Below are positions 1 through 64,000 of a stretch of 64,000 bases of DNA, piece after piece. The notes under the pieces were generated by a model that was not told where the DNA came from, searched no databases, and was given only the letters and a program-made list of their open reading frames with translations. Position 1 is the stretch's first letter. Every line of letters begins with the position of its first letter. Position numbers and translations under genes: made by a program. Source of the DNA: Streptomyces albogriseolus (GTDB lineage: Bacteria; Actinomycetota; Actinomycetes; Streptomycetales; Streptomycetaceae). Location: positions 304,079 through 368,078 of the forward strand of contig BMVA01000005.1 in assembly GCA_014650475.1 (NCBI GenBank), given 5' to 3'.

Positions 1-28
1 ACGCCGCGGCGGCGAGCGGCTGACGCGG

Positions 29-2080
29 TCAGCGTGCGTGGACGCCGACCTCGTGCAGCGAGTAGCCGTACCCGGTCCCGCGTTTCAGGCCGGCGACGCG
101 CACGTGCCGGGCCTCGACGGGGGTGAACACCGCGGTGTCCAGCCCGCCGTCGCCCGCTGTCGTGGACCACACGGTGCGCCAGTCCGTGCCGTCGGCGGAC
201 ACGTCGACGCGGTACGCACTCCCGTACGCGCGTTCCCAGTCGAGGGTGACGCGTCCGACCCGGTGGACGGCGCCGAGGTCGAGGCGCAGCCACTGGTCGT
301 CGCTCCGGTCGCTGGCCCACCGGGTGCCCTGGTCCCCGTCGGCGGCCCGGGCGGGGGCGTAGCTGGTGAACGGGTTCCACTCGGTGGAGGAGGCCGTCGC
401 CCGGGCGCCCAGGGCGAGGTTCGCCGCCGGGCGGTGGCGTTCGGTCACGCCCCAGGTGGTGAGGTAGGACTCGGCGCCGCGGAAGAGGTCGTCCACGACG
501 TGCTGTCCTCCGACGCGCCGGATGTCCTCGATCCAGTCGGGCACCAGGCCGTAGTGCGCGGCTCCGTCGGTGTTGAGGTCCCAGGTGCGCTGCCCGGTGG
601 TCTGCCGGTCGAGGAGGGAGCCGCCGTCGACGCTGCGGTAGGGGTAGGTGACGGGGTCGGGCGCGTCCGCGCCGCGCGGGGCGGGCCAGCCGCCGACGCC
701 GTTCATGTCGGTGCCGAAGCCGTAGCCGACGCCGTAGGTGTCCCGCAGCCGCTCGGTGCGGCCGGCCTCGGTGACGAACTGCTCGGAGCCGTTCATGTAC
801 TGGGCGGTGAACCCGCCGAGCCGGTAGACGCGTTCGGTCCAGTTCAGGTCCATCCAGCTGTGCGAGGACAGGACGCCCGGGTAGGACGCGGACTCGAAGA
901 GGTCGAGGACCCGGCCGGCGGCCTTGACGCTCATGTGGTCGATCTCGAGCATCATTCCGCGCTGCATCATGCCGCGCACCGCGTACTCGCCCAGCCCGGT
1001 CAGCCCCCGCACGTTGCACCGGGCGTCCGCGTCGTACGACGGGACCTCCACGCCTGCCGGGAGGTGCTTCTCGGCCTCGGGGGCGGAGGCGAGGCCGATG
1101 GGGTTGTCGTGCTGCGGGCCGGTGCAGGTCTCGGTCCGCCAGAAGGTGCCGGTGGACAGGAACTGCCCGACGTTGACGGCGGTGCCGAGCGCCCCGGAGT
1201 CGAAGCGCACGCCGCACAGCGCGTTGTCGAACTTGTGGCACAGGAACATGCTGCGCACGCCCAGGTCGTACAGCTCGTCGAGGCCCGCGTCGATGTCGTC
1301 CCGGTCGCACTGGGCGACGTCCAGGATCATCTTGCAGCCGAAGGGTTCCGACGTCTCGACGCCCAGCACCACGGCCAGCTTGCCCTGCTCGATCACCTCA
1401 CGTGCCTGCGCGCTGTCGGTGACGACGCGGAACCATCCCTTGCCCGGCCCGCCGTACATGGCGTCGACGTAGTCCTGCATCCGGTAGGTCAGCCGGGCCT
1501 GGAGGCGGATGGAGGTCATCTCGTCGCAGCCGCGGTCCTTGAAGAAGTACACCGAGCAGATCACGCCGTTGGTGACGAGGTCGTTGACCAGCACGCGCTG
1601 GCCGCCGCGCCAGGCGCGCTCGATCCAGGCGTAGTAGTTCTGCTGGTGGGTCAGCGAGTCGTGGGCGGGCCAGTCGGCGAAGGTGGGCCAGCCGTCCGGG
1701 TCGTGGCGGCCGTCGCCTCCGTTGGTGAGGAAGTCGAAGACGGCGAGGGAGCCGTCGGGATAGTGCTCGGGGCAGTCCTTGAGCGCGTCGGCGATGCCCT
1801 CCTCGGAGAACGCCTTGCCGCAGATGAGCCGGCCTCCGAAGGCCTCGTTGGACATGATGTGGTTGTGCGCGTCGACGAAACCGCGCACCCGCCCGGCGGC
1901 GTCGGTGCCCTTGAACGGCTCGCCGGTGACCCCGATCCGGGAGTCCGGCGCGGGCCGGGCGACCGGGTCCCACCAGTCGCCGTCGGCGGCGGAGCTGGAC
2001 GTGGGCGTGAGCACGGCGGCCAGGACGAGAAGGAGCAGCGTCACGATCCCGGCGTGTCGTCCGGCGCGAGAGGTGGTCAC
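29..2080 (-). CDS. Secreted amidohydrolase-superfamily (M19 dipeptidase-like) protein with C-terminal F5/8 discoidin domain
   Basis: 683 aa with a GTG start preceded by GGAGGGAC. An N-terminal signal peptide (about residues 1-31) implies export. The body looks like a metal-dependent TIM-barrel hydrolase: DAHNH near residue 70 gives the HxH metal site, followed by GVETSEPFG, EIDHMS, SSHSW and GFGTDMNG, the usual order of ligands in renal-dipeptidase-like enzymes. The last ~140 residues (from NLALGARATASSTEW) form an F5/8-type discoidin domain, usually carbohydrate- or surface-binding. Substrate is unknown; a dipeptide or another amide in extracellular debris is an inference. It lies alone, with a short palindrome between it and the upstream gene. 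Confidence 0.82.
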   Translation of the reverse strand: MTTSRAGRHAGIVTLLLLVLAAVLTPTSSSAADGDWWDPVARPAPDSRIGVTGEPFKGTDAAGRVRGFVDAHNHIMSNEAFGGRLICGKAFSEEGIADALKDCPEHYPDGSLAVFDFLTNGGDGRHDPDGWPTFADWPAHDSLTHQQNYYAWIERAWRGGQRVLVNDLVTNGVICSVYFFKDRGCDEMTSIRLQARLTYRMQDYVDAMYGGPGKGWFRVVTDSAQAREVIEQGKLAVVLGVETSEPFGCKMILDVAQCDRDDIDAGLDELYDLGVRSMFLCHKFDNALCGVRFDSGALGTAVNVGQFLSTGTFWRTETCTGPQHDNPIGLASAPEAEKHLPAGVEVPSYDADARCNVRGLTGLGEYAVRGMMQRGMMLEIDHMSVKAAGRVLDLFESASYPGVLSSHSWMDLNWTERVYRLGGFTAQYMNGSEQFVTEAGRTERLRDTYGVGYGFGTDMNGVGGWPAPRGADAPDPVTYPYRSVDGGSLLDRQTTGQRTWDLNTDGAAHYGLVPDWIEDIRRVGGQHVVDDLFRGAESYLTTWGVTERHRPAANLALGARATASSTEWNPFTSYAPARAADGDQGTRWASDRSDDQWLRLDLGAVHRVGRVTLDWERAYGSAYRVDVSADGTDWRTVWSTTAGDGGLDTAVFTPVEARHVRVAGLKRGTGYGYSLHEVGVHAR

Positions 2081-2107
2081 CGGCGGGTCCCTCCGTCGAC
2101 GGAGCCG

Positions 2108-2128
2108 TCATGACGACTATTGTCATGA
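2108..2128. promoter_or_regulatory. Perfect 7+7 inverted repeat, candidate operator
   Basis: TCATGAC and GTCATGA are separated by 7 bases, 28-48 bp upstream of the GTG start at 2080. The position suits a repressor or activator site for the secreted hydrolase. The cognate regulator is not identifiable here. Confidence 0.4.
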
Positions 2129-2230
2129 ACTCTGCAAACCCCTCGGGGAGCATCGCTACTCGCGCGTACGCCGTCAAGAGTGGCCGCACACCGGAGTCCG
2201 CCCCGTCCCCGCCGTCCAGCACGCGCAGGG

Positions 2231-2572
2231 TCAACCCCGCTCATAGTGGAGCGAGATGGAACGCAGGACGTCGGCGGACGACACGTCGGTGCGGCCCTCG
2301 TCGTGGATCTCGGCGAGCTGGACGAAGGCGAAGGTGAGCGCGGAGGTGATCTGCACGATGGCCGGCCCGAGCTTCCCGGTGACGATCTGGGCCACCTCGC
2401 GCGCACTGGCGTCGGCCGGGAGCTGGATGCGCGGCAGCATCTCCTCCAGCAGCCCGGCGACCGCACTGTCGGCGGTCACGTCGGCGTCCGGGTCGGCGCG
2501 CAGACGGCGCCGCATCTCCAGGGCCTCCGTGAGGATGCCGACGCTCCGCTGCATGATCTCGCGCTGCTCCAT
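2231..2572 (-). CDS. Conserved-looking hypothetical protein
   Basis: 113 aa from the ATG at 2572 (MEQREIMQRS); upstream in-frame ATGs would extend it to 2644, but no clear ribosome site separates the choices. The protein is acidic and largely helical, has no signal peptide or membrane segment, and contains a hydrophobic stretch around VQITSALTFAFVQLAEIHDEG. I do not recognise the family. It lies divergent to the PP2C phosphatase at 2701, so the short spacer could hold promoters for both. Confidence 0.6.
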   Translation of the reverse strand: MEQREIMQRSVGILTEALEMRRRLRADPDADVTADSAVAGLLEEMLPRIQLPADASAREVAQIVTGKLGPAIVQITSALTFAFVQLAEIHDEGRTDVSSADVLRSISLHYERG

Positions 2573-2700
2573 GCGGCCAGCCTTCACACCGACTGGCCCG
2601 GCCAAACGCGTTCTGCCTATCATCCTGGTGAATGTTGCTTTCATATGGTTTGTCCCTGCCGGGGGTGGACCCGGAGTGTCCCCGCCCGAGTGAGTGATCC

Positions 2701-3531
2701 ATGTCCCGCACCGGTTCCAAGGACCACGGCGACGAGCTGCTGACCAGGCTCGGGACGCTGACGGCCCAGGCGCGTGCGGCGGCGGAGGTGCAGCGCTCGC
2801 GCGTGGAGCTGGCCGTCGCCCTGCAGCGCGGGATGCTGCCGAGGGGACTGCCCACCGGTGACGGCGTACGGCTCGCGGTGCGGTACGTGCCCGCCAACCA
2901 GGGCCTCAACGTGGGCGGCGACTGGTACGACGCGTTCACCATGCCCGACGGCCGGATCGGCCTGTCGATCGGCGACGTGCAGGGGCACAACATCGAGGCG
3001 GCCGCCTTCATGGGTCAGGTGCGGGTCGGGCTGCGGGCGCTCGCCTCCGTGGACAGCGACCCGGGCGAGCTCCTGGCGCGGACGAACGAGCTGCTGCTGA
3101 CGCTGGGCGGGGACCTGTTCGCGACCTGCACCTTCATGCGGCTCGACCCGGAGACCCGGCTGCTGGAGAGCGCCCGCGCCGGCCATCTGCCGTGCGTGTG
3201 GGCCACGGCGGACGGGCGGTCCGGCGTGACTCAGGACGAGGGCGGTCCCCCGCTGGGCGTGCAGTCCGGCGCGGTGTACCCGGTGACCCGCTACCGGCTG
3301 GACAGCGGCGGAGTGTTCGTGATGGTCACCGACGGGGTGGTGGAGGGCCCGTCGATGCGTCTGGACGAGGGGCTGGACCAGGTGTCGCGGCTCGCGGGGA
3401 TCGCGGCGGTCGCGCGCATGGACGTGGACGCGCTCGCCGCCGCCGTGATCAAGGGAGCGGCCGAGGTGGGCCACGACGACGACGCGGCGGTCCTGGTGAT
3501 CGGGCACGACGAGCGGGCCGGTCAGCCATAG
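2701..3531 (+). CDS. SpoIIE/RsbU-type PP2C protein phosphatase
   Basis: 276 aa. A short helical N-terminus (residues 1-45) leads directly into a PP2C_SIG domain. Metal-binding motifs are clear: GGDWYD at 72-77, GDVQGH at 91-96, TDGVVEG near 210 and HDDDAAVL near 259. Family members dephosphorylate anti-sigma-factor antagonists (STAS proteins) in partner-switching systems. There is no PAS or GAF sensor, so the input must come from elsewhere. The neighbour 52 bp downstream is a MASE1 membrane sensor, and fused MASE1-PP2C proteins are known in actinomycetes, so the two probably work together. The ribosome site is weak. Confidence 0.88.
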   Translation: MSRTGSKDHGDELLTRLGTLTAQARAAAEVQRSRVELAVALQRGMLPRGLPTGDGVRLAVRYVPANQGLNVGGDWYDAFTMPDGRIGLSIGDVQGHNIEAAAFMGQVRVGLRALASVDSDPGELLARTNELLLTLGGDLFATCTFMRLDPETRLLESARAGHLPCVWATADGRSGVTQDEGGPPLGVQSGAVYPVTRYRLDSGGVFVMVTDGVVEGPSMRLDEGLDQVSRLAGIAAVARMDVDALAAAVIKGAAEVGHDDDAAVLVIGHDERAGQP

Positions 3532-3583
3532 GGCCGACAGCGCCGCGCCTCTCGCCTCGCCGTCGGGGCCGCCTCGGTGTCTG

Positions 3584-4585
3584 ATGGCAGGTGTGGTGGC
3601 TCGCCAGGATCTCCGTGCACCGGCCGTCTACGTGCTGCAGACGCTGGCCGTCGCCGCCTGCTCCTACGCCGGGGGCCGGCTCGGGCTGCTGTACGAACTG
3701 CGGGTCGACGGCTCGGTGGTGTCGCCCATCTGGCCGCCGACCGGGATCGCCGTCGCGGCCCTGCTGCTCCTCGGACCGCGCGTCTGGCCGGGCATCACCC
3801 TGGGCGCGATGCTGGTGATCGTCCACCTCACCTCGCTGAGCCCGGTCTCGCTGGGCCTGCTGTTCGGCAGCACCGCGGCGCCGCTGTGCGCGTACCTGCT
3901 GCTGCGCTGGGACGGGTTCCGTACCGACCTCGGCCGATTACGGGACTGCCTCAGCCTGGTGTTCCTCGGCGGCATCGCCGCGATGCTGGTCAGCTCCACG
4001 ATCGGGGCGGTGCTGCTGGTCGTCTCGGGCGACCTGCCGGCCGGGCGCTTCTGGTCGGTGTGGCTGCCCTGGTGGGTGGGCGACGCGATGGGGGTGCTGC
4101 TGATCGCCCCGGTGCTGCTGCTCCTGCCCCGGGTGCGCTCCCCCGTGCACTGGTCGCGCTGGAAGGAGGCGGTGGCGCTGGCCGCCGTCACGGGCGTCCT
4201 GATGCCGATCGTCACACACAGCCCCGCCAGTCTGCTGTTCTCCGTCTACCCGCTGCTGATCTGGGCGGCCCTGCGGTTCGAGCTGCCCGGCAGCATGCTG
4301 TGCGCCCTGTACGCCTCCGTCCTGGCCACCGGGGCGGCGACCGCGCGGGCGGGCCCCTTCGAGGGGCTGTCGGACATGCAGATCATGATCAATCTGCATG
4401 CCTTCAACGCGGCGTCGGCCCTGACGGCCCTTCTGCTGTCGGCCGTGGTCACCGAGCAGCACAACACCCGGCGCTCGGTGGAGCAGGCGTGCCAGGAACT
4501 GGTGGAGGTGCTGGAGCATCTGACGGGGGGCGAGTCCTCCCCGCACGCACGGCCGCAGCGGGAGACGGACCCCGGCGCGGGCTGA
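3584..4585 (+). CDS. Stand-alone MASE1-domain integral membrane protein (contains a TTA codon)
   Basis: 333 aa with about eight hydrophobic segments. The segment SPIWPPTGIAVAALLLLGPR near residues 46-65 is typical of MASE1, a membrane sensor domain normally fused to a cytoplasmic output domain. Here it ends soon after the last membrane segment with only a ~45-residue charged tail, so no kinase, cyclase or phosphatase is attached. It follows the PP2C gene by 52 bp in the same orientation. Codon 119 (3938-3940) is TTA, the only in-frame TTA I found in the window, so translation probably depends on the bldA tRNA. Confidence 0.82.
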   Translation: MAGVVARQDLRAPAVYVLQTLAVAACSYAGGRLGLLYELRVDGSVVSPIWPPTGIAVAALLLLGPRVWPGITLGAMLVIVHLTSLSPVSLGLLFGSTAAPLCAYLLLRWDGFRTDLGRLRDCLSLVFLGGIAAMLVSSTIGAVLLVVSGDLPAGRFWSVWLPWWVGDAMGVLLIAPVLLLLPRVRSPVHWSRWKEAVALAAVTGVLMPIVTHSPASLLFSVYPLLIWAALRFELPGSMLCALYASVLATGAATARAGPFEGLSDMQIMINLHAFNAASALTALLLSAVVTEQHNTRRSVEQACQELVEVLEHLTGGESSPHARPQRETDPGAG

Positions 4586-4736
4586 GCGGCTGAGCGGCTG
4601 GGACGGACCGGCCGCACGCGCGGGCCCGCCGCGGGGCGCGCACGGCGACCGGCGGCTGATGCAGGCGTTCACCGGCGAGCACACTCCTCAGCGCCGGGCG
4701 ACGCCCTTCCACGACCCCGGGTGCCGCCCGGCGTCG
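4586..4736. other. Convergent intergenic spacer
   Basis: Separates the MASE1 gene from the convergent transpeptidase-like gene. GC-rich with short self-complementary blocks around 4617-4639, but I see no convincing terminator or small gene. Confidence 0.3.
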
Positions 4737-5615
4737 TCACTCGCGCAGGGACGCGGCGTCGCCCATGACGACCACCGGGTGCAGCGCGGGGTCGAGGGCG
4801 AGCAGCAGGTCCCGCATGTGCTGCTTCGTCAGGCTCACGCAGCCCTGGGTGGGGCCGTCGTGGTCGACGTGCAGCCAGATGCCGCCGCCCCGGTCGGCGC
4901 CCAGCGGCCTGGTCAGGTCCAGCGGGGACGTGCCGGGTTCGCGGTTGTAGTCGATGGCGACGACGTAGTCGAAGGACCCCTCCAGCGGCTCCCCCTCGAA
5001 TCCGGTGCCGCTGACGGCGAAGCCGTCCGACCGGTCGTAGGGCAGCCGGGTGCCGGGGTCGGGGAGCAGCCCGCCGGCATCGGAGAGGCTGTAGACCCCG
5101 ATGGGCGAGCGCAGGTCCCCGGCCCAGTGGTCGTCGGTCCAGCCGCGGAGCGCGTTGCGGGCGGGCCACACCGGGCCGGCCTCCCAGCCGGTGCCGGTGT
5201 GCCGGTACAGCACGGCCACGGAGTGGTTGGCGTTCCGGTCGCGTCCGGTGACCACGACCACCTGGCGGGTGTCGCCCGGGATCCAGGCCCGGGTGCGGGG
5301 GCCGAGGCCGGGGATCACCGCGGTGGCCTCGGTGGCCGGACGGCCCTGCGCGGTGCCGGCCGCTGCTCCGGGCGCGCCGGCCGCGGGGGCGGTCGCGGAC
5401 GGGTGCTCGCGCGCGGTGCTGCCGGTGGCGGCGGGGTCGTCGCGGGCGCCGGTGTCGCTGCCCGCCCCGCACCCGGTGAGGACGGCGAGGACGACGAGGA
5501 CGACGGCCCGCAGCCACACCCCGGTACGGAGACGGACGGGCCCGGCGGACGGCCGCCGGGCGGCGCCGGACACGGCGCGGGGCGCACGGTCCGGGCAGTC
5601 GATCGATGAAGCCAT
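4737..5615 (-). CDS. Lipoprotein with YkuD-like L,D-transpeptidase catalytic domain
   Basis: 292 aa. A hydrophobic segment ends in the lipobox LTGC at about residues 46-49, so it should be lipid-anchored outside the membrane. A low-complexity Ala/Gly/Pro spacer follows to about residue 95. The C-terminal domain ends with HVDHDGPTQGCVSL, matching the His-x(n)-Gly-Cys catalytic signature of L,D-transpeptidases, with Cys as nucleophile. Such enzymes make or edit 3-3 peptidoglycan cross-links; a carboxypeptidase or murein-binding role is an alternative. The ATG start at 5615 has only a weak ribosome site. Monocistronic, convergent with the MASE1 gene. Confidence 0.8.
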   Translation of the reverse strand: MASSIDCPDRAPRAVSGAARRPSAGPVRLRTGVWLRAVVLVVLAVLTGCGAGSDTGARDDPAATGSTAREHPSATAPAAGAPGAAAGTAQGRPATEATAVIPGLGPRTRAWIPGDTRQVVVVTGRDRNANHSVAVLYRHTGTGWEAGPVWPARNALRGWTDDHWAGDLRSPIGVYSLSDAGGLLPDPGTRLPYDRSDGFAVSGTGFEGEPLEGSFDYVVAIDYNREPGTSPLDLTRPLGADRGGGIWLHVDHDGPTQGCVSLTKQHMRDLLLALDPALHPVVVMGDAASLRE

Positions 5616-5750
5616 GGACTCAGCGTGACTTCGTCTTCCCGCAATCGCCTCGGCTCCCCGCGCGCGTCCGCGCGAAGTCCCCCGTCTGCGCCGCCCGCGA
5701 CCGGTGCCGCCCGCAGCGGGGCGCCCCCTGGCAAGGGGCCGTACGGGTGA

Positions 5751-5783
5751 CGGGCCCGCACCCTCACGTGGGGTGCGGGCCCG
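5751..5783 (-). terminator. Strong inverted-repeat terminator
   Basis: Arms CGGGCCCGCACCC and GGGTGCGGGCCCG (13 bp, perfect) with a 7-base loop, 29-61 bp beyond the stop codon of the glucanase gene. No T-tract, as is common in Streptomyces. Confidence 0.75.
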
Positions 5784-5811
5784 CCGGACGGAGCAGTCGG
5801 CGTGTGAACGC

Positions 5812-8800
5812 CTACCGGTTGATCACGAAGGACGAGCCGGGTTCGATCAGCACATCGCCTTCCGCCGATCCGGTGACGGTGACGTTCGTCAGGGTGGCGC
5901 TGCCCCGGGCCCCGCCCATGGCGAGGATGCCGGAGCCGTTGTTGGACTTGCTGATGGTCACGTCCGAGATGCGCACGTCCGGCATGGCGCCGCCGCCGGC
6001 CTTGAACTGGATGCCGTCGTACGTCGAGTCGTGGATGTCGGTGTCGCGGATGACCACGCCGGGGATGTCGAGGCCCTGGGCGAACAGGGTGATCGCGCCG
6101 AACTCCTGGTCCTCGTTCCAGAAGGCGCCGCCGGTGCGGTACAGCCCGTTGCCGGCGATCAGGGTCTGCCCGGAGAACGGCGTGGGGTCGTGGTCGGTGG
6201 CCAGCATGATGCCCGGGTAGTTCATGGTGTCGTACACGAGGTTGTTCTCGACCGTGTTGCCGTGGCCGCCGTAGATGGCGATGCCGTTGGCGCGCCAGGG
6301 CAGTTGCACGGTGTTGTTGCGGAAGTGGTTGTCGTGGCCGGTGTCGGCCGCCGGGTTCTTGACGTGCTTGCTGGACCACACGGCGAGGGCGTCGTCGCCG
6401 GTGTTGCGGAACGACGAGTTCTGCACGGTGGAGTCATGGCTGCCGTTGGTGAGGTTGATGCCGTCCGCGTAGGTGTTGCGGATCCGCATGCCGGTGAACT
6501 CCAGTCCGTCGGCCGGGTTCCACAGGTCGGGGATGTTGGAGTGGTCGCGGCCCACCCAGACGCCGACGTTGGCGTGCTCGATCCACACGTTGCTGATCCT
6601 GGTGTTCTTGCCGAAGCGCCCGTTGAGGCCGACGCCTCCCTCGGCGCCGCCGTCGCCGCCGCGGATGGTGCCGGAGCCGAAGATGGCGAGGTCGGAGATC
6701 CTCGTGTTGTCGTCGATGTCGAAGCCGAAGTTGCCCTCGTGCGGGTGGTTGATGCCGCCCGCCTGGTGCGGGGGCGTGAGGGTGTGGAGCTGGGAGTGCC
6801 ACATGCCGGCGCCGCGGACGGTGACGTCGCGGATGCCGACCTGGTTGAACTCGCCGCGGTCGAGCGGGTCGTCGGTGAGGATCTTCTGCTCCTGCCGCCA
6901 CTGCCCGGCCGGGATCCACACGCAGTCGATCTCGCCCCGCTGGTCGGCCGTCACGGCCCGCTGGATCGCGGTGGTGTCGTCGATGCCGTCGTTGGGGACG
7001 GCGCCGTACTCGGTGACGGACACGCACCCGGCGGGCTTCTCGGCGGGCGGGGCCACCTGCTCCAGGTCGATCAGGTCGACGACGTAGAAGGCGGCGCTGT
7101 CGTCGGCGTCACGCTGGAGCCGGAACGTGGTGCCCGCCGGGTAGGTGCCGTCGAGCAGCGCGTGGGACTCGTCGAACAGGCGGCGCGCGTCGGCCTGGGG
7201 GGTGTTGGTGAGTCCTTCGGGCTGGTCGGTGGTGCCGTACAGCCAGCTGTGCTTGGAGCTGAGGCCCAGCTTCCGCACGAACGTCCCGTCGGCGTAGAGG
7301 CTGAGGGTGGCCTCGGTGCCCCCGCCTCCCGGGGCGTCGGGGATGGAGTTGCGCACGACGATCGAGTTGGTGGCGGTGGTGGAGGTGAACTCCACGTACT
7401 GGCCGGTGGAGTCGAGCCGGACGGACTCACGGCCGGAGGACTCGGTGGCGAAGTTGGTGTGGCCGAAGGTGCGTACGGGGTCGGCGGTCAGCAGGATGCC
7501 CCGGTAGGCGCCGTCCTCCGCCTCGTACTCGGTGTACGGGACGGCGGCGCCGCGGCCGACGACGATCGAGCGGCTGAGGACGTTGTTGTTCTCGTCGGTC
7601 TCGGTGACCGTGCCGGTGGCGTCCGCGGTGGCGGTGAGGACGGCGGGGCCGGCGGCGGCGGTCCAGGTGCCGGCGATCGCGACCTCGGCGGTGGCGCCGG
7701 CGGCGATCGTCCCGGTGGACCCGTCGAGGGTGCGTCCGGCCACGGTGAGCCGGGTGACCGAGCCGGCGGGGGCGGGTGAGGTGCCCCGGTTGTGCACGGA
7801 GACGGTGAAGGACACCGGCGTGCCGACGGCGGGCGTGGCCGGGGCGGTGCGGATGCCGGTGACCTCCAGGTCGGGGCCGGGGCTCTGTGCGACGGTCAGC
7901 CGGTCCGTGGCGGTCCGGCTGTTGTTGGTCTCGTCCAGCTCGGGGACGGTGTCGGTGGGGTCGGCCACGGCGGACACGCTGTAACTGCCCCTGGCCCGCG
8001 TGCCCGCGTGCACGGACACGGTGGCGGAGGCACCCGGGGCGAGCGCGCCGACGGGGGCGCTGCCCACGACGGTGCCCTCCAGGCTGACGCTCAGGGTCGC
8101 GGCGGCGGACTGCGCGGTGCCGGCGTTGCGCACGGTCGCGCGGACGGTGACCGGGTCCGTCTCGGTGGGGGCGGCGGGGGTCCAGTCGAGGGTGGTGACG
8201 GTCAGGTCGGGGTTGGGTGCGGCCGTGCCCCGGACCTCCAGCTCGGCGACCTGGGCGCCGTAGCCCGCCGAGTTGTGACTGAATCTCAGCTGTACGTCGG
8301 CGACGCGTCCGGTGACGGGAACGGTGACGGTGTTGCCGTTCCCGGCCGGGTCGAAGGTGTGGTCGGCGCGGGCCTTCAGTGTGGCGTACGCGCTCGACGA
8401 GCGGTCGCGTCCGAGGACCTCGATGCTCTGGGTGCGCCGCCCCCATGCCGCGTCCGGGTTCAGCTTGACGACGACGGCGGTGACGTCCGCCTCGGCGCCG
8501 AGGCGGACGGTGAGCGTGGCGGGGTGACCGGCCGACTCCCAGTAGGTGTCGATGCGCCCGTCGTTGGCGTGGGCTGCCACGAAGGAGTGAATCGTGGAGG
8601 ACGCCTCGACCGGTCTGCCGAGCGCCAGATCGGTCCCGTCGGCCGGCGGCTGACCCGGTCCCTCTCCCCCGTCCTCGCCGTACACCTCGACCGCGGACAG
8701 CTGGGCGGCGTTCCAGCCGGTGTTGGCGGTGAGGCGGATCCGGAGATGGCGTACGTCGCGGGCCGGGAAGGTGAGCGTGACGGTGTTGGCCCGGTCGGGG

Positions 8801-9195
8801 TCGAAGCGGTGGGCGGCCGAGGCGGACAGCGCGGTGAACGACGAGCCGTCGGTGCCGCCCTCCACGGTGAGGGTCTGGGTACGTGCCTCCCAGGCGGCCG
8901 GCAGCTTCAGCACGACTTCGTCGACGCGGACCGTGCCGCCCAGGTCGATACGCACGGACTGCGGGAAGAGGCCCAAGGGGCCTTCCCAGTAGGTGAGTTG
9001 ACTGCCGTCGGTCAGATGGGCGGCGGGGTGGTCGGGATGGGACCCGGTGACCGTGACGCTTCTGCCGAGCGCCAGGTCGGGTCCGCGGACCGCCTTCGCG
9101 GCGGCGCCGGCCGTACCGGGTGAGAGACCGGCGGCGACCAGACCGGCCAGCAGCAGGCCGGTGATCGTGCGCAGGCCGAAACGCGTGCGTCTCAT
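5812..9195 (-). CDS. Secreted modular GH87-type alpha-1,3-glucanase (mycodextranase-like)
   Basis: 1127 aa from the ATG at 9195, which has AAGAGGAC upstream and begins a clear signal peptide (MRRTRFGL... to AGAAA); longer in-frame starts lack both. Domains: F5/8 discoidin at ~37-180 and ~190-325, two CARDB modules at ~330-430 and ~437-545, a CBM6/35-like domain at ~555-690, and a right-handed beta-helix from ~722 to the end. In the helix, Asp911 (in YADGIN) and Asp934-Asp935 (in NTGDDAL) show the same 23/24-residue spacing that I recall for the catalytic triad of characterised GH87 alpha-1,3-glucanases. It likely degrades fungal alpha-1,3-glucan. GH55-like or pectinolytic beta-helix families are less likely. 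Confidence 0.8.
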   Translation of the reverse strand: MRRTRFGLRTITGLLLAGLVAAGLSPGTAGAAAKAVRGPDLALGRSVTVTGSHPDHPAAHLTDGSQLTYWEGPLGLFPQSVRIDLGGTVRVDEVVLKLPAAWEARTQTLTVEGGTDGSSFTALSASAAHRFDPDRANTVTLTFPARDVRHLRIRLTANTGWNAAQLSAVEVYGEDGGEGPGQPPADGTDLALGRPVEASSTIHSFVAAHANDGRIDTYWESAGHPATLTVRLGAEADVTAVVVKLNPDAAWGRRTQSIEVLGRDRSSSAYATLKARADHTFDPAGNGNTVTVPVTGRVADVQLRFSHNSAGYGAQVAELEVRGTAAPNPDLTVTTLDWTPAAPTETDPVTVRATVRNAGTAQSAAATLSVSLEGTVVGSAPVGALAPGASATVSVHAGTRARGSYSVSAVADPTDTVPELDETNNSRTATDRLTVAQSPGPDLEVTGIRTAPATPAVGTPVSFTVSVHNRGTSPAPAGSVTRLTVAGRTLDGSTGTIAAGATAEVAIAGTWTAAAGPAVLTATADATGTVTETDENNNVLSRSIVVGRGAAVPYTEYEAEDGAYRGILLTADPVRTFGHTNFATESSGRESVRLDSTGQYVEFTSTTATNSIVVRNSIPDAPGGGGTEATLSLYADGTFVRKLGLSSKHSWLYGTTDQPEGLTNTPQADARRLFDESHALLDGTYPAGTTFRLQRDADDSAAFYVVDLIDLEQVAPPAEKPAGCVSVTEYGAVPNDGIDDTTAIQRAVTADQRGEIDCVWIPAGQWRQEQKILTDDPLDRGEFNQVGIRDVTVRGAGMWHSQLHTLTPPHQAGGINHPHEGNFGFDIDDNTRISDLAIFGSGTIRGGDGGAEGGVGLNGRFGKNTRISNVWIEHANVGVWVGRDHSNIPDLWNPADGLEFTGMRIRNTYADGINLTNGSHDSTVQNSSFRNTGDDALAVWSSKHVKNPAADTGHDNHFRNNTVQLPWRANGIAIYGGHGNTVENNLVYDTMNYPGIMLATDHDPTPFSGQTLIAGNGLYRTGGAFWNEDQEFGAITLFAQGLDIPGVVIRDTDIHDSTYDGIQFKAGGGAMPDVRISDVTISKSNNGSGILAMGGARGSATLTNVTVTGSAEGDVLIEPGSSFVINR

Positions 9196-9512
9196 GAGGT
9201 CCTCTTCCACGGCGGGTGACTGCGGGCATGCGGCCACCCGGGCAGCCCGGTGCCCCTGCCGTGGATTGCCGACGCCCGATGCGATATTTGCGGCACGTCG
9301 TTCATTTCTTGCGGCTCTCGCTTTGAAGTTTCCGGCTTGGGCCTCACTTGTCAATGGCGGGGACACAGCGTCCGGGAGGGAACGGGGGCACCTCACGCAC
9401 CACGGGCGTCAACCGCGCACCTCTCCGGGAGGACGCGAAGGAGAAACGGTCAACCCCGCCCGGCCGTACCATGACTGGCCACCGGCAGACCCCAGGACGA
9501 AAGGACACCCAT
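9196..9512. other. Divergent intergenic region between glucanase and H1-like gene
   Basis: 317 bp, more AT-rich than its surroundings around 9280-9355. It must contain promoters for both genes. A candidate glucanase promoter is listed separately; no small gene with a convincing ribosome site was seen. Confidence 0.4.
9326..9354 (-). promoter_or_regulatory. Candidate sigma70-type promoter for the glucanase gene
   Basis: On the minus strand TTGACA (9349-9354) is followed after exactly 17 bases by AAACTT (9326-9331). The -35 matches the consensus perfectly; the -10 is poor. It lies about 130 bp upstream of the start codon. Confidence 0.35.
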
Positions 9513-10376
9513 ATGTCCGACCACTCGACCGTCGCCACCGATCTCACGTCGCAGTACGTCGCCCAGGTCGCGAACGACCTCGAGCGCAACGCCAAGGAGC
9601 AGGAACGGGTCGGCGCCGAGATCGACGGACTGCGGCAGCAGTTGGCCGCGCTTCAGCGGGACCACGCCCTGCTGGTGAAGATGCAGCAGGCACTGGACCT
9701 GGCGGCGGACACCTCCGAAGGGACCGCGGACGCCTCCGGGGACACCGCGGTCGCCGAACCCGCCGCGGCCACCGAGCCCTCGGAGAAGGACGGCGCCGCC
9801 GAGCCGGCCGAGGAGACCGCCGTGTCCGGTCACGCGACCGTGCCCGCGCCGCGCAGCCGCGGTGGCGTCAAGTCCGGTGCGGCGAAGCCGAAACGGGAGC
9901 GGAAGAAGGTGACGGCGGGCGGTGCGGGCAAGGCCGCGGGTGCGGCCAGGACCGGCGGTGCGGCCAGAACCACGGGCGCGGCGAAGCCCGCCGGACCGGC
10001 GAAGTCCGCCGGCGCCAGGTCCGCGCGCAAGCCCGCCACCCCGAAGCCCACGGGGAAGGCGGCGGCGGTGAAGACGGCGCGCAAGGCGCCGGCGAAGGCC
10101 GCGGAGTCCGCCCAGGGCGACGCGCCGAAGCTGGTCGACCTGGTCCGCCGGCATCTGGACGAGCAGAAGGAGCCGCGCTCGGCGGCGGAGGTCGCCACGG
10201 CACTGGGCCAGGCGCATCCCGGACGCACCATCAAGGTCACGGTGATCCGCTCCACCCTGGAGGGTCTGGTCGCGCGCAACCAGGCCCAGCGCAGCAAGCA
10301 GGGCACCTCGGTGTTCTACACCGCGCCCGACGGCTCCACGCCGGCCCCGGAACGCGCGGCGGACGCACAGTCCTGA
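9513..10376 (+). CDS. Histone-H1-like protein: coiled coil, Lys/Ala/Pro-rich linker, C-terminal winged-helix-like domain
   Basis: 287 aa from ATG 9513, preceded by AAAGGA. Residues ~15-65 are heptad-rich and probably a coiled coil. An acidic Ala/Glu region follows to ~110, then a long basic AKPA/KAAG-type tract (~115-205) resembling histone H1 tails. The last ~80 residues (VDLVRRHLDEQ..., TIKVTVIRSTLEGLVARN) look like a small winged helix of the kind used for DNA binding. Likely a nucleoid-associated protein that oligomerises through its N-terminus. Streptomyces encode several such basic-tailed proteins; I cannot assign it to a named one. Monocistronic. Confidence 0.7.
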   Translation: MSDHSTVATDLTSQYVAQVANDLERNAKEQERVGAEIDGLRQQLAALQRDHALLVKMQQALDLAADTSEGTADASGDTAVAEPAAATEPSEKDGAAEPAEETAVSGHATVPAPRSRGGVKSGAAKPKRERKKVTAGGAGKAAGAARTGGAARTTGAAKPAGPAKSAGARSARKPATPKPTGKAAAVKTARKAPAKAAESAQGDAPKLVDLVRRHLDEQKEPRSAAEVATALGQAHPGRTIKVTVIRSTLEGLVARNQAQRSKQGTSVFYTAPDGSTPAPERAADAQS

Positions 10377-10392
10377 GGCCGGCCGGGCGCGT

Positions 10393-12291
10393 TCACGGGC
10401 GCGTGTGGCACACCTCCACCGGCCCGAACGCGACGCGGGTGCGGGAGCCGTCCTCCGCCCAGGTCACCTCCACGGTCCCGTCGTCCACGCGCACGTCGGT
10501 CACCGCCCGCTCCAAAGACGGGGCGTCAGGACCGGCGGTGAGACACGCCAGGGCGAGATGGACGGTGGTGCCCCCGCAACCGCCGGTGAGGCGGGGCACG
10601 CGGGCCCAGGAGGTCCAGGCGGTGCCCTGCGGCGCGGGGACCGCCTCCGGGACCGGGTCGTCCCAGCCGTACAGGCCGTGCAGGGCGGAGACCACCGGCT
10701 CCTCCGGGCCGGTGGCCCAGCCGGTGAGGGTGACCCGCGATCCGGGCGGCGCTCCCACCACGCGGTGCACCCGCAGCTCCAGGCCGCCGTGCACGACGGT
10801 GACGCTCTCGACCGTCAGCCCCGGCACCATCGGCGGGCCCGCGACGAAGACGGGCCGGTGCCAGGAGGCGGCCCAGCCCCAGCCGTCGCCGTGCCCCGCG
10901 CCCAGGGGGTGGACCCGCCGGCGCACACTGGGCCGCCCGGCCGCCTCCACCGACAGGTGGTTGTCGGCGACGTTCGCCGGAGCGGTGGGCCCGGTGCGGG
11001 TGGAGTACGCCAGGCGGCCGTAGTGCGGGTCGTCGTCGGCCGCGGACTCGCCCTCGTGCGGCCGCACATGGTCGCTGCCGTGGTTGTGCAGCCGTACGGT
11101 GCCGTCGGCGCGGGTGGCCTGGAGGAGCAGGCCGGGTCCGGGCAGGGACAGCACCCGGTCGGCCTCCTCCACCGGGGCGGGTTCCTCGGTGTCGGTCCAC
11201 AGGGCGTGGCCGGCGGGGGCGAGCAGCGCGACGAACGCCTTCGACGCCCAGTACGGCGACGCGGGACCGGAGTACTCCTGGAGGCTCGCCTCGTGCGGGC
11301 CGTACCAGCCGAGGGACAGCAGCCCGTCGGAGGTGAGCGCGCCCCGGTCCAGGAAGTGGCGCAGGCTGCCGCTGGCGATGCGGCGGGAGGCGCCCGGCGT
11401 CAGCGGGGTGTGGCCGGTGACCGCGCCCAGCGACACGGCGGCGGAGGCGGCGAAGCGGTACGTCAGGGAGCGGCCGTGGTGGAGCGGGGCGCCGTCCGCG
11501 CCGAACATCAGGGAGAAGCCGTCGAGGTGGGCGCGGAGGCGTCCGCCGTGGTGGGCGAGGGCGTCGGCGTCGTCGGCGAGGTGGGCGTCGAGGACCGGGT
11601 ACAGGTGCAGGGCCCAGCCGTTGTAGTGGTCGAAGGCGCGTCCGTCGCCGTCGGCGTACCAGCCGTCGCCGCGGTACCAGCTCTCCAGCAGGTCCAGCGC
11701 CCGCTCCCGGGCGGCGGCCGTCTCGGCGTCGCCCCGGCCGGCGGACTCCAGGAAACCGGCGACGGTGTACGGGAAGAGGTACCAGTTGTTGGGCGCGGGG
11801 GTGTGCCGCAGCGCGCCCCGCAGCCACTCCTCGGCGCGGTCCTGCACCTCGGTGCCGAGCCTGTCCCACAGCCAGGGCGCGGTGAGCCGCAGGCCGAGCG
11901 CGACGGACGCGGACTCGACCATGGGCTGGCCCTGGACGTCGAAGTCGAGGATCAGGGGCCAGGACTCGGTGTCGTCGCGGCCGGGGGTGCGGGTGCCGGC
12001 GGCGAGTCCGTCGGCGTACCGCTCCAGCAGGTGGCCGGGGTCGTCGCCGCCGGCGCCCGCGACGCGGAAGGCGGCGGCGAGGAACGTCCGGGCGTAGCCC
12101 TCCAGTCCGTCGGAGCGCACCCCCGACCGGGAGGGGCGGCCGGGCAGGTGGAGCAGGGCGCTGCCGGGGGTGGCCCAGCGCCAGGCGGCCGTGAGCAGTC
12201 CGTCCGCCACCGCCTCCCAGTGGGCCCGGGTGTAGCCGGTGCCGGGACTGATGTCGTGGTCGTCGGCGGGCAGTTCGAACGGGACGCTCAT
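10393..12291 (-). CDS. DUF2264-family protein, probable carbohydrate-active enzyme
   Basis: 632 aa, cytoplasmic (no signal peptide). The many short aromatic-rich helices (NNWYLFPYTVAGFLE, YNGWALHLYPVLDAHL) and the LHHGRSLTYRFAA region fit the DUF2264 family, thought to have an alpha/alpha-barrel followed by a beta-rich domain like heparinase- or glucuronidase-type enzymes. Biochemical activity is uncertain. Its ATG overlaps the stop of the upstream dehydrogenase (ATGA), so it is the last, translationally coupled gene of the sugar-uptake operon. It may hydrolyse or eliminate an imported oligosaccharide, possibly a uronide; the substrate is an inference. Confidence 0.72.
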   Translation of the reverse strand: MSVPFELPADDHDISPGTGYTRAHWEAVADGLLTAAWRWATPGSALLHLPGRPSRSGVRSDGLEGYARTFLAAAFRVAGAGGDDPGHLLERYADGLAAGTRTPGRDDTESWPLILDFDVQGQPMVESASVALGLRLTAPWLWDRLGTEVQDRAEEWLRGALRHTPAPNNWYLFPYTVAGFLESAGRGDAETAAARERALDLLESWYRGDGWYADGDGRAFDHYNGWALHLYPVLDAHLADDADALAHHGGRLRAHLDGFSLMFGADGAPLHHGRSLTYRFAASAAVSLGAVTGHTPLTPGASRRIASGSLRHFLDRGALTSDGLLSLGWYGPHEASLQEYSGPASPYWASKAFVALLAPAGHALWTDTEEPAPVEEADRVLSLPGPGLLLQATRADGTVRLHNHGSDHVRPHEGESAADDDPHYGRLAYSTRTGPTAPANVADNHLSVEAAGRPSVRRRVHPLGAGHGDGWGWAASWHRPVFVAGPPMVPGLTVESVTVVHGGLELRVHRVVGAPPGSRVTLTGWATGPEEPVVSALHGLYGWDDPVPEAVPAPQGTAWTSWARVPRLTGGCGGTTVHLALACLTAGPDAPSLERAVTDVRVDDGTVEVTWAEDGSRTRVAFGPVEVCHTRP

Positions 12292-13310
12292 GCGAGGAAG
12301 GCCAGCCTTTCGCGTCGGACGGGGTGCAGGAAGCCCTCTCCGGAGGCCCAGCGGGCGACCTCGGAGAGGGCGGTGTCGGCGAGCCGGCGCCATTCGTTGC
12401 CCTGCGAGCCGGCGAGGTGCGGGGTGATGAGCACGTGGTCGCAGTCCCACAACGGGTGGTCGGGCGGGAGGACTTCGGGGTCGGTCACGTCGAGCACGGC
12501 GCGGATGCGGCCGGCGAGGGCGGCGTCGGTGAGCGCGTCCTGGTCGAGGACCGCGCCGCGGGCGGTGTTGACGAGCACGGCTCCGGGCCGCATGGAGCCG
12601 ATCAGTTCGCGGGAGACCAGTCCGCGGGTCTCGGGCAGCAGCGGGGTGTGCACGCTGACGGTGTCGCTCAGCCGGAACAGCTCTGTGAGTCCGACCGCGC
12701 GCACACCGAGCCGGGCCGCCTCGGCGTCGTCGACGTAGGGGTCGTGCAGCAGCACGTCGAGGTCGTGCGGGCGCAGCAGGTCGATCACCCGGCGGCCGAT
12801 GAGGGACGCGGAGAGGATGCCGACGGTGCGGCGGTGGTTGCCGACCGTGCGGGGGGTGTGCAGCCAGTCGGCGCGGGTGCGGGCGGCGCGGTAGGCGCGG
12901 GCGCTTTCCAGGACCCGTTTGCCGGTGAGGAGGATCATCGCGAGGGTGTACTCGGCGACGGGGACGGCGTTGGCCGCGGCGGCGGAGGACACCTCGACGC
13001 CGCGGTCCCAGCAGGCGTCGGTGACATGGCCGCGGACGCTGCCGGCGGTGTGGACGACGGCCCGCAGCCGGGGCGCCGCCCGCAGCACGTCGTCGTCCAG
13101 GGGCGGGCAGCCCCAGCCGGTGACGAGCAGCTCGCGGTCGGCGAGCACGGCGCGGGCGGCGGGGGTGGTGAAGTCCTCCAGCACCGTCGGGGCGAGGTCG
13201 CACAGGGCGTCGAGGGCGGCGCGCGACTCGGGGTCGAGGACGGCGGAGGCGACGTCGTGGGACATGGCGAGGGCGGCGCGGGGACGGGGGCCGGGCGTGG
13301 GCTCGGTCAT
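12288..13310 (-). CDS. D-isomer-specific 2-hydroxyacid dehydrogenase
   Basis: 340 aa from ATG 13310, with AAGGAG 12 bases upstream; a TTG at 13322 is in frame but abuts the ribosome site. A Rossmann domain lies in the middle (TVGILSASLIGRRVIDLL, a diverged GxGxxG with Ser-Ala-Ser in place of the usual Gly-rich loop), followed by NTARGAVLDQDAL and the catalytic His in LITPHLAG. It should oxidise or reduce a 2-hydroxy acid with NAD(H), perhaps a sugar acid released by the DUF2264 enzyme. It lies between the permease and DUF2264 genes in the operon. Confidence 0.82.
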   Translation of the reverse strand: MTEPTPGPRPRAALAMSHDVASAVLDPESRAALDALCDLAPTVLEDFTTPAARAVLADRELLVTGWGCPPLDDDVLRAAPRLRAVVHTAGSVRGHVTDACWDRGVEVSSAAAANAVPVAEYTLAMILLTGKRVLESARAYRAARTRADWLHTPRTVGNHRRTVGILSASLIGRRVIDLLRPHDLDVLLHDPYVDDAEAARLGVRAVGLTELFRLSDTVSVHTPLLPETRGLVSRELIGSMRPGAVLVNTARGAVLDQDALTDAALAGRIRAVLDVTDPEVLPPDHPLWDCDHVLITPHLAGSQGNEWRRLADTALSEVARWASGEGFLHPVRRERLAFLA

Positions 13311-13338
13311 GTGGTGCGGCAACTCCTTGCGTGGGCGT

Positions 13339-14202
13339 TCACTTCACGGCGCCGGCGGTCAGACCGCTGCGCCAGAAGCGCTGGAGCAGGACGAAGGCGA
13401 GGATCAGCGGCACCACGGCGAGCAGCGATCCCATGACGACCACGGGGTAGTACTCGGGTGAGACCGACGCGGAGCTGTTCCACGCGTACAGGCCGAGGCT
13501 GACCGGGTACAGGTCCTGGTCGGAGAGCATCACCATGGGCAGGAAGAAGTTGTTCCAGATGGCGGTGAGCTGGAAGAGGAAGACGGTCACCAGTCCGGGG
13601 CCGAGCATCCGCAGCGCGACCCGCGCGTACAGGGTGAGTTCGCCGGCGCCGTCGATGCGGGCGGCCTCCAGCACCTCGTCGGGGACGTAGCCCCGGCTGA
13701 AGACACGGCCGAGGTAGACGCCGAACGGGTTGAACAGGACGGGGACGAACACCGCCCAGAAGGTGTTGACCAGCCCGGCCTCGGAGGCCATCAGGTACAG
13801 CGGCAGGGCGAGCACGGTCTGCGGCACCATGACGGCGGCGAGGACCAGGCCGAACAGCTTCTCCTTGTGCCGGAAGCGGTACTTGTCGAAGGCGTAGCCG
13901 CAGGCGACGCTCACCAGCGCGCCGACCGCGGCGCCGAGCACCGCGTACAGCAGGCTGTTGACGTACCAGCGTCCGTACAGGCCGCCGTCCATGGCGAACA
14001 GGTCGGAGAGGTTCTGCCCGAAGGAGAAGTCGGTCAGGGAGAGCAGGGCGCTGCCGAACAGGGCGTCGCGGTTCTTGGCCGCGGCGAGCACCAGCCACAG
14101 CACGGGCAGCAGGGTGTAGAGCACGGAGATCGCGACGACGGCGTTGACGGTGGCCCGGCCCAGCAGGCGGGGGCGCACCAGGGTGGAGCCGGTGGCGCTC
14201 AT
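13339..14202 (-). CDS. Carbohydrate ABC transporter permease, MalG type
   Basis: 287 aa with six predicted membrane helices. The EAA loop, which docks the ATPase, is visible as VLEAARIDGAGELTLYARVAL near residues 195-215. The start (ATG 14202) overlaps the stop of the partner permease (ATGA). There is no ATP-binding subunit in the operon, as usual for Streptomyces sugar importers that share MsiK. Confidence 0.88.
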   Translation of the reverse strand: MSATGSTLVRPRLLGRATVNAVVAISVLYTLLPVLWLVLAAAKNRDALFGSALLSLTDFSFGQNLSDLFAMDGGLYGRWYVNSLLYAVLGAAVGALVSVACGYAFDKYRFRHKEKLFGLVLAAVMVPQTVLALPLYLMASEAGLVNTFWAVFVPVLFNPFGVYLGRVFSRGYVPDEVLEAARIDGAGELTLYARVALRMLGPGLVTVFLFQLTAIWNNFFLPMVMLSDQDLYPVSLGLYAWNSSASVSPEYYPVVVMGSLLAVVPLILAFVLLQRFWRSGLTAGAVK

Positions 14203-15185
14203 CGGGCCTCCTCGGCGGTGGAGTTGCGGCTGGTGAGGCGGGTGACGCCGTAGGACAGGGCGACGGTGCACAGCAGCAGGACGACCGAGGCGGCCGCGGC
14301 GAGGCTGTAGTTGTTGCGGGTGAAGGCCGCGTCGTAGATGTACATGCTGGGCGAGAAGCGGGAGTTGATCACCGGGGAGGACTGGCTGAGCAGCATCGGC
14401 TCGGTGAACAGCTGCAGTGCCCAGATGAGGGTGAACAGGGCGACCATCACGATGGAGGCCCGCACCAGCGGCGTCTTCACCTGGAGCGCGGTGCGCACGG
14501 GTCCCGCCCCGTCGACCACGGCGGCCTCGGTCACCTCGCGGGGCACGGCCTGGAGGGCGGCGTAGAAGACCACCATGTTGTAGCCGAGGTTGCTCCACAG
14601 GGCGATGTTGACGATGGACGGCAGGACGGTGTGCACGCCGAGGAAGTCGATCGTGATGTCGGCGCGTGCGAACAGGTCGACGACCGGGCTGATGCCGGGC
14701 GTGTAGAGGTACAGCCAGATCAGGGCGGCGATGATGCCGGGGACGGCGTGCGGCAGGAACAGCCCGAGCTGGGCGAAGGAGCGCAGGCGCACCACGCCGG
14801 AGTCGAGCAGCAGGGCGAGCAGGAGCGCGCCGGCCACCATGAGCGGGATGTAGATCAGGCAGTACAGGGCGACGGTGCCGAGTCCGCCGAGGAAGGTGGG
14901 ATCGGTGAGGACGGCGGCGTAGCTGCGCAGTCCGACGAAGACGGTGCGTTCGGGACCGAAGCCGAGCCCTGGCTGGTCGTCGCTGTAGAAGCTGAGGTAG
15001 GCGGCGGTGCCGACGGGGATCAGGAAGACGGTGGTCAGCAGCAGGAAGAAGGGGGCCATCAGCACGCCGGCGGCGCCCAGCCTGCGGCGCCGGGCGGTGC
15101 GGCGGGCGCGGGCGGAGGGGGCGGCGGTGCGCGGGGCGGGGACCCGCACGGTGTGCTCGGTCGTCGCGGTCATGAGGGGTGTCAC
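14199..15185 (-). CDS. Carbohydrate ABC transporter permease, MalF type
   Basis: 328 aa from GTG 15185 (AAAGG close upstream); ATG 15173 is the alternative. A basic, Arg-rich N-terminal tail of ~40 residues precedes six membrane helices. The EAA motif appears as VTEAAVVDGAGPVRTALQVKTPL near residues 220-242. It pairs with the MalG-type permease just downstream and the lipoprotein binding protein just upstream (16 bp gap). Confidence 0.87.
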   Translation of the reverse strand: MTPLMTATTEHTVRVPAPRTAAPSARARRTARRRRLGAAGVLMAPFFLLLTTVFLIPVGTAAYLSFYSDDQPGLGFGPERTVFVGLRSYAAVLTDPTFLGGLGTVALYCLIYIPLMVAGALLLALLLDSGVVRLRSFAQLGLFLPHAVPGIIAALIWLYLYTPGISPVVDLFARADITIDFLGVHTVLPSIVNIALWSNLGYNMVVFYAALQAVPREVTEAAVVDGAGPVRTALQVKTPLVRASIVMVALFTLIWALQLFTEPMLLSQSSPVINSRFSPSMYIYDAAFTRNNYSLAAAASVVLLLCTVALSYGVTRLTSRNSTAEEAR

Positions 15186-15201
15186 CTGCCTTTCGGGCGG
15201 C

Positions 15202-16548
15202 TCAGGTGCTGTGCTGGGTGGTCGACAGGCCGAGGGCCCCGAGGTCGGGCATGGTGCCGTCCTGGGCGGCGCGCACCGCGTCGAGGAGTGTGCCGCGGCC
15301 CGCGGGGACCCGTGCGAAGGAGTCCTGCATGACCCGGCCGGTGGCGGTCATCCGCGGGCCCCAGACCCAGCCGTCGCGGATCTTCTCCGCCTCCTGCTCG
15401 AAGAGGGTGTAGATGTCCTGGCCGCCGTAGTAGGAGCGGTCGAAGGCGTCCCGGCCGACGGCGACGAGGGCGGAGGCCGCCGGGTACTGGCTGCTGGTGC
15501 CGCTGGACAGGCGGGCGCGCAGGGCGTCGGGGCGGGAGACCTGCCAGGCGATGAACTCCATCGCGGCCTCGGGGTTCTCGCTGTCCTTGGTGACGGCGAA
15601 GGTGGAGCCGCCGTGGGTGCCGACGGCGGGGCGGGCGGTGTCCCACTGGGGCAGCGGGGCGATGCGCCACTGGCCCTTCTGGGCGGGGCGGGCGTTCATC
15701 TGCGCGCCGGCGTCCCAGGCGCCGCTGAGCCGGGTGAGGACGAGTCCGCCGCCGATCTGGGCGTCGGACTGTCTGCTCTCGACGGCGTTCATGAACACGT
15801 CGTCCCGGTCGACGAGGTCCTGCCAGTACGCGGCGACGCGGCGGGTGGGAGCGTCGGCGAGGGAGACGTTCCAGGCGCCGTCGCGGGTGTCGAACCACTG
15901 GGCGCCCGCCTGCCAGGAGTAGGCGGCGAACTGGGTGGCGCCGTCGGTGGGGAACAGCACGAGCCGCCGTTCGGGCGCCTTGCGCCGTACGACGCGGGCG
16001 AGGTCGGCGAACTCGTCCCAGGTGCGCGGCACATGGAGGCCGTAACGGTCGAACAGGTCGGCGCGGTAGTGCATCACCATCGGTTCGACGTCGAGGGGGA
16101 CGCTGAACACCCGCCCCTGGAAGGTGGTCAGGCCGAACGCCTGCGGCAGCAGTCTCGCCCGCAGCCGGTCGTCGACCAGGTCGGTGATGTCGAGGGCGAC
16201 GCCGTCGATGGCGAACCCCGGCACCTGCGGGTACTCGATCGTGGCGACGTCGGGGGCGTTGCCCGCGCGGGCCGCGTTGCTGAGTTTGGCGTAACCGCCC
16301 TGGCCCCCGGAGGGGATCTGCTGGAAGTCGACCTGGATGCGGTCGTGGGTGCGGTTGAAGGCGTCGACCACTTCCTGGCTGCCGCGCAGGGCGGACCAGA
16401 AGGTGATGCGTACGGGCTTCTTCGCACCGGTGGTGCTGCTGCCTGATGGGGCGTCGTCCGCGCCCCCGCTGCAGGCGCCGAGGGCTCCTGCAAGCGGCGC
16501 GGCGGCCATCGCGGCGAGCACGGATCGACGGCGGTGTCGACCGGGCAT
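15202..16548 (-). CDS. Sugar-binding lipoprotein of ABC transporter
   Basis: 448 aa from ATG 16548, with GGGAGG just upstream. The N-terminus RHRRRSVLAAMAAAPLAGALGAC has a signal segment and lipobox LGAC at residues 23-26; the RR pair may allow Tat export. The body is a typical family-1 extracellular solute-binding protein (ITFWSALRGSQEVVDAFN, NAARAGNAPDVATIEY). It captures an oligo- or monosaccharide for the two permeases. Substrate unknown. First gene of the transport operon; repeated AAACGNTC sites lie just upstream. Confidence 0.86.
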   Translation of the reverse strand: MPGRHRRRSVLAAMAAAPLAGALGACSGGADDAPSGSSTTGAKKPVRITFWSALRGSQEVVDAFNRTHDRIQVDFQQIPSGGQGGYAKLSNAARAGNAPDVATIEYPQVPGFAIDGVALDITDLVDDRLRARLLPQAFGLTTFQGRVFSVPLDVEPMVMHYRADLFDRYGLHVPRTWDEFADLARVVRRKAPERRLVLFPTDGATQFAAYSWQAGAQWFDTRDGAWNVSLADAPTRRVAAYWQDLVDRDDVFMNAVESRQSDAQIGGGLVLTRLSGAWDAGAQMNARPAQKGQWRIAPLPQWDTARPAVGTHGGSTFAVTKDSENPEAAMEFIAWQVSRPDALRARLSSGTSSQYPAASALVAVGRDAFDRSYYGGQDIYTLFEQEAEKIRDGWVWGPRMTATGRVMQDSFARVPAGRGTLLDAVRAAQDGTMPDLGALGLSTTQHST

Positions 16549-16622
16549 GGCGCCTCCCGCGGCTCCTGGCGTGTCGGGGACACGGCTGTTCGGGACACGG
16601 GAATCGTCGGGGCTCGACCGCC

Positions 16623-16672
16623 AAACGGTCAATAGATCGATCAGAAGAAAATGAAACGTTCAAACGCTCATT
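16623..16672 (-). promoter_or_regulatory. Operator region with three AAACGNTC half-sites
   Basis: Three copies on the plus strand: AAACGGTC (16623-16630), AAACGTTC (16654-16661) and AAACGCTC (16662-16669), the last two tandem. The 18-bp block 16655-16672 matches a block upstream of the regulator gene (17793-17810, opposite strand) at 14 of 18 positions. Likely binding sites for the adjacent DeoR/LacI hybrid. Confidence 0.55.
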
Positions 16673-16686
16673 GTGAGGGGTGGTGA

Positions 16687-17772
16687 TCAGAGCGGTCGCG
16701 TGGAGCCGCGCACGGACAGGGAGGGCAGCAGCTCCACCCGGCGCACGGGGGCGTGCCCGCCCGCCTCGGAGTCCAGCCGTTCGAGCAGCAGTTCGGCGGC
16801 GGCCCGTCCGACGTCCGCCTTGGGCGGGGCGACGGCGGTGAGCGGGGTCGTCCCCAGTCCGGCCACCACGTCGTCGTAGGCCACGACCGAGCAGTCCTCC
16901 GGCACCCGCACGCCGTGGTCCGCGAGCCGCTGCACCAGCATCAGGGCGTCGACGTCGCCGTGCAGCACCGCCGCAGTGGCCCCCGTCCTTCTCAGCACCT
17001 CGTGCAGTTCGGCGGTCTCCTCCGGGGCGTACGGGCCCTCCTGGCCGGCCTCGGGCGCGCTCAGCGTCCACGCCCACGCCTCGACGAGCGGGTGCGCCTC
17101 GGCGATCCGCGCGCACGCCGACCGCAGGGTGCGCGCGGTGGGACTGTCGTCGCGGGTGGCGAACACGATCCGCCGGTGGCCGAGGCCGACCAGGTGCTCC
17201 ACGGCCAGGTGGGTGCCGTAGGCGTGGTCGGAGCAGACGGAGTCCATGGCGTGCAGCGCGGTGCCCGCCCCGGGGCGCCGCTCCATCAGCACGGCGGGCA
17301 CCTCCAGCGCGGCGAGCCAGGGGCGGTCGGCCTCCTCGTCGGCGAGGGTGCGCCAGCGCGGGGCGAGCAGCAGCCCGGCGGCGCCGTCCTCCAGCGCCCG
17401 TTCCACCAGAGGCCGTTCGGCGCCCGCGACCTGGGGCGCGATGTGCAGCGCGATGCGCTTGCCGGACGCCTCCAGCACCGAGCGGGCGCCGTGCAGGGAC
17501 TCGTACAGGTAGGTGTGGCGCTCCGGCACGACGACGGCCACGGTGCCGCCGTCCGGCGGGTGCGGCGCGGGGATGTCGCGGGCGGCGAGGGTGGAGCGCA
17601 CGACCCCGTGCCCGCGGCGCAGCCGGCCCTCCTGCGCCAGCTCCTCCACGTCCCGCCGCACGGTCACCACGGACACCTCGAGTTCGGCGGCGAGATCACT
17701 CACCCGCGCGGAACCCCGGGACTCCACGGCGGCGAGGATCCGCTGCCTCCTGACCTCGACCGGCTCGCGCAT
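16687..17772 (-). CDS. Sugar-responsive repressor: DeoR-type HTH fused to LacI-type effector domain
   Basis: 361 aa, ATG with GGGAGGGG upstream. Residues 1-60 form a DeoR-like winged helix (RRQRILAAVESRGSARVSDL..., SVVTVRRDVEELAQEGRLRRGHG). From ~75 a LacI/periplasmic-binding-like effector domain runs to the end (VAVVVPERHTYLYES, HAYGTHLAVEHLVGLGHRRIVF, CSVVAYDDV). It is transcribed in the same direction as the operon it precedes and probably represses both it and itself, releasing DNA when the imported sugar binds. Confidence 0.85.
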   Translation of the reverse strand: MREPVEVRRQRILAAVESRGSARVSDLAAELEVSVVTVRRDVEELAQEGRLRRGHGVVRSTLAARDIPAPHPPDGGTVAVVVPERHTYLYESLHGARSVLEASGKRIALHIAPQVAGAERPLVERALEDGAAGLLLAPRWRTLADEEADRPWLAALEVPAVLMERRPGAGTALHAMDSVCSDHAYGTHLAVEHLVGLGHRRIVFATRDDSPTARTLRSACARIAEAHPLVEAWAWTLSAPEAGQEGPYAPEETAELHEVLRRTGATAAVLHGDVDALMLVQRLADHGVRVPEDCSVVAYDDVVAGLGTTPLTAVAPPKADVGRAAAELLLERLDSEAGGHAPVRRVELLPSLSVRGSTRPL

Positions 17773-17792
17773 GAGGCCCCTCCCCGCGACGG

Positions 17793-17828
17793 AATGTTCG
17801 TTTGAGCGATACGGGCATCATAACGATC
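17793..17828 (-). promoter_or_regulatory. Probable autoregulatory operator of the DeoR/LacI hybrid
   Basis: Minus-strand ATCGCTCAAACGAACATT (17793-17810) is 14/18 identical to the block upstream of the binding-protein gene. A further half-site-like TAACGATC lies at 17821-17828. The first site is 21-38 bp upstream of the regulator start, positioned to block transcription. Confidence 0.5.
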
Positions 17829-17874
17829 GCTCTTGCCGGCGTCTGCGGATGCCGTCCCGCTCACGCGGAGGGGT

Positions 17875-18273
17875 TCAGCTCGGGCGGGTGCCGATGGTCA
17901 TGCCCGGGCGGCGGCGGTGGACCGTGAGGTAGGTCAGACCGTCGGGGCCCGCCCCCAGGGAGCGGGTGGAGCCGTGGGGGAGCCAGGTCAGGGTGCCGGT
18001 GGGCAGGGTGTGGTCGCCGTCCGGGGCGGTGAGGGTGCCGTCGCCGGCGAGGACCAGCAGGAGGACGTCGAGATCGGGCTCGCGGTGGGTGTCCACCCGG
18101 TGGCCGGGCGGCAGACGGACGACGTTGGCGTCGAGCTGGCGGCCGGACTCGGCGAGCCGCCACAGCGCGCCGGCGGTTCCTTCACCGGCGGCAGCGGCCA
18201 GTGCGGCCGTGTCGCAGAGGATCCGAGGCAGAGGTGCCTCGCCGTCCGGTGTGCCGGTGTGCTCCGACGTCAT
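17875..18273 (-). CDS. Small cupin-domain protein
   Basis: 132 aa. One cupin fold: the first motif is around LPPGHRVDTHREPDLDVLLLVLAGDGTLT and the second around PTGTLTWLPHGSTRSL. The usual metal-binding His set is partial (one His in DTHRE, one in LPHGS), so metal binding and enzyme activity are uncertain. No signal peptide; the ribosome site is weak. Monocistronic, between the sugar regulator and the alpha/beta hydrolase. Confidence 0.72.
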   Translation of the reverse strand: MTSEHTGTPDGEAPLPRILCDTAALAAAAGEGTAGALWRLAESGRQLDANVVRLPPGHRVDTHREPDLDVLLLVLAGDGTLTAPDGDHTLPTGTLTWLPHGSTRSLGAGPDGLTYLTVHRRRPGMTIGTRPS

Positions 18274-18342
18274 GGATCGCCGCCGTCCGTCCCCGAGAGC
18301 CCGGCCGCGCCGGGTGTCACGCGCTCGCTGTCCGGCAGGAAC

Positions 18343-19347
18343 CTAGCACGCGGCCGGAGGCAGGGCGGCCAGCCAGTCCATGAGGAGGCGGTTGGTGTCC
18401 TCGGGCCGTTCCTGCTGCACCCAGTGCCCGCAGCCCTTCAGGATGTGCGAGGACAGCAGGCCGGGCAGGGTGACCGGGAAGGCGTCGATCGCGTCGGCCA
18501 TCCATGTGGTGGACGCGTCGAGCTCCCCGCCGATGAACAGCGACGGCTGGGGGACCGGCGCCCCGTCGTACGCGGCGAGGTCCTCCCAGTCCCGGTCCAT
18601 CGCGCGGTAGCGGGCCAGCGCCCCGCTCACCCCGGTCCGCTCGAACTCCCCGGCGAACACGTCGAGTTCGCTCTCGCCGAGCCACGTGGGGAGACGGTCC
18701 GCCGGGAACCGTTCGCGCAGGGTCCCGCCCGGTCCGGTGAAGTACGGCGAGGGCGCGCCGGGCCCCGGCATGGTGTCGGCGGACAGGGCCGCGTAGAACC
18801 CGGCGAGCCAGCCGCGGACATCGGGCTCGATCTCGGCCTCGGCGCGGCCCGGCTCCTGGAAGTACGACACGTAGAACTCCTCGTCGTCGCCCATCGACGC
18901 GAAGACGGTGCTGGGCCGCGGGCCGCCGCGCGGGGCGTAGGTCACGCTGAGCGTCGCCACCGCGCGGAAGACGTCCGGCCGGAGCAGGGCGGCGTTCGAG
19001 GCGACGGACGAGCCCCAGTCGTGGCCGACGACGACGGCGGTCCGCTCCCCCAGCGCCTCGACCACCGCGACGGCGTCGTCCACGAGCTCCCGTACGCGGT
19101 ACGCGTCCGTGGCGGCGGGCCGGGAGGAGCGGCCGTAGCCGCGCACGTCCACGGCCACCGCCCGGTAGCCGGCCGCCGCCAGGGCGGGCAGCTGGTGGCG
19201 CCAGGAGTACCAGCCCTCGGGGAAGCCGTGCACGAGCAGCACCAGCGGGCCGCTGCCCTGCTCCACCAGGTGCACCCGGCCCGCGGGCGAGGGGACGAGA
19301 CGGTGGACGAGGGGTCCCGGAGGGAGGGGCGACGTCGGTACCGGCAC
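18343..19347 (-). CDS. Alpha/beta hydrolase, epoxide-hydrolase-like
   Basis: 334 aa from GTG 19347 with CTGGAG upstream. Alpha/beta-hydrolase landmarks: HGFPEGWYSWR (oxyanion-hole HGxP), nucleophile elbow VVVGHDWGSSVA with Asp in GHDWG as expected of epoxide hydrolases and dehalogenases, and a late His in CGHWVQQERPE. The Asp nucleophile followed by Trp favours soluble epoxide hydrolase over esterase. The cap region has several Tyr residues (YVSYFQEPG) that could donate the proton. Detoxification of epoxides or natural-product processing is possible. Monocistronic. Confidence 0.82.
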   Translation of the reverse strand: MPVPTSPLPPGPLVHRLVPSPAGRVHLVEQGSGPLVLLVHGFPEGWYSWRHQLPALAAAGYRAVAVDVRGYGRSSRPAATDAYRVRELVDDAVAVVEALGERTAVVVGHDWGSSVASNAALLRPDVFRAVATLSVTYAPRGGPRPSTVFASMGDDEEFYVSYFQEPGRAEAEIEPDVRGWLAGFYAALSADTMPGPGAPSPYFTGPGGTLRERFPADRLPTWLGESELDVFAGEFERTGVSGALARYRAMDRDWEDLAAYDGAPVPQPSLFIGGELDASTTWMADAIDAFPVTLPGLLSSHILKGCGHWVQQERPEDTNRLLMDWLAALPPAAC

Positions 19348-19719
19348 GGCTGCTCCAGAGTTGCTCGGGGTGCGGACTCCGGGACCGCCGGCGCGGTCGC
19401 GGAGGTCGCCGCTGGTACGCGGAGCATGCGCCGTCACGGAGCGGCACGGCGAGCGATGTTGCCGGTTCCGCAAATCCGGTGAGGTGCCGACGACGCCCGG
19501 CACCCCGCGCCCCTTGAGGGTGCCGGTCGAACAGCCCGCCCAGGGGCGCGGGGAACTGCGCGAACGGCCCCCACCGGCCCGCAGCCGCATCTGTTCCGCA
19601 CGGTGTGCCGGTCCCCCGTTTCGCCGTTTCCGCGCTGTGCAATGATCCTGACGGGCCCGGGGGTGCGCGTGCGCCGTGGTGGCGCCGGCGGGCTCCGGAC
19701 ACGAGAGGAACGGACGGAC
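19348..19719. other. Divergent intergenic region containing a dispersed repeat
   Basis: 372 bp between the epoxide-hydrolase-like gene and the membrane protein gene. It contains one copy of the repeat described at 19540-19562, and otherwise nothing I can assign; promoters for both flanking genes must lie here. Confidence 0.4.
19540..19562 (-). repeat. Dispersed intergenic repeat, single copy
   Basis: These 23 bases are the exact reverse complement of 61318-61340 and 61411-61433, in a different intergenic region 42 kb away. Similarity continues loosely to about 19580. I recall this GC-rich motif as common between genes in Streptomyces genomes. Confidence 0.7.
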
Positions 19720-20226
19720 GTGACCGCGCAGGGGCCGGACGACGGCGGGACGCCGCAGGATCGGGAGGACGGCGTGCCGTCCCTGCCCGACGACGTCTGG
19801 CAGCGGTTCCTCATGGACAGCGAGCAGGCCATCCGTACGTCCGCCCCCAGGGAGCCGTCCGCGCTGCAGCGGGCGGCGGGACGCTCCCCACGGCCCGCAC
19901 GGCCGTCGCGCCCGCCCCGTCACGACACCCCGGACGCCGTCGGCGAGCTGTGGCAGCCGGACGACCCGTGGGAGGGGCCTGCCTGGCGGGACCTCGACGG
20001 TCGGGCCCGGCTGCGCCGGATCGGGCGCGTCGTGGGGACGGCCGTCGCGATCGCGCTGGCCCTGGGCGCCTGGTCCCAGCTCTCCACGGGCGCCGGCGCC
20101 CCGGCCGAGGGGCCCGGCGACACCGTGCTCCAGCAGTCCGAGGAGGCCCCGGTGACGCTGCCCTCGGGGACGTCCGTGCCGGCCGGGCTCACCACCCCGT
20201 CGGCCACGGAGATCCAGGCCGGCTGA
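19720..20226 (+). CDS. Single-pass membrane protein of unknown function
   Basis: 168 aa from GTG 19720, with GAGAGGAAC upstream. The N-terminal ~100 residues are hydrophilic and probably cytoplasmic, with a conserved-looking SLPDDVWQRFLMDSEQAIR segment and WQPDDPWEGPAWRDLDGRAR. A single hydrophobic helix (IGRVVGTAVAIALALGAW, ~104-122) is followed by a short Pro/Thr-rich outer tail. I do not recognise the family. Convergent with pgm, only 8 bp away. Confidence 0.65.
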   Translation: MTAQGPDDGGTPQDREDGVPSLPDDVWQRFLMDSEQAIRTSAPREPSALQRAAGRSPRPARPSRPPRHDTPDAVGELWQPDDPWEGPAWRDLDGRARLRRIGRVVGTAVAIALALGAWSQLSTGAGAPAEGPGDTVLQQSEEAPVTLPSGTSVPAGLTTPSATEIQAG

Positions 20227-20234
20227 CCGTCCGT

Positions 20235-21875
20235 TCAGCCGCCCAGCGCCGTCAGGACGACCCCCTTCGCCTCCTCCTGCACCCGGCGCAGATGCTCCGG
20301 ACCCTGGAACGACTCGGCGTAGATCTTGTACACGTCCTCCGTGCCCGACGGGCGGGCCGCGAACCAGGCGCTCTCCGTGGTCACCTTGATGCCGCCGATG
20401 GACGCGCCGTTGCCGGGCGCCTCGGTGAGCACGGCGGTGACCGGCTCCCCCGCCAGGGTGTCCGCGGTGACCTGGGCCGGGGAGAGCTTCGCCAGGCGTG
20501 CCTTCTCCTCGCGGGTCGCCGGGGCGTCGATCCGCTCGTAGGCGGGTTCGCCGAAGCGCGCGGTCAGTTCGGCGTAGTGCTGTGACGGCGTCCTGCCGGT
20601 GACCGCGGTGATCTCGGAGGCGAGCAGCGCGAGGATGATGCCGTCCTTGTCGGTGGTCCACACCGAGCCGTCGCGGCGCAGGAAGGACGCCCCGGCCGAC
20701 TCCTCGCCGCCGAAGCCGAGGGTGCCGTCGACCAGTCCGTCCACGAACCACTTGAAGCCGACGGGCACTTCGACCAGCTCGCGCTTCAGGTCGGCGGCGA
20801 CCCGGTCGATCATCGCCGACGACACCAGGGTCTTGCCGATGCCCGCGGCCGACGGCCACTGCTCACGGTGCGCGTACAAGTACCCGATCGCGACGGCGAG
20901 ATAGTGGTTGGGGTTCATCAGGCCGGCGTCCGGGGTGACGATGCCGTGCCGGTCGGCGTCGGCGTCGTTGCCGGTCGCGATGTCGAAGCGGTCGCGCTGC
21001 CCGATGAGGGACGCCATCGCGTACGGCGACGAGCAGTCCATGCGGATCTTGCCGTCCCAGTCGAGCGTCATGAACCGCCAGGTGGGGTCGGTGAGCGGAT
21101 TGACCACCGTGAGGTCGAGGCGGTGCTCCTCGGCGATGCGGCCCCAGTAGGCGACGGACGCCCCGCCCAGCGGGTCGGCGCCGATGCGGACGCCGGCCGC
21201 GCGGATCGCGTCCAGGTCCAGGACGCTCGGCAGGTCGGCGACGTACGTGCCGAGGAAGTCGTAGCGGCCGGTGTTCGGTGCGGCGAGGGCGCGGGCGTAC
21301 GGGATGCGGCGGACGTCCTTGAGGCCGCCGCGGATGATCTCGTTGGCGCGCTCCTGGATCCAGCCGGTGGCGTCCGAGCCGGCGGGGCCGCCGCTGGGCG
21401 GGTTGTACTTGAACCCGCCGTCGGCGGGCGGGTTGTGGGACGGGGTGACGACCACGCCGTCGGCGAGTCCCGTGCCGCGGCCCCGGTTGTGGGTGAGCAC
21501 GGCGTGCGAGACGGCCGGGGTGGGCGTGTAGCCGTCGGCGCTGTCGATCAGCACCGTCACGCCGTTGGCGGCGAACACCTCCAGGGCGGTGACCCGTGCC
21601 GGTTCGGAGAGGGCGTGGGTGTCCGCGCCGAGGAAGAGCGGCCCGTCGGTGCCCTGCGCTGCGCGGTACTCGCAGATGGCCTGGCTGGTCGCGGCGATGT
21701 GGTCCTCGGTGAACGCGGCCGCCAGTGACGAGCCGCGGTGCCCCGAGGTGCCGAACGCGACGCGCTGCCCCGGGTCGTCCAGGTCCGGGTGGAGCGCGTA
21801 GTACGCCGTGACCAGCCGAGCGACGTCGACGAGATCCTCGGGGCCGGCCGGACCGCCCGCTCGCTCGTGCTGCAT
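20235..21875 (-). CDS. pgm: Phosphoglucomutase (alpha-D-glucose phosphate-specific)
   Basis: 546 aa from ATG 21875, with GGAGGAG 8 bases upstream. It interconverts glucose-1-phosphate and glucose-6-phosphate, linking glycolysis to glycogen, trehalose and cell-wall sugar synthesis. Motifs of the phosphohexomutase superfamily are all present: catalytic serine loop [17 protein letters not shown], magnesium loop [10 protein letters not shown], sugar-binding GEESAGASF, and phosphate-binding [12 protein letters not shown] near the C-terminus. Length matches bacterial Pgm of the 546-aa type. Monocistronic. Confidence 0.96.
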
Positions 21876-21981
21876 GTGCCCACTCCTCCGCAAAAGGTCG
21901 GTTGTCACGCTTGCGGAGACATCTTTCCCCGCCGGGGCGTCGCCGCGCGAGTGGGCTCGGTCCGCCCCGGCCCCTTCGGCG

Positions 21982-22422
21982 TCAGATGCGTCCGCCGGTC
22001 ATCCGGGTCAGGGGGCCGTGGCCCTGGCGTTCCGCGCGGCGGCCCACCGCGTAGGAGGCGGCGGTCAGCGCGGTCAGTCCTGCGGCGGCGCCCGCGGCGA
22101 CCAGCCGGCGGTTGGCGATGACCGTCCAGGCGGTCTTCGCGCCCGCGGCGACCTGCCCGGAGGCGGTGACGACGGCGCGGCGGCCGGCCTCCACGCCCTT
22201 GACGGCGGACTGGGCGGCGCCGTTCGCCGCGCGCGCGGCGCGTTCGGCGCCGGACGTGGCGGCCGACGCGGCGTCACCGGCCTTGCCCGCGGCGCCGTTG
22301 GCGGCGCTCTTCGCGGACTCGGCCGCCTTGCCGGTGGCCTTGTCGGCGGTCGCGGCGGCCTTGGACGCCGTGGACCCGGCGGTCGAGGTCTTCCGGTTCG
22401 CGTTCTTGTTCTGTTCGGTCAT
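21982..22422 (-). CDS. Ala/Lys-rich helical (LEA-like) protein with one membrane segment
   Basis: 146 aa from ATG 22422 (GTG 22428 possible). Residues ~10-95 are an amphipathic Ala/Lys/Ser/Gly repeat region ([20 protein letters not shown]) like LEA or apolipoprotein-type stress proteins. A hydrophobic helix ([25 protein letters not shown], about 113-137) suggests membrane anchoring. Probably a desiccation or osmotic stress protein. A perfect 8-bp inverted repeat sits just upstream of the start. Confidence 0.7.
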
Positions 22423-22430
22423 GGACACCG

Positions 22431-22456
22431 GTTTGCCGCAGTGCCGGTCGGCAAAC
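22431..22456. promoter_or_regulatory. Inverted repeat GTTTGCCG-N10-CGGCAAAC
   Basis: Perfect 8-bp arms (22431-22438 and 22449-22456), starting 9 bp upstream of the LEA-like gene's ATG. Either an operator or an RNA hairpin near its ribosome site. Confidence 0.4.
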
Positions 22457-22541
22457 GCATCCGGTCACGAGGCGCCGCTCACGGTCGTGTGCCGTCAACC
22501 GGCCTGAGACGGTGAGGGCTTGAGATTCCCGGCCGGGACCG

Positions 22542-22566
22542 GGCTGTCCCGGGCTTCCGGGGGTAC
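22542..22566 (+). promoter_or_regulatory. Candidate sigma-B-type stress promoter
   Basis: GGCT (22542-22545), 15 bases, GGGTAC (22561-22566) fits the S. coelicolor sigma-B pattern GNNT-N14-16-GGGTAY. It lies 45 bp upstream of the small basic gene at 22611. The -35 overlaps an inverted repeat CCGGGAC/GTCCCGG (22533-22552). Confidence 0.4.
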
Positions 22567-22610
22567 AAGGAGGACGGCACACACGCCGACGCCTACCGAG
22601 AGGAGTCGCC

Positions 22611-22760
22611 ATGCCCGGCATGGTGGAGCGCATCAAGCAGTTCGCCAGGAGTCCGCAAGGGCGCCGCACGGCCGAGCAGGTGCGGCGGGCCGCGGCCGAT
22701 CCCCGGCGGCGGGCGCAGGCCCAGCGGCTGCTGGGACGGCTGCGGGGCGGCCGGCGCTGA
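22611..22760 (+). CDS. 49-aa Arg-rich small protein
   Basis: Starts MPGMVERIKQFARSPQ with an excellent ribosome site (AGAGGAG, 5 bases from the ATG) and third codon positions almost all G or C. Strongly basic (15 Arg and 1 Lys) and helical, with no membrane segment; it may bind nucleic acid. It lies downstream of a possible sigma-B promoter and 69 bp before an RsbW-like kinase gene, in the same orientation. Too short for family assignment by eye. Confidence 0.65.
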   Translation: MPGMVERIKQFARSPQGRRTAEQVRRAAADPRRRAQAQRLLGRLRGGRR

Positions 22761-22829
22761 GCCGACCCAAGGCCCTGACGTCCTCCGCGCACCCGTGCGG
22801 GATGCAGGCCGATGACCCGAAAGGACTTC

Positions 22830-23249
22830 ATGAACGAATCGTCGGTCCGCACCGTGGGCTGGGCCCGCTCCCTGCCGATGGGCCAGGGGGTGAAGGCGGC
22901 CCGTGACTGGGCACAGGAGCACCTCGCCTCCCTGGGGTGGGACGAGAGCGCGCCCGAGACGGTCCACTCCGTGCTGCTCACGGTGTCGGAGCTGGTCACC
23001 AACGCGCATGTGCACGCCGGTACCGACGCGCAGCTGGTGATGTCGTGGGACACCCGCTGCCTGCACATCTCCGTGCACGACGGGTCCGCCGCCCTGCCCA
23101 CGCCGCGCGAGCCGAGCGAGGAGCGGGTCGGGGGGCGCGGCATGCTCCTGGTCGACGTCCTCGCCGACACCTGGGAGGCCCGGCCCTGCCCGCACGGCAA
23201 GACGGTCACCGCCTGCTTCCACGCGCCGGAGGCCGCCACCGCGGTGTGA
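22830..23249 (+). CDS. RsbW-like anti-sigma/ATP-binding (HATPase) protein
   Basis: 139 aa from ATG 22830 (AAAGGA just upstream). A GHKL ATPase fold: N box in SVLLTVSELVTNAHVHAG (Glu and Asn for magnesium-ATP), G1 box ISVHDGSAALP (Asp-x-Gly) and G2 in VGGRGMLLVDVLADTW. Such small Streptomyces proteins act as serine kinases and sigma-factor sequesterers in partner switches. No cognate sigma factor or STAS antagonist is adjacent. Confidence 0.85.
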   Translation: MNESSVRTVGWARSLPMGQGVKAARDWAQEHLASLGWDESAPETVHSVLLTVSELVTNAHVHAGTDAQLVMSWDTRCLHISVHDGSAALPTPREPSEERVGGRGMLLVDVLADTWEARPCPHGKTVTACFHAPEAATAV

Positions 23250-23338
23250 TCACCCCGGTGGGAGACGCGGAACCGGCCCGGCCTACGATCGGTCGGGCCG
23301 ACCCCCGCAAGGGCCGACCCCGCAAGGAGCCCCGCACG

Positions 23339-24046
23339 GTGACCGCCGTCCTGCCCCCGTACCCCGCCACGCCCGCCACGCCCGCCCTGCCGGCCCCGCG
23401 CCGGCTGACCCGCACCGAGGACGGTGAACGGCTGCACGCCCTGCTGTGGACCGCGGGCCCCGGGCGCCGGACGATCAGCAGCGCGGTGCTGGGCGGCGGC
23501 ATCGGCCCGCGGGCGTGGATCCTCAACGCGCAGGTGGCGCACGGTTACCGGCGCACCGACCCCAAGCGGCACCTCGCCTCCCTCGCCGCGGACGCCGGCC
23601 TGCACGGTCCGGGCGTGGGTCTGATGACGGCGGCCGACGTGTCGGCGTACGCGCACGGGCGCGACGCGGGCGTGGAGGCGTTCGTCACAGCGGGCGTGGA
23701 CGTGCGCGGCTGGGCGGCGCGGCCCGGTGAGGGCGCGGAGGGCGCCCCGGGCCCGGGCACGATCAACGTCGTGGTGGCCGTTCCGGCCGCGCTGACCGAC
23801 GCGGCGCTGGTGAACGCGGTGGCGACGGCCACGGAGGCGAAGGTCCAGGCGCTGGTGGAAAGCGGCTACGACTGTTCCGGCACCCCGACCGACGCGGTCT
23901 GCGTCGTCGCCGACGCCCCGGCCCCGCACCGGGAGACGCACGCGTTCGCCGGGCCCCGGTCGCTGTGGGGGGCGCGGCTCGCGCGCGCCGTGCACCGGGC
24001 CGTGCGGGACGCCGTGAGACATGAAACACCTGCTCCGGGGTATTGA
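23339..24046 (+). CDS. cbiZ: Adenosylcobinamide amidohydrolase CbiZ
   Basis: 235 aa from GTG 23339, with AAGGAG upstream. CbiZ removes the aminopropanol side of adenosylcobinamide or pseudo-cobamides to give adenosylcobyric acid, allowing salvage into the B12 pathway. Family features: SSAVLGGGIGPRAW, GVGLMTAADVSAY, VEAFVTAGV, INVVVAVPAALTDAALVNAV, TEAKVQAL and SGTPTDAVCV. It stands just upstream of a PP2C phosphatase and a B12-binding protein, which hints at a local link to cobalamin supply. No cobalamin riboswitch was recognised upstream. Confidence 0.92.
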   Translation: MTAVLPPYPATPATPALPAPRRLTRTEDGERLHALLWTAGPGRRTISSAVLGGGIGPRAWILNAQVAHGYRRTDPKRHLASLAADAGLHGPGVGLMTAADVSAYAHGRDAGVEAFVTAGVDVRGWAARPGEGAEGAPGPGTINVVVAVPAALTDAALVNAVATATEAKVQALVESGYDCSGTPTDAVCVVADAPAPHRETHAFAGPRSLWGARLARAVHRAVRDAVRHETPAPGY

Positions 24047-24058
24047 GCGCCTTATGGA

Positions 24059-24078
24059 CCGCCTCGCCGACCAGGCGG
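24059..24078 (+). terminator. Weak hairpin after cbiZ
   Basis: CCGCCT, 8-base loop, AGGCGG, 13 bp past the cbiZ stop, followed by a mixed GTTGCTTC. A short stem, possibly a partial terminator or a leader structure of the next gene. Confidence 0.3.
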
Positions 24079-24169
24079 GTTGCTTCGCGGGCACGGATGG
24101 GGGAGCGTTGCCGCCGTACCTGCTCATGCCGACGAGAGAGGGGGTGGGTGCGCGGCGCGCACCCCGTTC

Positions 24170-25837
24170 GTGATCTCTTCCCCCGGTTCCAGCGCCGATC
24201 CGTGCGATGCGCGCGACGGATCCGTCCCCGCCTGGGACGACGCGCCCTGCCCCGTTCTGGTGCTGGACTCACGCGGCCGGATCGCCGGCCGCAACCGTGC
24301 CGCCCGCCGCCTCACCGTGTCCTCCCCCGGCTCCGACGTTCCTCCGTCGTGGCTGGCCGAGGCGCACCGGCGTCATGTCGCCGGAACGCCCGACCCGACG
24401 GCGGGCACGCCGGCCGGGACCTTCGGCAGCCGCTCCTACGAGGCCCAGCCCTCCCCCTCCCGGGACGGCCATGTGGCCTGGTGGCTGTTCGACCGCACCG
24501 ACCTCGCACAGGCTCATGAGACCGTGCGGGAGACCCGTGAACGGGCCGACGCCGCCTCCCGCCTCTTCAGCACCCTGCTGTCGTCCCTGAACGTGCCGCG
24601 CTGCGCGGAGGTCGCCGCCCGGATGGCGACCGACCACCTCGCCGAGGCCGCCGTGCTGATCACTCCGCCGACCGGGCACCGGTACGCCGTCACCCACGCC
24701 CTGCGCGGCCGGCGCGTGGTGCAGGAGACGCGGCAGATCGACCCGCTCACCGTTCCCGGGCTCGACGAGGCCCTGCGCGGCTTCCCGCCGGTGCCGGCCC
24801 GCTGGATCAACCCGGACGCCATCCCGGACTGGGTGATCCCCGAGGGCTTCTCCGGGCCGGTGGGTTCCGTGCTGGTCACGCCGCTGCCCGGGCACGGGGT
24901 GCCCGCGGGCGCGCTGGTCCTGCTGCGCTCGGACACCGAGAAGGGGTTCTCGCCGGAGGAGGAGGTGTTCGCCCGGCTGTTCGCCTCCCGCGCGGGCACC
25001 GCCCTGTCGGCGGCGCGCCTGTACAGCGAGCAGACGGCCATCACCGCCACCCTGATGCGGGAGCTGCTGCCGCCGCCGCTGAGCCGTGTGCACGGCGTCG
25101 ACTACGCGGGCCGCTACCGCACCGCCCTGGACCACGAGCGGGTCGGCGGCGACTTCTACGACGTCCACCCCGGCCCCGACGAGTCCGCCGAGACGTTCGT
25201 CGCGCTGGGCGACGTGGCCGGCAAGGGACTGGACGCGGCGGTGCTCACCGGCAAGATCCGCAACACGCTGCACGCGCTGCTGCCGCTCGCCTCCGACCAC
25301 CTCCGGGTGCTGCGCATGCTCAACGGCGCCCTGCTCACCTCCCACCACGCCCGGTTCGCCACCCTGGTGCTGGCCTCGGTGAAGCGCCAGGACGACGGTG
25401 CGGTACGGCTGCGGCTCACCAGCGCCGGGCATCTGCCGCCGCTGGTGGTGCGCGCGGACGGCCGGGTCGAGGAGATGCCCACGCAGGGCACCCTGGTGGG
25501 CGCGCTGCCCGAGGTGACCGCGCGCACCGTGGAAACGGTCCTCGCGCCGGGCGACACCTGCCTGCTCTACACCGACGGCATCACCGAGGCCCGCGGCGGC
25601 CCCCTGGGCGACGAGCTGTTCGGCGAGGAGCGGCTGCGGCAGGCCCTCGAGGGATGCGGCGGCATGCCGGGCGAGGCGCTGGTGGAACACGTACAGATGC
25701 TGGCCGCGCAGTGGCTGGAGCCGGGGAGCCGCCACGACGACATGGCCGTCGTGGCCATCACCGCTCCGCGGGGCGGCACCTCGGCGGGCGACCGCGCACC
25801 GGCCGGCGCCGGCGGACGAGCACGGAGGAAGGCATGA
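24170..25837 (+). CDS. PAS-GAF-PP2C sensor phosphatase coupled to a B12-binding protein
   Basis: 555 aa if the GTG at 24170 is used; no strong ribosome site is seen, so the start is uncertain. Residues ~15-120 look PAS-like (PCPVLVLDSRGRIAGRNRAA). A GAF domain runs ~135-300 (CAEVAARMATDHLAEAAVLI..., VGSVLVTPLPG). The PP2C_SIG domain occupies ~310-530, with VGGDFYD near 326, GDVAGKG near 346, TDGITEARG near 467 and HDDMAVV near 522. It should dephosphorylate a STAS-type antagonist. Its TGA overlaps the ATG of the B12-binding protein gene, so the two proteins are made together. Confidence 0.85.
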   Translation: MISSPGSSADPCDARDGSVPAWDDAPCPVLVLDSRGRIAGRNRAARRLTVSSPGSDVPPSWLAEAHRRHVAGTPDPTAGTPAGTFGSRSYEAQPSPSRDGHVAWWLFDRTDLAQAHETVRETRERADAASRLFSTLLSSLNVPRCAEVAARMATDHLAEAAVLITPPTGHRYAVTHALRGRRVVQETRQIDPLTVPGLDEALRGFPPVPARWINPDAIPDWVIPEGFSGPVGSVLVTPLPGHGVPAGALVLLRSDTEKGFSPEEEVFARLFASRAGTALSAARLYSEQTAITATLMRELLPPPLSRVHGVDYAGRYRTALDHERVGGDFYDVHPGPDESAETFVALGDVAGKGLDAAVLTGKIRNTLHALLPLASDHLRVLRMLNGALLTSHHARFATLVLASVKRQDDGAVRLRLTSAGHLPPLVVRADGRVEEMPTQGTLVGALPEVTARTVETVLAPGDTCLLYTDGITEARGGPLGDELFGEERLRQALEGCGGMPGEALVEHVQMLAAQWLEPGSRHDDMAVVAITAPRGGTSAGDRAPAGAGGRARRKA

Positions 25838-26910
25838 GCGGACCCCGGGCCTCGGCCGGCGAACTCGGCGAGGCGCTGTGGGAGGCGGTGATCGACGGCG
25901 ACGAGTACGACGCCGTCGACGTGGTCCGCGGCGCGCTGACGGACGGCTGGCAGGAGGAGGACCTGCTGCTGGACGTGGTCGCGGCAGTGCAGGCGCGGAT
26001 CGGCCTGGAGTGGGCCGCCGACCGCATCACCGTCGCCCAGGAGCACGCGGCGACGGCGATCAACGAGCGGGTGATCACCGCCCTGGTGCACCACCGCTCC
26101 GGTACGCGCCCCGCCGGCCACCGGGGCCGGGTCACGGTGAGCTGCGTCGACGGCGAATGGCACGCGTTCCCCGCGCGGCTGGTCGCCGAGACGCTGCGGC
26201 TGCGCGGCTGGCAGGTCGACTACCTCGGCGCCCAGACGCCGACCCCGCACCTGGTCGCGCACCAGCACCACACCAACTCCGACGCCGTGCTGCTCTCCGG
26301 TTCGATCCCCACGCACCTGCCGCGGGCGCACACCGCGATCACCGCCTGCCGCTCCGTGGGTGTGCCGGTGGTGGCGGGTGGCCGGGCGTTCGGCGTGGAC
26401 GGGCGGTACGCGCGCGCCCTGGGCGCCGACGCGTGGGCGCCGGACGCGCGGGGCGCCGCGGCCGTGCTGGAGGCCGGGCTCGCGAGACCGACGGGCGTCC
26501 GGCAGGCCGTCGACGACCTGCCGCATCTGGCCGACCAGGAGTACAGCATGGTCGTCCAGGCGCGCGGCCGGCTGGTCAAGGAGACGCTGGCGGAGCTGGA
26601 ACGGCGCTTCCCGCCGATGCGGGAGTACAGCGACGCGCAGCGCGAGCGCACGGCCGAGGACCTGGCGCATGTCGTCGACTTCCTGGCGACCGCCCTCTAC
26701 GTCGACGCCGTCGAGGTGTTCACCGACTTCCTGGGCTGGACGGCCGACGTGCTGTCCGCGCGCAACGTGCCGCCGCACTCCCTGGTGACCGGCCTGGACA
26801 TCCTCGCCGACCATCTGCGGGACTTCCCGCGCGCCCTCGCCATGGTCCGCGCCGGCGCCGCCCATCTGACGGGCAGGACCGACCCGGCGGTCACGGACAC
26901 GGTGGTCTGA
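25834..26910 (+). CDS. CarH-like B12-binding sensor protein without DNA-binding domain
   Basis: 358 aa, start overlapping the phosphatase stop (ATGA) with GGAGGAAGG upstream. Residues ~10-90 are a four-helix B12-binding cap that contains W60-x9-E70-H71, exactly the W-x9-EH signature of light-sensing CarH photoreceptors. Residues ~98-220 are a Rossmann-like B12 domain with E108-W109-H110, matching the ExH lower-ligand motif (His110 to bind cobalt), then LLSGS (154-158) and VVAGGRAF (179-186). Residues ~230-350 form a further helical domain, reminiscent of globin-like sensor domains. No MerR-type helix-turn-helix is present. Convergent with crtU. Confidence 0.88.
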   Translation: MSGPRASAGELGEALWEAVIDGDEYDAVDVVRGALTDGWQEEDLLLDVVAAVQARIGLEWAADRITVAQEHAATAINERVITALVHHRSGTRPAGHRGRVTVSCVDGEWHAFPARLVAETLRLRGWQVDYLGAQTPTPHLVAHQHHTNSDAVLLSGSIPTHLPRAHTAITACRSVGVPVVAGGRAFGVDGRYARALGADAWAPDARGAAAVLEAGLARPTGVRQAVDDLPHLADQEYSMVVQARGRLVKETLAELERRFPPMREYSDAQRERTAEDLAHVVDFLATALYVDAVEVFTDFLGWTADVLSARNVPPHSLVTGLDILADHLRDFPRALAMVRAGAAHLTGRTDPAVTDTVV

Positions 26911-26912
26911 CA

Positions 26913-26942
26913 GGGGGCGCTCCGGCTCGCTCCTGCGCCCCC
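26913..26942. terminator. Bidirectional terminator between the B12 protein gene and crtU
   Basis: GGGGGCGC (26913-26920) pairs with GCGCCCCC (26935-26942) across a 14-base loop, filling the 39-bp convergent gap. Confidence 0.6.
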
Positions 26943-26949
26943 CTTCACG

Positions 26950-28515
26950 TCACCCCCGGCGTCCCGCCGCCCCCGCCAGCCCGCGCAGCAGCGCGCTGCG
27001 GCCGCGGTCCGGGACGGTCCAGAGGGGCTGGCCCCGGATGCCCCAGCGTTCCAGCAGGGCGTTCGCGGCGAGGAAGCCGGTGGTCGCCGCGCGTTCCATC
27101 AGGGCGACCGGCAGGGACGTACGGACCAGGTCGCCCGCCACCATCAGGCCCGGGTCGGGCGTGCGGACCGTGGGCCGGTCCTGGTAGCCGCCCACCGGGA
27201 AGAGAGGGCAGTCGGTGCCCCACTCGTGGCGGGCGTCGACGATGCCCGCCTTCCGGGTCTCCGGGTGGACGTGGTGCAACTGGTCGAGCAGCCGCTTCTG
27301 TTCGACCTCCGGGGACGCCTCCGGGGGCAGGGCGTAGGCGTGCAGTTCGACGACGGAGCCGCCGGTGCGGGCGGCCCAGCGGGCGGCCTCGTCCTCGTAC
27401 CGTTCGAGGACGCTGACGTTGTCGAGGGTGCCGTAGCCGCTGGTGCCGAGGAAGCCGGGCCGGTCGGGGGCGACGGGGCGGTCCAGCCAGAGGCGGGAGA
27501 CCAGGAACGGCGGGGCGTTGCGCAGCCGCGCGATCCGCTCCCGCCAGGGTGGGTCGCCGAGCCGGACGGAGCGGTCGACGAGGGCGCGCAGTCCGACGGC
27601 GTCCAGGGCGAGCACCACGGTGTCGTGGCGGCGCTCGTCCCGGTCGGTGGCAATCTCGTACCCGCCGTCGTCCAGGGGTTCGACGTGCTCGACGGGGGTG
27701 GAGGTGCGCAGGTCCGCGCCGTGCCGCTCGAGCAGGGCGGCGAGCGGCTCCCACAGGGCCGTGGGGAAGGGCGCGGCCGGCACGTCGAAGAGCAGGCCCT
27801 CGGAGGAGCCGAGGAAGTAGATGTGGAACATCAGCGCCATCTCGGCCGCCGACAGCAGGCGCGGGTCGGCGAAGAAGCTGCGGGAGAACACCTCGAACGC
27901 CAGATGCCGGGCGCTCTCCGGGAAGCGGACCGCGTCGAGGAAGTCGTGCGCGCTGACCGTGTCGAGGCGTTCGTAGATCTCGGGCACGCGGACGTCGAGC
28001 AGCGGCAGGGCGGCCGCCGCGTTCATCCGGGGCAGGTCGCGCAGCGGGAAGGACGGGCTGAGCGCGGCGAAGCCGAGCGCGCTCCACGGCGGGGTGCGGG
28101 GCACGTGCCGGAAGCTGTCGTGCATGCCGTCGCGGTGCCGCAGCGGGTAGTCGGGCAGCGGGGTGAGGCGTTCCAGGGCGGGGTCGGTGCGCCGGAGCAG
28201 GCCGCGCAGGTTGTAGTACTGCCGGAAGAAGGCGTGGAAGCCGCGGCTCATCGTCGCGGGCGTGCCGTCGGCCAGGTCGACGGGCCAGCCTCCGACGCGT
28301 CCGCCGAGGTAGGGGCGGGCTTCGTAGAGGGTGACGTCGACGCCGCGTTCGGCGAGGGCGGTGGCGGCGGCCAGTCCGGCGATGCCGCCGCCGACGACGG
28401 CGGTGCTGGGCCTGCGGTCGCCGTCGACGCGGGGCGCGCCGGGCGGGGGCAGGACCACGCGGGCGCGGCGGTCGCGGCCGCGGCGGGCGGCGGCCGGGCG
28501 GGGCGGTCGGGTCAT
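26950..28515 (-). CDS. crtU: Isorenieratene synthase / beta-carotene desaturase-methyltransferase (CrtU)
   Basis: 521 aa. Converts the beta-ionone rings of beta-carotene to aromatic phi rings, giving isorenieratene. FAD-binding Rossmann motif VVGGGIAGLAAATALAERGVD near residue 40, GGRVGGWP, and a C-terminal second nucleotide segment DPGLMVAGDLVRTSLPVALMERAATTG. SRGFHAFFRQYYNLR is typical of CrtU rather than CrtI. An unusually basic, Pro/Arg-rich ~35-residue N-terminus precedes the FAD motif. The start overlaps the crtT stop (ATGA). Last gene of crtY-crtT-crtU. Confidence 0.9.
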   Translation of the reverse strand: MTRPPRPAAARRGRDRRARVVLPPPGAPRVDGDRRPSTAVVGGGIAGLAAATALAERGVDVTLYEARPYLGGRVGGWPVDLADGTPATMSRGFHAFFRQYYNLRGLLRRTDPALERLTPLPDYPLRHRDGMHDSFRHVPRTPPWSALGFAALSPSFPLRDLPRMNAAAALPLLDVRVPEIYERLDTVSAHDFLDAVRFPESARHLAFEVFSRSFFADPRLLSAAEMALMFHIYFLGSSEGLLFDVPAAPFPTALWEPLAALLERHGADLRTSTPVEHVEPLDDGGYEIATDRDERRHDTVVLALDAVGLRALVDRSVRLGDPPWRERIARLRNAPPFLVSRLWLDRPVAPDRPGFLGTSGYGTLDNVSVLERYEDEAARWAARTGGSVVELHAYALPPEASPEVEQKRLLDQLHHVHPETRKAGIVDARHEWGTDCPLFPVGGYQDRPTVRTPDPGLMVAGDLVRTSLPVALMERAATTGFLAANALLERWGIRGQPLWTVPDRGRSALLRGLAGAAGRRG

Positions 28516-29240
28516 CGCGCGGTCTCCGTCGTGGTGGGGCGGCGCCCGGTGAAGGTGTGGGTGATGCCGGTCTGCCAGCCCGGCAGCGGCAGGCGGCGCA
28601 CGGTGTCGAAGCCGTTGGTGCGCAGCCGGTCCGCGAACCGGTCGGCGGTGTCGAACTCGACGACGCTGCGCCACAGATGGCGGTACAGGCCGCCGTCCCC
28701 GAGCAGGGTCGCCACGGGCTGGACGACGCCCCGGCAGACCAGGGTCCACACGGCGCGGTCGGTGCGGCGGCCGCCGAGGGTGTACTCGTGCACGGCGAGG
28801 CGTCCGCCGGGGGCGAGCAGGCCGTGCACGGTGCGCAGCACGGCGTCGGGGTCGGTGACGTTGCGGAACAGGTAGGCGGCGAACACCGCGTCGAAGGGAC
28901 CGGCCACCCCGGCCTCGGCGAGCCGCTCGGCGGGTGCGTGGGTGAATGTGACGTTCGGCGGCCAGGTCTTGGCGGCGGCCCGCTCCAGCATGCCGGCGGA
29001 GGCGTCCACGGCGGTGATGTCGGCGCTGGGCAGCACCTCGGCGAGCGCGGCGGTGGAGGCGCCGGTGCCGCAGCCGAGGTCGAGCACGCGCAGCCCCTCG
29101 CCGCCGCGGGGCAGGCCGAGGCGGCGTGCGGAGCGGCGCAGATGGGCGTGGTATCCGGGGTTGGCGGCCACGAGCGTGTCGTAGCTGCGGGCGGCGTGGT
29201 CGAAGGCGGCGGCGAGGTGCTCGTCGCGCAGGAGGGTCAT
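28512..29240 (-). CDS. crtT: SAM-dependent methyltransferase of the carotenoid cluster (CrtT)
   Basis: 242 aa from ATG 29240 (GGAGA upstream). Class I methyltransferase: motif I VLDLGCGTGASTAALAE near residues 51-67, then ITAVDAS and DAVFAAYLFRN. It resembles UbiE/demethylmenaquinone-type enzymes. In Streptomyces crt clusters the equivalent gene sits between crtY and crtU; its exact carotenoid role is not settled, so a quinone substrate cannot be excluded. Overlaps crtU by 4 bp and lies 39 bp from crtY. Confidence 0.82.
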   Translation of the reverse strand: MTLLRDEHLAAAFDHAARSYDTLVAANPGYHAHLRRSARRLGLPRGGEGLRVLDLGCGTGASTAALAEVLPSADITAVDASAGMLERAAAKTWPPNVTFTHAPAERLAEAGVAGPFDAVFAAYLFRNVTDPDAVLRTVHGLLAPGGRLAVHEYTLGGRRTDRAVWTLVCRGVVQPVATLLGDGGLYRHLWRSVVEFDTADRFADRLRTNGFDTVRRLPLPGWQTGITHTFTGRRPTTTETAR

Positions 29241-29279
29241 GGGGTCTCCGGGGTGGCAGGGGCGGGGCACGACAGGGGG

Positions 29280-30473
29280 TCAGGGACCTTCGTAGGGGCG
29301 GCGGGGCAGGCCGGGCAGTTCGAGGGCGGAGCGGAGCATCGGGCCGACCGGCGCGTGCAGGCCGACGGCGAGGTCCTCGTGCAGGCGGGTGTCGCCGTCG
29401 AGGAACCGCAGCAGCCGCCGCATGGGGACGCGGTCGAACAGACGGCAGAACAGGGCGGGTCCGTCGGCACGCCCGCCGGCCAGGGCGCGCAGCAGCACGG
29501 CGTCCATGGCCCGGGAGCGGGCCGAGTGGGCGGGCGGCGGCTCCGGGCGGCGCCCCTGGCGGAGGGCGTCGGCGACGGCGCGGGTCTGGCGCTGGAGGCC
29601 GGCGAAGGTGTAGCCGGTGGAGGGGCGGGTGGCGCCGCCCGCCGCGCCGATGCGGAACACGGACCGGCCGGTCCGGCGGGGCATCTCCGCGTCGGTCATC
29701 GGGATGACGCCCGTCTCGGTGGACAGCACCTCGAGGTCGCCCAGCCGGAGCACGTCGTCGGTGTAGTGGCGTACGGCGGCCTCGTAGGCGTCGGGGGTGA
29801 GGGGGCGGGGGGAGAACTCGGTGTACTCCACCAGGGCGTCGTGCCGGCCGAGGGGCAGGACGTAGCCGAAGGACAGGCCGTCGGCGGGCTGCGGGGTGCG
29901 GAAGTCCATCAGCTCGGCGGTGGCGGGGGCGAAGGCGGGCCGGGCGGTGCGCACGAACCAGCCGTGGAAGTGCTGGAGCAGCGTGGTGCGGGCCGCGGGC
30001 AGGCTGCCGGGCGGGCGGGAGTCGAACACCCAGCGGGCGCGTACGACGCGGGCGTTCCCGTCGCCGTCGCGCAGCCGCACCAGCGCTCCCCCGGGCACGT
30101 CCTCCACGGCGTCGACGGTGCCCTCGACGCGCCGCACCCCGTCGTGGCCTGCCAGGTCGCGGGCGACAAGGTACTCGAAGTCGTCGGAGCGGATCATCTT
30201 GTAGCGCAGCGGCGCGATGTCCCCGTGGATGGGGCGGCCGGCCCGGTCGCGGACCCGCAGCCGCCGCCAGGACGCGGTGACGGCGGCGTCGAAGCGGCCG
30301 GGGCCCGCCTCCCAGAAGCACCAGGTGCGGCGCGGTGGCCGCAGCGGTCCGGGGGGCGCCTCCACCAGGGCGACGGACGGCACCCGGCGCCCGCTGCCGG
30401 GACCGGCCAGCCGGTGGGCGAGGGACAGTCCGGCCGCCCCGGCCCCGACGATCGCGACGTCCGCCTCCAGCAC
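29280..30473 (-). CDS. crtY: Lycopene beta-cyclase, CrtY type
   Basis: 397 aa from GTG 30473, with GAGGAGGG 10 bases upstream. Cyclises the ends of lycopene to beta-carotene. FAD motif VAIVGAGAAGLSLAHRLA at the N-terminus; cyclase signatures RTWCFWE, YKMIRSDDFEYLV, FDSRPP and FGYVLPLGRHDALVEYTEFSP; the segment RIGAAGGATRPSTGYTFAGLQRQ is typical of the flavin-dependent CrtY/CrtL family. First gene of the crtY-crtT-crtU operon, divergent from crtI across a region with two inverted repeats. Confidence 0.92.
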   Translation of the reverse strand: MLEADVAIVGAGAAGLSLAHRLAGPGSGRRVPSVALVEAPPGPLRPPRRTWCFWEAGPGRFDAAVTASWRRLRVRDRAGRPIHGDIAPLRYKMIRSDDFEYLVARDLAGHDGVRRVEGTVDAVEDVPGGALVRLRDGDGNARVVRARWVFDSRPPGSLPAARTTLLQHFHGWFVRTARPAFAPATAELMDFRTPQPADGLSFGYVLPLGRHDALVEYTEFSPRPLTPDAYEAAVRHYTDDVLRLGDLEVLSTETGVIPMTDAEMPRRTGRSVFRIGAAGGATRPSTGYTFAGLQRQTRAVADALRQGRRPEPPPAHSARSRAMDAVLLRALAGGRADGPALFCRLFDRVPMRRLLRFLDGDTRLHEDLAVGLHAPVGPMLRSALELPGLPRRPYEGP

Positions 30474-30499
30474 GCCGGCACCACCCTCCTCGGTACGAC

Positions 30500-30519
30500 G
30501 CCGTGCGGATGCGCACGGC
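30500..30519. promoter_or_regulatory. Inverted repeat upstream of crtY
   Basis: GCCGTGCG (30500-30507) and CGCACGGC (30512-30519) with a 4-base centre, 27-46 bp upstream of the crtY start. Operator or leader hairpin. Confidence 0.4.
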
Positions 30520-30590
30520 GCTGTGTTTTCGTCCGTGTGCCCGGTCGGATCCGGGTCACTCTGACGTGAGACGACGGGCGCGACCGGGAA

Positions 30591-30633
30591 GGCATGCGCC
30601 GGTCGTCCGGCGTACCGGAGCGATGCGCATGCC
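30591..30633. promoter_or_regulatory. Long-spaced inverted repeat in the crtY-crtI control region
   Basis: GGCATGCGC (30591-30599) and GCGCATGCC (30625-30633), perfect 9-bp arms 25 bases apart, midway between crtY and the crtI leader ORF. The arrangement would suit a dimeric or tetrameric regulator acting on both operons. No MerR (LitR) or ECF sigma (LitS) gene is nearby. Confidence 0.4.
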
Positions 30634-30652
30634 GACGAGAGGAAGACACCGG

Positions 30653-30838
30653 ATGCTCCCGATTGGGGCCAAGAGACACCGCGCGACGATGCGGTCGCGC
30701 GCGCCGCGCCCGGCCCGTCCGCCGGGACCCACCGTCCGGGTGCGGTCCGTCCGCGTGACGGCGGGGACGGCGAACGGCGGTACGGCGGGGCGCCGTGTGC
30801 CATGCGGGCGTACGGCCGGAGCGGGGTCCGGGCGGTGA
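30653..30838 (+). CDS. Candidate 61-aa leader ORF translationally coupled to crtI
   Basis: ATG 30653 has a strong ribosome site (GAGAGGAAG, 7 bases away). The reading frame has ~85% G/C at third positions and ends with TGA at 30836-30838, overlapping the crtI GTG at 30835 (GTGA). The product is very basic (about 15 Arg) and Pro/Gly-rich with no recognisable domain and no DDxxD motif, so it is not a crtE remnant that I can recognise. It may be a regulatory leader peptide, or the scar of a lost first gene. Confidence 0.42.
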   Translation: MLPIGAKRHRATMRSRAPRPARPPGPTVRVRSVRVTAGTANGGTAGRRVPCGRTAGAGSGR

Positions 30839-32391
30839 CCCGGACCGTTCCGGGGCGCACGGACCATGTCGTCGTCGTGGGGGCCGGGCTCGCCGGTCTG
30901 TCGGCGGCGCTGCACCTGCTGGGCGCGGGCCGGCGCGTCACCGTGGTCGAGCGCGACGAGCTGCCGGGCGGGCGCGCCGGACGCATGGAGATCGACGGGT
31001 ACCGGATCGACACCGGGCCCACCGTGCTGACCATGCCCGACCTGGCGGACGAGCCGTTCGCCGCGGTCGGGGACAGCCTGCGCGAGCGGGTGGAGCTGGT
31101 GCCGCTGCACCCCGCCTACCGGGCGCGGTTCGCCGACGGCAGCAGCCTCGACGTGCACACCGGGGCCGAGGCGATGGCCGCCGAGGTGGAGCGGTTCGCC
31201 GGGGCCCGGGAGGCGGCGGGCTACCTGCGGATGCGTGACTGGCTGGAACGGCTGTACCGGGCGCAGATGCGCCGGTTCATCGACGCCAACTTCGACTCGC
31301 CGCTCGGTCTGCTCCATCCGGACCTGGCGCGGCTGGCGGCGCTCGGCGGCTTCGGCCGGCTGGACGCGCGCATCGGCGGCTTCCTGCACGACGAGCGGCT
31401 GCGCCGGGTGTTCTCCTTCCAGGCGCTGTACGCGGGCGTCCCGCCGGCGCGGGCGCTGGCCGCGTACGCGGTGATCGCGTACATGGACACGGTCGCCGGG
31501 GTGTACTTCCCGCGCGGCGGGATGCACGCGCTGCCGCGGGCGATGGCGGACGCCGCCGCCGACGCGGGCGCCGACCTGCGGTTCGGGCGGGAGGTGACCC
31601 GGCTGGAGCGTTCCGGCGGCCGGGTCACGGCGGTGGTGGCGGGCGACGAGCGGATTCCCTGCGACGCGGTCGTCCTCACCCCCGACCTGCCGGTCGCCTA
31701 CCGGATGCTCGGCGGGGCGCCCCGGCGCCCGGTGCGGCTGAAGCACTCGCCGTCCGCGGTGGTGCTGCACCTGGGCACCGACCGGACCTGGCCCGAACTG
31801 GCGCACCACACCCTCTCCTTCGGCGCGGCGTGGCGCGGCACGTTCGACGAGCTCACCCGTGCCGGGCGGCTGATGAGCGACCCGTCGCTGCTGATCACCC
31901 GGCCCACCGCCACCGACCCGTCGCTCGCGCCCCCGGGACGCCATCTGCACTACGTGCTCGCGCCCTGCCCGAACACCGACATCGGGCCGGGCGCGGCCGA
32001 GTGGGCGGACCTGGCGCCGCGCTACCGGGACTCGGTGCTGCGGACTCTGGAGGAGCGCGGCCTGACCGGGCTGGCCTCCGCGATCGAGACGGAGTGCGTG
32101 GTCACGCCCGCCGACTGGGCCGCGCAGGGGCACGCGGCCGGTACGCCGTTCGCCACCGCCCACACCTTCGCCCAGACGGGCCCCTTCCGGCCCCGCAATC
32201 TGGTGCGCTCCGCCGAGAACGCGGTGCTGGCCGGCTGCGGCACCACGCCCGGCGTCGGCGTGCCGACCGTGCTGCTGTCCGGGAAGCTGGCAGCGCGGCG
32301 CATCACCGGCGCGCGCGGCCCCTCCGGAGGCGCGTCGCTCTCGTCCTCCGCCTCGTCTTCCGCCCAGGAGGCCCTGCATGACCGAGCGTGA
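30835..32391 (+). CDS. crtI: Phytoene desaturase CrtI
   Basis: 518 aa from GTG 30835 ([16 protein letters not shown]); ATG 30802 is an alternative without a good ribosome site. Converts phytoene to lycopene by FAD-dependent desaturation. N-terminal dinucleotide motif [20 protein letters not shown], then [23 protein letters not shown], and the C-terminal desaturase signature region [33 protein letters not shown]. The Ser-rich tail after ~500 is variable. Overlaps crtB by 14 bp and appears coupled to the small upstream ORF. Confidence 0.93.
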
Positions 32392-33394
32392 ACTGGACGC
32401 GGCGGGCGTCACCGATCCCGCGCTCCGCGAGGCGTACCGCCACTGCCGCCGGCTCAACGCCCGGCACGGCCGGACGTACTTCCTCGCCACCCGGCTGCTG
32501 CCCGTGGAGCGGCGGCCGGCCGTGCACGCCCTGTACGGCTTCGCCCGCTGGGCGGACGACATCGTCGACGCGCTCGGCACGGGCCCGGACACCGCCCGCC
32601 GGGACGCCGAACTCGCGGCCCTGGAGAGGGAGCTGGAGAAGGGGCTGCGGGACGGGGAGAGCGCCGAGCCGGTGGTGCGGGCCCTCGCCGACACGGCGCG
32701 GCGCTACCGCATCGACCACGCCCACTTCGCCGACTTCATGACCGCCATGCGGTCCGACCTGGTGGTCACCGACTACGCCGACTACGCGGCCCTGCGCCGG
32801 TACATGCACGGGTCGGCGGCCGTGATCGGGCTGCAGATGCTGCCCGTCCTCGGCACGGTCACCGACCGGGAGACGGCCGCCCCGCACGCGGCGGCCCTCG
32901 GCGTCGCCTTCCAGCTGACCAACTTCCTGCGTGACGTGGGCGAGGACCTGGACCGCGGGCGGGTGTACCTGCCCGCCGACCTGCTCGCCGCGCACGGCGT
33001 CGACCGGGAACGGCTGCGCTGGAGCCGGGACACCGGCCGCCGCGACCCGCGCATCACCTCGGCGCTGCGCGCCTTCGAACGGCTGACGCGGGGCGTGTAC
33101 CGGCAGGCGGCGCCGGGCCTCGCGATGCTCGAACCGGTGTCCCGCCCCTGCATCCGCACCGCGTTCGTCCTGTACGGCGGGATCCTGGACGCGGTGGCCG
33201 AGGACGGGTACGCGGTGCTGCACCGGCGGGCGGTGGTACCGCGCAGGCGGCGCGCCGTGGTCGCCGCGGACGGGCTGGTCCGGGTGGCCTCGGCCCGGCT
33301 GCGCGCCGGCTCGGCCGCCGCCCGGCGACCGGACGGCGTTCCGCCTACGGGTGCGGAGCCGGTGGAGCCGCGGATGGTCGAGGAGGTCGCGTGA
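32378..33394 (+). CDS. crtB: Phytoene synthase CrtB
   Basis: 338 aa. Condenses two geranylgeranyl diphosphates to phytoene. The two Asp-rich motifs that bind the diphosphates through magnesium are present: WADDIVD near residue 62 and [22 protein letters not shown] near 183-204. The start is inside the end of crtI with GGAGG upstream. A ~60-residue Arg/Ala-rich C-terminus follows the catalytic core. Its substrate GGPP must come from an enzyme encoded elsewhere, because no crtE is present in this window. Confidence 0.94.
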
Positions 33395-34419
33395 TGGCGG
33401 GTGACGGACGCGGGCGCCGGCGGCTGCCGCTCTCCCTGCGCCGCGACGCGGTGGCGTGGGAACGGCAGCGCCCCACCTGGCGGGACGCCAGGCCCGCCCT
33501 GATCGCGGGCGCGCTGAAGCGGGCGCAGGCACGCCCGTCGGGCAACTGGTACGTCGTGGGCGCCTCCCGCGACGTCGGCGGCGACCGCCCGCTGGGCCGG
33601 ACGGTCGCGGGACAGGAAGTGGTGGTCTGGCGCGATACGGGCGGCCGCGTGGTCGCGGGGCCGGGCGTCTGCCCGCACCTGGGCGCGCCGCTGCGGGACA
33701 GCCCGGTGCGCTGCGGCACCCTCGTCTGCCACTGGCACGGACTGTCCCTGGACGGCGGGCCGTTCGCCGGCTGGGAGCCGTTCCCCGCGTACGACGACGG
33801 GGTGCTGGTGTGGGTGCGGCTGGACGCCGTGGGCGGCGAGGAACCGCTCGACGCGCCGGTGGTGCCGCGCCGCCCGGTCCCGGCGCGCGCCCTGTCGGCG
33901 GTGTACGCGGGGGTCGGCGTCTGCGAGCCGGAGGACGTCGTGGCGAACCGGCTCGACCCCTGGCACGGGGCCTGGTTCCACCCGTACTCGTTCGTCGACC
34001 TCACGGTGGCGGACGCGCCGGACGGCTCCGACGGTCCGGCGGCCGCGGACGAGGACGCGTTCGCGGTGGACGTGTCCTTCAAGGTGGCGGGCCGTCTGGT
34101 GGTGCCGGTGCGGGCGGTGTTCACGGCTCCCGAGCCGCGGACGGTCGTCATGCACATCACCGAGGGCGAGGGGGTCGGCTCCGTGGTCGAGACCCACGCG
34201 ACCCCCCTGGGCCCGGACGCGTCGGGCCGGCCGCGCACGGCGGTGATCGAGGCGGTGGTCGCGGCGTCGGACCGCCGCGGCTTCGCCCTCGCCCGGGCCG
34301 CGGCGCCTCTGCTCCGCCCCCTGGTCCGGGCCGCCTCCGGCCGCCTCTGGCGCGACGACCTGGCCTACGCGGAACGCCGCTGGGCGCTCCGTTCGACGGG
34401 CCGGTTCCCGGGGGCGTAG
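33391..34419 (+). CDS. Rieske [2Fe-2S] protein (DUF5914-like) of the carotenoid cluster
   Basis: 342 aa, start overlapping the crtB stop (ATGA). The Rieske cluster ligands are clear: CPHLG near residue 91 and CHWHG near 110 (Cys-x-His and Cys-x2-His). The first ~50 residues are basic; the C-terminal half (from [24 protein letters not shown]) resembles a ring-hydroxylase-like helix-grip domain. An oxygenase acting on carotenoid end groups is possible. Last gene of crtI-crtB-Rieske. Confidence 0.82.
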
Positions 34420-34424
34420 ACGCC

Positions 34425-34453
34425 GGCCCGCCGGCGGGGACGCCGGGCGGGCC
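34425..34453. terminator. Hairpin between convergent Rieske and SDR genes
   Basis: GGCCCGCCGGCG pairs with CGCCGGGCGGGCC (one bulge) around a 4-base loop, immediately after the Rieske gene and before the stop of the SDR gene. Probably works in both directions. Confidence 0.55.
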
Positions 34454-34485
34454 GCGGACGGGCGGGGCTCACGCGGGAGGTGACG

Positions 34486-35361
34486 TCATCGTGTCGCCGC
34501 CTCCGCGTCCGCGGCGCCGCCTCCGCCGAGGAGGCCGGTGTGGGTCAGCAAAGCGCGGGCCTCCAGGCGAGGGAGGTAGTGGCGGGTCGCCCTGGTGACC
34601 ACCGCCGGCAGGGCGGCCCGTACCGGCTGGGCCAGGCGGAGCCAGCGGGGGTGGTAGACCGCCGTGCTGCGGCGTTCGACCGCCAGGGCGAGGCGGGACG
34701 CGGCGCGGTCCACCGCGTACACGTCCCGCACCGGCCACGGCATGTGCCCGCGCAGCTCCCGCATCACGGTGTGGCGGTCGGCGTCCTCGATCAGGTCGGT
34801 GCCGATCCAGGTCAGGTAGCCGAGGCCGACGGCCACGCCGAGATGGGCGACCTCCGCGCGCAGGGAGTGGGCGAAGGCCTCCACGCCCGCCTTGGAGGCG
34901 CAGTACGCGCTCATCATCGGGGCGGCGCCGATGGCGGCCAGCGAGGCGATCTGGAGGTGGTAGCCCTTGGTCGCCGTGAGGTCGGGCAGGAACGCGCGGG
35001 CGGTGTTCGCGCTGCCGGTGAGGTTGACGTCGACGATCCTCCGCCACTGCGCCGGGTCGGAGTCGGCGAACGGCCCGGCGTCCGCCACGGCCGCGTTGGC
35101 GACGACCACGGACGGCGTGCCGAGCCCGGTCCGGACCGCGTCCGCCGCACGCGCCAGCGCCGCGTCGTCGGTGACGTCGGCCTCGTGGGCGAGGGCGGGC
35201 ACGGGCAGCTCGTCGGCGAGCTGTCGCAGCCGCTCCCCCTCGTGGCCGAGCAGCGCCACCCGCATGCCCCGTCCGGCGAGTTCCCGGGCGAGGGCGGCGC
35301 CGATGCCGCGCGCCGCCCCGGTGACCACGGCGGTGCGTCCGCTCAGCGGGCGGCCGCTCAT
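34486..35361 (-). CDS. Short-chain dehydrogenase/reductase
   Basis: 291 aa. Classical SDR: VVTGAARGIGAALA at the N-terminus (TGxxxGxG), DVT, NAAVADAG, and catalytic Tyr-Lys in YCASKAGVEAFA. A C-terminal ~60-residue extension after the core contains a basic stretch around VYHPRWLRLAQPVRAALPAVV that could be membrane-associated. Substrate unknown. Start overlaps the stop of the preceding gene (ATGA); fourth gene of an operon with SRPBCC and desaturase-like genes. Confidence 0.85.
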   Translation of the reverse strand: MSGRPLSGRTAVVTGAARGIGAALARELAGRGMRVALLGHEGERLRQLADELPVPALAHEADVTDDAALARAADAVRTGLGTPSVVVANAAVADAGPFADSDPAQWRRIVDVNLTGSANTARAFLPDLTATKGYHLQIASLAAIGAAPMMSAYCASKAGVEAFAHSLRAEVAHLGVAVGLGYLTWIGTDLIEDADRHTVMRELRGHMPWPVRDVYAVDRAASRLALAVERRSTAVYHPRWLRLAQPVRAALPAVVTRATRHYLPRLEARALLTHTGLLGGGGAADAEAATR

Positions 35362-35852
35362 CCGTCGTCCCCGCCGGTGAGCCGCGGGTCGGTGTCGGGG
35401 CGTGCGGTGTGGTGCGGGTGGCCCGCGGTCCTGCGGGCCTCCTTCATCTCCGCCTCGTAGAGGTGGTCGCGGCCGTCGGCCAGCTCCTCCACCGCGGCCT
35501 GCTCCAGCTCCCGGAAGGGCCGGTAGTACGTGCTGTCGTACGCCTCGACGATCTGGAACGTCCAGTGGCCGGGGATGACGTTGCGGCCCAGCACCTGGGT
35601 GCGGACGGTCTCCGCCCAGTCCGGGTGTCCGGCCTTGTGCAGCAGTTCCACGGCCCGGTCCAGCTCCAGGTCGGCGGTGCCGGTGAGCTGGTGGAAGCTG
35701 TACAGGTGGCCGCGGGCCCGTTCGGTGGTCTCCAGCGCCTTCGACAGGGATCCCAGTGCCTCGACCGTCTCGTCGCTGACGCCTTCGGGCCGCCGGTGCC
35801 GGCGGTCGGGGCCGTCCTCGGGCTGTCCGTTCCGTTCGTTGTGTCCGCTCAT
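35358..35852 (-). CDS. Conserved hypothetical protein
   Basis: 164 aa with a very good ribosome site (AAGGAGG). Hydrophilic and helical, with a central region (ALETTERARGHLYSFHQLTG, VELLHKAGHPDWAETVRTQVLGRNVIPGHWTFQIVEAYD) that looks conserved, His-rich and could bind metal. No signal peptide or membrane segment. I recall similar proteins in actinobacteria but no function. Coupled by ATGA overlap to the SDR gene downstream. Confidence 0.7.
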   Translation of the reverse strand: MSGHNERNGQPEDGPDRRHRRPEGVSDETVEALGSLSKALETTERARGHLYSFHQLTGTADLELDRAVELLHKAGHPDWAETVRTQVLGRNVIPGHWTFQIVEAYDSTYYRPFRELEQAAVEELADGRDHLYEAEMKEARRTAGHPHHTARPDTDPRLTGGDDG

Positions 35853-35907
35853 CGTCTCGCCTCCTTCTGTGGTCGGCCGTCCGTCCGGCGGGTGACCGGG
35901 GACGGGG

Positions 35908-37551
35908 TCATGCGGGCCGCCCGCCCCGGTCGGGCTGCCGGTGTCCGGTGCGGTCGCGGTGGGCCAGCAGCCGCTGGGCGGCGGCCAGGGCGGGCGCGAA
36001 GGACGGGCGCAGCGCGGCCCGCGCGGCGTTGGCGCCGGGCGCGCCGTGCACGCCGCCGCCCGGGTGGGCGCCGGCGGACGCCAGGTACAGGCCCTTGACG
36101 GGGGTCTCGGGCCGTCCGGTGCCGGGGGCGGGCCGGAAGAACAGCTGCTGGTGCATGGCGGTGGTGCCGCCGTTGATGGCGCCGCCGTGCAGGTTGCGGT
36201 CGAGGGACTGCAGCGTGGGCGGGGCGAGGATCCGCCGGGCCCGGACGCGGTCGCGGAAGCCGGGCGCGAAGCGCTCCACGTGGGCTTCGACGCGGTCGGC
36301 CATGCGTTCCTGCTCGTCCTTGTCCCAGGAGCCGGTGAGCCCGTCGTCGCCCGCGTCCCCGGCGACCCGGTGCGGGACGTGGGTGTAGGCCCAGGCGGAC
36401 TCGGTGCCCTGCGGGGAGCGGGTCGGGTCGGAGGTGGTCATCTGCCCGAACAGGGAGAACGGACGGTCGGGCACCTGTCCCATGGCGAGCTGGGCGGCGA
36501 AGCGGGTGAGTTCGTCGAGCCCGTCGGCGAGATGCACGGTCCCGGCGCCGGCGGCCTGCTCGCACCGCCACGGCACGGGGCCGTCCAGCGCCCAGTCGAC
36601 CTTGAAGGTCGCGAAGTCCCACTGGAAGCGCTCCAGGTCGGACAGCAGTTGCCGGGGCAGGTCCTCGGGGGCGACGAGCTCCCCGTAGAGGGCCGGCACG
36701 GACACGTCGGCGAGGACGGCGCGCCGGGCGGGGACGGTCTCCCCGTCGGCGAGACGTACGGCGACCGCCCGCCCGTCGCGGACGACGACACGCTCGACGT
36801 GCCGCCCGCACCGCACCACTCCCCCGCGTGACTCCAGGCGCCGCACGAGAGCGGCGGTGAGCGCGCCCGCGCCGCCGACCGGCACGGGGAAGCCGTAGGT
36901 CTGTCCGAGCATGGACATCAGCCAGCCGAAGCCGCCGCTGCCGGCGGCCTCGGGCGCGAGATCGGCGTGCAGGGCATTGCCCGCGAGCAGCAGCCCGCCG
37001 CCCTCGCCGCGGAACTCCTCCTCCGCCATGCGCCGCACCGGCAGCACGAGGGTCCGCGCCATGCGCAGCCCGCCGGTGCCGCGCAGCCGTACGGCGAGCC
37101 GCAGCCCGGAGCGGACCGGCGGGAACGGCGTGAACAGGGCGTCCAGCAGGTCGGGGCGCAGCCTCTCCCACAGCCCGTGCAGCCGGCGCCAGGCGTCGCC
37201 GTCCCCGGGTGCGAAGGCGTCGAGGGAGTCCGCGGTGACGCCGACGTCGCGGTCCAGGACCGCGCAGCGGCCGTCGCTCAGCGGGTGGGCGACGACGTGC
37301 GGGGCGTGGCTCCAGCGCAGCCCGTGGTCCTCCAGGGCGAGCCCGGACACGACCGGGGACGCGGCGGCGAGCGGGTAGAAGGAGCTGCACAGGTCGCTGG
37401 CGAAGTCGGGGTGGACGCCGTGGTCGTGACGCACGGCGCCGCCGGGTTCGGGCTGTTCCTCCAGGACCTGCACGCTCCAGCCGGCGTCGGCGAGCAGATT
37501 CGCCGCGACCAGGCCGTTGGGCCCGGCCCCGATGACGACGGCGTCAGCCAC
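35908..37551 (-). CDS. CrtI/CrtO-like FAD-dependent oxidoreductase
   Basis: 547 aa from GTG 37551. N-terminal FAD motif VVIGAGPNGLVAANLLADAGWSV and GGAVRHD as in phytoene-desaturase-like and carotene-ketolase-like enzymes. The C-terminus (GLYLASAGAHPGGGVHGAPGANAARAAL) is the usual flavin signature of this branch. It is not a second classical CrtI: the PNGLVAA form is typical of a broad actinobacterial oxidoreductase family. It overlaps the SRPBCC gene by 8 bp. Action on a polyene or lipid is an inference from the neighbouring crt genes. Confidence 0.83.
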   Translation of the reverse strand: MADAVVIGAGPNGLVAANLLADAGWSVQVLEEQPEPGGAVRHDHGVHPDFASDLCSSFYPLAAASPVVSGLALEDHGLRWSHAPHVVAHPLSDGRCAVLDRDVGVTADSLDAFAPGDGDAWRRLHGLWERLRPDLLDALFTPFPPVRSGLRLAVRLRGTGGLRMARTLVLPVRRMAEEEFRGEGGGLLLAGNALHADLAPEAAGSGGFGWLMSMLGQTYGFPVPVGGAGALTAALVRRLESRGGVVRCGRHVERVVVRDGRAVAVRLADGETVPARRAVLADVSVPALYGELVAPEDLPRQLLSDLERFQWDFATFKVDWALDGPVPWRCEQAAGAGTVHLADGLDELTRFAAQLAMGQVPDRPFSLFGQMTTSDPTRSPQGTESAWAYTHVPHRVAGDAGDDGLTGSWDKDEQERMADRVEAHVERFAPGFRDRVRARRILAPPTLQSLDRNLHGGAINGGTTAMHQQLFFRPAPGTGRPETPVKGLYLASAGAHPGGGVHGAPGANAARAALRPSFAPALAAAQRLLAHRDRTGHRQPDRGGRPA

Positions 37552-38050
37552 GGGCGCCTCCCGCGTCGGGCTCCGGCGCCACGACCTGGCCGAGCGGCCG
37601 GCGCTCCTCCGCCTCGGCGGCCTCGCTCTCGACGAGGTGCGCGAGCCGGGCGAGCATGGCCCGGTGGCGGATGTGGATGAGCGCCTCGACGGCCACGTTG
37701 TGCACCAGGCCGCCCGCGCCGCGCAGGGGATGCTCGTCGACCTTGACGAAGCACTGGTCGCCCCACGGCCGCAGCTCGATGGCGACGCGCGCGGTGCCCA
37801 GCGGCCCGGCCTTGGCCTCGAGTTCGAGCAGCTCGCCGGGGACGACGTGCCGGACGACGGACTCGTTCCGCAGCGTCAGCGGCCCGAGGCGCACCTCGAA
37901 GCCGATCGCGGAGCCGAGCTGGGGCCAGTGGCCGCGCACCGGCGTCGAGGAGGACGTGCCCACCACCCAGTCCGCGTAGCGGGTGCCGTCCTCCAGCACG
38001 GCCCACACGGACCGCGGGTCGGAGCGGATCAAGCGATGACGAACCGCCAC
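37544..38050 (-). CDS. SRPBCC-family (START-like) lipid-binding protein
   Basis: 168 aa from GTG 38050 with AGGAGG upstream. A helix-grip fold is suggested by RLIRSDPRSVWAVLEDGTRYADWVVG at the start, alternating strands and a long C-terminal helix (VEALIHIRHRAMLARLAHLVESEAAEAEE). Such proteins bind hydrophobic ligands or act as cyclases. First gene of the operon SRPBCC-oxidoreductase-hypothetical-SDR; it might deliver a lipid or polyene to the oxidoreductase. Confidence 0.8.
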   Translation of the reverse strand: MAVRHRLIRSDPRSVWAVLEDGTRYADWVVGTSSSTPVRGHWPQLGSAIGFEVRLGPLTLRNESVVRHVVPGELLELEAKAGPLGTARVAIELRPWGDQCFVKVDEHPLRGAGGLVHNVAVEALIHIRHRAMLARLAHLVESEAAEAEERRPLGQVVAPEPDAGGARG

Positions 38051-38136
38051 TGTTGCCTCCTGTGTCCCTGAGCACCACCGGTCAGCTCTGAGTGCCCCGT
38101 CCGGCCGCCGTCAACCGGGAGGCGCCGCCGGTCGGG

Positions 38137-39006
38137 TCAGGCGGCGGGGCGGGTGGGGGCCAGCGCCCAGCGGATGCCGGCGGTGACGGCCGTCCCGAGC
38201 GGGCGGACGCACAGGCCCTCGGCGGGCAGGCGGGGCACCCGGAGCTCCCGGGACGCCCAGGGCGGCAGCAGCGACACCGCGTTCGCGGCGAGGACGCCGT
38301 ACGGCAGCCGGGCGAGCAGCGGCACGGGCGGGTCGAGCAGCAGGAACCGGGCGGTGGCCAGGGCGTCCGGGGTGGCGTGCAGCTCGTCGCGGTAGGCGGC
38401 GAGCCGCTCGGCGAGCTGGGCCCGGTTCACGGGCGGGTCGGGGACGCCGAGGGCGGTGGCGATGCGCGCCATGTCGGCGACGTACCCGTCGCAGCCGGCG
38501 TCGTCCAGGGGGCGGGCGCCGTAGCGCTGGTGGGCGCGCAGGAACATGTCGACCTCGGCGACGTGCACCCAGCACAGCAGGTGCGGGTCGGAGGCCCGGT
38601 ACTCCCGGCCGTCGGGCGCGGTGCCGCGGACCGTGCCGTGGACGGCGCGCACCCGGTCGACGGCCCGCTGGGCGCTGTCGGCGGTGCCGTACGTGGTGAC
38701 GGCGAGGAAGGTGCTGGTCCGCTGGAGCCGGCCCCAGGGGTCGCCGCGGAAGCCGGAGTGGGCGGCGACGGCGGCCATGGCGAGCGGGTGGAGCGACTGG
38801 AGGAGCAGGGCGGACAGACCGCCGATGAACATCGACGCGTCGCCGTGCACCCGGCGCACCGGGCGCTCGGGGCCGAACCAGCGGGGGCCCGGGGTGCCGT
38901 GGATGCGGGCGCGGTTGTCGGGCCCGTCCGGTCCGGCCACCCGCGAGAAGATGGCGTGGCCGATGCGGCCGCGCAGCGCCGAGGCGGGTTCGGCGATCCG
39001 TTTCAT
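38137..39006 (-). CDS. Oxygenase MpaB-family protein (DUF2236)
   Basis: 289 aa from ATG 39006 (GGGAGGAGG 12 bases upstream). The family (MpaB/latex-clearing Lcp-related) binds heme through conserved His. Landmarks: HGDASMFIGGLSALLLQSLHPLAMAAVAAHSGFRGDPWGRLQRT near the N-terminus and LLCWVHVAEVDMFLRAHQRYG. The protein is helical and probably membrane-associated. It may cleave a polyisoprenoid or another lipid; its place next to the carotenoid region is suggestive only. Monocistronic. Confidence 0.8.
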   Translation of the reverse strand: MKRIAEPASALRGRIGHAIFSRVAGPDGPDNRARIHGTPGPRWFGPERPVRRVHGDASMFIGGLSALLLQSLHPLAMAAVAAHSGFRGDPWGRLQRTSTFLAVTTYGTADSAQRAVDRVRAVHGTVRGTAPDGREYRASDPHLLCWVHVAEVDMFLRAHQRYGARPLDDAGCDGYVADMARIATALGVPDPPVNRAQLAERLAAYRDELHATPDALATARFLLLDPPVPLLARLPYGVLAANAVSLLPPWASRELRVPRLPAEGLCVRPLGTAVTAGIRWALAPTRPAA

Positions 39007-39104
39007 GCCCGTGGCGCCTCCTCCCGTCGGCGAGGACGGCCGGTGTCCTACGGCTACGTCTGCCCCGGTGCCCGCTCCCGTACCCCCCGTCCGGGGCGGA
39101 ACGG

Positions 39105-39371
39105 TCAGGGGACGTCGCCCCGCCACTCGTACACCCGGTCGCCGGCCGCGCGGGGCGCGTACACCGCGCGGCCGCCGGGGCCGTAGCGGCCTATCTCGGT
39201 GGGCAGGCCCACGCCGTGCCGCCGCTCCGCCGGGCCGTGGTCGGTGACGTCCAGCAGCAGCCCGTCCAGCGGGCCGCCGGACAGCTCCGCGTACACCCGC
39301 CCCTCGCGCGGACCCGGGTCGTCGTGGTCCGCCCCGTACACCCTGCCGCGCATGAACTCCGTCTCGTCCAT
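39105..39371 (-). CDS. Small hypothetical protein
   Basis: 88 aa, ATG start. Acidic N-terminus (MDETEFMRGRVYGADHDDPG), then a compact region with Gly-Pro turns (YAELSGGPLDGLLLDVTD) and a C-terminal VYAPRAAGDRVYEWRG, suggesting a small beta-rich domain. No signal or membrane segment. Function unknown. Confidence 0.6.
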   Translation of the reverse strand: MDETEFMRGRVYGADHDDPGPREGRVYAELSGGPLDGLLLDVTDHGPAERRHGVGLPTEIGRYGPGGRAVYAPRAAGDRVYEWRGDVP

Positions 39372-39407
39372 ACCGGCAGGGTGGCATCCCCCACTGACAA
39401 CGGCCCG

Positions 39408-40196
39408 CTACGCCGGTTCCTCCCGCACGGCCCCCGCCCACGGCGCCGACGCCCGCCCCTGGCTCCACGCCAGCAGCCCGTCCCCGTCGACGCAGACGAT
39501 CCCGCACCGCTCGGCGTACTCCAGCGCCGGAACGGTGAACTCCCCGGTGGTGACGACGACGGCGACGTCGGCCTCGTGGACGGTGAAGCAGGTGCCGCCG
39601 AACCGCTGGAGGTCCTGCGAGCCGACCTTGTTGTCCTCGCCGTAGCGCTTGCACTGGACGACGAGGCGGCGGCCGTCGGGGGTCAGGGCCGTCACATCGG
39701 CGCCGAGGTCGCCCGCGCCGCCCACCACCTGGACCTGCGTGCAGCCGTCCCGGGCGCAGAGTTCCGCGGTGGCGGCCTCGAACTCGTCCGGTGTCAGGGC
39801 CTCGTGGTCGATGCCCTGGGCCACGGGCAGCGGTGAGGTGACCTCGTCGGGCGGACCGGCCTGGGCGGGGATGGTGAGCGGGGCCGGCGGCGGGGTGTCC
39901 AGGGCGTCGAGGGCGGTGGAGGTGCCCCGGGCCAGCGCGCGCCCGGCCTGCCGGGCGATCCGCGCCGCCGACAGGCGCCGCCTGCGGCGGCCGCGGGCCA
40001 CGGCGACGGCGAGGACCAGGCAGAGCAGCACGACGGCCCACACCGGGCGCCGTTGCACCGCCCCGGCCAGCGCGCGTACCGCCAGGCCCCCGGTGACCAG
40101 CGCCGCGGCGAGCAGGCCGAAGAACATGGCGGTGGAGCGCAGGTCGAAGCGCCGGCCGGGGCGCAGCACACGGGTACGACGCTCGGGCATGGTCAC
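39408..40196 (-). CDS. Membrane-anchored Mrr-type restriction-endonuclease-like protein
   Basis: 262 aa from GTG 40196 (GGGAG 8 bases upstream); ATG 40190 also possible. Two hydrophobic segments (~20-40 and ~47-63) precede an Arg-rich linker. From ~145 a PD-(D/E)xK-like Mrr_cat domain follows: LTPDEFEAATAELCARDGC, GGAGDLGADVTAL (catalytic Asp) and RRLVVQCKRYG (Gln-x-Lys form of the motif), then VVVTTGEFTVPALEYAERCGIVCVDG. Such membrane-tethered nucleases are common in actinobacteria; role unknown, possibly DNA uptake control or defence. Confidence 0.83.
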   Translation of the reverse strand: MTMPERRTRVLRPGRRFDLRSTAMFFGLLAAALVTGGLAVRALAGAVQRRPVWAVVLLCLVLAVAVARGRRRRRLSAARIARQAGRALARGTSTALDALDTPPPAPLTIPAQAGPPDEVTSPLPVAQGIDHEALTPDEFEAATAELCARDGCTQVQVVGGAGDLGADVTALTPDGRRLVVQCKRYGEDNKVGSQDLQRFGGTCFTVHEADVAVVVTTGEFTVPALEYAERCGIVCVDGDGLLAWSQGRASAPWAGAVREEPA

Positions 40197-40375
40197 CGTG
40201 GTGACTCCCTCTCTCTCGTCTCTCTGGCCGAAGATCACGTACGCCGTCTGCCCCCGATCGGCGCGCTCACCGAATACGGGGTGGGCGGCCTGTTTTCGTT
40301 CCGGGCGGGAAAGAGGCGACCCGTGAGGGATGCCACGATGGTCGGGAACACGGCCGGACGGAGGAGAAGACGGAC

Positions 40376-41068
40376 ATGGACTGGCGGCTTTTCGCTCAGC
40401 GCATGGCGTCGATGGCCCGGGATCTGCTCGCGGAGCACACGCTCGACGCGACGCTGGAGCAGATCTCGCGCTCGGCGGTGGAACTCGTGGACGGCTGCGA
40501 CGCCTCGGGCATCCTCGTCCTCAGCGAGGGCCGGGTGCGGTCGCTGGCGCCGACAGACCAGTTCGTCACCGACAGCGACACGCTGCAGGGCGAGCTGCGC
40601 GAGGGGCCGTGCTTCGACGCGGCCCGGCCCGACCGCCCGGAGCGGGTCTTCCGCATCCCCGATCTGACGGCGCCCCCGGAGCGCTGGCCGCACTTCGTGC
40701 CCCGGGCCCGGGAGCTCGGGGTGGGCAGCATGATGGGCTTCCTCCTGTACACGCGGGAGGAGGAGCTGGGCGCCCTGAACATGTACTCGCGCAAGCCGGG
40801 GATGTTCACCGAGGACAGCGAGACGGCGGGCTGGCTGCTGGCGTCGCACGCGGCGGTCGCCTTCGCCACCGCCCGCACCGACGAGCAGATGCAGGAGGCC
40901 ATCACCACGCGCCATCTGATCGGCGAGGCGATGGGCATCCTGATGGGCCGGCACCACGTCACGGAGGACCAGGCGTTCGATCTGCTGCGCACCCGGTCGC
41001 AGCGCACCAACACCAAGCTGCGGGACGTGGCGCGGGAGATCTGCGAGTCGGGCGGCGCGGAGCGCTGA
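40376..41068 (+). CDS. GAF-ANTAR RNA-binding transcription antiterminator
   Basis: 230 aa with CGGAGGAGAAG upstream. A GAF sensor domain covers ~20-160 (LEQISRSAVELVDGCDASGILVL, GALNMYSRKPGMF). The C-terminal ANTAR domain (~168-225: ITTRHLIGEAMGILMGRHHVTEDQAFDLLRTRSQRTNTKLRDVAREI) is the three-helix RNA-binding module that prevents terminator formation in target leaders. Target unknown. Monocistronic. Confidence 0.9.
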   Translation: MDWRLFAQRMASMARDLLAEHTLDATLEQISRSAVELVDGCDASGILVLSEGRVRSLAPTDQFVTDSDTLQGELREGPCFDAARPDRPERVFRIPDLTAPPERWPHFVPRARELGVGSMMGFLLYTREEELGALNMYSRKPGMFTEDSETAGWLLASHAAVAFATARTDEQMQEAITTRHLIGEAMGILMGRHHVTEDQAFDLLRTRSQRTNTKLRDVAREICESGGAER

Positions 41069-41095
41069 CCGCCCGGCTCGTCGGACGGCGCGCGC

Positions 41096-41686
41096 TCAGC
41101 GGGCGGCGGCGCCGGTCCAGGTGTGGGCGACGTCGATCACGAGACGCCCGTCGAGCTGCAGCACGCGGAACGGCAGCCGTCCGCGCACCCCGAGGCCGAG
41201 CTGGGTGTCGCCCTCGAAGCTGCCGGCGAACCGCGCGTCGCGGAACGTGCGGTACCCGGTGAGGTCGACGCCCGGCAGGGGGCGTCCGGAGCGCGCCGGA
41301 TAGGTGGCCGCGCCCGTGTCGGGGTCGTACGCGGGCGCGGTGACGCGGACCTCGAGGATCGCGCCGCCGGAGACGGGGATGTGCCGTCCCGAGCCGTCCT
41401 GGTGCAGCCGGTCGACGTAGCGGACGGAGTAGCCGAGGTCGCCGCGCGCGGCGCCGGGCACGTCGACGACCATGCGGTCGTAGCAGTCGTTCCGGCCGGT
41501 GCGGACGTTCCGCACGGACTCGGACGTGGCGGCGGTGGCCGCCTTGCCGGTGCTGCCCCAGCCGGTGGGGCAGGCCGTGGCCGCGGCGGAGGCCGCCGGA
41601 GGGGCGGCCACGGCCGGAACCGCCGCCGTCACCAGCGTGGCGCCGAGCAGCACCGCCGTCGCACAGATTGTTCTTGCTTGAATCAT
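41096..41686 (-). CDS. Secreted AMIN-like domain protein
   Basis: 196 aa with a signal peptide (about 1-37, cleavage after AAPPAASAAA). The mature part is mostly beta-structure resembling AMIN-like domains that bind cell-wall polymers (NDCYDRMVVDVPGA, GYSVRYVDRL, LEVRVTAPAYD, GDTQLGLGVRGRLPFRVLQLDGRLVIDVAHTW). Two Cys may form a disulphide. Extracellular; function unknown. Confidence 0.78.
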   Translation of the reverse strand: MIQARTICATAVLLGATLVTAAVPAVAAPPAASAAATACPTGWGSTGKAATAATSESVRNVRTGRNDCYDRMVVDVPGAARGDLGYSVRYVDRLHQDGSGRHIPVSGGAILEVRVTAPAYDPDTGAATYPARSGRPLPGVDLTGYRTFRDARFAGSFEGDTQLGLGVRGRLPFRVLQLDGRLVIDVAHTWTGAAAR

Positions 41687-41716
41687 TTTCGGCCCCTAGG
41701 ACGACAACGTTCTGAT

Positions 41717-41745
41717 ATCGGGTGAGACGACCGGGATGACCCGAT
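41717..41745. promoter_or_regulatory. Inverted repeat ATCGGGT-N15-ACCCGAT
   Basis: Perfect 7-bp arms between the AMIN-like gene (31 bp upstream of its start) and the PP2C gene at 41846. Possible shared operator. Confidence 0.3.
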
Positions 41746-41845
41746 GGTTGCGGTCCGTTCGGCCGGTCGCCGTACCGGCGCGCATGGCACATGCTGGTGG
41801 GGAGCGGACGAACGTCCCGTTCCGTGCGCACCGGGAGGGCGTCAC

Positions 41846-44422
41846 ATGGGTGGTGCAGCCGCCGCACCGCGCGGGGAGCGGCCGGCGGGCCTGCCCGTAC
41901 CCGACGCGGAGGAGGGCCGGACCGGGCGCGGCGAGGCCCGTATCGAGGACGCGCTCGCGGACGCCGTGGTGAAGGCCGTGCGGGACACCGGAGGATACGG
42001 CGGGGCGGTGTACCTGCGGTCGCGGGACCGCAGGTCGCTGGTGCTCTGCGTGATGTCCGGCGTGCCCCGCTCGCTGCTGAAGCCGTGGTGGCGGATCCCG
42101 GTGAGCGGCGCGCTGCCGATGTGCGAGACGTTCCGCAGCGGCGAGACCCAGTACCTGCCCGACGACCGGGCGACGATGCTGCGCTTCCCGCAGTTCACGG
42201 CCGCCCTGCCGTACTCGTTCGCGCACGCCTACCAGCCGGTGCGGGTCGGCGGCGAGACCGTGGGCGTCCTCGCGGTGCTGTGCTCCTCCTCCCGGGAGCC
42301 GGCCGGTGAGGAGGAGGTGCGCGAAGGGCTGCGCCGGGCCGGGCGGGACATGGAGGAGCGCCTCGCCGAGTACGCCCGAGGTCTGCCGGGCCGCACCGAC
42401 GCGGACGCGGTGGCGTACGGCATCGAGTACGACGACCAGCCGGTCAGCGTGCGGCTGCCGACGCCGCCCGCGCAGGCGGTCGCGATCGGGATGATCGAGT
42501 GGGACCTGGCCGGCGACCGCTGGTCGGGGGACGACGACGCGCTGGAGCTGCTGGGGGTGTCCCGCGAGGAGTTCGGCGGCACCATGGCCGCGGTCGAGGA
42601 GCGGGTGTCACCGGACGACCTGTACGAGCTGCGGGCGGCCCGGCGGGACGCGGAGGACACCGGGCAGATCCGGGGCCGCCACTTCCGGGTGCTGGAGGAG
42701 CCGCGGGACGAGGGCGAGAGGGTCCACTACCGGCCGGTGGAGCTGTGGGGGCACGTGGTGCGCGCGAGGTCCTCCGACCGGCTGCTGGTGGGCGCGCTGA
42801 TCGACGTGGCGGGCGGCGTCACCGCGGCGGAGGCCGCCGAGCGGCTGCCCGACGGGCTGTTCTCCCTGGACCAGGACGGCAGAGTCATCTACGCCAACCG
42901 CCGCTGCCAGGACCTGCTCGGCTCCGACCTGGAGCGGCTGCTCGGCCATTACCCCTGGGAGGTGCTGACCTGGCTGCGCGACCCCGCGTACGAGGACCGC
43001 TACCGGGCGGCGATGCTGACGCAGCAGCCGGTGTCGTACCTGGTGCACACGCCGGACGGCGTGTGGCTGGGCTTCGTGCTCTACCCGGGTGTGCACGGGC
43101 TGACCGGCCGGGTCTTCCGCACCGCCGCCCCCGCGGGCGCGGAGCCGGGGCGGGCCCTGCCGCCGTCCTCGCAGGCGGCGGCCCCGCCGGCCGAGCTGGT
43201 CACCACCGCCCGCGCGGGGGCGCTGTACCACGTGGTGCAGATGGCCAGCGTGCTCACCGAGTCCGTCACCGTGCGCGACGTGTGCCGGGCCGTGTCCGAG
43301 CAGCTGCTGCCGGCGTTCGGGGCGCAGGAGGTCGCCCTCTACACCGTGCGCGACGGGCGGATGTACCTGCTGTGGGAGGACGGGTATCCGCAGCACTTCC
43401 TCGACCCGTTCGAGGGGGTGCCGCTGGAGGCGGACCTGCCCGGGGTGCACGCGCTGACCACGCGCCTGCCGCTGTTCTTCGAGTCGCCGGAGGAACTGGC
43501 CGGCGCGTACCCGAGGCTGGCGCTGGACCCCATGACGTCCTGGGCGTTCCTGCCGCTGATCGCCTCCGGCCACCCGGTCGGCTCCTGCATCCTCGGCTGG
43601 AACACCCCGCACCGCTTCACCGCGGAGGAGCGCAGCGCGCTGACCGCGCTGGCCGGGCTGACGGCGCAGGCGATGGAGCGGGCGCGGCTCTACGACGCCG
43701 AGTCGGCCGTGGCGCGCGGGCTGCAGGAAGGGCTGCTGCCGCACCGGCTGCCCACCGTCGACCGGTTGCGCGTCACCGCCCGCTATCTGCCCGGCACCAA
43801 GGGCATGGACATCGGCGGCGACTGGTACGACGTCATCCGGACGGGGCGCGGGGTGGCGCTGGTCATCGGGGACGTGGAGGGGCACAGCGTGGGCGCCGCG
43901 GCCGTCATGGGACAGCTGCGCAGCGCGGTGCACTCCTTCGCCGCGAGCGGGCGGCCGCCGCAGGAGGTCGTCACGCACACCAACCAGCTGCTCGCCGAGC
44001 TGGAGACGGACATCTTCGCCACCTGCTGCTACATCGAGCTGGACCCGGCGACCGGACACGCCCGGGCCGTGCGCGCGGGCCACCCGCCGCCGCTGCTGCG
44101 GCACCCCGACGGGAGCGCGGAGGTCCTGGAGCTGCCGGGCGGCGTGCTGCTGGGGGTGCAGCCGGACGCCGACTACCCGGTCGCCGAGTTCACCCTGGAG
44201 CCCGGCAGCGTCCTGGCGCTCTACACGGACGGGCTGGTCGAGGTGCCCGGCAGCGACATCGCGACCGGCATCGAGACGGTCCTCTCGTGTCTGGCCGTCA
44301 GCCGGACCGACTCCATGGAGGAGCTGGCCGACCGGATTCTCGGCGCGGCCCGCCGCGCGGAGGACCGGCCGGACGACGTGGCGCTGCTGCTCACGGCGTA
44401 CGACCCGGCCGGGGCCGGCTGA
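41846..44422 (+). CDS. Multidomain GAF-PAS-GAF-PP2C sensor phosphatase
   Basis: 858 aa from ATG 41846 with GGGAGG upstream. An N-terminal GAF-like domain (~30-165), a low-similarity PAS-like segment (~210-320), a second PAS (~330-420: LPDGLFSLDQDGRVIYANRRCQDLLG), a GAF domain (~465-620) and a PP2C_SIG domain (~640-855) with GGDWYD near 657, GDVEGH near 675 and TDGLVEVPG near 795. It presumably integrates several signals to control dephosphorylation of STAS-type antagonists. Monocistronic, with a hairpin just after the stop. Confidence 0.88.
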   Translation: MGGAAAAPRGERPAGLPVPDAEEGRTGRGEARIEDALADAVVKAVRDTGGYGGAVYLRSRDRRSLVLCVMSGVPRSLLKPWWRIPVSGALPMCETFRSGETQYLPDDRATMLRFPQFTAALPYSFAHAYQPVRVGGETVGVLAVLCSSSREPAGEEEVREGLRRAGRDMEERLAEYARGLPGRTDADAVAYGIEYDDQPVSVRLPTPPAQAVAIGMIEWDLAGDRWSGDDDALELLGVSREEFGGTMAAVEERVSPDDLYELRAARRDAEDTGQIRGRHFRVLEEPRDEGERVHYRPVELWGHVVRARSSDRLLVGALIDVAGGVTAAEAAERLPDGLFSLDQDGRVIYANRRCQDLLGSDLERLLGHYPWEVLTWLRDPAYEDRYRAAMLTQQPVSYLVHTPDGVWLGFVLYPGVHGLTGRVFRTAAPAGAEPGRALPPSSQAAAPPAELVTTARAGALYHVVQMASVLTESVTVRDVCRAVSEQLLPAFGAQEVALYTVRDGRMYLLWEDGYPQHFLDPFEGVPLEADLPGVHALTTRLPLFFESPEELAGAYPRLALDPMTSWAFLPLIASGHPVGSCILGWNTPHRFTAEERSALTALAGLTAQAMERARLYDAESAVARGLQEGLLPHRLPTVDRLRVTARYLPGTKGMDIGGDWYDVIRTGRGVALVIGDVEGHSVGAAAVMGQLRSAVHSFAASGRPPQEVVTHTNQLLAELETDIFATCCYIELDPATGHARAVRAGHPPPLLRHPDGSAEVLELPGGVLLGVQPDADYPVAEFTLEPGSVLALYTDGLVEVPGSDIATGIETVLSCLAVSRTDSMEELADRILGAARRAEDRPDDVALLLTAYDPAGAG

Positions 44423-44439
44423 CGCCCGCGAGGCGGGCG
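44423..44439 (+). terminator. Hairpin immediately after the PP2C gene
   Basis: CGCCCGC, GAG loop, GCGGGCG, directly after the TGA and before the convergent small gene. Confidence 0.45.
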
Positions 44440-44446
44440 GGCGCAC

Positions 44447-44635
44447 TCAGGCGCAGTACCGGACCAGCCATTCGTCGGGGTTGTAGGCGAAGCGGGCCGG
44501 GTCCGGTGCGGCGGCCGGCTTCTCCTCGACCAGGTCCTCCACCCGGACGGGCTCCGGCAGGCTCCCGAAACGGGCGTGGCGGGCCTGGGCGGCCACGTCG
44601 TCGTCCTCATGTGCGCGTACGGCGTCCCGGCTCAC
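44447..44635 (-). CDS. 62-aa small acidic protein
   Basis: GTG 44635 with a strong GAGAGGGG site. The sequence (VSRDAVRAHEDDDVAAQARHARFG... ending PARFAYNPDEWLVRYCA) is acidic and ends in an aromatic, Cys-containing segment that looks conserved. No membrane segment. Longer in-frame readings into the upstream region lack ribosome sites and were not used. Function unknown. Confidence 0.62.
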   Translation of the reverse strand: MSRDAVRAHEDDDVAAQARHARFGSLPEPVRVEDLVEEKPAAAPDPARFAYNPDEWLVRYCA

Positions 44636-44784
44636 GGCGCTTCCCCTCTCCGGCGGCCGGCGCTCTCCCCTCGGACGGCGCCGCGGCCTCGTGCGATCAA
44701 GTGTCACACACGGACGGCGTGACGGACCGGGTCGTGCACAGACCGGGGTCCGGCGGGCGAAGGCGTCCGCCCCGGCACGCGCGA

Positions 44785-44816
44785 GGGCGGCAGGGCCCTG
44801 GAGGGTCCTGCCGCCC
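44785..44816 (-). terminator. Strong terminator of the DUF1996 gene
   Basis: GGGCGGCAGG pairs with CCTGCCGCCC; the stem continues inward through a G-T pair and CCC/GGG to a 4-base loop. It lies 20-51 bp past the stop at 44836. Confidence 0.75.
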
Positions 44817-44835
44817 GTTGTGCGTGGGGTGGCCG

Positions 44836-46965
44836 TCAGGCGTTGCGCCGCACGCTCCGCAGCACGAAGAAGCCGAAGATCACCAGCACTCCGCCGATGA
44901 GGGCCGGCCACAGCTGGGCGCCGGTCTCGGCGAGGCTGCCGCTGCCGCCCTGGGCCCGGGTGCTGTCCTCGAGCTCGGGGAGGCTGCCGGGCACCTGGGC
45001 GGCCTGCGCCGCCTGGCCGCCGTCGTCGTTGCCGCCGTCGCCCGCGTCCGCGCCGCCCTTGGCGTCGTCCTGACCGCCGGCGTCGGCCGGCTCGGAGACC
45101 TTCACGTCCGGCTGGGCCGTGGCCTTGTCGTCCGCGGGCTTCTCGGTCGCCGCGGGCGGCTCCTGGCCACCGTCCTGGCCTCCCTGGTCACCGCCCTGGT
45201 CACCGCCCTGGTCGCCGTCGTCCTGGCCGCCGCCCTGGTTGCCGTCGTCCTGGCCGCCGTCGTTGCCCTGGCCCGGGTCGTCGGGCGTGGCGGTGGGCTG
45301 CTCGGCGCCGTTGTCGCCGCCGTTGCCGTTGTCGCCGCCGTTGTCGCCGCCGCCGTCGCCGTTGTCGCCACCGCCGTTGTCACCGCCGCCGGCGCCGGCG
45401 CCGCAGGTGCGGCCCTCGTTGATGCACGCGACCATCTCGTTCATCAGGTCTTCCTCGAAGACGTTGATGAAGTCGCCGTGGTCGGTGATCGGCTTGTGCA
45501 GCTGCTCGGGGAAGGAGTCCACCGCGAACAGCGGGACCGTCTTGCCGCCGTCCTCCAGGCTCGGCGCGTCGACGTCGTACACGATGCGCTGGACGAGCTG
45601 CGGGATCGGCTGGAAGCCGGCCGGGCAGTTGCCCTCGGCGTCCGTGAACGCCATGTGCGTACGGTGGTTGGCGCTGTCGATGTTGCGGCCGTCCCAGCAG
45701 CTCTGGAAGGCGAACGAGCGGACCACGTCACTGCCCTCGGGGCACAGCGGGTACTTGTCCTTCAGCTGCCGGTCCTCGAACCCGGTGCAGCTCCAGGAGG
45801 CGTTGGCGTTGGCCGGGCCGTTGACGAAGGACTTGGCGTCGCCTGTGATGATGCGCAGCAGCCGGGGCATGGCCGTGACCTTGCCCTTCGGGTTGCCGAC
45901 GAAGGTCAGCGTGACGTCCTTCGGGGTGACGATCTCACCGGCGTTGCCCTCGATGCCGCCGCCCGGGGACTGGGCGTCGCGCTCCTCGGTGCCGTTCTGC
46001 AGGCGCAGCACCGGCCAGTAGTAGGAGGACTTGTCGCGCTGGTCCTCGCAACTGGTCTCCGCCCGCGTCAGCTCGTCGTCGCTGACGAACGCGTTGGTGG
46101 CCTGGTTGCCGATGTAGTCGTGGAAGTGGTGGGCGCCGTTGCTCACGCCGGGCGCGGCGATGACGTTGTCCGAGTTGAACACGCCGTTCGCGTTGACGCC
46201 GCACTCGCTGGAGAAGGTGCCGGTGGAGGCGTTCCCGGACGGCTCGGGGGTGTTGACGTTGGGCTGGACGCTCTCGATGGAGACGTAGTCGCCCGCGACC
46301 GGTCCGTTGCCGGCCTGGCCGCCGTTGCCGCCGCCCTGGTCCTGGCCGCCCTGGTCCTGGCCGCCCTGCTGATCGCCGCCCTGCTGGTCGCCGCCCTGCT
46401 GGTCACCGCTCTGCTGGTCGCCGTTCTGCTGATCGCCGCCCTGCTGGTCGCCGTTCTGCTGGTCCTGGCCGTCGCCCGCCTGCTCGCCGCCCTCCTCGGG
46501 GGCGGGGGCGTTGCCGGAGTCGCGTACCGCGCAGGCGGCGAGGTCGTCGAGGCCCTGCGGCCGTTCGGCGCCGGCCTTCTCCACGGCGGCACCGATACGG
46601 GCCAGCACGGCGGCGCGCTTGTCCTTCAGCGGACCGGCGATGGCGTTCTCGGCGAAGCCGGGGTCCTGGCGGATCGCGTCGGCCGACTCGCCGAGCCGCT
46701 TGTAGGCCTCGGCGATCTGGGCGTCCAGATTGGCGAGTTCCCTGTCCACCTCCGCGCGGGCCTGGTCGGGCACCTCGGTCAGCTGGGTGGCCACGTCGGG
46801 GCAGTCGATGGTGGCGGCGCCCGACAGCACCTGCGCGTCCGTCGTCCCGCCGTCCGTGGCGGAAGCGTAGACGTTGGCCGCCATCATGCCGCCGCCGCCC
46901 AGGATCAAGGCGAAAGCGGCGAGCGTCGCGCGCTGTTTGGGGCGTCTGCGTGTGTTGCGTGCCAA
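44836..46965 (-). CDS. Cell-wall-anchored DUF1996 protein with LAETG sortase signal
   Basis: 709 aa from a TTG start at 46965 (AGGAG 8 bases upstream). Signal peptide at ~1-35; a helical region (~50-150); a GGDQQ-type repeat tract (~165-215); a DUF1996 domain (~225-525: [61 protein letters not shown]); an acidic Gly/Asp/Asn-rich stalk (~530-660); and a C-terminal LAETG (from ~678), hydrophobic helix and RRNA tail. LAxTG is the motif used by class E sortases in Streptomyces. DUF1996 function is not established. The LPMO gene lies upstream on the same strand, but a terminator separates them. Confidence 0.86.
45178..45395 (-). repeat. Low-complexity coding repeat: Gly/Asp/Asn-rich stalk
   Basis: Short GC-rich units (variants of gccgttgtc and ggtcaccgcc) encode repeated GGDNG/GDQGG-like residues in the cell-wall stalk of the DUF1996 protein. 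Such tracts change length easily by slippage. Confidence 0.6.
46325..46466 (-). repeat. 15-bp tandem coding repeat (GGDQQ units)
   Basis: About nine 15-bp units (ctgctggtcgccgcc and variants) encode the pentapeptide repeat [10 protein letters not shown] in the N-terminal half of the DUF1996 protein. Probably a hydrophilic spacer that varies between strains. Confidence 0.7.
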
Positions 46966-46974
46966 GGCAGTACT

Positions 46975-47082
46975 CCTACGCTTCTGTCGCGGGGGACGGG
47001 CATTCGATTCCCACGCCCCATACGCAGGCGGACCGCCTCGTGTTCATCCGGCTCGCATTTTTCTCGGGAAATCTCAGCGACC
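46975..47082 (-). promoter_or_regulatory. Possible structured leader, faintly c-di-AMP-riboswitch-like
   Basis: On the minus strand GGTCGCTGA at the 5' side can pair with GCGAC near the 3' side, and the blocks GGGGCGTGGGAATC and GCGACAGAAGCGTAGGAG resemble parts of ydaO/c-di-AMP switches found upstream of Streptomyces wall proteins. Other conserved elements are missing, so this is weak. Confidence 0.22.
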
Positions 47083-47101
47083 GCAGGCCACTTGAGACGC
47101 A

Positions 47102-47138
47102 CGGCCCCCGCCGGACGGGGTGCGTCCGGCGGGGGCCG
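47102..47138 (-). terminator. Very strong terminator of the LPMO gene
   Basis: Core arms GGCCCCCGCCGGACG and CGTCCGGCGGGGGCC (15 bp perfect, extendable by one C-G pair) with loop GGGTG, 30-66 bp past the LPMO stop. Confidence 0.82.
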
Positions 47139-47167
47139 GAAGGGTCAGGGCGCGATCGGCTCCCTGG

Positions 47168-47857
47168 TCAGGTGACGTTCACGTCGCTGCACAGGAAGTA
47201 CGTCTGGTCCGAGTGCGAGGCCTGCCAGATCGTGTAGACGACGTGGTGGCCGCTCAGGCCGGACGTGCGCACCGGGATCGCGTAGTTGCTGCCCGGGGCG
47301 TAGGAGCCGGTGCGGGTCAGCAACTGGAGGTCGTCCCAGCGCAGCCGCTGGGTCTTGGGGTCGAAGCCCTGCTTGGTGACATAGACGAGGAAGTAGTCCG
47401 CGCCATGGCGGGCCTGGTCGTACAGGTTGACGGTGAAGCTGCTCCCGACGTTCGTGGTCTTCCAGGCGCCGGGCGTGTCCATGGAGCGGTAGCGGCCGTT
47501 CTCGGTGTTGCCGCCGCTGCAGAGCGTGCCGTCGGGGACGACCGCGCGGAAGTTGCCGCCCGAGCCGTCACGGTAGAGGCCGTTCCAGTTCCACATGGCG
47601 TTGGTGTTGTCCTGCCAGGCCTGCCAGCACATCGGGTCCTGCTGGGCCATCGCCGGGTTCTGGAAGTCGCTCCCCCACCGCTGCCAGCAGCCGTAGTTGC
47701 GGGACGCGGGGTCCACCACCGAGCCGTGGGCGTGGGCCGTGCCGCTCCAGGGGACCAGACAGAGCAGCGCGGCGACGACCGTGCTCAGGACGAGCGCGAG
47801 CCGGGACCGGCTCCGCATCGGATCACGCGACAATAGAGCATGCGCATGCCAACTCAT
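47168..47857 (-). CDS. Secreted AA10 lytic polysaccharide monooxygenase
   Basis: 229 aa from ATG 47857 (AGAGGAAACC). The signal peptide ends AHA|HGS, leaving His44 as residue 1 of the mature enzyme, the N-terminal half of the copper histidine brace. The core contains DPASRNYGCWQRWG, DPMCWQAWQ, NWNGLYRDGSGGN and SGHHVVYTIWQASHSDQTYFLCSDV, as in single-domain chitin- or cellulose-active LPMOs. No carbohydrate-binding module. A perfect CebR box 64-77 bp upstream suggests induction by cellobiose or cellotriose, pointing to cellulose as the likely target. Confidence 0.93.
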   Translation of the reverse strand: MSWHAHALLSRDPMRSRSRLALVLSTVVAALLCLVPWSGTAHAHGSVVDPASRNYGCWQRWGSDFQNPAMAQQDPMCWQAWQDNTNAMWNWNGLYRDGSGGNFRAVVPDGTLCSGGNTENGRYRSMDTPGAWKTTNVGSSFTVNLYDQARHGADYFLVYVTKQGFDPKTQRLRWDDLQLLTRTGSYAPGSNYAIPVRTSGLSGHHVVYTIWQASHSDQTYFLCSDVNVT

Positions 47858-47920
47858 GGTTTCCTCTTCCGCCGTGGGGGTCGTGGAGTGCGGGCGCGGG
47901 CAACTCACGCCCGCACCTGA

Positions 47921-47934
47921 TGGGAGCGCTCCCA
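47921..47934. promoter_or_regulatory. CebR box upstream of the LPMO gene
   Basis: TGGGAGCGCTCCCA, the exact 14-bp palindrome bound by the cellobiose-responsive LacI-family repressor CebR in Streptomyces. It lies 64-77 bp upstream of the LPMO start. Confidence 0.85.
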
Positions 47935-48041
47935 GGGCAATGTGCGCCCGGACGACGGAAGGGGCAACCCTTCGTTCTCGCCACTTCCGTCACCCGGTGG
48001 CGTGTTCGACACTTTCGACGACGGCACACGCGGGGCTCCCG

Positions 48042-48677
48042 TCAGAGCCGGTCGAGGTCCCCCGTCGTACGGCCGAGGCAGACGACCGAGTCGTCCATCG
48101 GCACGCCCGCGATCTCCTCGAAGCCCATCCGGTCGTAGAAGGCGCGGGCGGGCTTGTTGGCGACCGTCATCACCAGGTGCACGGCCGGGACCCCGCGTTC
48201 CGCCAGGGCCGCGAGCAGGGTGCGCATCAGCCGGCGCCCGTGGCCCCGCCCCTGCCACTCGGGCAGCAGGTCGATGTGGAGATGGGCGGGCCAGGCGGCC
48301 AGTTCCGGGACGACCATCCGCTCGGGGTGGTGCAGCAGCCAGGCGATCGTCTCGTCCGGGGTGGCCGGCGGACCGGACGGCGCGGGATGGCGCCCGGCGA
48401 CCAGCGGGAGCCACTCGGTGCGGAAGCGCTCGGCGAACCGGGCGGTGTCGGCGGCGCCCACGACATAGCCGACCGCGCTCCCCCGCCCGTCGTCCAGCAC
48501 GAAGGCCAGCTCCGGCTCCAGATGGGCATAGGGGGCGGCGAAGGCGGCGGTGAAGACGGAGGGGTCGGCGTAGTGGGGGCGGCTGTCCTGGCCGTTGTGC
48601 GCGGTGCGGACGCAGATCTCGTCGAGGGCCTCGCGGTCCTCGGGGCGGTACGGACGGACGGCTGGAGACTCGGTCAT
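48042..48677 (-). CDS. GNAT acetyltransferase resembling the HAT domain of O-GlcNAcase
   Basis: 211 aa from ATG 48677 (ATG 48686 possible). GNAT fold with the acetyl-CoA loop LLPEWQGRGHGRRLMRTLL near residues 140-158 and NKPARAFYDRMGFEEI. The N-terminus VRPYRPEDREALDEICVRT, followed by PELAFVLDDGRGSAVGYVVGAADT, resembles Streptomyces proteins studied as bacterial homologues of the human O-GlcNAcase HAT-like domain. Substrate unknown. A perfect CebR box lies 21-34 bp upstream of its start, so it may be co-induced with cellulose degradation. Confidence 0.8.
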   Translation of the reverse strand: MTESPAVRPYRPEDREALDEICVRTAHNGQDSRPHYADPSVFTAAFAAPYAHLEPELAFVLDDGRGSAVGYVVGAADTARFAERFRTEWLPLVAGRHPAPSGPPATPDETIAWLLHHPERMVVPELAAWPAHLHIDLLPEWQGRGHGRRLMRTLLAALAERGVPAVHLVMTVANKPARAFYDRMGFEEIAGVPMDDSVVCLGRTTGDLDRL

Positions 48678-48697
48678 GACCGGCATCCTGCACCGCA

Positions 48698-48711
48698 TGG
48701 GAGCGCTCCCA
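48698..48711. promoter_or_regulatory. Second CebR box, between acetyltransferase and YihY-like genes
   Basis: Again a perfect TGGGAGCGCTCCCA. It is 21-34 bp upstream of the acetyltransferase start and 87-100 bp upstream of the divergent YihY-like gene, so it could control either or both. Confidence 0.8.
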
Positions 48712-48797
48712 CAAGGGGGGGTGCGACCGGTTTCGCGCCCGGCCGTGTCACCCGCGCACCCGTGCGTGACGTGGCGGACCGGGGGCACCCGGTGGCC

Positions 48798-49880
48798 ATG
48801 AAGCTGCACATCCCGGGCCGGGACGACCGGTCGGCACATCAGAAAGCACCGGACGAGTCCGCATCCTCGCGGCGGGCCGGGCAGCCGGCTGAGGAGCCGG
48901 GCCCGAGCGACGCGGTGGAACATGCGGCGCCGGACAGTCCGGCCAAGCTGCCCAAGGGCGCGTGGAAGGCGGCACTGAAGGGCAGTGTGCGCGAGTTCAA
49001 GGACGACGAGCTCACCGACCGCGCCGCCGCCCTGACGTACTACGGGATGCTGGCGCTGTTCCCGGCGCTGCTGGCCCTGGTGTCGATCCTCGGCCTCACC
49101 GGCAGGTCGACCACGGACAAGGTGCTGGAGAACGTCCAGGAGCTCACCGCCCCCGGCGCGGCGCGGGACATCATCACGCAGGCGGTCCAGCAGCTGCAGG
49201 GCAACGCGGGCGTCGGGTCGCTGGTGGCGATCGTCGGTCTGCTGCTCGCCATCTGGTCGGCCTCCGGCTACGTGGCGGCGTTCATGCGCTCGGCGAACGC
49301 GGTGTACGACATGCCCGAGGGACGCCCGGTGTGGAAGGTGCTGCCGGTGCGGGTGGGCGTGACGGTGGCGCTGCTGCTGATGGCCGGGATCAGCGCGCTG
49401 ATCGTGGTCTTCACCGGCGGGCTGGCCCGTCGGGCCGGTGATCTGCTGGGGCTGGGCGACACGGCCCTGACGGTCTGGTCGATCGCCAAGTGGCCGGTCT
49501 TGGTGCTGCTGGTGACGATCATGATCGCGCTGCTGTACTGGGCAGCCCCGAACGCCAAGGTGAAGGGGTTCCGCTGGATCACCCCGGGCAGCTTCCTGGC
49601 GCTGCTGATCTGGCTGGCCGCCTCCGCCGGATTCGCCCTCTACGTCGCCAACTTCGGCTCCTACAACAAGACGTACGGCACGATGGCCGGTGTCATCATC
49701 TTCCTGATCTGGCTGTGGATCACCAATCTGGCGATCCTGCTGGGGCTGGAGTTCGACGCGGAGATCGCCCGGCAGTGGGCCATCGCCGGCGGTCATCCGC
49801 CGGAGGAGGAGCCGTACACGCAGCCGCGTGACACCCGCGCCTGGGACGAGCAGGACCGGCAGAAGATGGACGGCGCCTGA
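48798..49880 (+). CDS. YihY/BrkB-family inner membrane protein
   Basis: 360 aa from ATG 48798 (GTG 48792 possible). About 55 hydrophilic residues precede six hydrophobic segments. Signature DELTDRAAALTYYGMLALFPALLALVSILG, then IWSASGYVAAFMRSANAVYD, LLYWAAPN, FRWITPGSF and TYGTMAGVIIFLIWLWITNLAILLGLEFDAEI. The family was once called RNase BN, but its members are membrane proteins of unknown, possibly transport, function. Divergent from the acetyltransferase across a CebR box. Confidence 0.9.
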   Translation: MKLHIPGRDDRSAHQKAPDESASSRRAGQPAEEPGPSDAVEHAAPDSPAKLPKGAWKAALKGSVREFKDDELTDRAAALTYYGMLALFPALLALVSILGLTGRSTTDKVLENVQELTAPGAARDIITQAVQQLQGNAGVGSLVAIVGLLLAIWSASGYVAAFMRSANAVYDMPEGRPVWKVLPVRVGVTVALLLMAGISALIVVFTGGLARRAGDLLGLGDTALTVWSIAKWPVLVLLVTIMIALLYWAAPNAKVKGFRWITPGSFLALLIWLAASAGFALYVANFGSYNKTYGTMAGVIIFLIWLWITNLAILLGLEFDAEIARQWAIAGGHPPEEEPYTQPRDTRAWDEQDRQKMDGA

Positions 49881-49903
49881 CCCCGCGAGGTCAGGCGGGG
49901 CCC

Positions 49904-49921
49904 GGCGGGCGTCAGCCCGCC
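49904..49921 (+). terminator. Hairpin at the convergent end of the YihY and flavodoxin genes
   Basis: GGCGGGC, loop GTCA, GCCCGCC; the hairpin includes the stop codon of the flavodoxin gene on the opposite strand. Confidence 0.45.
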
Positions 49922-50370
49922 AGCCCCGCCGCGATCGTGGCGCCCAGCTCCCAGCAGCGCTCCAGGGCGGCCTTGTCGGGCTCGCCCGTGACGGTCACCG
50001 CCTCGGCGGCGCGGCGCCAGCCGAGTCCGGTGGTGACCGACTCGATCCCGCGCACGGCGCCGGTGACGTCGTTGCCGCCGTGCACGTAGTAGCCGAAGGG
50101 GCGGCCCCTCGTCGTGTCCAGGCAGGGGTAGTAGACCTGGTCGAAGAAGTGCTTGAGGGCGCCCGACATGTAGCCGAGGTTGGCGGGGGTGCCGAGCAGA
50201 AAGCCGTCGGCGCCCAGGACGTCGGCGGCGGTCGCGGACAGCGCGGCGCGGCGCACCACCCGGACGCCCTCGATCTCGGGGGCGGTGGCGCCGGAGACGA
50301 CGGCTTCGAACATCGCCTGGCAGTTGGGCGAGGGCGTGTGGTGGACGATCAGCAGGGTCGGCACATCCAC
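49912..50370 (-). CDS. Flavodoxin-family protein (FMN-dependent)
   Basis: 152 aa from GTG 50370. The flavodoxin fold is indicated by TLLIVHHTPSPNCQAMFEAV at the N-terminus (phosphate loop), DGFLLGTPANLGYMSGALKHFFDQVYYP in the middle and YYVHGGND. Likely binds FMN and reduces a small substrate such as a quinone. Monocistronic. Confidence 0.82.
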   Translation of the reverse strand: MDVPTLLIVHHTPSPNCQAMFEAVVSGATAPEIEGVRVVRRAALSATAADVLGADGFLLGTPANLGYMSGALKHFFDQVYYPCLDTTRGRPFGYYVHGGNDVTGAVRGIESVTTGLGWRRAAEAVTVTGEPDKAALERCWELGATIAAGLAG

Positions 50371-50485
50371 GACCCTGCCGTGCCGGGCGCCGCGTCCGCA
50401 AGCCGGGCCCCGGCGAGGTGCCGTTGTGGCGGCGGGGCCCGAGTGGCACGATGCCCGGCATCGGCAACGGGAAGCGGGGTGCGGC

Positions 50486-51127
50486 GTGGGCGGCGAGGAA
50501 CACGGGTCACCGGCGGCGGTGGTGTTCGACGCGCTGGGCAGCGACTACGAGAAGGCGTTCGCGTCCTCCGCGGCCCACCGGGCGTCGCTGGCCTGGCTGC
50601 TCGAACGGCTCTCCCCCGGCAGCACCGTGCTGGACGTGGGCAGCGGCACCGGACGGCCCACCGCCGCCACGCTGGCCGCCGCCGGCCACACGGTGCTGGG
50701 CGTCGACGTGTCCCCCGTGATGGTGGAGATCGCCTCCCGGCAGGTGCCCGAGGCGGAGTTCCGCTGCGTCGACATCTGGCAGCTCCCGCTCCCTGAGGGC
50801 TCGTACGACGCGGTCTGCGTGTACTTCTCGCTGCTGCAGATGACCCGGGCCGAGCAGAAGGAGCTGGTGCGCCGGCTGACGGCCGCGCTCAGGCCGGGCG
50901 GTCTGCTGGTGCTGGCCACGGTGCCGCTGGACGTGGAGGAGTTCGACGGGACGTTCATGGGGCAGCCGGTGCGGGTCACCAGCTTCGCGGCGCAGGACGT
51001 CATCGCCCTGGTGCGGGAGGCGGGGCTGACGGTGGAGTGGGAGGAGAGCACGATGTTCACCCCGAGCCACCCGGAGGCCCGCCCGGAGCCGCATCTGTTC
51101 CTGCACTGCCGGCGCGGGGGCGCCTGA
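50486..51127 (+). CDS. Class I SAM-dependent methyltransferase
   Basis: 213 aa from GTG 50486. Motif I VLDVGSGTGRPTAATLAAAGH near residues 51-71, VLGVDVSPVMVEIA, and YDAVCVYFSLLQM as in small-molecule methyltransferases. No clear substrate clue in the N-terminal residues. Convergent with the ArsR-family gene. Confidence 0.83.
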   Translation: MGGEEHGSPAAVVFDALGSDYEKAFASSAAHRASLAWLLERLSPGSTVLDVGSGTGRPTAATLAAAGHTVLGVDVSPVMVEIASRQVPEAEFRCVDIWQLPLPEGSYDAVCVYFSLLQMTRAEQKELVRRLTAALRPGGLLVLATVPLDVEEFDGTFMGQPVRVTSFAAQDVIALVREAGLTVEWEESTMFTPSHPEARPEPHLFLHCRRGGA

Positions 51128-51146
51128 CGCCCGGACGCCCGGGCCG

Positions 51147-51497
51147 TCATGACACGGGCCGGGTCTCCCCCTGGGTGGCCTGGAGGTCGGCGAGGAGTTC
51201 GGCCTGGCCGCTGAGGACGCCGGACAGAATGGTGCGCGCGACCCGCAGCAGCTCCGCCACATGGGGGTCGGTCAGCGAGTAGTAGACGGTCGAGCCCTCC
51301 TTGCGGCCGACGACCAGATTCGCCCGGCGCAGCACCGCCAGCTGCTGGGAGAGGTGCGCGGGCTCGATGCCCACGTGCGGGAGCATCTCCCCCACCGAGT
51401 GCTCGCGTTCGCTGAGCAGCTCCAGCACCCGGATCCGGGCGGGATGGCCCAGCGTCTTGAAGAACTCGGCCTTCAGCTGGTACAGCGGCGTGGTCAT
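51147..51497 (-). CDS. ArsR-family transcriptional regulator
   Basis: 116 aa with GGAAAGGGG upstream. Winged-helix HTH (FFKTLGHPARIRVLELLSEREHSVGEMLPHVGIEPAHLSQQLAVLRRANLVVGRKEGSTVYYSL). The metal-binding Cys residues of ArsR and CadC are absent, so it probably senses something other than arsenite or cadmium, perhaps oxidants or sulphur compounds. The kinase-SulP operon lies upstream on the same strand. Confidence 0.88.
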   Translation of the reverse strand: MTTPLYQLKAEFFKTLGHPARIRVLELLSEREHSVGEMLPHVGIEPAHLSQQLAVLRRANLVVGRKEGSTVYYSLTDPHVAELLRVARTILSGVLSGQAELLADLQATQGETRPVS

Positions 51498-51636
51498 CGT
51501 GCCGTCCCCTTTCCGGCGCGGCAGCAGTACGGCCCGTTCACCCGGTCCTCGGTTCCTCGCCTCGTCCGTGCGTAGCCATCGGCCTCGACGGTTTCCGACA
51601 TTAGCAACTCGTCAGGTGCCCTCCCCGCCCCGGCCG

Positions 51637-52077
51637 TCATGGGCCGGTCCGCAGCGGGAGCGTGACCCAGACGCTCTTCCCCGGGCCGTCGGCGTCGCCG
51701 CGGACGACCGCGGTGCCGCCCAGGGCGTGGGTGAGCTCCAGGACCGTGGCCAGTCCGCCGGGGCCGGCCGCGTGCGGTCCGGTGAGGGCGGGGCGGTGGG
51801 GGTGGCGGTCGTGCACGGCGAGCACCAGGCAGTCGGGGCCGGCCGCGTAGAGCACCGTGGTCTGCGGCGACAGGGCGGCCGCGTGCCGGACGCTGTTGGC
51901 GACCAGTTCGCCGAGGATCAGCAGGGCCGGTCCGACCGCCGGGTGGTGCGCGTCGATCCCCCACTCCGCCAGGGCGCGCTCGGCGGTCTCGCGGGCGACG
52001 CGCACGGCGCCGGGCCCGGTGGGCACGGTGAGCACATGGCGGTGCGGCAGCGCGGCCGGCGCGCTCGCGGGCCTCAT
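51637..52077 (-). CDS. RsbW-like ATP-binding kinase coupled to SulP
   Basis: 146 aa; ATG overlaps the SulP stop (ATGA). GHKL fold: N box LLILGELVANSVRHAA (Glu, Asn), G1 LVLAVHDRHPHRP and G2 AAGPGGLATVLELTHALGG. As the partner of a STAS-containing transporter it may phosphorylate the STAS domain or respond to it; an independent role in sigma-factor control is also possible. Confidence 0.84.
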   Translation of the reverse strand: MRPASAPAALPHRHVLTVPTGPGAVRVARETAERALAEWGIDAHHPAVGPALLILGELVANSVRHAAALSPQTTVLYAAGPDCLVLAVHDRHPHRPALTGPHAAGPGGLATVLELTHALGGTAVVRGDADGPGKSVWVTLPLRTGP

Positions 52078-53804
52078 GGCGCGTCACCGCTGGGGACGGG
52101 CGCCGCGGCCGGGGACCCGCCCGTGCGCAGCACCCCGTCGCGCTCCAGGTGGGCGCGGGCCGCCTCGATCGCCTCGGGGGTGGTGGCGCACTCCCGGCCC
52201 TCGTGGCGCAGCAGGTCGAGAACGCCGACGGAGTCGAGGGCGCGGCGGTGGCCGGGGCGGACGCCGGAGACCATGACGACGATGCCGCGCCGCCGCAGCT
52301 TGGTCACCGCGTCCTTGAGGACCAGCGCCCCGGTGGCGTCGACGACGCTGACGTGGGACATCCGCAGGATGACCACGCGGACCTCGGCCAGCTCGGTGAG
52401 TTCCAGCAGGAAGCGGTGGGCGGCGGCGAAGAACAGCGGGCCGTCGATGCGGTAGGCGACGATGTGCTGTGCGAGCAGCTCGTGCTCCTCGTCGGTGTGG
52501 TCGCCGCGGTCGAGCGGCAGCGGGGCGAGCCGGGCCTGCCGGGCGACCGCGCCCAGGGCGAGCACGCCGGCGACGACCAGGCCGATGATCACCGCCTGGA
52601 CGAGGTCGAGGACGAGCGTGGCGACGGCGGTGAGGACGAGGATCACCGCGTCGGACCGGGTGGCACGGGTCATCGCCCGCAGCGAGCCGACCTCGACCAT
52701 GCGCACCGCGGTCGCCAGCAGCACCCCGGCGAGGGCCGCCAGCGGGATCCGCGACACGAGCGGGGCGGCGGCGAAGACGATCACGGCGAGCACGGCGGCG
52801 TGGGTGAGGGCGGCCAGCCGCGAGGTGGCGCCGGTACGGACGTTGACGGCGGTGCGGGCGATCGCGCCGGTGGCGGGGACGCCGCCGAACAGCGGGGCGG
52901 CGATGTTGGCGAGGCCCTGCCCGAACAGCTCCCGGTCGGGGTCGTGCCGCTGTCCGACCGTCATGCCGTCGGCGACGGAGGCGGACAGCAGCGACTCCAG
53001 CGCGGCGAGCGCCGCGACCGCGAGGGCGGGGGCGAGCAGACCGCCCAGCGCGCCGGCGTCCAGGAACGACAGGGAGGGCGCGGGCAGCCCGGCCGGCAGG
53101 TCGCCGATGGGCCGTACGCCGTCGAGTCCCGCCGTCTCGACGACGACCGTGGCCGCGATCACCGCGAGGACGGAGAAGGGGACGGTCGGCTTCCAGCGCG
53201 CGCCGGCCAGCATCACGGCCGCGACGCCGGCGGCCAGCGCAGGGGCGGCCCAGTGCGGGTCGCGGGCGAAGTCCCGCGCCGCGTGCCACACGACCTCCAG
53301 GACGCGCTCGCCGTCCGGCTGGGCCACGCCGAGGGCGCCGGGTATCTGCTGGAGCCCGATCACGCAGGCGATGCCGAGGGTGAAGCCCTCCACGACGGGC
53401 GCGGGCACGTAGCGCATGCTGCCGCCGGCCCGCAGCAGGGCCAGGGCGACGAGGATGACCCCCGCCATCAGTCCGACGGTGAGGACGCCGCCGGGTCCGT
53501 GGTCGGCGACGATCGGCACCAGGACCACGGTCATCGCTCCGGTGGGACCGGAGACCTGGAGGTTGGAGCCGCCGAACACGGCCGCGAGGGCGCCGGCGAT
53601 CACGGCGGTGGCCAGTCCGGCTTCCGCGCCGAGTCCGGAGGAGACGCCGAAGCCGAGGGCGAGCGGCAGCGCGACGACCGCGACGGTCAGTCCGGCCAGC
53701 AGGTCCCGGCGGGGATGGCGGCGGGCGGACGCGAGGTCGGCGCGGGTGGGGAGCAGCGAGGTGATCCGGGACCGGAACCCGGCGGGTGAAAGCGGTACGG
53801 ACAC
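52074..53804 (-). CDS. SulP-family anion transporter with C-terminal STAS domain
   Basis: 576 aa from GTG 53804 with AGAGGGG upstream. About 10-12 membrane segments (~30-430: DLLAGLTVAVVALPLALGFG, GGSNLQVSGPTGAMTVVL, LFGGVPATGAIARTAVNVRTGATS). The STAS domain (~440-560) has SVVDATGAL with Thr491 at the position of the phosphorylated Ser of SpoIIAA. SulP members move sulphate, bicarbonate or dicarboxylates. Translationally coupled to an RsbW-like kinase. A palindrome lies in its promoter region. Confidence 0.88.
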   Translation of the reverse strand: MSVPLSPAGFRSRITSLLPTRADLASARRHPRRDLLAGLTVAVVALPLALGFGVSSGLGAEAGLATAVIAGALAAVFGGSNLQVSGPTGAMTVVLVPIVADHGPGGVLTVGLMAGVILVALALLRAGGSMRYVPAPVVEGFTLGIACVIGLQQIPGALGVAQPDGERVLEVVWHAARDFARDPHWAAPALAAGVAAVMLAGARWKPTVPFSVLAVIAATVVVETAGLDGVRPIGDLPAGLPAPSLSFLDAGALGGLLAPALAVAALAALESLLSASVADGMTVGQRHDPDRELFGQGLANIAAPLFGGVPATGAIARTAVNVRTGATSRLAALTHAAVLAVIVFAAAPLVSRIPLAALAGVLLATAVRMVEVGSLRAMTRATRSDAVILVLTAVATLVLDLVQAVIIGLVVAGVLALGAVARQARLAPLPLDRGDHTDEEHELLAQHIVAYRIDGPLFFAAAHRFLLELTELAEVRVVILRMSHVSVVDATGALVLKDAVTKLRRRGIVVMVSGVRPGHRRALDSVGVLDLLRHEGRECATTPEAIEAARAHLERDGVLRTGGSPAAAPVPSGDAP

Positions 53805-53854
53805 GGCCCCTCTGCTTCGTTCACGACGACATGATGAGACCAGCATGTAGTGAC

Positions 53855-53870
53855 TTGCGAAAATTTGCAA
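53855..53870. promoter_or_regulatory. AT-rich palindrome upstream of sulP
   Basis: TTGCGAAAATTTGCAA, nearly symmetrical and strikingly AT-rich for this genome, 51-66 bp upstream of the SulP start, between the SulP gene and the end of the Rv1733c-like gene. A plausible operator overlapping the -35 region. It recalls Fur-family (Nur-type) TTGC/GCAA boxes without matching a known consensus exactly. Confidence 0.4.
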
Positions 53871-53921
53871 TTCAGCAGATCACAAAGTCGGCGTCGGGGA
53901 CGGGTGCGGTGAGCGTGGGGA

Positions 53922-54518
53922 TCAGCCGGTCATCCGCCTGCGCCACGACGGCTCGACCTGGCGCCACTCGGCCTCCCAGAGGTCCAGGCGGCGCAGCCGC
54001 AGCCGGGCCCGGGCGATCCATCCGCAGAGCAGCACCATGCCCCCCGTGACGAAGAACACCGTGATGCCGGACATGACGATCTGGAAGTGCGCCTCGGCGC
54101 CCTCGGGCGGCGCGGACACGAGGCGGCCGTCCCCGTCGGTGTGGACGGTGACCTGGTCGCCCTTCTCGCTGTCCGCGGGGACCTCGGCGCGTCCGGTGTG
54201 GCGGCTGCCGTCGGAAGCGGTCCAGCGCACCTCGGCCCAGACGCCGCCGTCGCCGTTCTCGGACACGGGCGCGGGGGCCGCGTCGCGCGCGTTCTCGACC
54301 AGCACGGCCGGGACCGTGCTGGTGCGTGCGCGGCGGTCGTCGAGCGACGCGCCGACCGCGCCGGCCGCCGCCAGCCCCGCGAACCCCGAGAGGACCAGGG
54401 CGAGGACGGCCGTGGCGATCAGCAGCCAGGCCTCGGCGACGTCGCTGCGGCGGCACAGCGGATTGTCCCGCCATCGCCACCAGGGCACCGTGTGCCTCGC
54501 ACCATGCGTCGTCGCCAT
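53922..54518 (-). CDS. Rv1733c-like two-pass membrane protein
   Basis: 198 aa with GAGGAGGTGACC upstream. Two hydrophobic helices (WLLIATAVLALVLSGFAGL ~31-50 and VFFVTGGMVLLCGWIA ~153-170) flank an extracellular beta-rich domain containing VWAEVRWTASDGSRHTGRAEV, typical of the Rv1733c family common in actinobacteria and induced in hypoxia or dormancy in mycobacteria. The N-terminal WWRWRDNPLCRRSDVAEAW is characteristic. Function unknown. Confidence 0.84.
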   Translation of the reverse strand: MATTHGARHTVPWWRWRDNPLCRRSDVAEAWLLIATAVLALVLSGFAGLAAAGAVGASLDDRRARTSTVPAVLVENARDAAPAPVSENGDGGVWAEVRWTASDGSRHTGRAEVPADSEKGDQVTVHTDGDGRLVSAPPEGAEAHFQIVMSGITVFFVTGGMVLLCGWIARARLRLRRLDLWEAEWRQVEPSWRRRMTG

Positions 54519-54662
54519 GGGAGGTCACCTCCTCGCGCGGGTGCCGACCGCGCCACCACCTCCAGGGTGACCCGTTCTCCCCCGGCCCGCACGGGCGGAA
54601 CGGCCCTTTTCGCGGACCGGTCCGGCCATTGCTACCCGGGCCGGTGCTTCCCGGGCCGGTGC

Positions 54663-54697
54663 GGCGGGGCGGGACGGCCGGGTCCCGCCGCCCCGCC
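54663..54697 (-). terminator. Terminator of the alcohol dehydrogenase gene
   Basis: GGGGCGGGAC pairs with GTCCCGCC-GCCCC (one bulge) over a short loop, just after the dehydrogenase stop at 54704. Confidence 0.6.
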
Positions 54698-54703
54698 CCG
54701 CGG

Positions 54704-55777
54704 TCAGACCGTCGGATGCACCGGGACGACCTCGTGCTGCGGGACGCCGAGGACGACCTTGAGCGCGCCCGTCTCGGCGGCGTTCGCGAACACGTCGTAC
54801 GCCTCCTGCATCTGGTCCAGGGCGAAGGTGTGGGAGACCAGTCGGCGGGTGGGCAGCCGGCCGGCCGCGGCCATCCGCAGCAGGGTGGGCGTGGAGTGCG
54901 TGTCGACGAGGCCGGTGGTGATGGTGACGTTCTTGATCCACAGGTCCTCGAGGTGCAGCGTGGCGGGCGCGCCGTGCACGCCGACGTTGGCGACGTGCCC
55001 GCCGGGGCGCACCACCCGGGTGCACAGTTCGAAGGTCTCCGGCACGCCGACCGCCTCGATCACCACGTCCGCGCCGAGTTCCCCGGTGAGGTCCCCGACC
55101 AGCTGCTCGGGACTCTCGCTCGCGTCGGCCACCGCGTCGGCGCCGAACTCCTTCGCCGCCTGGAGCCGGGACGCCGCCAGGTCCACCGCGACCACGCGCT
55201 CGGGACCGAACAGCTTGGCCGTGGCGATCGCGGCCAGCCCGACCGGTCCGGCGCCGACCACGACGACGGTGTCCCCGGGCCGCACCCGTCCGTTGAGCAC
55301 GCCCACCTCGTAGGCGGTCGGGAAGATGTCCGCCAGCAGCACCGCGTCCTCGTCGGCGAGGCCGCCGGGCAGCGGGTACACCGACAGGTCGGCGAAGGGC
55401 ACCCGTACGTACTCGGCCTGGGTGCCGTCGATCAGGTGGCCGAGGATCCAGCCCCCGCCGCCCCGGCACTGCCCGTACATGCCCTCGCGGCAGAAACGGC
55501 AGCGCCCGCACGCGGTGATGCAGGAGACCAGGACCCGGTCGCCGGGCCGTACGGTGCGGACGTCGGCGCCCGTCTCGACCACCTCGCCGACCGCCTCGTG
55601 CCCGAGGACGGTCCCGGGGCGCACCTCGGGCACGTCGCCCTTGAGGATGTGCAGGTCCGTCCCGCAGACGGTGACGGCGTCGACGCGGACGATGACGTCG
55701 CCGGGCTCCCGGATCTCCGGGTCGGGGACCTCCTCCCAGGCGGACTCCCCGGGACCGTGGAAGACGTAACCCTTCAT
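54704..55777 (-). CDS. Zinc-dependent alcohol dehydrogenase (medium-chain)
   Basis: 357 aa from ATG 55777 with AAGGAT upstream. Catalytic zinc: Cys in TVCGTDLHIL and GHEAVGEV; structural zinc Cys cluster CGRCRFCREGMYGQC near 91-105; NAD(P) motif VVVGAGPVGLAAIATAKLFG near 168. Oxidises an alcohol or reduces an aldehyde; close to the Adh/Tdh-like group seen beside dormancy-type genes in actinomycetes. Monocistronic. Confidence 0.9.
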   Translation of the reverse strand: MKGYVFHGPGESAWEEVPDPEIREPGDVIVRVDAVTVCGTDLHILKGDVPEVRPGTVLGHEAVGEVVETGADVRTVRPGDRVLVSCITACGRCRFCREGMYGQCRGGGGWILGHLIDGTQAEYVRVPFADLSVYPLPGGLADEDAVLLADIFPTAYEVGVLNGRVRPGDTVVVVGAGPVGLAAIATAKLFGPERVVAVDLAASRLQAAKEFGADAVADASESPEQLVGDLTGELGADVVIEAVGVPETFELCTRVVRPGGHVANVGVHGAPATLHLEDLWIKNVTITTGLVDTHSTPTLLRMAAAGRLPTRRLVSHTFALDQMQEAYDVFANAAETGALKVVLGVPQHEVVPVHPTV

Positions 55778-56210
55778 GCCGATCCTTACCCTTCTCGCTG
55801 AGCGGCGGGCCCCGGCGCCGGGCGCACGCACCCCGCCTGCGTCGGCGGAGCCGGGGTGTCCGGAACCGCCCTGCACTTCCAGTGTGTGCACGGTTCGCCC
55901 GTTCTGCCGACACGGGCGTCCTTCTGCCGAGGGCGGGGGTGGACGCGGGCCTGGCCCACAGGGCTGCGGTCCTCGGGGCCCGGGCGCCGAGCCCCACCGC
56001 TCGCACCGCACAGGGCCGCCGCCATCGCCTGCGCCCGACGCGATCATGGCCATACCCTCCCGGCCTCGTGCTCCCCCGTGGAACAGCCGGACCGTCCGCC
56101 GCCCCGGTTCGCGCCGCTGGAGGGACCTGTCCGGCGGGCGTCGCGTCGTCGGGGGGCCGACGGGATCGCCGTCACCCCGCGAGGCGGCCGCGCCGCGCGG
56201 GGACCCCGGC
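55778..56210. other. Intergenic region between dehydrogenase and P-type ATPase genes
   Basis: 433 bp holding the dehydrogenase promoter and the 3' end of the ATPase transcript. An open frame continuous with the dehydrogenase exists but no acceptable upstream start was chosen. No other gene or clear site recognised. Confidence 0.4.
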
Positions 56211-59200
56211 TCAGGCGACCGGGCGGGCGATGCCCGTGTGGAGCAGGTGGCGGGTGTGGCGGGCGGAGTCCGCCAGGCGCAGGGTGAGGCGGGTGGCAAG
56301 GTCGTACAGGCGGTGTACGGCGGCGAGGCGTTCCAGGCGGGGGGCGAGCGCGGACAGGGTGATGGCGAGGGCGACGCCCGCCCAGGCGACCGGGCCCAGC
56401 GGGACGCAGCCGAAGAAGTGGCTGACGCCGGGCGTCTGCACCAGCGCGGCCAGCACCGCGGCGGAGCCCAGCGCGGTCACCCACACCAGGGTGCTGTGGC
56501 GGCGTCCGGAAAGGGTCTGCACCAGTTGCGCGCCGACCACCCCGCACAGCGCCATGGTGGTGGAGCGGCGCTCGGTGCCGGGGGTGAACCGGCCGATCAG
56601 ATACGCCGTGACCGCGCCCAGACAGGTGGTGACGCCGCGCCGCCGGATGGAGCGCAGCAGCGGCGTGCCGAGCACGTCGAGGCCCATCGGGCCGGTCGCG
56701 GCGTGCGCCGCCGTGGACGGGTCGGAGCTCGGCGTCACCGCCACGGCCATGGCCGGGAACATGTCGGTGAGCAGGTTGACCAGCAGCAGCTGGCGGGTGG
56801 ACAGCGGCGAGGAGCCGGCGAGCAGGGTGCCGAGCACGCTGAAGCCGACCTCGCCCGCGTTGCCGCCGATGAGGATGCTCACCGCGTCGGCCACGCTGCG
56901 CCACAGCGCCCGGCCCTCGGCGAAGGCGTCCACCAGGACGGAGAGATCGCCGCCGGTGAGGACGATGTCGGCGGCGTTGCGGGCGGCGGCGGAGCCGCGG
57001 GCCTCGATGCCGACACCCACGTCGGCGGCGCGGATGGCGGCGGCGTCGTTGGCCCCGTCGCCGGCCATCGCGACCACCCGGCCGGCCTGCTGAAGGGCCT
57101 CCACGACGTGCAGCTTCTGCTCGGGCGCCACGCGGGCGACGACCCCGGCGCCGTGCAGGGCGCGGACCCGTTCGGCGCGGCCCATGGCGACCAGGTCGTC
57201 CCCGGTGACCACCTGGGTCTCCTCGGGCCAGCCCAGTTGCAGGGCGATGGCGCGGGCGGTCTCCGGGTGGTCGCCGGTGAGCATCACGGGCAGGATGCCG
57301 GACTTCCGCAAGGAGGTGAGGAGTTCCTGCGAGGTGTCTCGGGGCACGTCCGCCAGGGCGACGAACCCGACGAGTTCCAGTCCGGTGAGGCCGGCCTGCA
57401 CCTCCGCCTCCGGGTCGGAGCCCTCGTACCGGCGGCGGGCGACGGCGAGGACGCGCAGTCCCTGCCCGGCGAGGGTGTGGGCGGTGCCGGACGCCTCCTC
57501 GGGCAGGTCCGCGCAGGCGGGCAGCACCGTCTCGGGGGCGCCCTTGACGACGAGATACGCGCCGTCCTCGCCGTCCCGGCCGACGGCCGCCGCGTAGCCG
57601 CGGCTGGCCTCGAAGGCCAGCTCGCCGTCCGGGGTCCACGCCTCGTCCGGCGGGGCCGCGTCCAGCACCGCCTCGTCGGTGGCGTGCGCGACCTTGCGAC
57701 CCTCGGCGGTCTCCTCCTGGGGGCAGGCGCGCGCGGCCATCCGTACGACCGGCACGGCCCGTGCGTCGTCCGGGGACAGGACGGCGCCGTCGGCGGTGGC
57801 GGCCCGCACCAGGCGAAGGCGGTTCTCGGTGAGGGTGCCGGTCTTGTCGAAACACATGGTGTCGACCCGGCCGAGCGCCTCCAGGGTGCGCGGGGTGCGC
57901 ACCAGCACGCCCCGGCGGGACAGACGGCGGGCGGCGGCCATCTGCGCGACGGTCGCGACCAGCGGCAGCCCCTCGGGCACGGCGGCGACGGCCACGGCGA
58001 CCCCGCCGCTGACGGCGCGCCGCAGCGGGCTGCCCCGCAGCAGGGACAGGCCGGTCACCAGCGCGCCGCCGGTGAGCGTGACGGGCAGCGCCTTGCGGGT
58101 CAGCTCCTGCAGCCTGGCCTGCACACCGGCGGGCGGCGGGGTGCGGGAGGCGAGGGCGACGGCGCGGCCCGCCTCGGTGTGGTCGCCGGTGTCCACCACC
58201 AGCGCCTCGGCCCGGCCGGCCACCACGGTGGTGCCCTCGAACACCATGCAGGTCCGCCGCGCCACCGGCGCGCCCGGCGTCGGACCGATGTCCTTGGCCA
58301 CCGGCAGCGACTCGCCGGTGAGCGACGACTCGTCGACCTCCAGCCCCTCGGCGCTCAGCAGGCGGGCGTCCGCCGGTACGACGTCGCCGGCGATGAGGTC
58401 GATATGGTCGCCCGGCCGCAGCCGTGTCGCGTCGACGGTGACGGTGCGGCGGTGGGTGACGTGGCGTCGCGCGCGGGGCTGCTGCCGGGCGGCCAGCCGG
58501 GCGAGCGCCCGTTCGGCGCGCAGCCGCTGGAGGCCGCCCGCGACCGCGTTGAGGTCCATCGCGCCGACCACGAGCAGGGCGTCCACCAGTGAGCCGAGCA
58601 GCGCCGAGGCGACCGCGCCGGTGGCCAGGACCGGGGTGAGCGGGTCGTCCAGCTCGCGGCGGACCGCGCCGGCCGCCTCCCAGGTCCAGCGGGCGGGCGC
58701 GGCGGCGCCGGTCCCGGCCAGGCGCGCGGCCCGCTGCCGCACGCGGGCGCCGAGCAGGGCGAGCCCGACCGGTTCGGCCTCGGTGCCGGCGTGCCGCAGG
58801 AGGGTGCGCGCCTCGTGCGGTTCGAGGGCGTGCCAGGGCACGTGCAGCCGGGGTTCGGGCGGGGCGGCGCGGGCCACGCGGACGGCCTCGGTCCAGCCGG
58901 TGAGCAGGGCGCCGGCCGCGGCGACGTTCACCGGGGCGTGGCGGGTGAGCCGCTGCCACACACGGCCGCCGGGGGTGCCGCCGCGGGCCACCAGCAGCCC
59001 GGAGAGGGCGGCGCCCGCGCGGGCCAGGGTCTGCGAACGGCGGCCGACGCGCTGGGCCGCCGGGATGGCGGTGAGCAGCCGCCAGACGTCCGCGAGTCCG
59101 CCCGGGGCGAGGGCGTCGGCGCCCCACGGGACAGCCGAGCGGCCGTCGGTGAGGGCGATCGCCACGTCCCCCGCGGGCAGCCCGTCCGCGACGTCCCGGT

Positions 59201-60536
59201 CCCCGCCGGCGGGTACCCGGGCCACGCTGACGACGATGTGCCCGTCCTGCTGGAGGGCGCGGACGGCGTCGCCGAACGGCAGGTCGGCGGGGGCGACCTC
59301 GTCGGCGAGGCGGGTGATGTCCTTCAGCTCGGAGCCGCCGGTGACGACGACGTGCAGCCCGGCCCGGCGGGCCGCGTCGAGCACCGCCTCCGCCCACGGG
59401 TGCACGGGGTCGTGGTACGGCGCGGGCTCCTCGTCCTCGGCCGGGGGCAGGGCGCGCAGAGCGCCGGCGTGCAGCACCAGCGAGTCGGCGATCTCCAGCT
59501 GGCGCAGCCGGTCCCCGCCGCGCACCAGCACGCCGGTCCTGGCGAGTTCGGTGCCCAGCACGGAGTTGAAGGCGGCGGGACCGTAGCGCGCGGCCTTCGG
59601 CGAGCCCGCCAGGACGGCCTCGGCGGCCTCGCCGGTGTCGTGGGTGACGAGGAAGGTGGCGGCGGCCCCGGCCACGCTGCCGGTGCCGGCGTTGGCCGCG
59701 TACGCCTGCGCCGGGGTCACGCGCAGGGGCGGGCGGATGCCCGGCACGGGCGGGACGCTGGTGCGCCGCTCGTGGCACACGTCGTCGTGGATCGCCTCGA
59801 AGGCGGCGGCACGGGCCGTCGCCTCGGTGAGCTGCCCGGCGCGCAGCAGCCCGTCGAGCAGCAGCGACGCCGGGGACTGGGCGGCGCCGTGCGCGGCGGC
59901 GTTGGCGGCGGCGAGCAGCAGCTCCATGCGGCTGCCGCCGAACCGCTCGCGCAGCCGGGCGCGGAAGCGGGGGTTCTCCCGGAGCAGGGTGACGAGGGCG
60001 GTGACCGCCTTGGGGCTGCGCGGCAGGCGCAGCGACCGGCCCGCGAGGGCGCCGGCCGCACCGGCGGCGTCGAGCAGCAGCGCGGCGGCGGCGACCCGCA
60101 CCTCGCGCGGGTCGCCGGGGTGCGTGGTGCCGGCCTCGGGCACGGGGCCGGCGTCCTCGGTGAGCCCGAGGCGCTCGGCGGTCTCGACGGCCCGCTCGGC
60201 GACGCGGTCGCCGGCCGCGTCGGTCACGGCCGTCACCACGAGCCGGGCCAGCCCCTCGTCCCAGTACGCGGCCACGACGTCGGGGTGCTCCAGCAGCTCG
60301 GCGGCGGCCCTGCGGGCGAGGGGGCCGACGGAGGCGTCGGGGTGGCGCAGTGCGAGGTGCACGCGGTGGCCGGCCCGCCAGTGGCGGTCGGTGCCGAGGG
60401 CGTTGCGGGCGACGTGCGTCAGCCGGCGCGTGGTGACGTGGACGGACGCCACGCCGCGGACGGTCCCGCGGGCCGCCCCTGCGGCGGCCCCCGCCACGGC
60501 CCCGGCGAGCGGGGCGACGTCGAGCAGTGCGAGCAT
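56211..60536 (-). CDS. Very large P-type cation ATPase (CtpI-like)
   Basis: 1441 aa from ATG 60536, roughly 500 residues longer at the N-terminus than usual P2 ATPases. Core motifs: TGESLPV (actuator), PEGLPLV (membrane helix 4), CFDKTGTLTEN with phosphorylated Asp897, MLTGDHPETARAIA, and GDGANDAAAI. The N-terminal part has repeated small helical segments and no clear heavy-metal CxxC motif. PEGLP suggests calcium or another hard cation. The ribosome site is weak, but the start lies 19 bp after the partner gene, consistent with coupling. Confidence 0.86.
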   Translation of the reverse strand: MLALLDVAPLAGAVAGAAAGAARGTVRGVASVHVTTRRLTHVARNALGTDRHWRAGHRVHLALRHPDASVGPLARRAAAELLEHPDVVAAYWDEGLARLVVTAVTDAAGDRVAERAVETAERLGLTEDAGPVPEAGTTHPGDPREVRVAAAALLLDAAGAAGALAGRSLRLPRSPKAVTALVTLLRENPRFRARLRERFGGSRMELLLAAANAAAHGAAQSPASLLLDGLLRAGQLTEATARAAAFEAIHDDVCHERRTSVPPVPGIRPPLRVTPAQAYAANAGTGSVAGAAATFLVTHDTGEAAEAVLAGSPKAARYGPAAFNSVLGTELARTGVLVRGGDRLRQLEIADSLVLHAGALRALPPAEDEEPAPYHDPVHPWAEAVLDAARRAGLHVVVTGGSELKDITRLADEVAPADLPFGDAVRALQQDGHIVVSVARVPAGGDRDVADGLPAGDVAIALTDGRSAVPWGADALAPGGLADVWRLLTAIPAAQRVGRRSQTLARAGAALSGLLVARGGTPGGRVWQRLTRHAPVNVAAAGALLTGWTEAVRVARAAPPEPRLHVPWHALEPHEARTLLRHAGTEAEPVGLALLGARVRQRAARLAGTGAAAPARWTWEAAGAVRRELDDPLTPVLATGAVASALLGSLVDALLVVGAMDLNAVAGGLQRLRAERALARLAARQQPRARRHVTHRRTVTVDATRLRPGDHIDLIAGDVVPADARLLSAEGLEVDESSLTGESLPVAKDIGPTPGAPVARRTCMVFEGTTVVAGRAEALVVDTGDHTEAGRAVALASRTPPPAGVQARLQELTRKALPVTLTGGALVTGLSLLRGSPLRRAVSGGVAVAVAAVPEGLPLVATVAQMAAARRLSRRGVLVRTPRTLEALGRVDTMCFDKTGTLTENRLRLVRAATADGAVLSPDDARAVPVVRMAARACPQEETAEGRKVAHATDEAVLDAAPPDEAWTPDGELAFEASRGYAAAVGRDGEDGAYLVVKGAPETVLPACADLPEEASGTAHTLAGQGLRVLAVARRRYEGSDPEAEVQAGLTGLELVGFVALADVPRDTSQELLTSLRKSGILPVMLTGDHPETARAIALQLGWPEETQVVTGDDLVAMGRAERVRALHGAGVVARVAPEQKLHVVEALQQAGRVVAMAGDGANDAAAIRAADVGVGIEARGSAAARNAADIVLTGGDLSVLVDAFAEGRALWRSVADAVSILIGGNAGEVGFSVLGTLLAGSSPLSTRQLLLVNLLTDMFPAMAVAVTPSSDPSTAAHAATGPMGLDVLGTPLLRSIRRRGVTTCLGAVTAYLIGRFTPGTERRSTTMALCGVVGAQLVQTLSGRRHSTLVWVTALGSAAVLAALVQTPGVSHFFGCVPLGPVAWAGVALAITLSALAPRLERLAAVHRLYDLATRLTLRLADSARHTRHLLHTGIARPVA

Positions 60537-60555
60537 GCCTGATCCCGTGCCCGGC

Positions 60556-61116
60556 TCAGCCGGAGCGCCGGGCGTGACCCGGCCGCCCGGAGGAGTCGTC
60601 GTGCCCGGCCGCCGCGGCGACCTTCCGCAACGCGGACGCGGTGCCTTCGTCGCCGACCTTGGCGGGCTGTACGCGCGGTGCGGGGTGGTGACGGCTGGGG
60701 GTGAGACGGTCGCCCGGGCCGGTGTCACGGGTCTCGTGGGTGCCGCCGGCGGAGTCGCCGCCCGCCGGGACCACGCCCTCGCGGGTCGCCGCGGCCCACG
60801 CCTCGTCCTCGGCGGCGGGGGCGGGGGCGGCCTGCGCGCCGTCGGCGGTCTCCCGTTCGTCCCGCGGTTTGGTCAGCCACGCGACCGCCGCGCCCGTGAG
60901 GGCGACGGGCCACTCCACGAGGCCGGTGACGCCGAGGACGCCCGCACCGGTGTAGACGGCGATGCGGCGGCCGCGCGGGGACACCGCGCCGAGGGTGTCG
61001 AGGGCGGCGCCCGCCGCCCGGCCGACCTGTTCGGCGCCCGGCAGCCGCCGCAGGTGCGAGACGGCGGCCCGCAGGGGCTGCGGAAGCTCCGACGCACGCG
61101 AGGTGTCCTGCTCCAT
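60556..61116 (-). CDS. Small protein preceding the P-type ATPase
   Basis: 186 aa from ATG 61116 with GGAGGTCGAC upstream. The N-terminal ~45 residues are amphipathic, followed by a hydrophobic stretch (IAVYTGAGVLGVTGLVEWPVALTGAAVAWL ~52-81) that could form two membrane passes, then a long hydrophilic, Ala/Glu/Pro-rich and basic tail. Probably a membrane-associated partner of the ATPase. No family recognised. Confidence 0.7.
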   Translation of the reverse strand: MEQDTSRASELPQPLRAAVSHLRRLPGAEQVGRAAGAALDTLGAVSPRGRRIAVYTGAGVLGVTGLVEWPVALTGAAVAWLTKPRDERETADGAQAAPAPAAEDEAWAAATREGVVPAGGDSAGGTHETRDTGPGDRLTPSRHHPAPRVQPAKVGDEGTASALRKVAAAAGHDDSSGRPGHARRSG

Positions 61117-61131
61117 GTCGACCTCCACCAC

Positions 61132-61147
61132 CGGACACACGTGTCCG
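61132..61147. promoter_or_regulatory. Palindrome CGGACAC-AC-GTGTCCG
   Basis: Perfect 7-bp arms, 16-31 bp upstream of the first gene of the ATPase operon. Candidate operator or leader element. Confidence 0.45.
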
Positions 61148-61218
61148 CTTCAAGGACCTTTCACCCCATCGTCGGCCGGGAGCGGCCCGCGCGCCGCCCG
61201 GGTACGCCCGAAGCGGTC

Positions 61219-61525
61219 GTCCGGCCGCGCGGTTCCCCCGTCCCCGGGGGACTGCCGGACGCGGCGGCGTGTGCTGGGCGGGGGTCCATGGGCGGCCGCG
61301 GGGCGTCGGGGGCCGGCCGCGCAGTTCCCCGCGCCCCTGGAGGCCCGCCGGACGCTGCGGCGTGTGCCGGGCGGGCGTCCATCGGCGGCCGCAGGGCGTC
61401 GGGGGCCGGCCGCGCAGTTCCCCGCGCCCCTGGAGGCCCGCCGGAGGCATCGGCGTGCGCCAGGCGGGGGTCCATCGGTCGCGGGGGCCGACCGCGCAGT
61501 CCCCCGCGCCCCCGGCCGGTGGCCG
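61219..61525 (+). repeat. Four-unit tandem array of a dispersed Streptomyces repeat
   Basis: Units start at about 61219, 61311, 61404 and 61486 (spacing 92, 93 and 82). The two middle units share a 23-base core exactly (61318-61340 and 61411-61433); the outer units are degenerate. The same core occurs inverted at 19540-19562. Each unit can form GC-rich hairpins, so the array may act as a terminator, insulator or structural element. Confidence 0.75.
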
Positions 61526-61572
61526 GCCGGGTGGGCCGGTGTGTGTTGTTGCTCCTGCGCCGGTCCCGGCCC

Positions 61573-61597
61573 GTGTCGGAACGGGCGCGCCGGGTAC
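61573..61597 (+). promoter_or_regulatory. Candidate sigma-B-type promoter
   Basis: GTGT (61573-61576), 15 bases, GGGTAC (61592-61597), matching GNNT-N14-16-GGGTAY. It lies 39 bp upstream of the first gene of the operon at 61636. Confidence 0.4.
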
Positions 61598-61635
61598 CAG
61601 GAACACGCACACCAGGCCTCGTGGAAGGAGTGGTC

Positions 61636-62328
61636 ATGACGGAGGACGGCGAGGACACCGCGCGGACGCGGCGCCCGGGGACACCGGATCTCCGTCTGGC
61701 CTCCGATGTTCCCGGTGAGGCGCCGCCGCTCGACGTGCGGGCCGAGCCGCCGCTCGGTCCCGACGGCGAGGCGGACCTGCCCCGCGACCGCAACCAGGCC
61801 ATCCTGGAGGCGGCCAAGCAGGTTGGCGCCGTGCTGAAGCGGGGCGGGCATCTCTTCGCGCTGGCGGGCAGCGTCGCCGTGCACGCCCACGGCGGCAGCG
61901 GCAATCTCCAGCACGACGTGGACTTCTGCGTCCGCCCGGAGGACGCGGGCCCGGTCGCCGCCACGCTGCGGGACGCCGGGCTGATCGTCTACAGCCCGCC
62001 CGAGGACTGGCTGATCAAGGCGACCTGCTTCGGCCAGGACGTCGACGTCATCTTCGAGCTGGCGCACCGGCCGGTCTCCGAGGAGATGCTGCGCCGCGCG
62101 CAGGAACTCCCCGTGGAGTCGGTCCGTATGCCGGTCCTCGCGCCGACCGACCTGCTCACCGGTCTGATCGCCGCGTTCTCCGAGCACCACTGCGACTTCG
62201 GCGCCGTCCTGCCCATCGCCCGCGCCCTGCGCGAGAAGGTCGACTGGGAGCAGGTGCGGCGCGACTGCGGCGACGCGCCCATGCCCGCCGCGTTCTTCTT
62301 CCTGCTGGAACGCCTGAACGTCATCTGA
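61636..62328 (+). CDS. Nucleotidyltransferase-superfamily protein (predicted)
   Basis: 230 aa with AAGGAG upstream. After a ~50-residue hydrophilic start, the core has LAGSVAVHAHGGSGNLQHDVDFCVRPED near 75-102, the GSxA...DxD arrangement of pol-beta-like nucleotidyltransferases (as in AbiEii/MNT-type proteins), with DVDVIFEL supplying further acidic residues. It may modify a nucleic acid, protein or small molecule. First of three genes, with a BON-like protein and a metallophosphoesterase. Confidence 0.72.
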   Translation: MTEDGEDTARTRRPGTPDLRLASDVPGEAPPLDVRAEPPLGPDGEADLPRDRNQAILEAAKQVGAVLKRGGHLFALAGSVAVHAHGGSGNLQHDVDFCVRPEDAGPVAATLRDAGLIVYSPPEDWLIKATCFGQDVDVIFELAHRPVSEEMLRRAQELPVESVRMPVLAPTDLLTGLIAAFSEHHCDFGAVLPIARALREKVDWEQVRRDCGDAPMPAAFFFLLERLNVI

Positions 62329-62351
62329 CCCGCCCGTGGAAGGGAATCCCC

Positions 62352-62636
62352 ATGAACACCCACGACGCCGGTCCGGCGGGCGGCGCCCCGCCCGCGGGTC
62401 CCGAGTACCGCGTCGCCCACTTCCAGGACCGTCTCGCCTCCGGCGAGCTGGGCGAGCTCGGCGTGCACGCCGAGGTCCGCGGCGGGGCCGTCCTGGTCAC
62501 CGGGACCGTGCCGTCGGCCCGCTGCCGCGACGACGTCCTGGAGGTGGTGCGCGAGGAGCTCGGCGGGCTCGACGTGCACTGCGACGTCGTCGTGAGCGAG
62601 TCCTCGTCCCCCGACCACGCGGAGGAGCTGTCATGA
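62352..62636 (+). CDS. Small BON-like domain protein
   Basis: 94 aa with GGAAGGGAA upstream. The C-terminal ~55 residues (LGVHAEVRGGAVLVTGTVPSARCRDDVLEVVREELGGLDVHCDVVVSE) resemble one BON repeat, a small alpha/beta lipid- or protein-binding fold. No signal peptide, so cytoplasmic. Stop overlaps the start of the phosphoesterase gene (ATGA). Confidence 0.68.
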   Translation: MNTHDAGPAGGAPPAGPEYRVAHFQDRLASGELGELGVHAEVRGGAVLVTGTVPSARCRDDVLEVVREELGGLDVHCDVVVSESSSPDHAEELS

Positions 62637-63394
62637 TCCGGGTCGCCGCCGTCGGGGACATCCACATGGGTCCCGACACCCGGGGCGTGCTGCGCCCCGC
62701 CTTCGACACCCTGCCCGACTGCGCGGATCTGCTGCTGCTGGCCGGCGACCTCACCCGGCACGGCACGACGGACGAGGCGCGGGTGGTCGCCGACGAGATC
62801 CGCGGCCTCGGGGTGCCGGTGGTGGCGGTGCTGGGCAACCACGACCACCACGACGACCGTCAGGACGAGGTGTCCGAGCTGCTGCGGGAGGCGGGCGCGC
62901 ACGTCCTGGAGGGCGAGGCGACGGTCCTGTCCGTCGGGGACGCGCGGGTGGGGGTGGCCGGCACCAAGGGCTTTGGCGGCGGGTTCGTCGGGGCGAGCGC
63001 CGGGGAGTTCGGCGAGCCGGTGATGAAGGAGTTCGTCCGGGTCTCCCGCCGCTGTGCCGACGGTCTGCGCACCGCGCTGGAGCGGCTGGCGGAGGAGGAC
63101 TGCGACGTGCGGATCGCGCTCACCCACTACTCCCCTGTGCCGGAGACCCTGGCAGGAGAGCCGCCGGAGATCTACCCGTTCCTGGGGAGCTATCTGCTGG
63201 CCGAGGCGATCGACACGGCCGGCGCCGACCTCGCCGTGCACGGGCACGCGCACGCCGGCAGCGAGCACGGCATGACCACCGGCGGCGTCAAGGTGCGCAA
63301 CGTCGCCCAGCCGGTCATCGGACGGGCCTTCCACGTGTACCACCTGCCGCTGCGCGAGCGGGTGGGCGCGGACGCCCGGGCGTCCGCCGGCTGA
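62633..63394 (+). CDS. Calcineurin-like metallophosphoesterase
   Basis: 253 aa. Complete two-metal signature: GDIH near residue 8, LAGDLTRHG, LGNHDHHDD, LTHYSP and HGHAHAG near 203. It hydrolyses a phosphodiester or phosphomonoester; nucleotide or nucleic-acid substrates are possible given the nucleotidyltransferase-like neighbour. Translationally coupled to the BON-like gene; a strong terminator follows. Confidence 0.88.
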   Translation: MIRVAAVGDIHMGPDTRGVLRPAFDTLPDCADLLLLAGDLTRHGTTDEARVVADEIRGLGVPVVAVLGNHDHHDDRQDEVSELLREAGAHVLEGEATVLSVGDARVGVAGTKGFGGGFVGASAGEFGEPVMKEFVRVSRRCADGLRTALERLAEEDCDVRIALTHYSPVPETLAGEPPEIYPFLGSYLLAEAIDTAGADLAVHGHAHAGSEHGMTTGGVKVRNVAQPVIGRAFHVYHLPLRERVGADARASAG

Positions 63395-63411
63395 TCCGTC
63401 CCCGGTCCCTG

Positions 63412-63440
63412 AAGCGCCGCCGGTCCTTCCGGCGGCGCTT
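63412..63440 (+). terminator. Strong terminator after the metallophosphoesterase
   Basis: AAGCGCCGCCGG and CCGGCGGCGCTT, 12 bp perfect, loop TCCTT, beginning 18 bp past the stop codon. Confidence 0.85.
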
Positions 63441-63595
63441 TCGTGTGCACCCTTCCCCGTACCGCCTGTGGTGTGAACGTCCCGCACGGCATACATCTGA
63501 CGAGCATTTCGTCTGCCTAGCATGCGGATCTCCGTGTCCGCGGCCCCGCCTGCCCGCGGCTGCCGTCCACCCCGCCCCGTACGAGAGGACACCAG

Positions 63596-64000
63596 ATGGC
63601 GCTGCCGGGCCGCACCGGACGACCTGCCTCCGCGCTCGCCCCCACCTCGCACGAGGCCGAACTGCGCACCGCCGCCCGCCTTGTGTCACGCCGTCGCTTC
63701 CTGACCGTCACCGCCGCGGCAGCCGCCCTCGCCTTCTCCACCGGCCTCCCGGCGCGCGGCGCGTTCGCCGCGCCCCGGCTCGACACGGCGCGCATCACCG
63801 AGGACCCGTTCACCCTCGGCGTCGCCTCCGGCGACCCGCTGCCGGACTCGGTGCTGATCTGGACCCGGCTCGCCCCGGCGCCGTTCACGCCGGACGGCGG
63901 TCTGGGGCAGCAGCGGGCGGAGGTGGCCTGGGAGGTCGCGCTCGACGCGTCCTTCGCCCTGGTGGTCCGCACCGGCACCGCCCTCGCCCACCCCGAGTAC
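63596..64000 (+). CDS. phoD: Alkaline phosphatase PhoD, 5' part (runs off the window)
   Basis: First 135 codons. ATG 63596 has GAGAGGAC upstream. A long N-terminal region carries a Tat signal (SRRRFLTVTAAAAALAFS at about 31-48) ending AFAAP, then ITEDPFTLGVASGDPLPDSVLIWTRLAPAPF, the PhoD N-terminal domain signature. A secreted calcium/iron-dependent phosphodiesterase/phosphatase, normally induced by phosphate starvation. A GTTCACACC-like half site on the minus strand (63468-63478) is only a weak PHO-box candidate. Confidence 0.9.
   Translation, partial: MALPGRTGRPASALAPTSHEAELRTAARLVSRRRFLTVTAAAAALAFSTGLPARGAFAAPRLDTARITEDPFTLGVASGDPLPDSVLIWTRLAPAPFTPDGGLGQQRAEVAWEVALDASFALVVRTGTALAHPEY

Follow-up and report, generated by a model that had tools for sequence, protein, structure and literature searches.

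A standalone photocobilin gene overlapping an RsbU-type phosphatase gene beside carotenoid genes in Streptomyces: a candidate light-gated phosphatase module

Within the 64,000-nucleotide stretch of DNA from the soil bacterium Streptomyces albogriseolus analysed here (the window), an RsbU/SpoIIE-type PP2C phosphatase of ~555 amino acids is encoded on the forward strand at 24170..25837, with its PP2C domain at ~25190-25762 (Pfam SpoIIE, E = 1e-41). The GTG at 24170 is one choice of start, 24260 having been favoured by the home-made gene caller from which the gene starts in our survey were taken. Of the 78 orthologues in the alignment, one of them gapped, 77-78 retain the aspartates of GGDFYD, GDVAGKG, YTDGITEA and HDDMA, which we take to be the metal-binding motifs of RsbU/SpoIIE-type PP2C enzymes. 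A first-pass annotation had proposed a PAS-GAF-PP2C arrangement, of which the PP2C part is clear, the GAF ahead of it is marginal (20.4 bits in the window against a cut-off of 22.4, with E <= 0.01 in 23 of 26 PP2C orthologues), and the PAS is hardly supported, PAS_4 being detected in two and PAS in one of 26 orthologues. The phosphatase stop codon, a TGA ending at 25837, shares the tetranucleotide ATGA (25834..25837, forward strand) with the ATG of the following gene at 25834; this 4-bp overlap, which the first reading had recognised, would couple the translation of the two proteins.

The second gene (25834..26910, forward strand) encodes a protein of 358 amino acids that, by phmmer and Pfam, combines a B12-binding helical cap, a Rossmann domain and a C-terminal bilin-binding globin. 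Pfam identifies the cap and Rossmann domains characteristic of photocobilins (B12-binding_2 at residues 13-84, 49 bits; B12-binding at 99-205, 55 bits; both above cut-off), and phmmer matches residues 13-338 to SasPcob (8j2w, E = 9.5e-80) and the protein also to AbDPcob (8j2y, E = 2.3e-41). The SasPcob alignment, extending to residue 338, takes in a predicted globin-like biliverdin domain at residues ~225-345 (26506..26853, forward strand). Both family motifs, W-x(9-10)-EH and E/DxH, are present, with W60, E70, H71, E108 and H110 exactly where they had been reported. W60-x9-E70-H71 (26011..26046, forward strand), corresponding to the adenosyl pocket, is retained in 81, 81 and 80 of 81 aligned sequences, respectively, and E108-x-H110 (26155..26163, forward strand), corresponding to the lower axial cobalt ligand, in 81/81 at each position; H110 is the counterpart of SasPcob His108 in the phmmer alignment. 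Likewise, D276 (26659-26661; 81/81) and W302 (26737-26739; 80/81) correspond to SasPcob Asp270 and Trp296. Cysteines occur only at 104 and 172, so the globin domain has no linking Cys. By sequence, the protein is thus a photocobilin (B12 plus biliverdin) of the standalone form, which would bind AdoCbl via H110 and the W60/E70/H71 pocket, and probably biliverdin via D276 and W302; a heme oxygenase, which would supply biliverdin, is present in the genome. The initial description of a CarH-type module lacking its DNA-binding domain had overlooked the globin. It was right that there is no helix-turn-helix, Pfam detecting only B12-binding_2 and B12-binding, with the B12 cap beginning already at residue 13. 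Because of this absence and the extra globin domain, the CarH/LitR assignment was dropped; the NCBIfam CarH model scores 58 bits (cut-off 400), with the likeness confined to the B12 half. Assignment as a methyltransferase corrinoid protein was also rejected (NCBIfam pyl_corrinoid, 28.7 bits against a cut-off of 215, versus ~1e-79 to photocobilins).

Two genes upstream of the phosphatase lies the gene for a HATPase_c_2 (RsbW-like) protein (22812..23249, forward strand; Pfam E = 5e-11), which gene maps show ahead of the pair in most members of the window clade. Downstream of the photocobilin, a 39-bp gap (26911..26949), at the site of a STAS gene in relatives, holds no detectable STAS or relic. 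Beyond it, convergent with the photocobilin, is a FAD desaturase gene (26950..28515, reverse strand; Pfam Amino_oxidase, E = 6e-44; the best NCBIfam match, HpnE, falls below cut-off), which we take from gene order to be of the CrtU type. It is followed by a methyltransferase, presumably of the CrtT type (28512..29240, reverse strand; Pfam methyltransferase families), the lycopene cyclase CrtY (29280..30473, reverse strand; Pfam Lycopene_cycl, E = 3e-107), the phytoene desaturase CrtI (30802..32391, forward strand; NCBIfam crtI_fam, 590 bits against a cut-off of 238), the phytoene synthase CrtB (32378..33394, forward strand; Pfam SQS_PSY, E = 1.5e-71) and a Rieske/DUF5914 protein of the carotenoid cluster (33391..34419, forward strand; Pfam), presumably crtV. 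The sigma-B-like promoter motif GNNT-N13..17-GGGTAY has six matches in the 64 kb, a number that is uninformative without a chance control; none lies directly before the PP2C gene or in the crtY-crtI gap, and one, at 22542 (+), lies ~245 bp before the HATPase gene. No cobalamin riboswitch was found in the window with Rfam at gathering scores.

Across relatives, 190 of 194 photocobilin genes, drawn from 195 loci, directly follow a PP2C gene on the same strand at a distance of <150 bp; the gene caller lost L040, where a PP2C adjoins the photocobilin, and L203, where an ORF search revealed none. In 157 of the 173 unique pairs, the two genes overlap by 4 bp, the second opening on an in-frame ATG or GTG. 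This pairing is far above chance, and the synteny check suggested in the first-pass annotation reveals a non-random neighbourhood across actinomycetes. An earlier HMM labelling had given a lower count, with PP2C at 107/114 loci; labels and called genes disagree at L140, L142, L182, L183, L197 and L201, and the labels overlooked photocobilin or STAS in L113 and L174, where the missed gene is visible by eye. At eight photocobilin loci of other classes in the phylum, our model detected no PP2C within ~1.5 kb. The third gene encodes a STAS protein at 139 of 177 unique loci (127 with the phospho-serine), and gene tables record a -4 gap to the photocobilin for most STAS genes.

We favour, with a probability of roughly 0.62, a light-gated RsbU-type phosphatase module in which the photocobilin would control the co-encoded PP2C and, through it, a STAS protein, with carotenoid genes as the likeliest output in the window clade. 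Synteny lends strong support to the idea that the B12 photosensor would act on PP2C and not on DNA. What follows is our inference on chromophore binding, light response, PP2C contact, the direction of regulation, the substrate and the output. In the dark, AdoCbl-bound photocobilin would form a head-to-tail dimer; green light absorbed by AdoCbl, or red light via biliverdin, would break the Co-C bond and release the adenosyl group, altering the shape and oligomeric state of the protein. Made together with PP2C from overlapping genes, the photocobilin would regulate the phosphatase through direct contact, most plausibly at the N-terminal/linker helices that govern PP2C dimerisation and metal binding, in the manner of RsbT on RsbU. 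Control of RsbU-type phosphatases through a partner and linker is described in the available portion of PMC12143880. PP2C would then dephosphorylate STAS anti-anti-sigma factors, which would bind HATPase kinases and thereby free a sigma factor. According to the accessible text of the 2024 report on photocobilins, in which SasPcob (8j2w/8j2x) and AbDPcob (8j2y) were crystallised, both a photocobilin domain and standalone SasPcob in trans alter diguanylate cyclase light-dependently (PMC10979010). Whether SasPcob raised or lowered activity varied with biliverdin, and AbDPcob stayed dimeric under illumination (PMC10979010), so neither the sign nor an oligomer change can be assumed. The architecture, initially thought undescribed, is not wholly so: one sentence of that report names STAS, SpoIIE and PP2C as STRING-predicted SasPcob partners (PMC10979010).

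The best-surviving alternative, which we nevertheless consider unlikely, is that B12 supply and not light is sensed, with apo versus AdoCbl-bound photocobilin setting PP2C activity and CbiZ tuning the cobamide pool. The gene for CbiZ, an adenosylcobinamide amidohydrolase of cobamide remodelling (23339..24046, forward strand; Pfam CbiZ, E = 3.4e-51), directly precedes PP2C in the window, and AdoCbl alone was reported to reduce the activity of a fused cyclase relative to the apo form (PMC10979010, as accessible). However, the CbiZ cluster (16 members) is confined to the window clade (16/16), a far narrower distribution than that of the photocobilin-PP2C pair, and the entire adenosyl photopocket and bilin contacts are conserved family-wide. 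Carotenoid genes, moreover, recur as neighbours: CrtU lies <=15 kb from the photocobilin in 11 of 81 genomes having both (0.33 expected). This nearness changes state 11 times on the tree. Because CrtU was not seen within 15 kb in the other 70 (contig ends may hide some), the carotenoid output of the light-gated module is not general.

An improbable alternative holds that the genes are translationally coupled but that photocobilin and PP2C do not touch, the photocobilin acting on STAS, a kinase or another partner. The ORFs examined in L091-L204 and L226-L241 include no PP2C-photocobilin fusion, an absence that also counts against the light-gated module. The STAS gene, too, often appears to overlap the photocobilin by 4 bp: a start-type codon, counted whether or not it opens a STAS gene, lies 4 bp inside the photocobilin end in 138 of 173 genes. 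Against this, a divergent clade of ~40% identity mostly carries PP2C-photocobilin with STAS undetectable, and the pair persists under purifying selection where STAS has been lost.

Such loss marks the monophyletic window clade, all 19 members of which are without the STAS gene or its serine; the window locus itself lacks a dedicated STAS protein with a phosphorylatable Ser. The partner switch of the first-pass annotation thus fits most relatives but not this clade. Between the window and three close STAS-less relatives, dN/dS is 0.28-0.29 for PP2C and 0.22-0.35 for photocobilin, purifying selection still acting on both genes despite the missing STAS. It is accordingly hard to credit that the clade retains only the decaying remains of an earlier PP2C-photocobilin-STAS switch: despite the universal STAS change, STAS dN/dS of 0.39-1.29 in five clade pairs, relics beside crtU in two other genomes (a HATPase in L206, a STAS fragment in L207) and a PP2C that is broken across two frames in each of L008 and L054, dN/dS for PP2C and photocobilin in the clade pairs tested (0.20-0.45) resembles that of neighbouring crtU (0.16-0.44), STAS values elsewhere (0.36-0.87) overlap the clade range, and the window's catalytic and chromophore residues are intact.

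The window copy is best read, from its sequence, as a photocobilin-gated RsbU-type phosphatase rewired away from its own STAS partner. In most relatives, the PP2C target would be the STAS protein of the third gene; since the window clade has lost that gene, PP2C would have to act in trans, on a different STAS protein (the genome has at least 17 further STAS_2 genes) or on some other phosphoprotein, and the likeliest output would be the adjacent carotenoid genes. Nearness to carotenoid genes shows no significant association with STAS loss on the tree (of seven contrasts, 1.2 go the same way, 0.2 opposite and 5.6 show no difference). We put forward only tentatively that in one Streptomyces lineage the two-chromophore photoreceptor, formerly the driver of a dedicated PP2C-STAS switch, shed its STAS protein, that the phosphatase, kept functional, was re-aimed at the adjoining carotenoid genes, and that a cobamide-remodelling enzyme was recruited for cofactor supply, yielding a post-translational light switch that would stand in for LitR/LitS in carotenogenesis. 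With the CarH model, the photocobilin itself is the only match in the window, and no MerR-type regulator is found; over 295 Streptomyces the model gives no match at 1e-22, a threshold too strict to judge LitR. A MerR-B12 protein lies beside crt in 2 of 20 CrtU flanks, picked from 147 CrtU genomes among those without photocobilin beside CrtU.

An operon for a predicted B12/bilin sensor and a phosphatase, next to the genes for protective carotenoids, suggests how light might be linked to stress control. The accessible text of PMC10979010 describes what standalone photocobilins do as less clear. The near-invariant PP2C (190/194) and the usual STAS third gene point to their likely output, a question now directly testable in many actinomycete genomes, and the STAS-less window clade hints at which partner is indispensable. 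If correct, the light-gated module would let bacteria adjust a sigma-factor phosphatase in response to green and red light, and would offer optogenetics a two-colour phosphatase switch.

With CarH/LitR repressors, the window protein shares the B12 cap and Rossmann domain, the adenosyl-pocket motif, the lower His ligand and a carotenoid connection; unlike them, it has no MerR helix-turn-helix, carries an extra globin and would have a protein target instead of DNA. The residue following W60 is Ala, the position at which CarH places its upper His ligand. As in LitR-LitS of Streptomyces, a B12-based light input lies at a crt cluster, but with no MerR-type regulator in the window by the CarH model, and control would be post-translational, via the phosphatase (PMC12705666 and PMC11472566, as accessible). 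RsbT-RsbU-RsbV-RsbW and RsbP-type switches likewise use an RsbU-type PP2C whose N-terminal portion serves as sensor; the STAS gene of most relatives extends the likeness, as may the HATPase gene of the window; in contrast to those switches, as presented in the available portion of PMC12143880, the input would be a B12/bilin photoreceptor, and the window clade has no dedicated STAS. The closest resemblance is to SasPcob and AbDPcob, with which the protein shares its whole domain order, W-x9-EH, ExH and the Asp270/Trp296 biliverdin contacts, and, with SasPcob, its standalone form; unlike the photocobilins in the accessible text of PMC10979010, where the output tested is diguanylate cyclase, the window copy overlaps a PP2C gene in an operon.

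The photocobilin gene (25834-26910, + strand, 358 aa) is present in a single copy in the 8.07-Mb genome, and its ATG shares 4 bp with the TGA of the PP2C phosphatase gene directly upstream (24170-25837, + strand). Pfam delimits a helical cap (residues 13-84) and a Rossmann domain (residues 99-205) and finds no DNA-binding domain in the protein, in agreement with the first-pass annotation, which had noted no helix-turn-helix and whose listed B12-protein residues all occur at the numbers it assigned. Its description of a CarH-type module holds for these cap and Rossmann residues, but the module is not a bare one: residues ~225-345 had been overlooked, and the best solved relatives are photocobilins. 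SasPcob (8j2w, E 9.5e-80, and 8j2x) aligns over window residues 13-338 and AbPcob (8j2y) over residues 17-324 (E 2.3e-41), whereas CarH structures rank behind them (4e-12 and weaker).

Residues described in the available text of PMC10979010 were transferred to the window protein through the SasPcob alignment. The adenosyl-pocket residues Trp61, Glu71 and His72 correspond to W60, E70 and H71, the lower ligand His108 to H110, His137 of the partner monomer to H139, and the biliverdin residues Asp270 and Trp296 to D276 and W302. Each is conserved in 80 or 81 of 81 sequences, a non-random sample comprising the window protein and its best relatives. Cysteines occur only at positions 104 and 172, and their absence from the globin part fits the expectation for non-covalent biliverdin. 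An alanine directly follows W60; the published light state of SasPcob has a water/hydroxide ligand, not bis-His.

Photocobilin loci were drawn from a scan of genome contigs, from which the best 80 of 470 relatives were retained, and from 295 evenly drawn genomes of Streptomyces, in 112 of which the protein is encoded at E<=1e-40 (124 match rows, of which 114 were taken, the window's own and nine partial rows being omitted). These 195 sources (window + 80 + 114) gave 194 scored genes, as L053 has two photocobilins and L040 and L203 have no called one (a PP2C adjoins the L040 locus; none was found at L203). Because some genomes belong to both sets, 177 sequences are unique, 173 of them with PP2C. 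The protein is rarer in the rest of the phylum (14/296 genomes at E<=1e-25, five of these being Streptomyces, the window's own included).

A PP2C gene lies immediately upstream of 190 of the 194 photocobilin genes, and the proposed phosphatase/B12 gene pair is thus not a random neighbourhood. Among the four without a scored upstream PP2C (L018, L039, L044, L142), L044 has only a fragment, and at L142 the gene is nonetheless seen by ORF-level search. The PP2C stop overlaps an in-frame ATG or GTG by 4 bp in 157/173 unique pairs, and 77-78 of the 78 orthologues aligned retain the motif aspartates. Each of L226-L232 (four Streptomyces already sampled, the other three belonging to different genera within the class) has matches to PP2C, photocobilin and STAS, and a second photocobilin in one of these genomes (L240) also has a PP2C; at the eight loci that belong to other classes (L233-L239, L241), no PP2C was found within ~1.5 kb. 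A divergent Streptomyces clade (L189-L202, ~40% identity) is mostly PP2C-paired with no detectable STAS gene, and the L018 photocobilin (8031-9056), which has the shortest tree distance to that of the window clade, adjoins neither PP2C nor STAS. The window holds further SpoIIE-type PP2C genes at 41744-44422 and 2701-3531; SpoIIE matches in the genome total 48, the last two weak.

Downstream of the photocobilin, most relatives encode a STAS protein of ~130 aa (Pfam STAS_2/STAS), often with a 4-bp overlap, and therefore the ancestral unit was probably PP2C-photocobilin-STAS, a partner-switch core with photoreceptor input. Within 700 bp downstream of the 177 unique genes, a STAS bearing Ser/Thr at the phosphorylation site was found in 127 cases, one without it in 12 and none in 38. 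L053 (3024-9487) carries a tandem pair of complete cassettes adjoining crtI-B-V.

The STAS/anti-sigma partner switch inferred in the first pass fits most relatives but not the window locus or, in Ser-bearing form, its clade. Together with 18 relatives, the window makes up a single clade (FastTree, node support 99), in which no member of 19 has a Ser-bearing STAS: nine lack the gene, and in ten the serine is replaced by Pro, Arg or Ala, the L009 copy being a relic. Outside the clade, Ser is present in 127/158, with 29 lacking STAS and two having STAS without Ser. In the window, the next gene, crtU, lies 39 bp beyond the end of the photocobilin gene, with no relic of a STAS found there. When the window is compared with L002, L003 and L005, dN/dS is 0.28-0.29 for PP2C, 0.22-0.35 for photocobilin and 0.22-0.23 for crtU; purifying selection acts on both PP2C and photocobilin in the clade. 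Five pairs of the remaining clade STAS copies gave 0.39, 0.59, 0.65, 0.71 and 1.29, which is only suggestive of relaxed selection because seven Ser-bearing control pairs range over 0.36-0.87. The genome holds at least 20 STAS_2 matches, 17 over the cut-off (a lower bound from 150 of 180 candidates scored with the STAS_2 model alone). None of these 20 is located in the window, so the phosphatase paired with the photocobilin must act on its target in trans.

Upstream of the window PP2C are genes for CbiZ (E 3.4e-51) and a HATPase_c_2 protein; downstream of the photocobilin lies a carotenoid cluster, in which CrtY, CrtI and CrtB are clearly identified and CrtU, CrtT and CrtV are presumed from gene order. 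CrtU occurs in 147/295 Streptomyces genomes and together with photocobilin in 81, against 55.8 expected (P 1e-9, uncorrected for kinship). The two lie <=15 kb apart in 11 of these 81 genomes, against 0.33 expected at random places (P = 2e-5 if just five of the 11 cases are independent). The arrangements vary: crtU is convergent to photocobilin in the window clade and L181, crtV in L160 and L161; crtI-B-V lies upstream of PP2C in L034, L036, L043 and L053, and crt genes lie downstream of an intact STAS in L047 and L120. Carotenoid nearness, scored as at least two crt genes within the flank analysed, changes 11 times on the tree (seven contrasts on supported branches) and has no significant association there with STAS loss. 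Two crt loci without the module, whose crtU genes are the next most similar once the window's near relatives have been counted, retain relics that are signs of its loss: a HATPase directly adjoining crtU (L206:8239-8637, 79% identity) and a STAS fragment (L207:8039-8173, 61-74% over 35-42 aa). The crtY-crtI gap is without a gene in the window (30474-30801), as in L002-L006, L008 and L022; L007, L009-L011 and L054 have a gene there, putatively crtE by order. A CrtO/CrtI-like FAD oxidoreductase (35908-37551) adjoins the window cluster, scoring 231 bits with NCBIfam CrtO, below the cut-off of 1000. At L090 (5930-6901), a MerR protein with a B12-binding half, showing W-x10-EH and DxH by eye, lies on a different contig from the carotenoid cluster of the same genome.

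In the available text of PMC10979010, the photocobilin domain and SasPcob alter a diguanylate cyclase in trans, light-dependently, the sign of the SasPcob effect depending on biliverdin; in that of PMC12143880, a partner protein switches RsbU-type phosphatases via linker helices and dimerisation, and its authors propose the same control for GGDEF cyclases. On these grounds, by analogy, photocobilin is probably the RsbT-like partner of this PP2C. Biliverdin could be supplied by the heme oxygenase of the genome (E 1.9e-66). What we infer comprises the sign, substrate and output of the photocobilin-PP2C module.

The 2022 photoglobin work of Schneider reportedly describes gene neighbourhoods with signalling domains. 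By title or abstract start, no paper among the matches listed concerns the PP2C-photocobilin-STAS operon as such, its carotenoid linkage or STAS loss, and an earlier mention is possible. The first pass knew of no description of this architecture; the sensor, however, is a photocobilin of an already published family whose STRING link to STAS/SpoIIE/PP2C is given in one sentence of the available text of PMC10979010.
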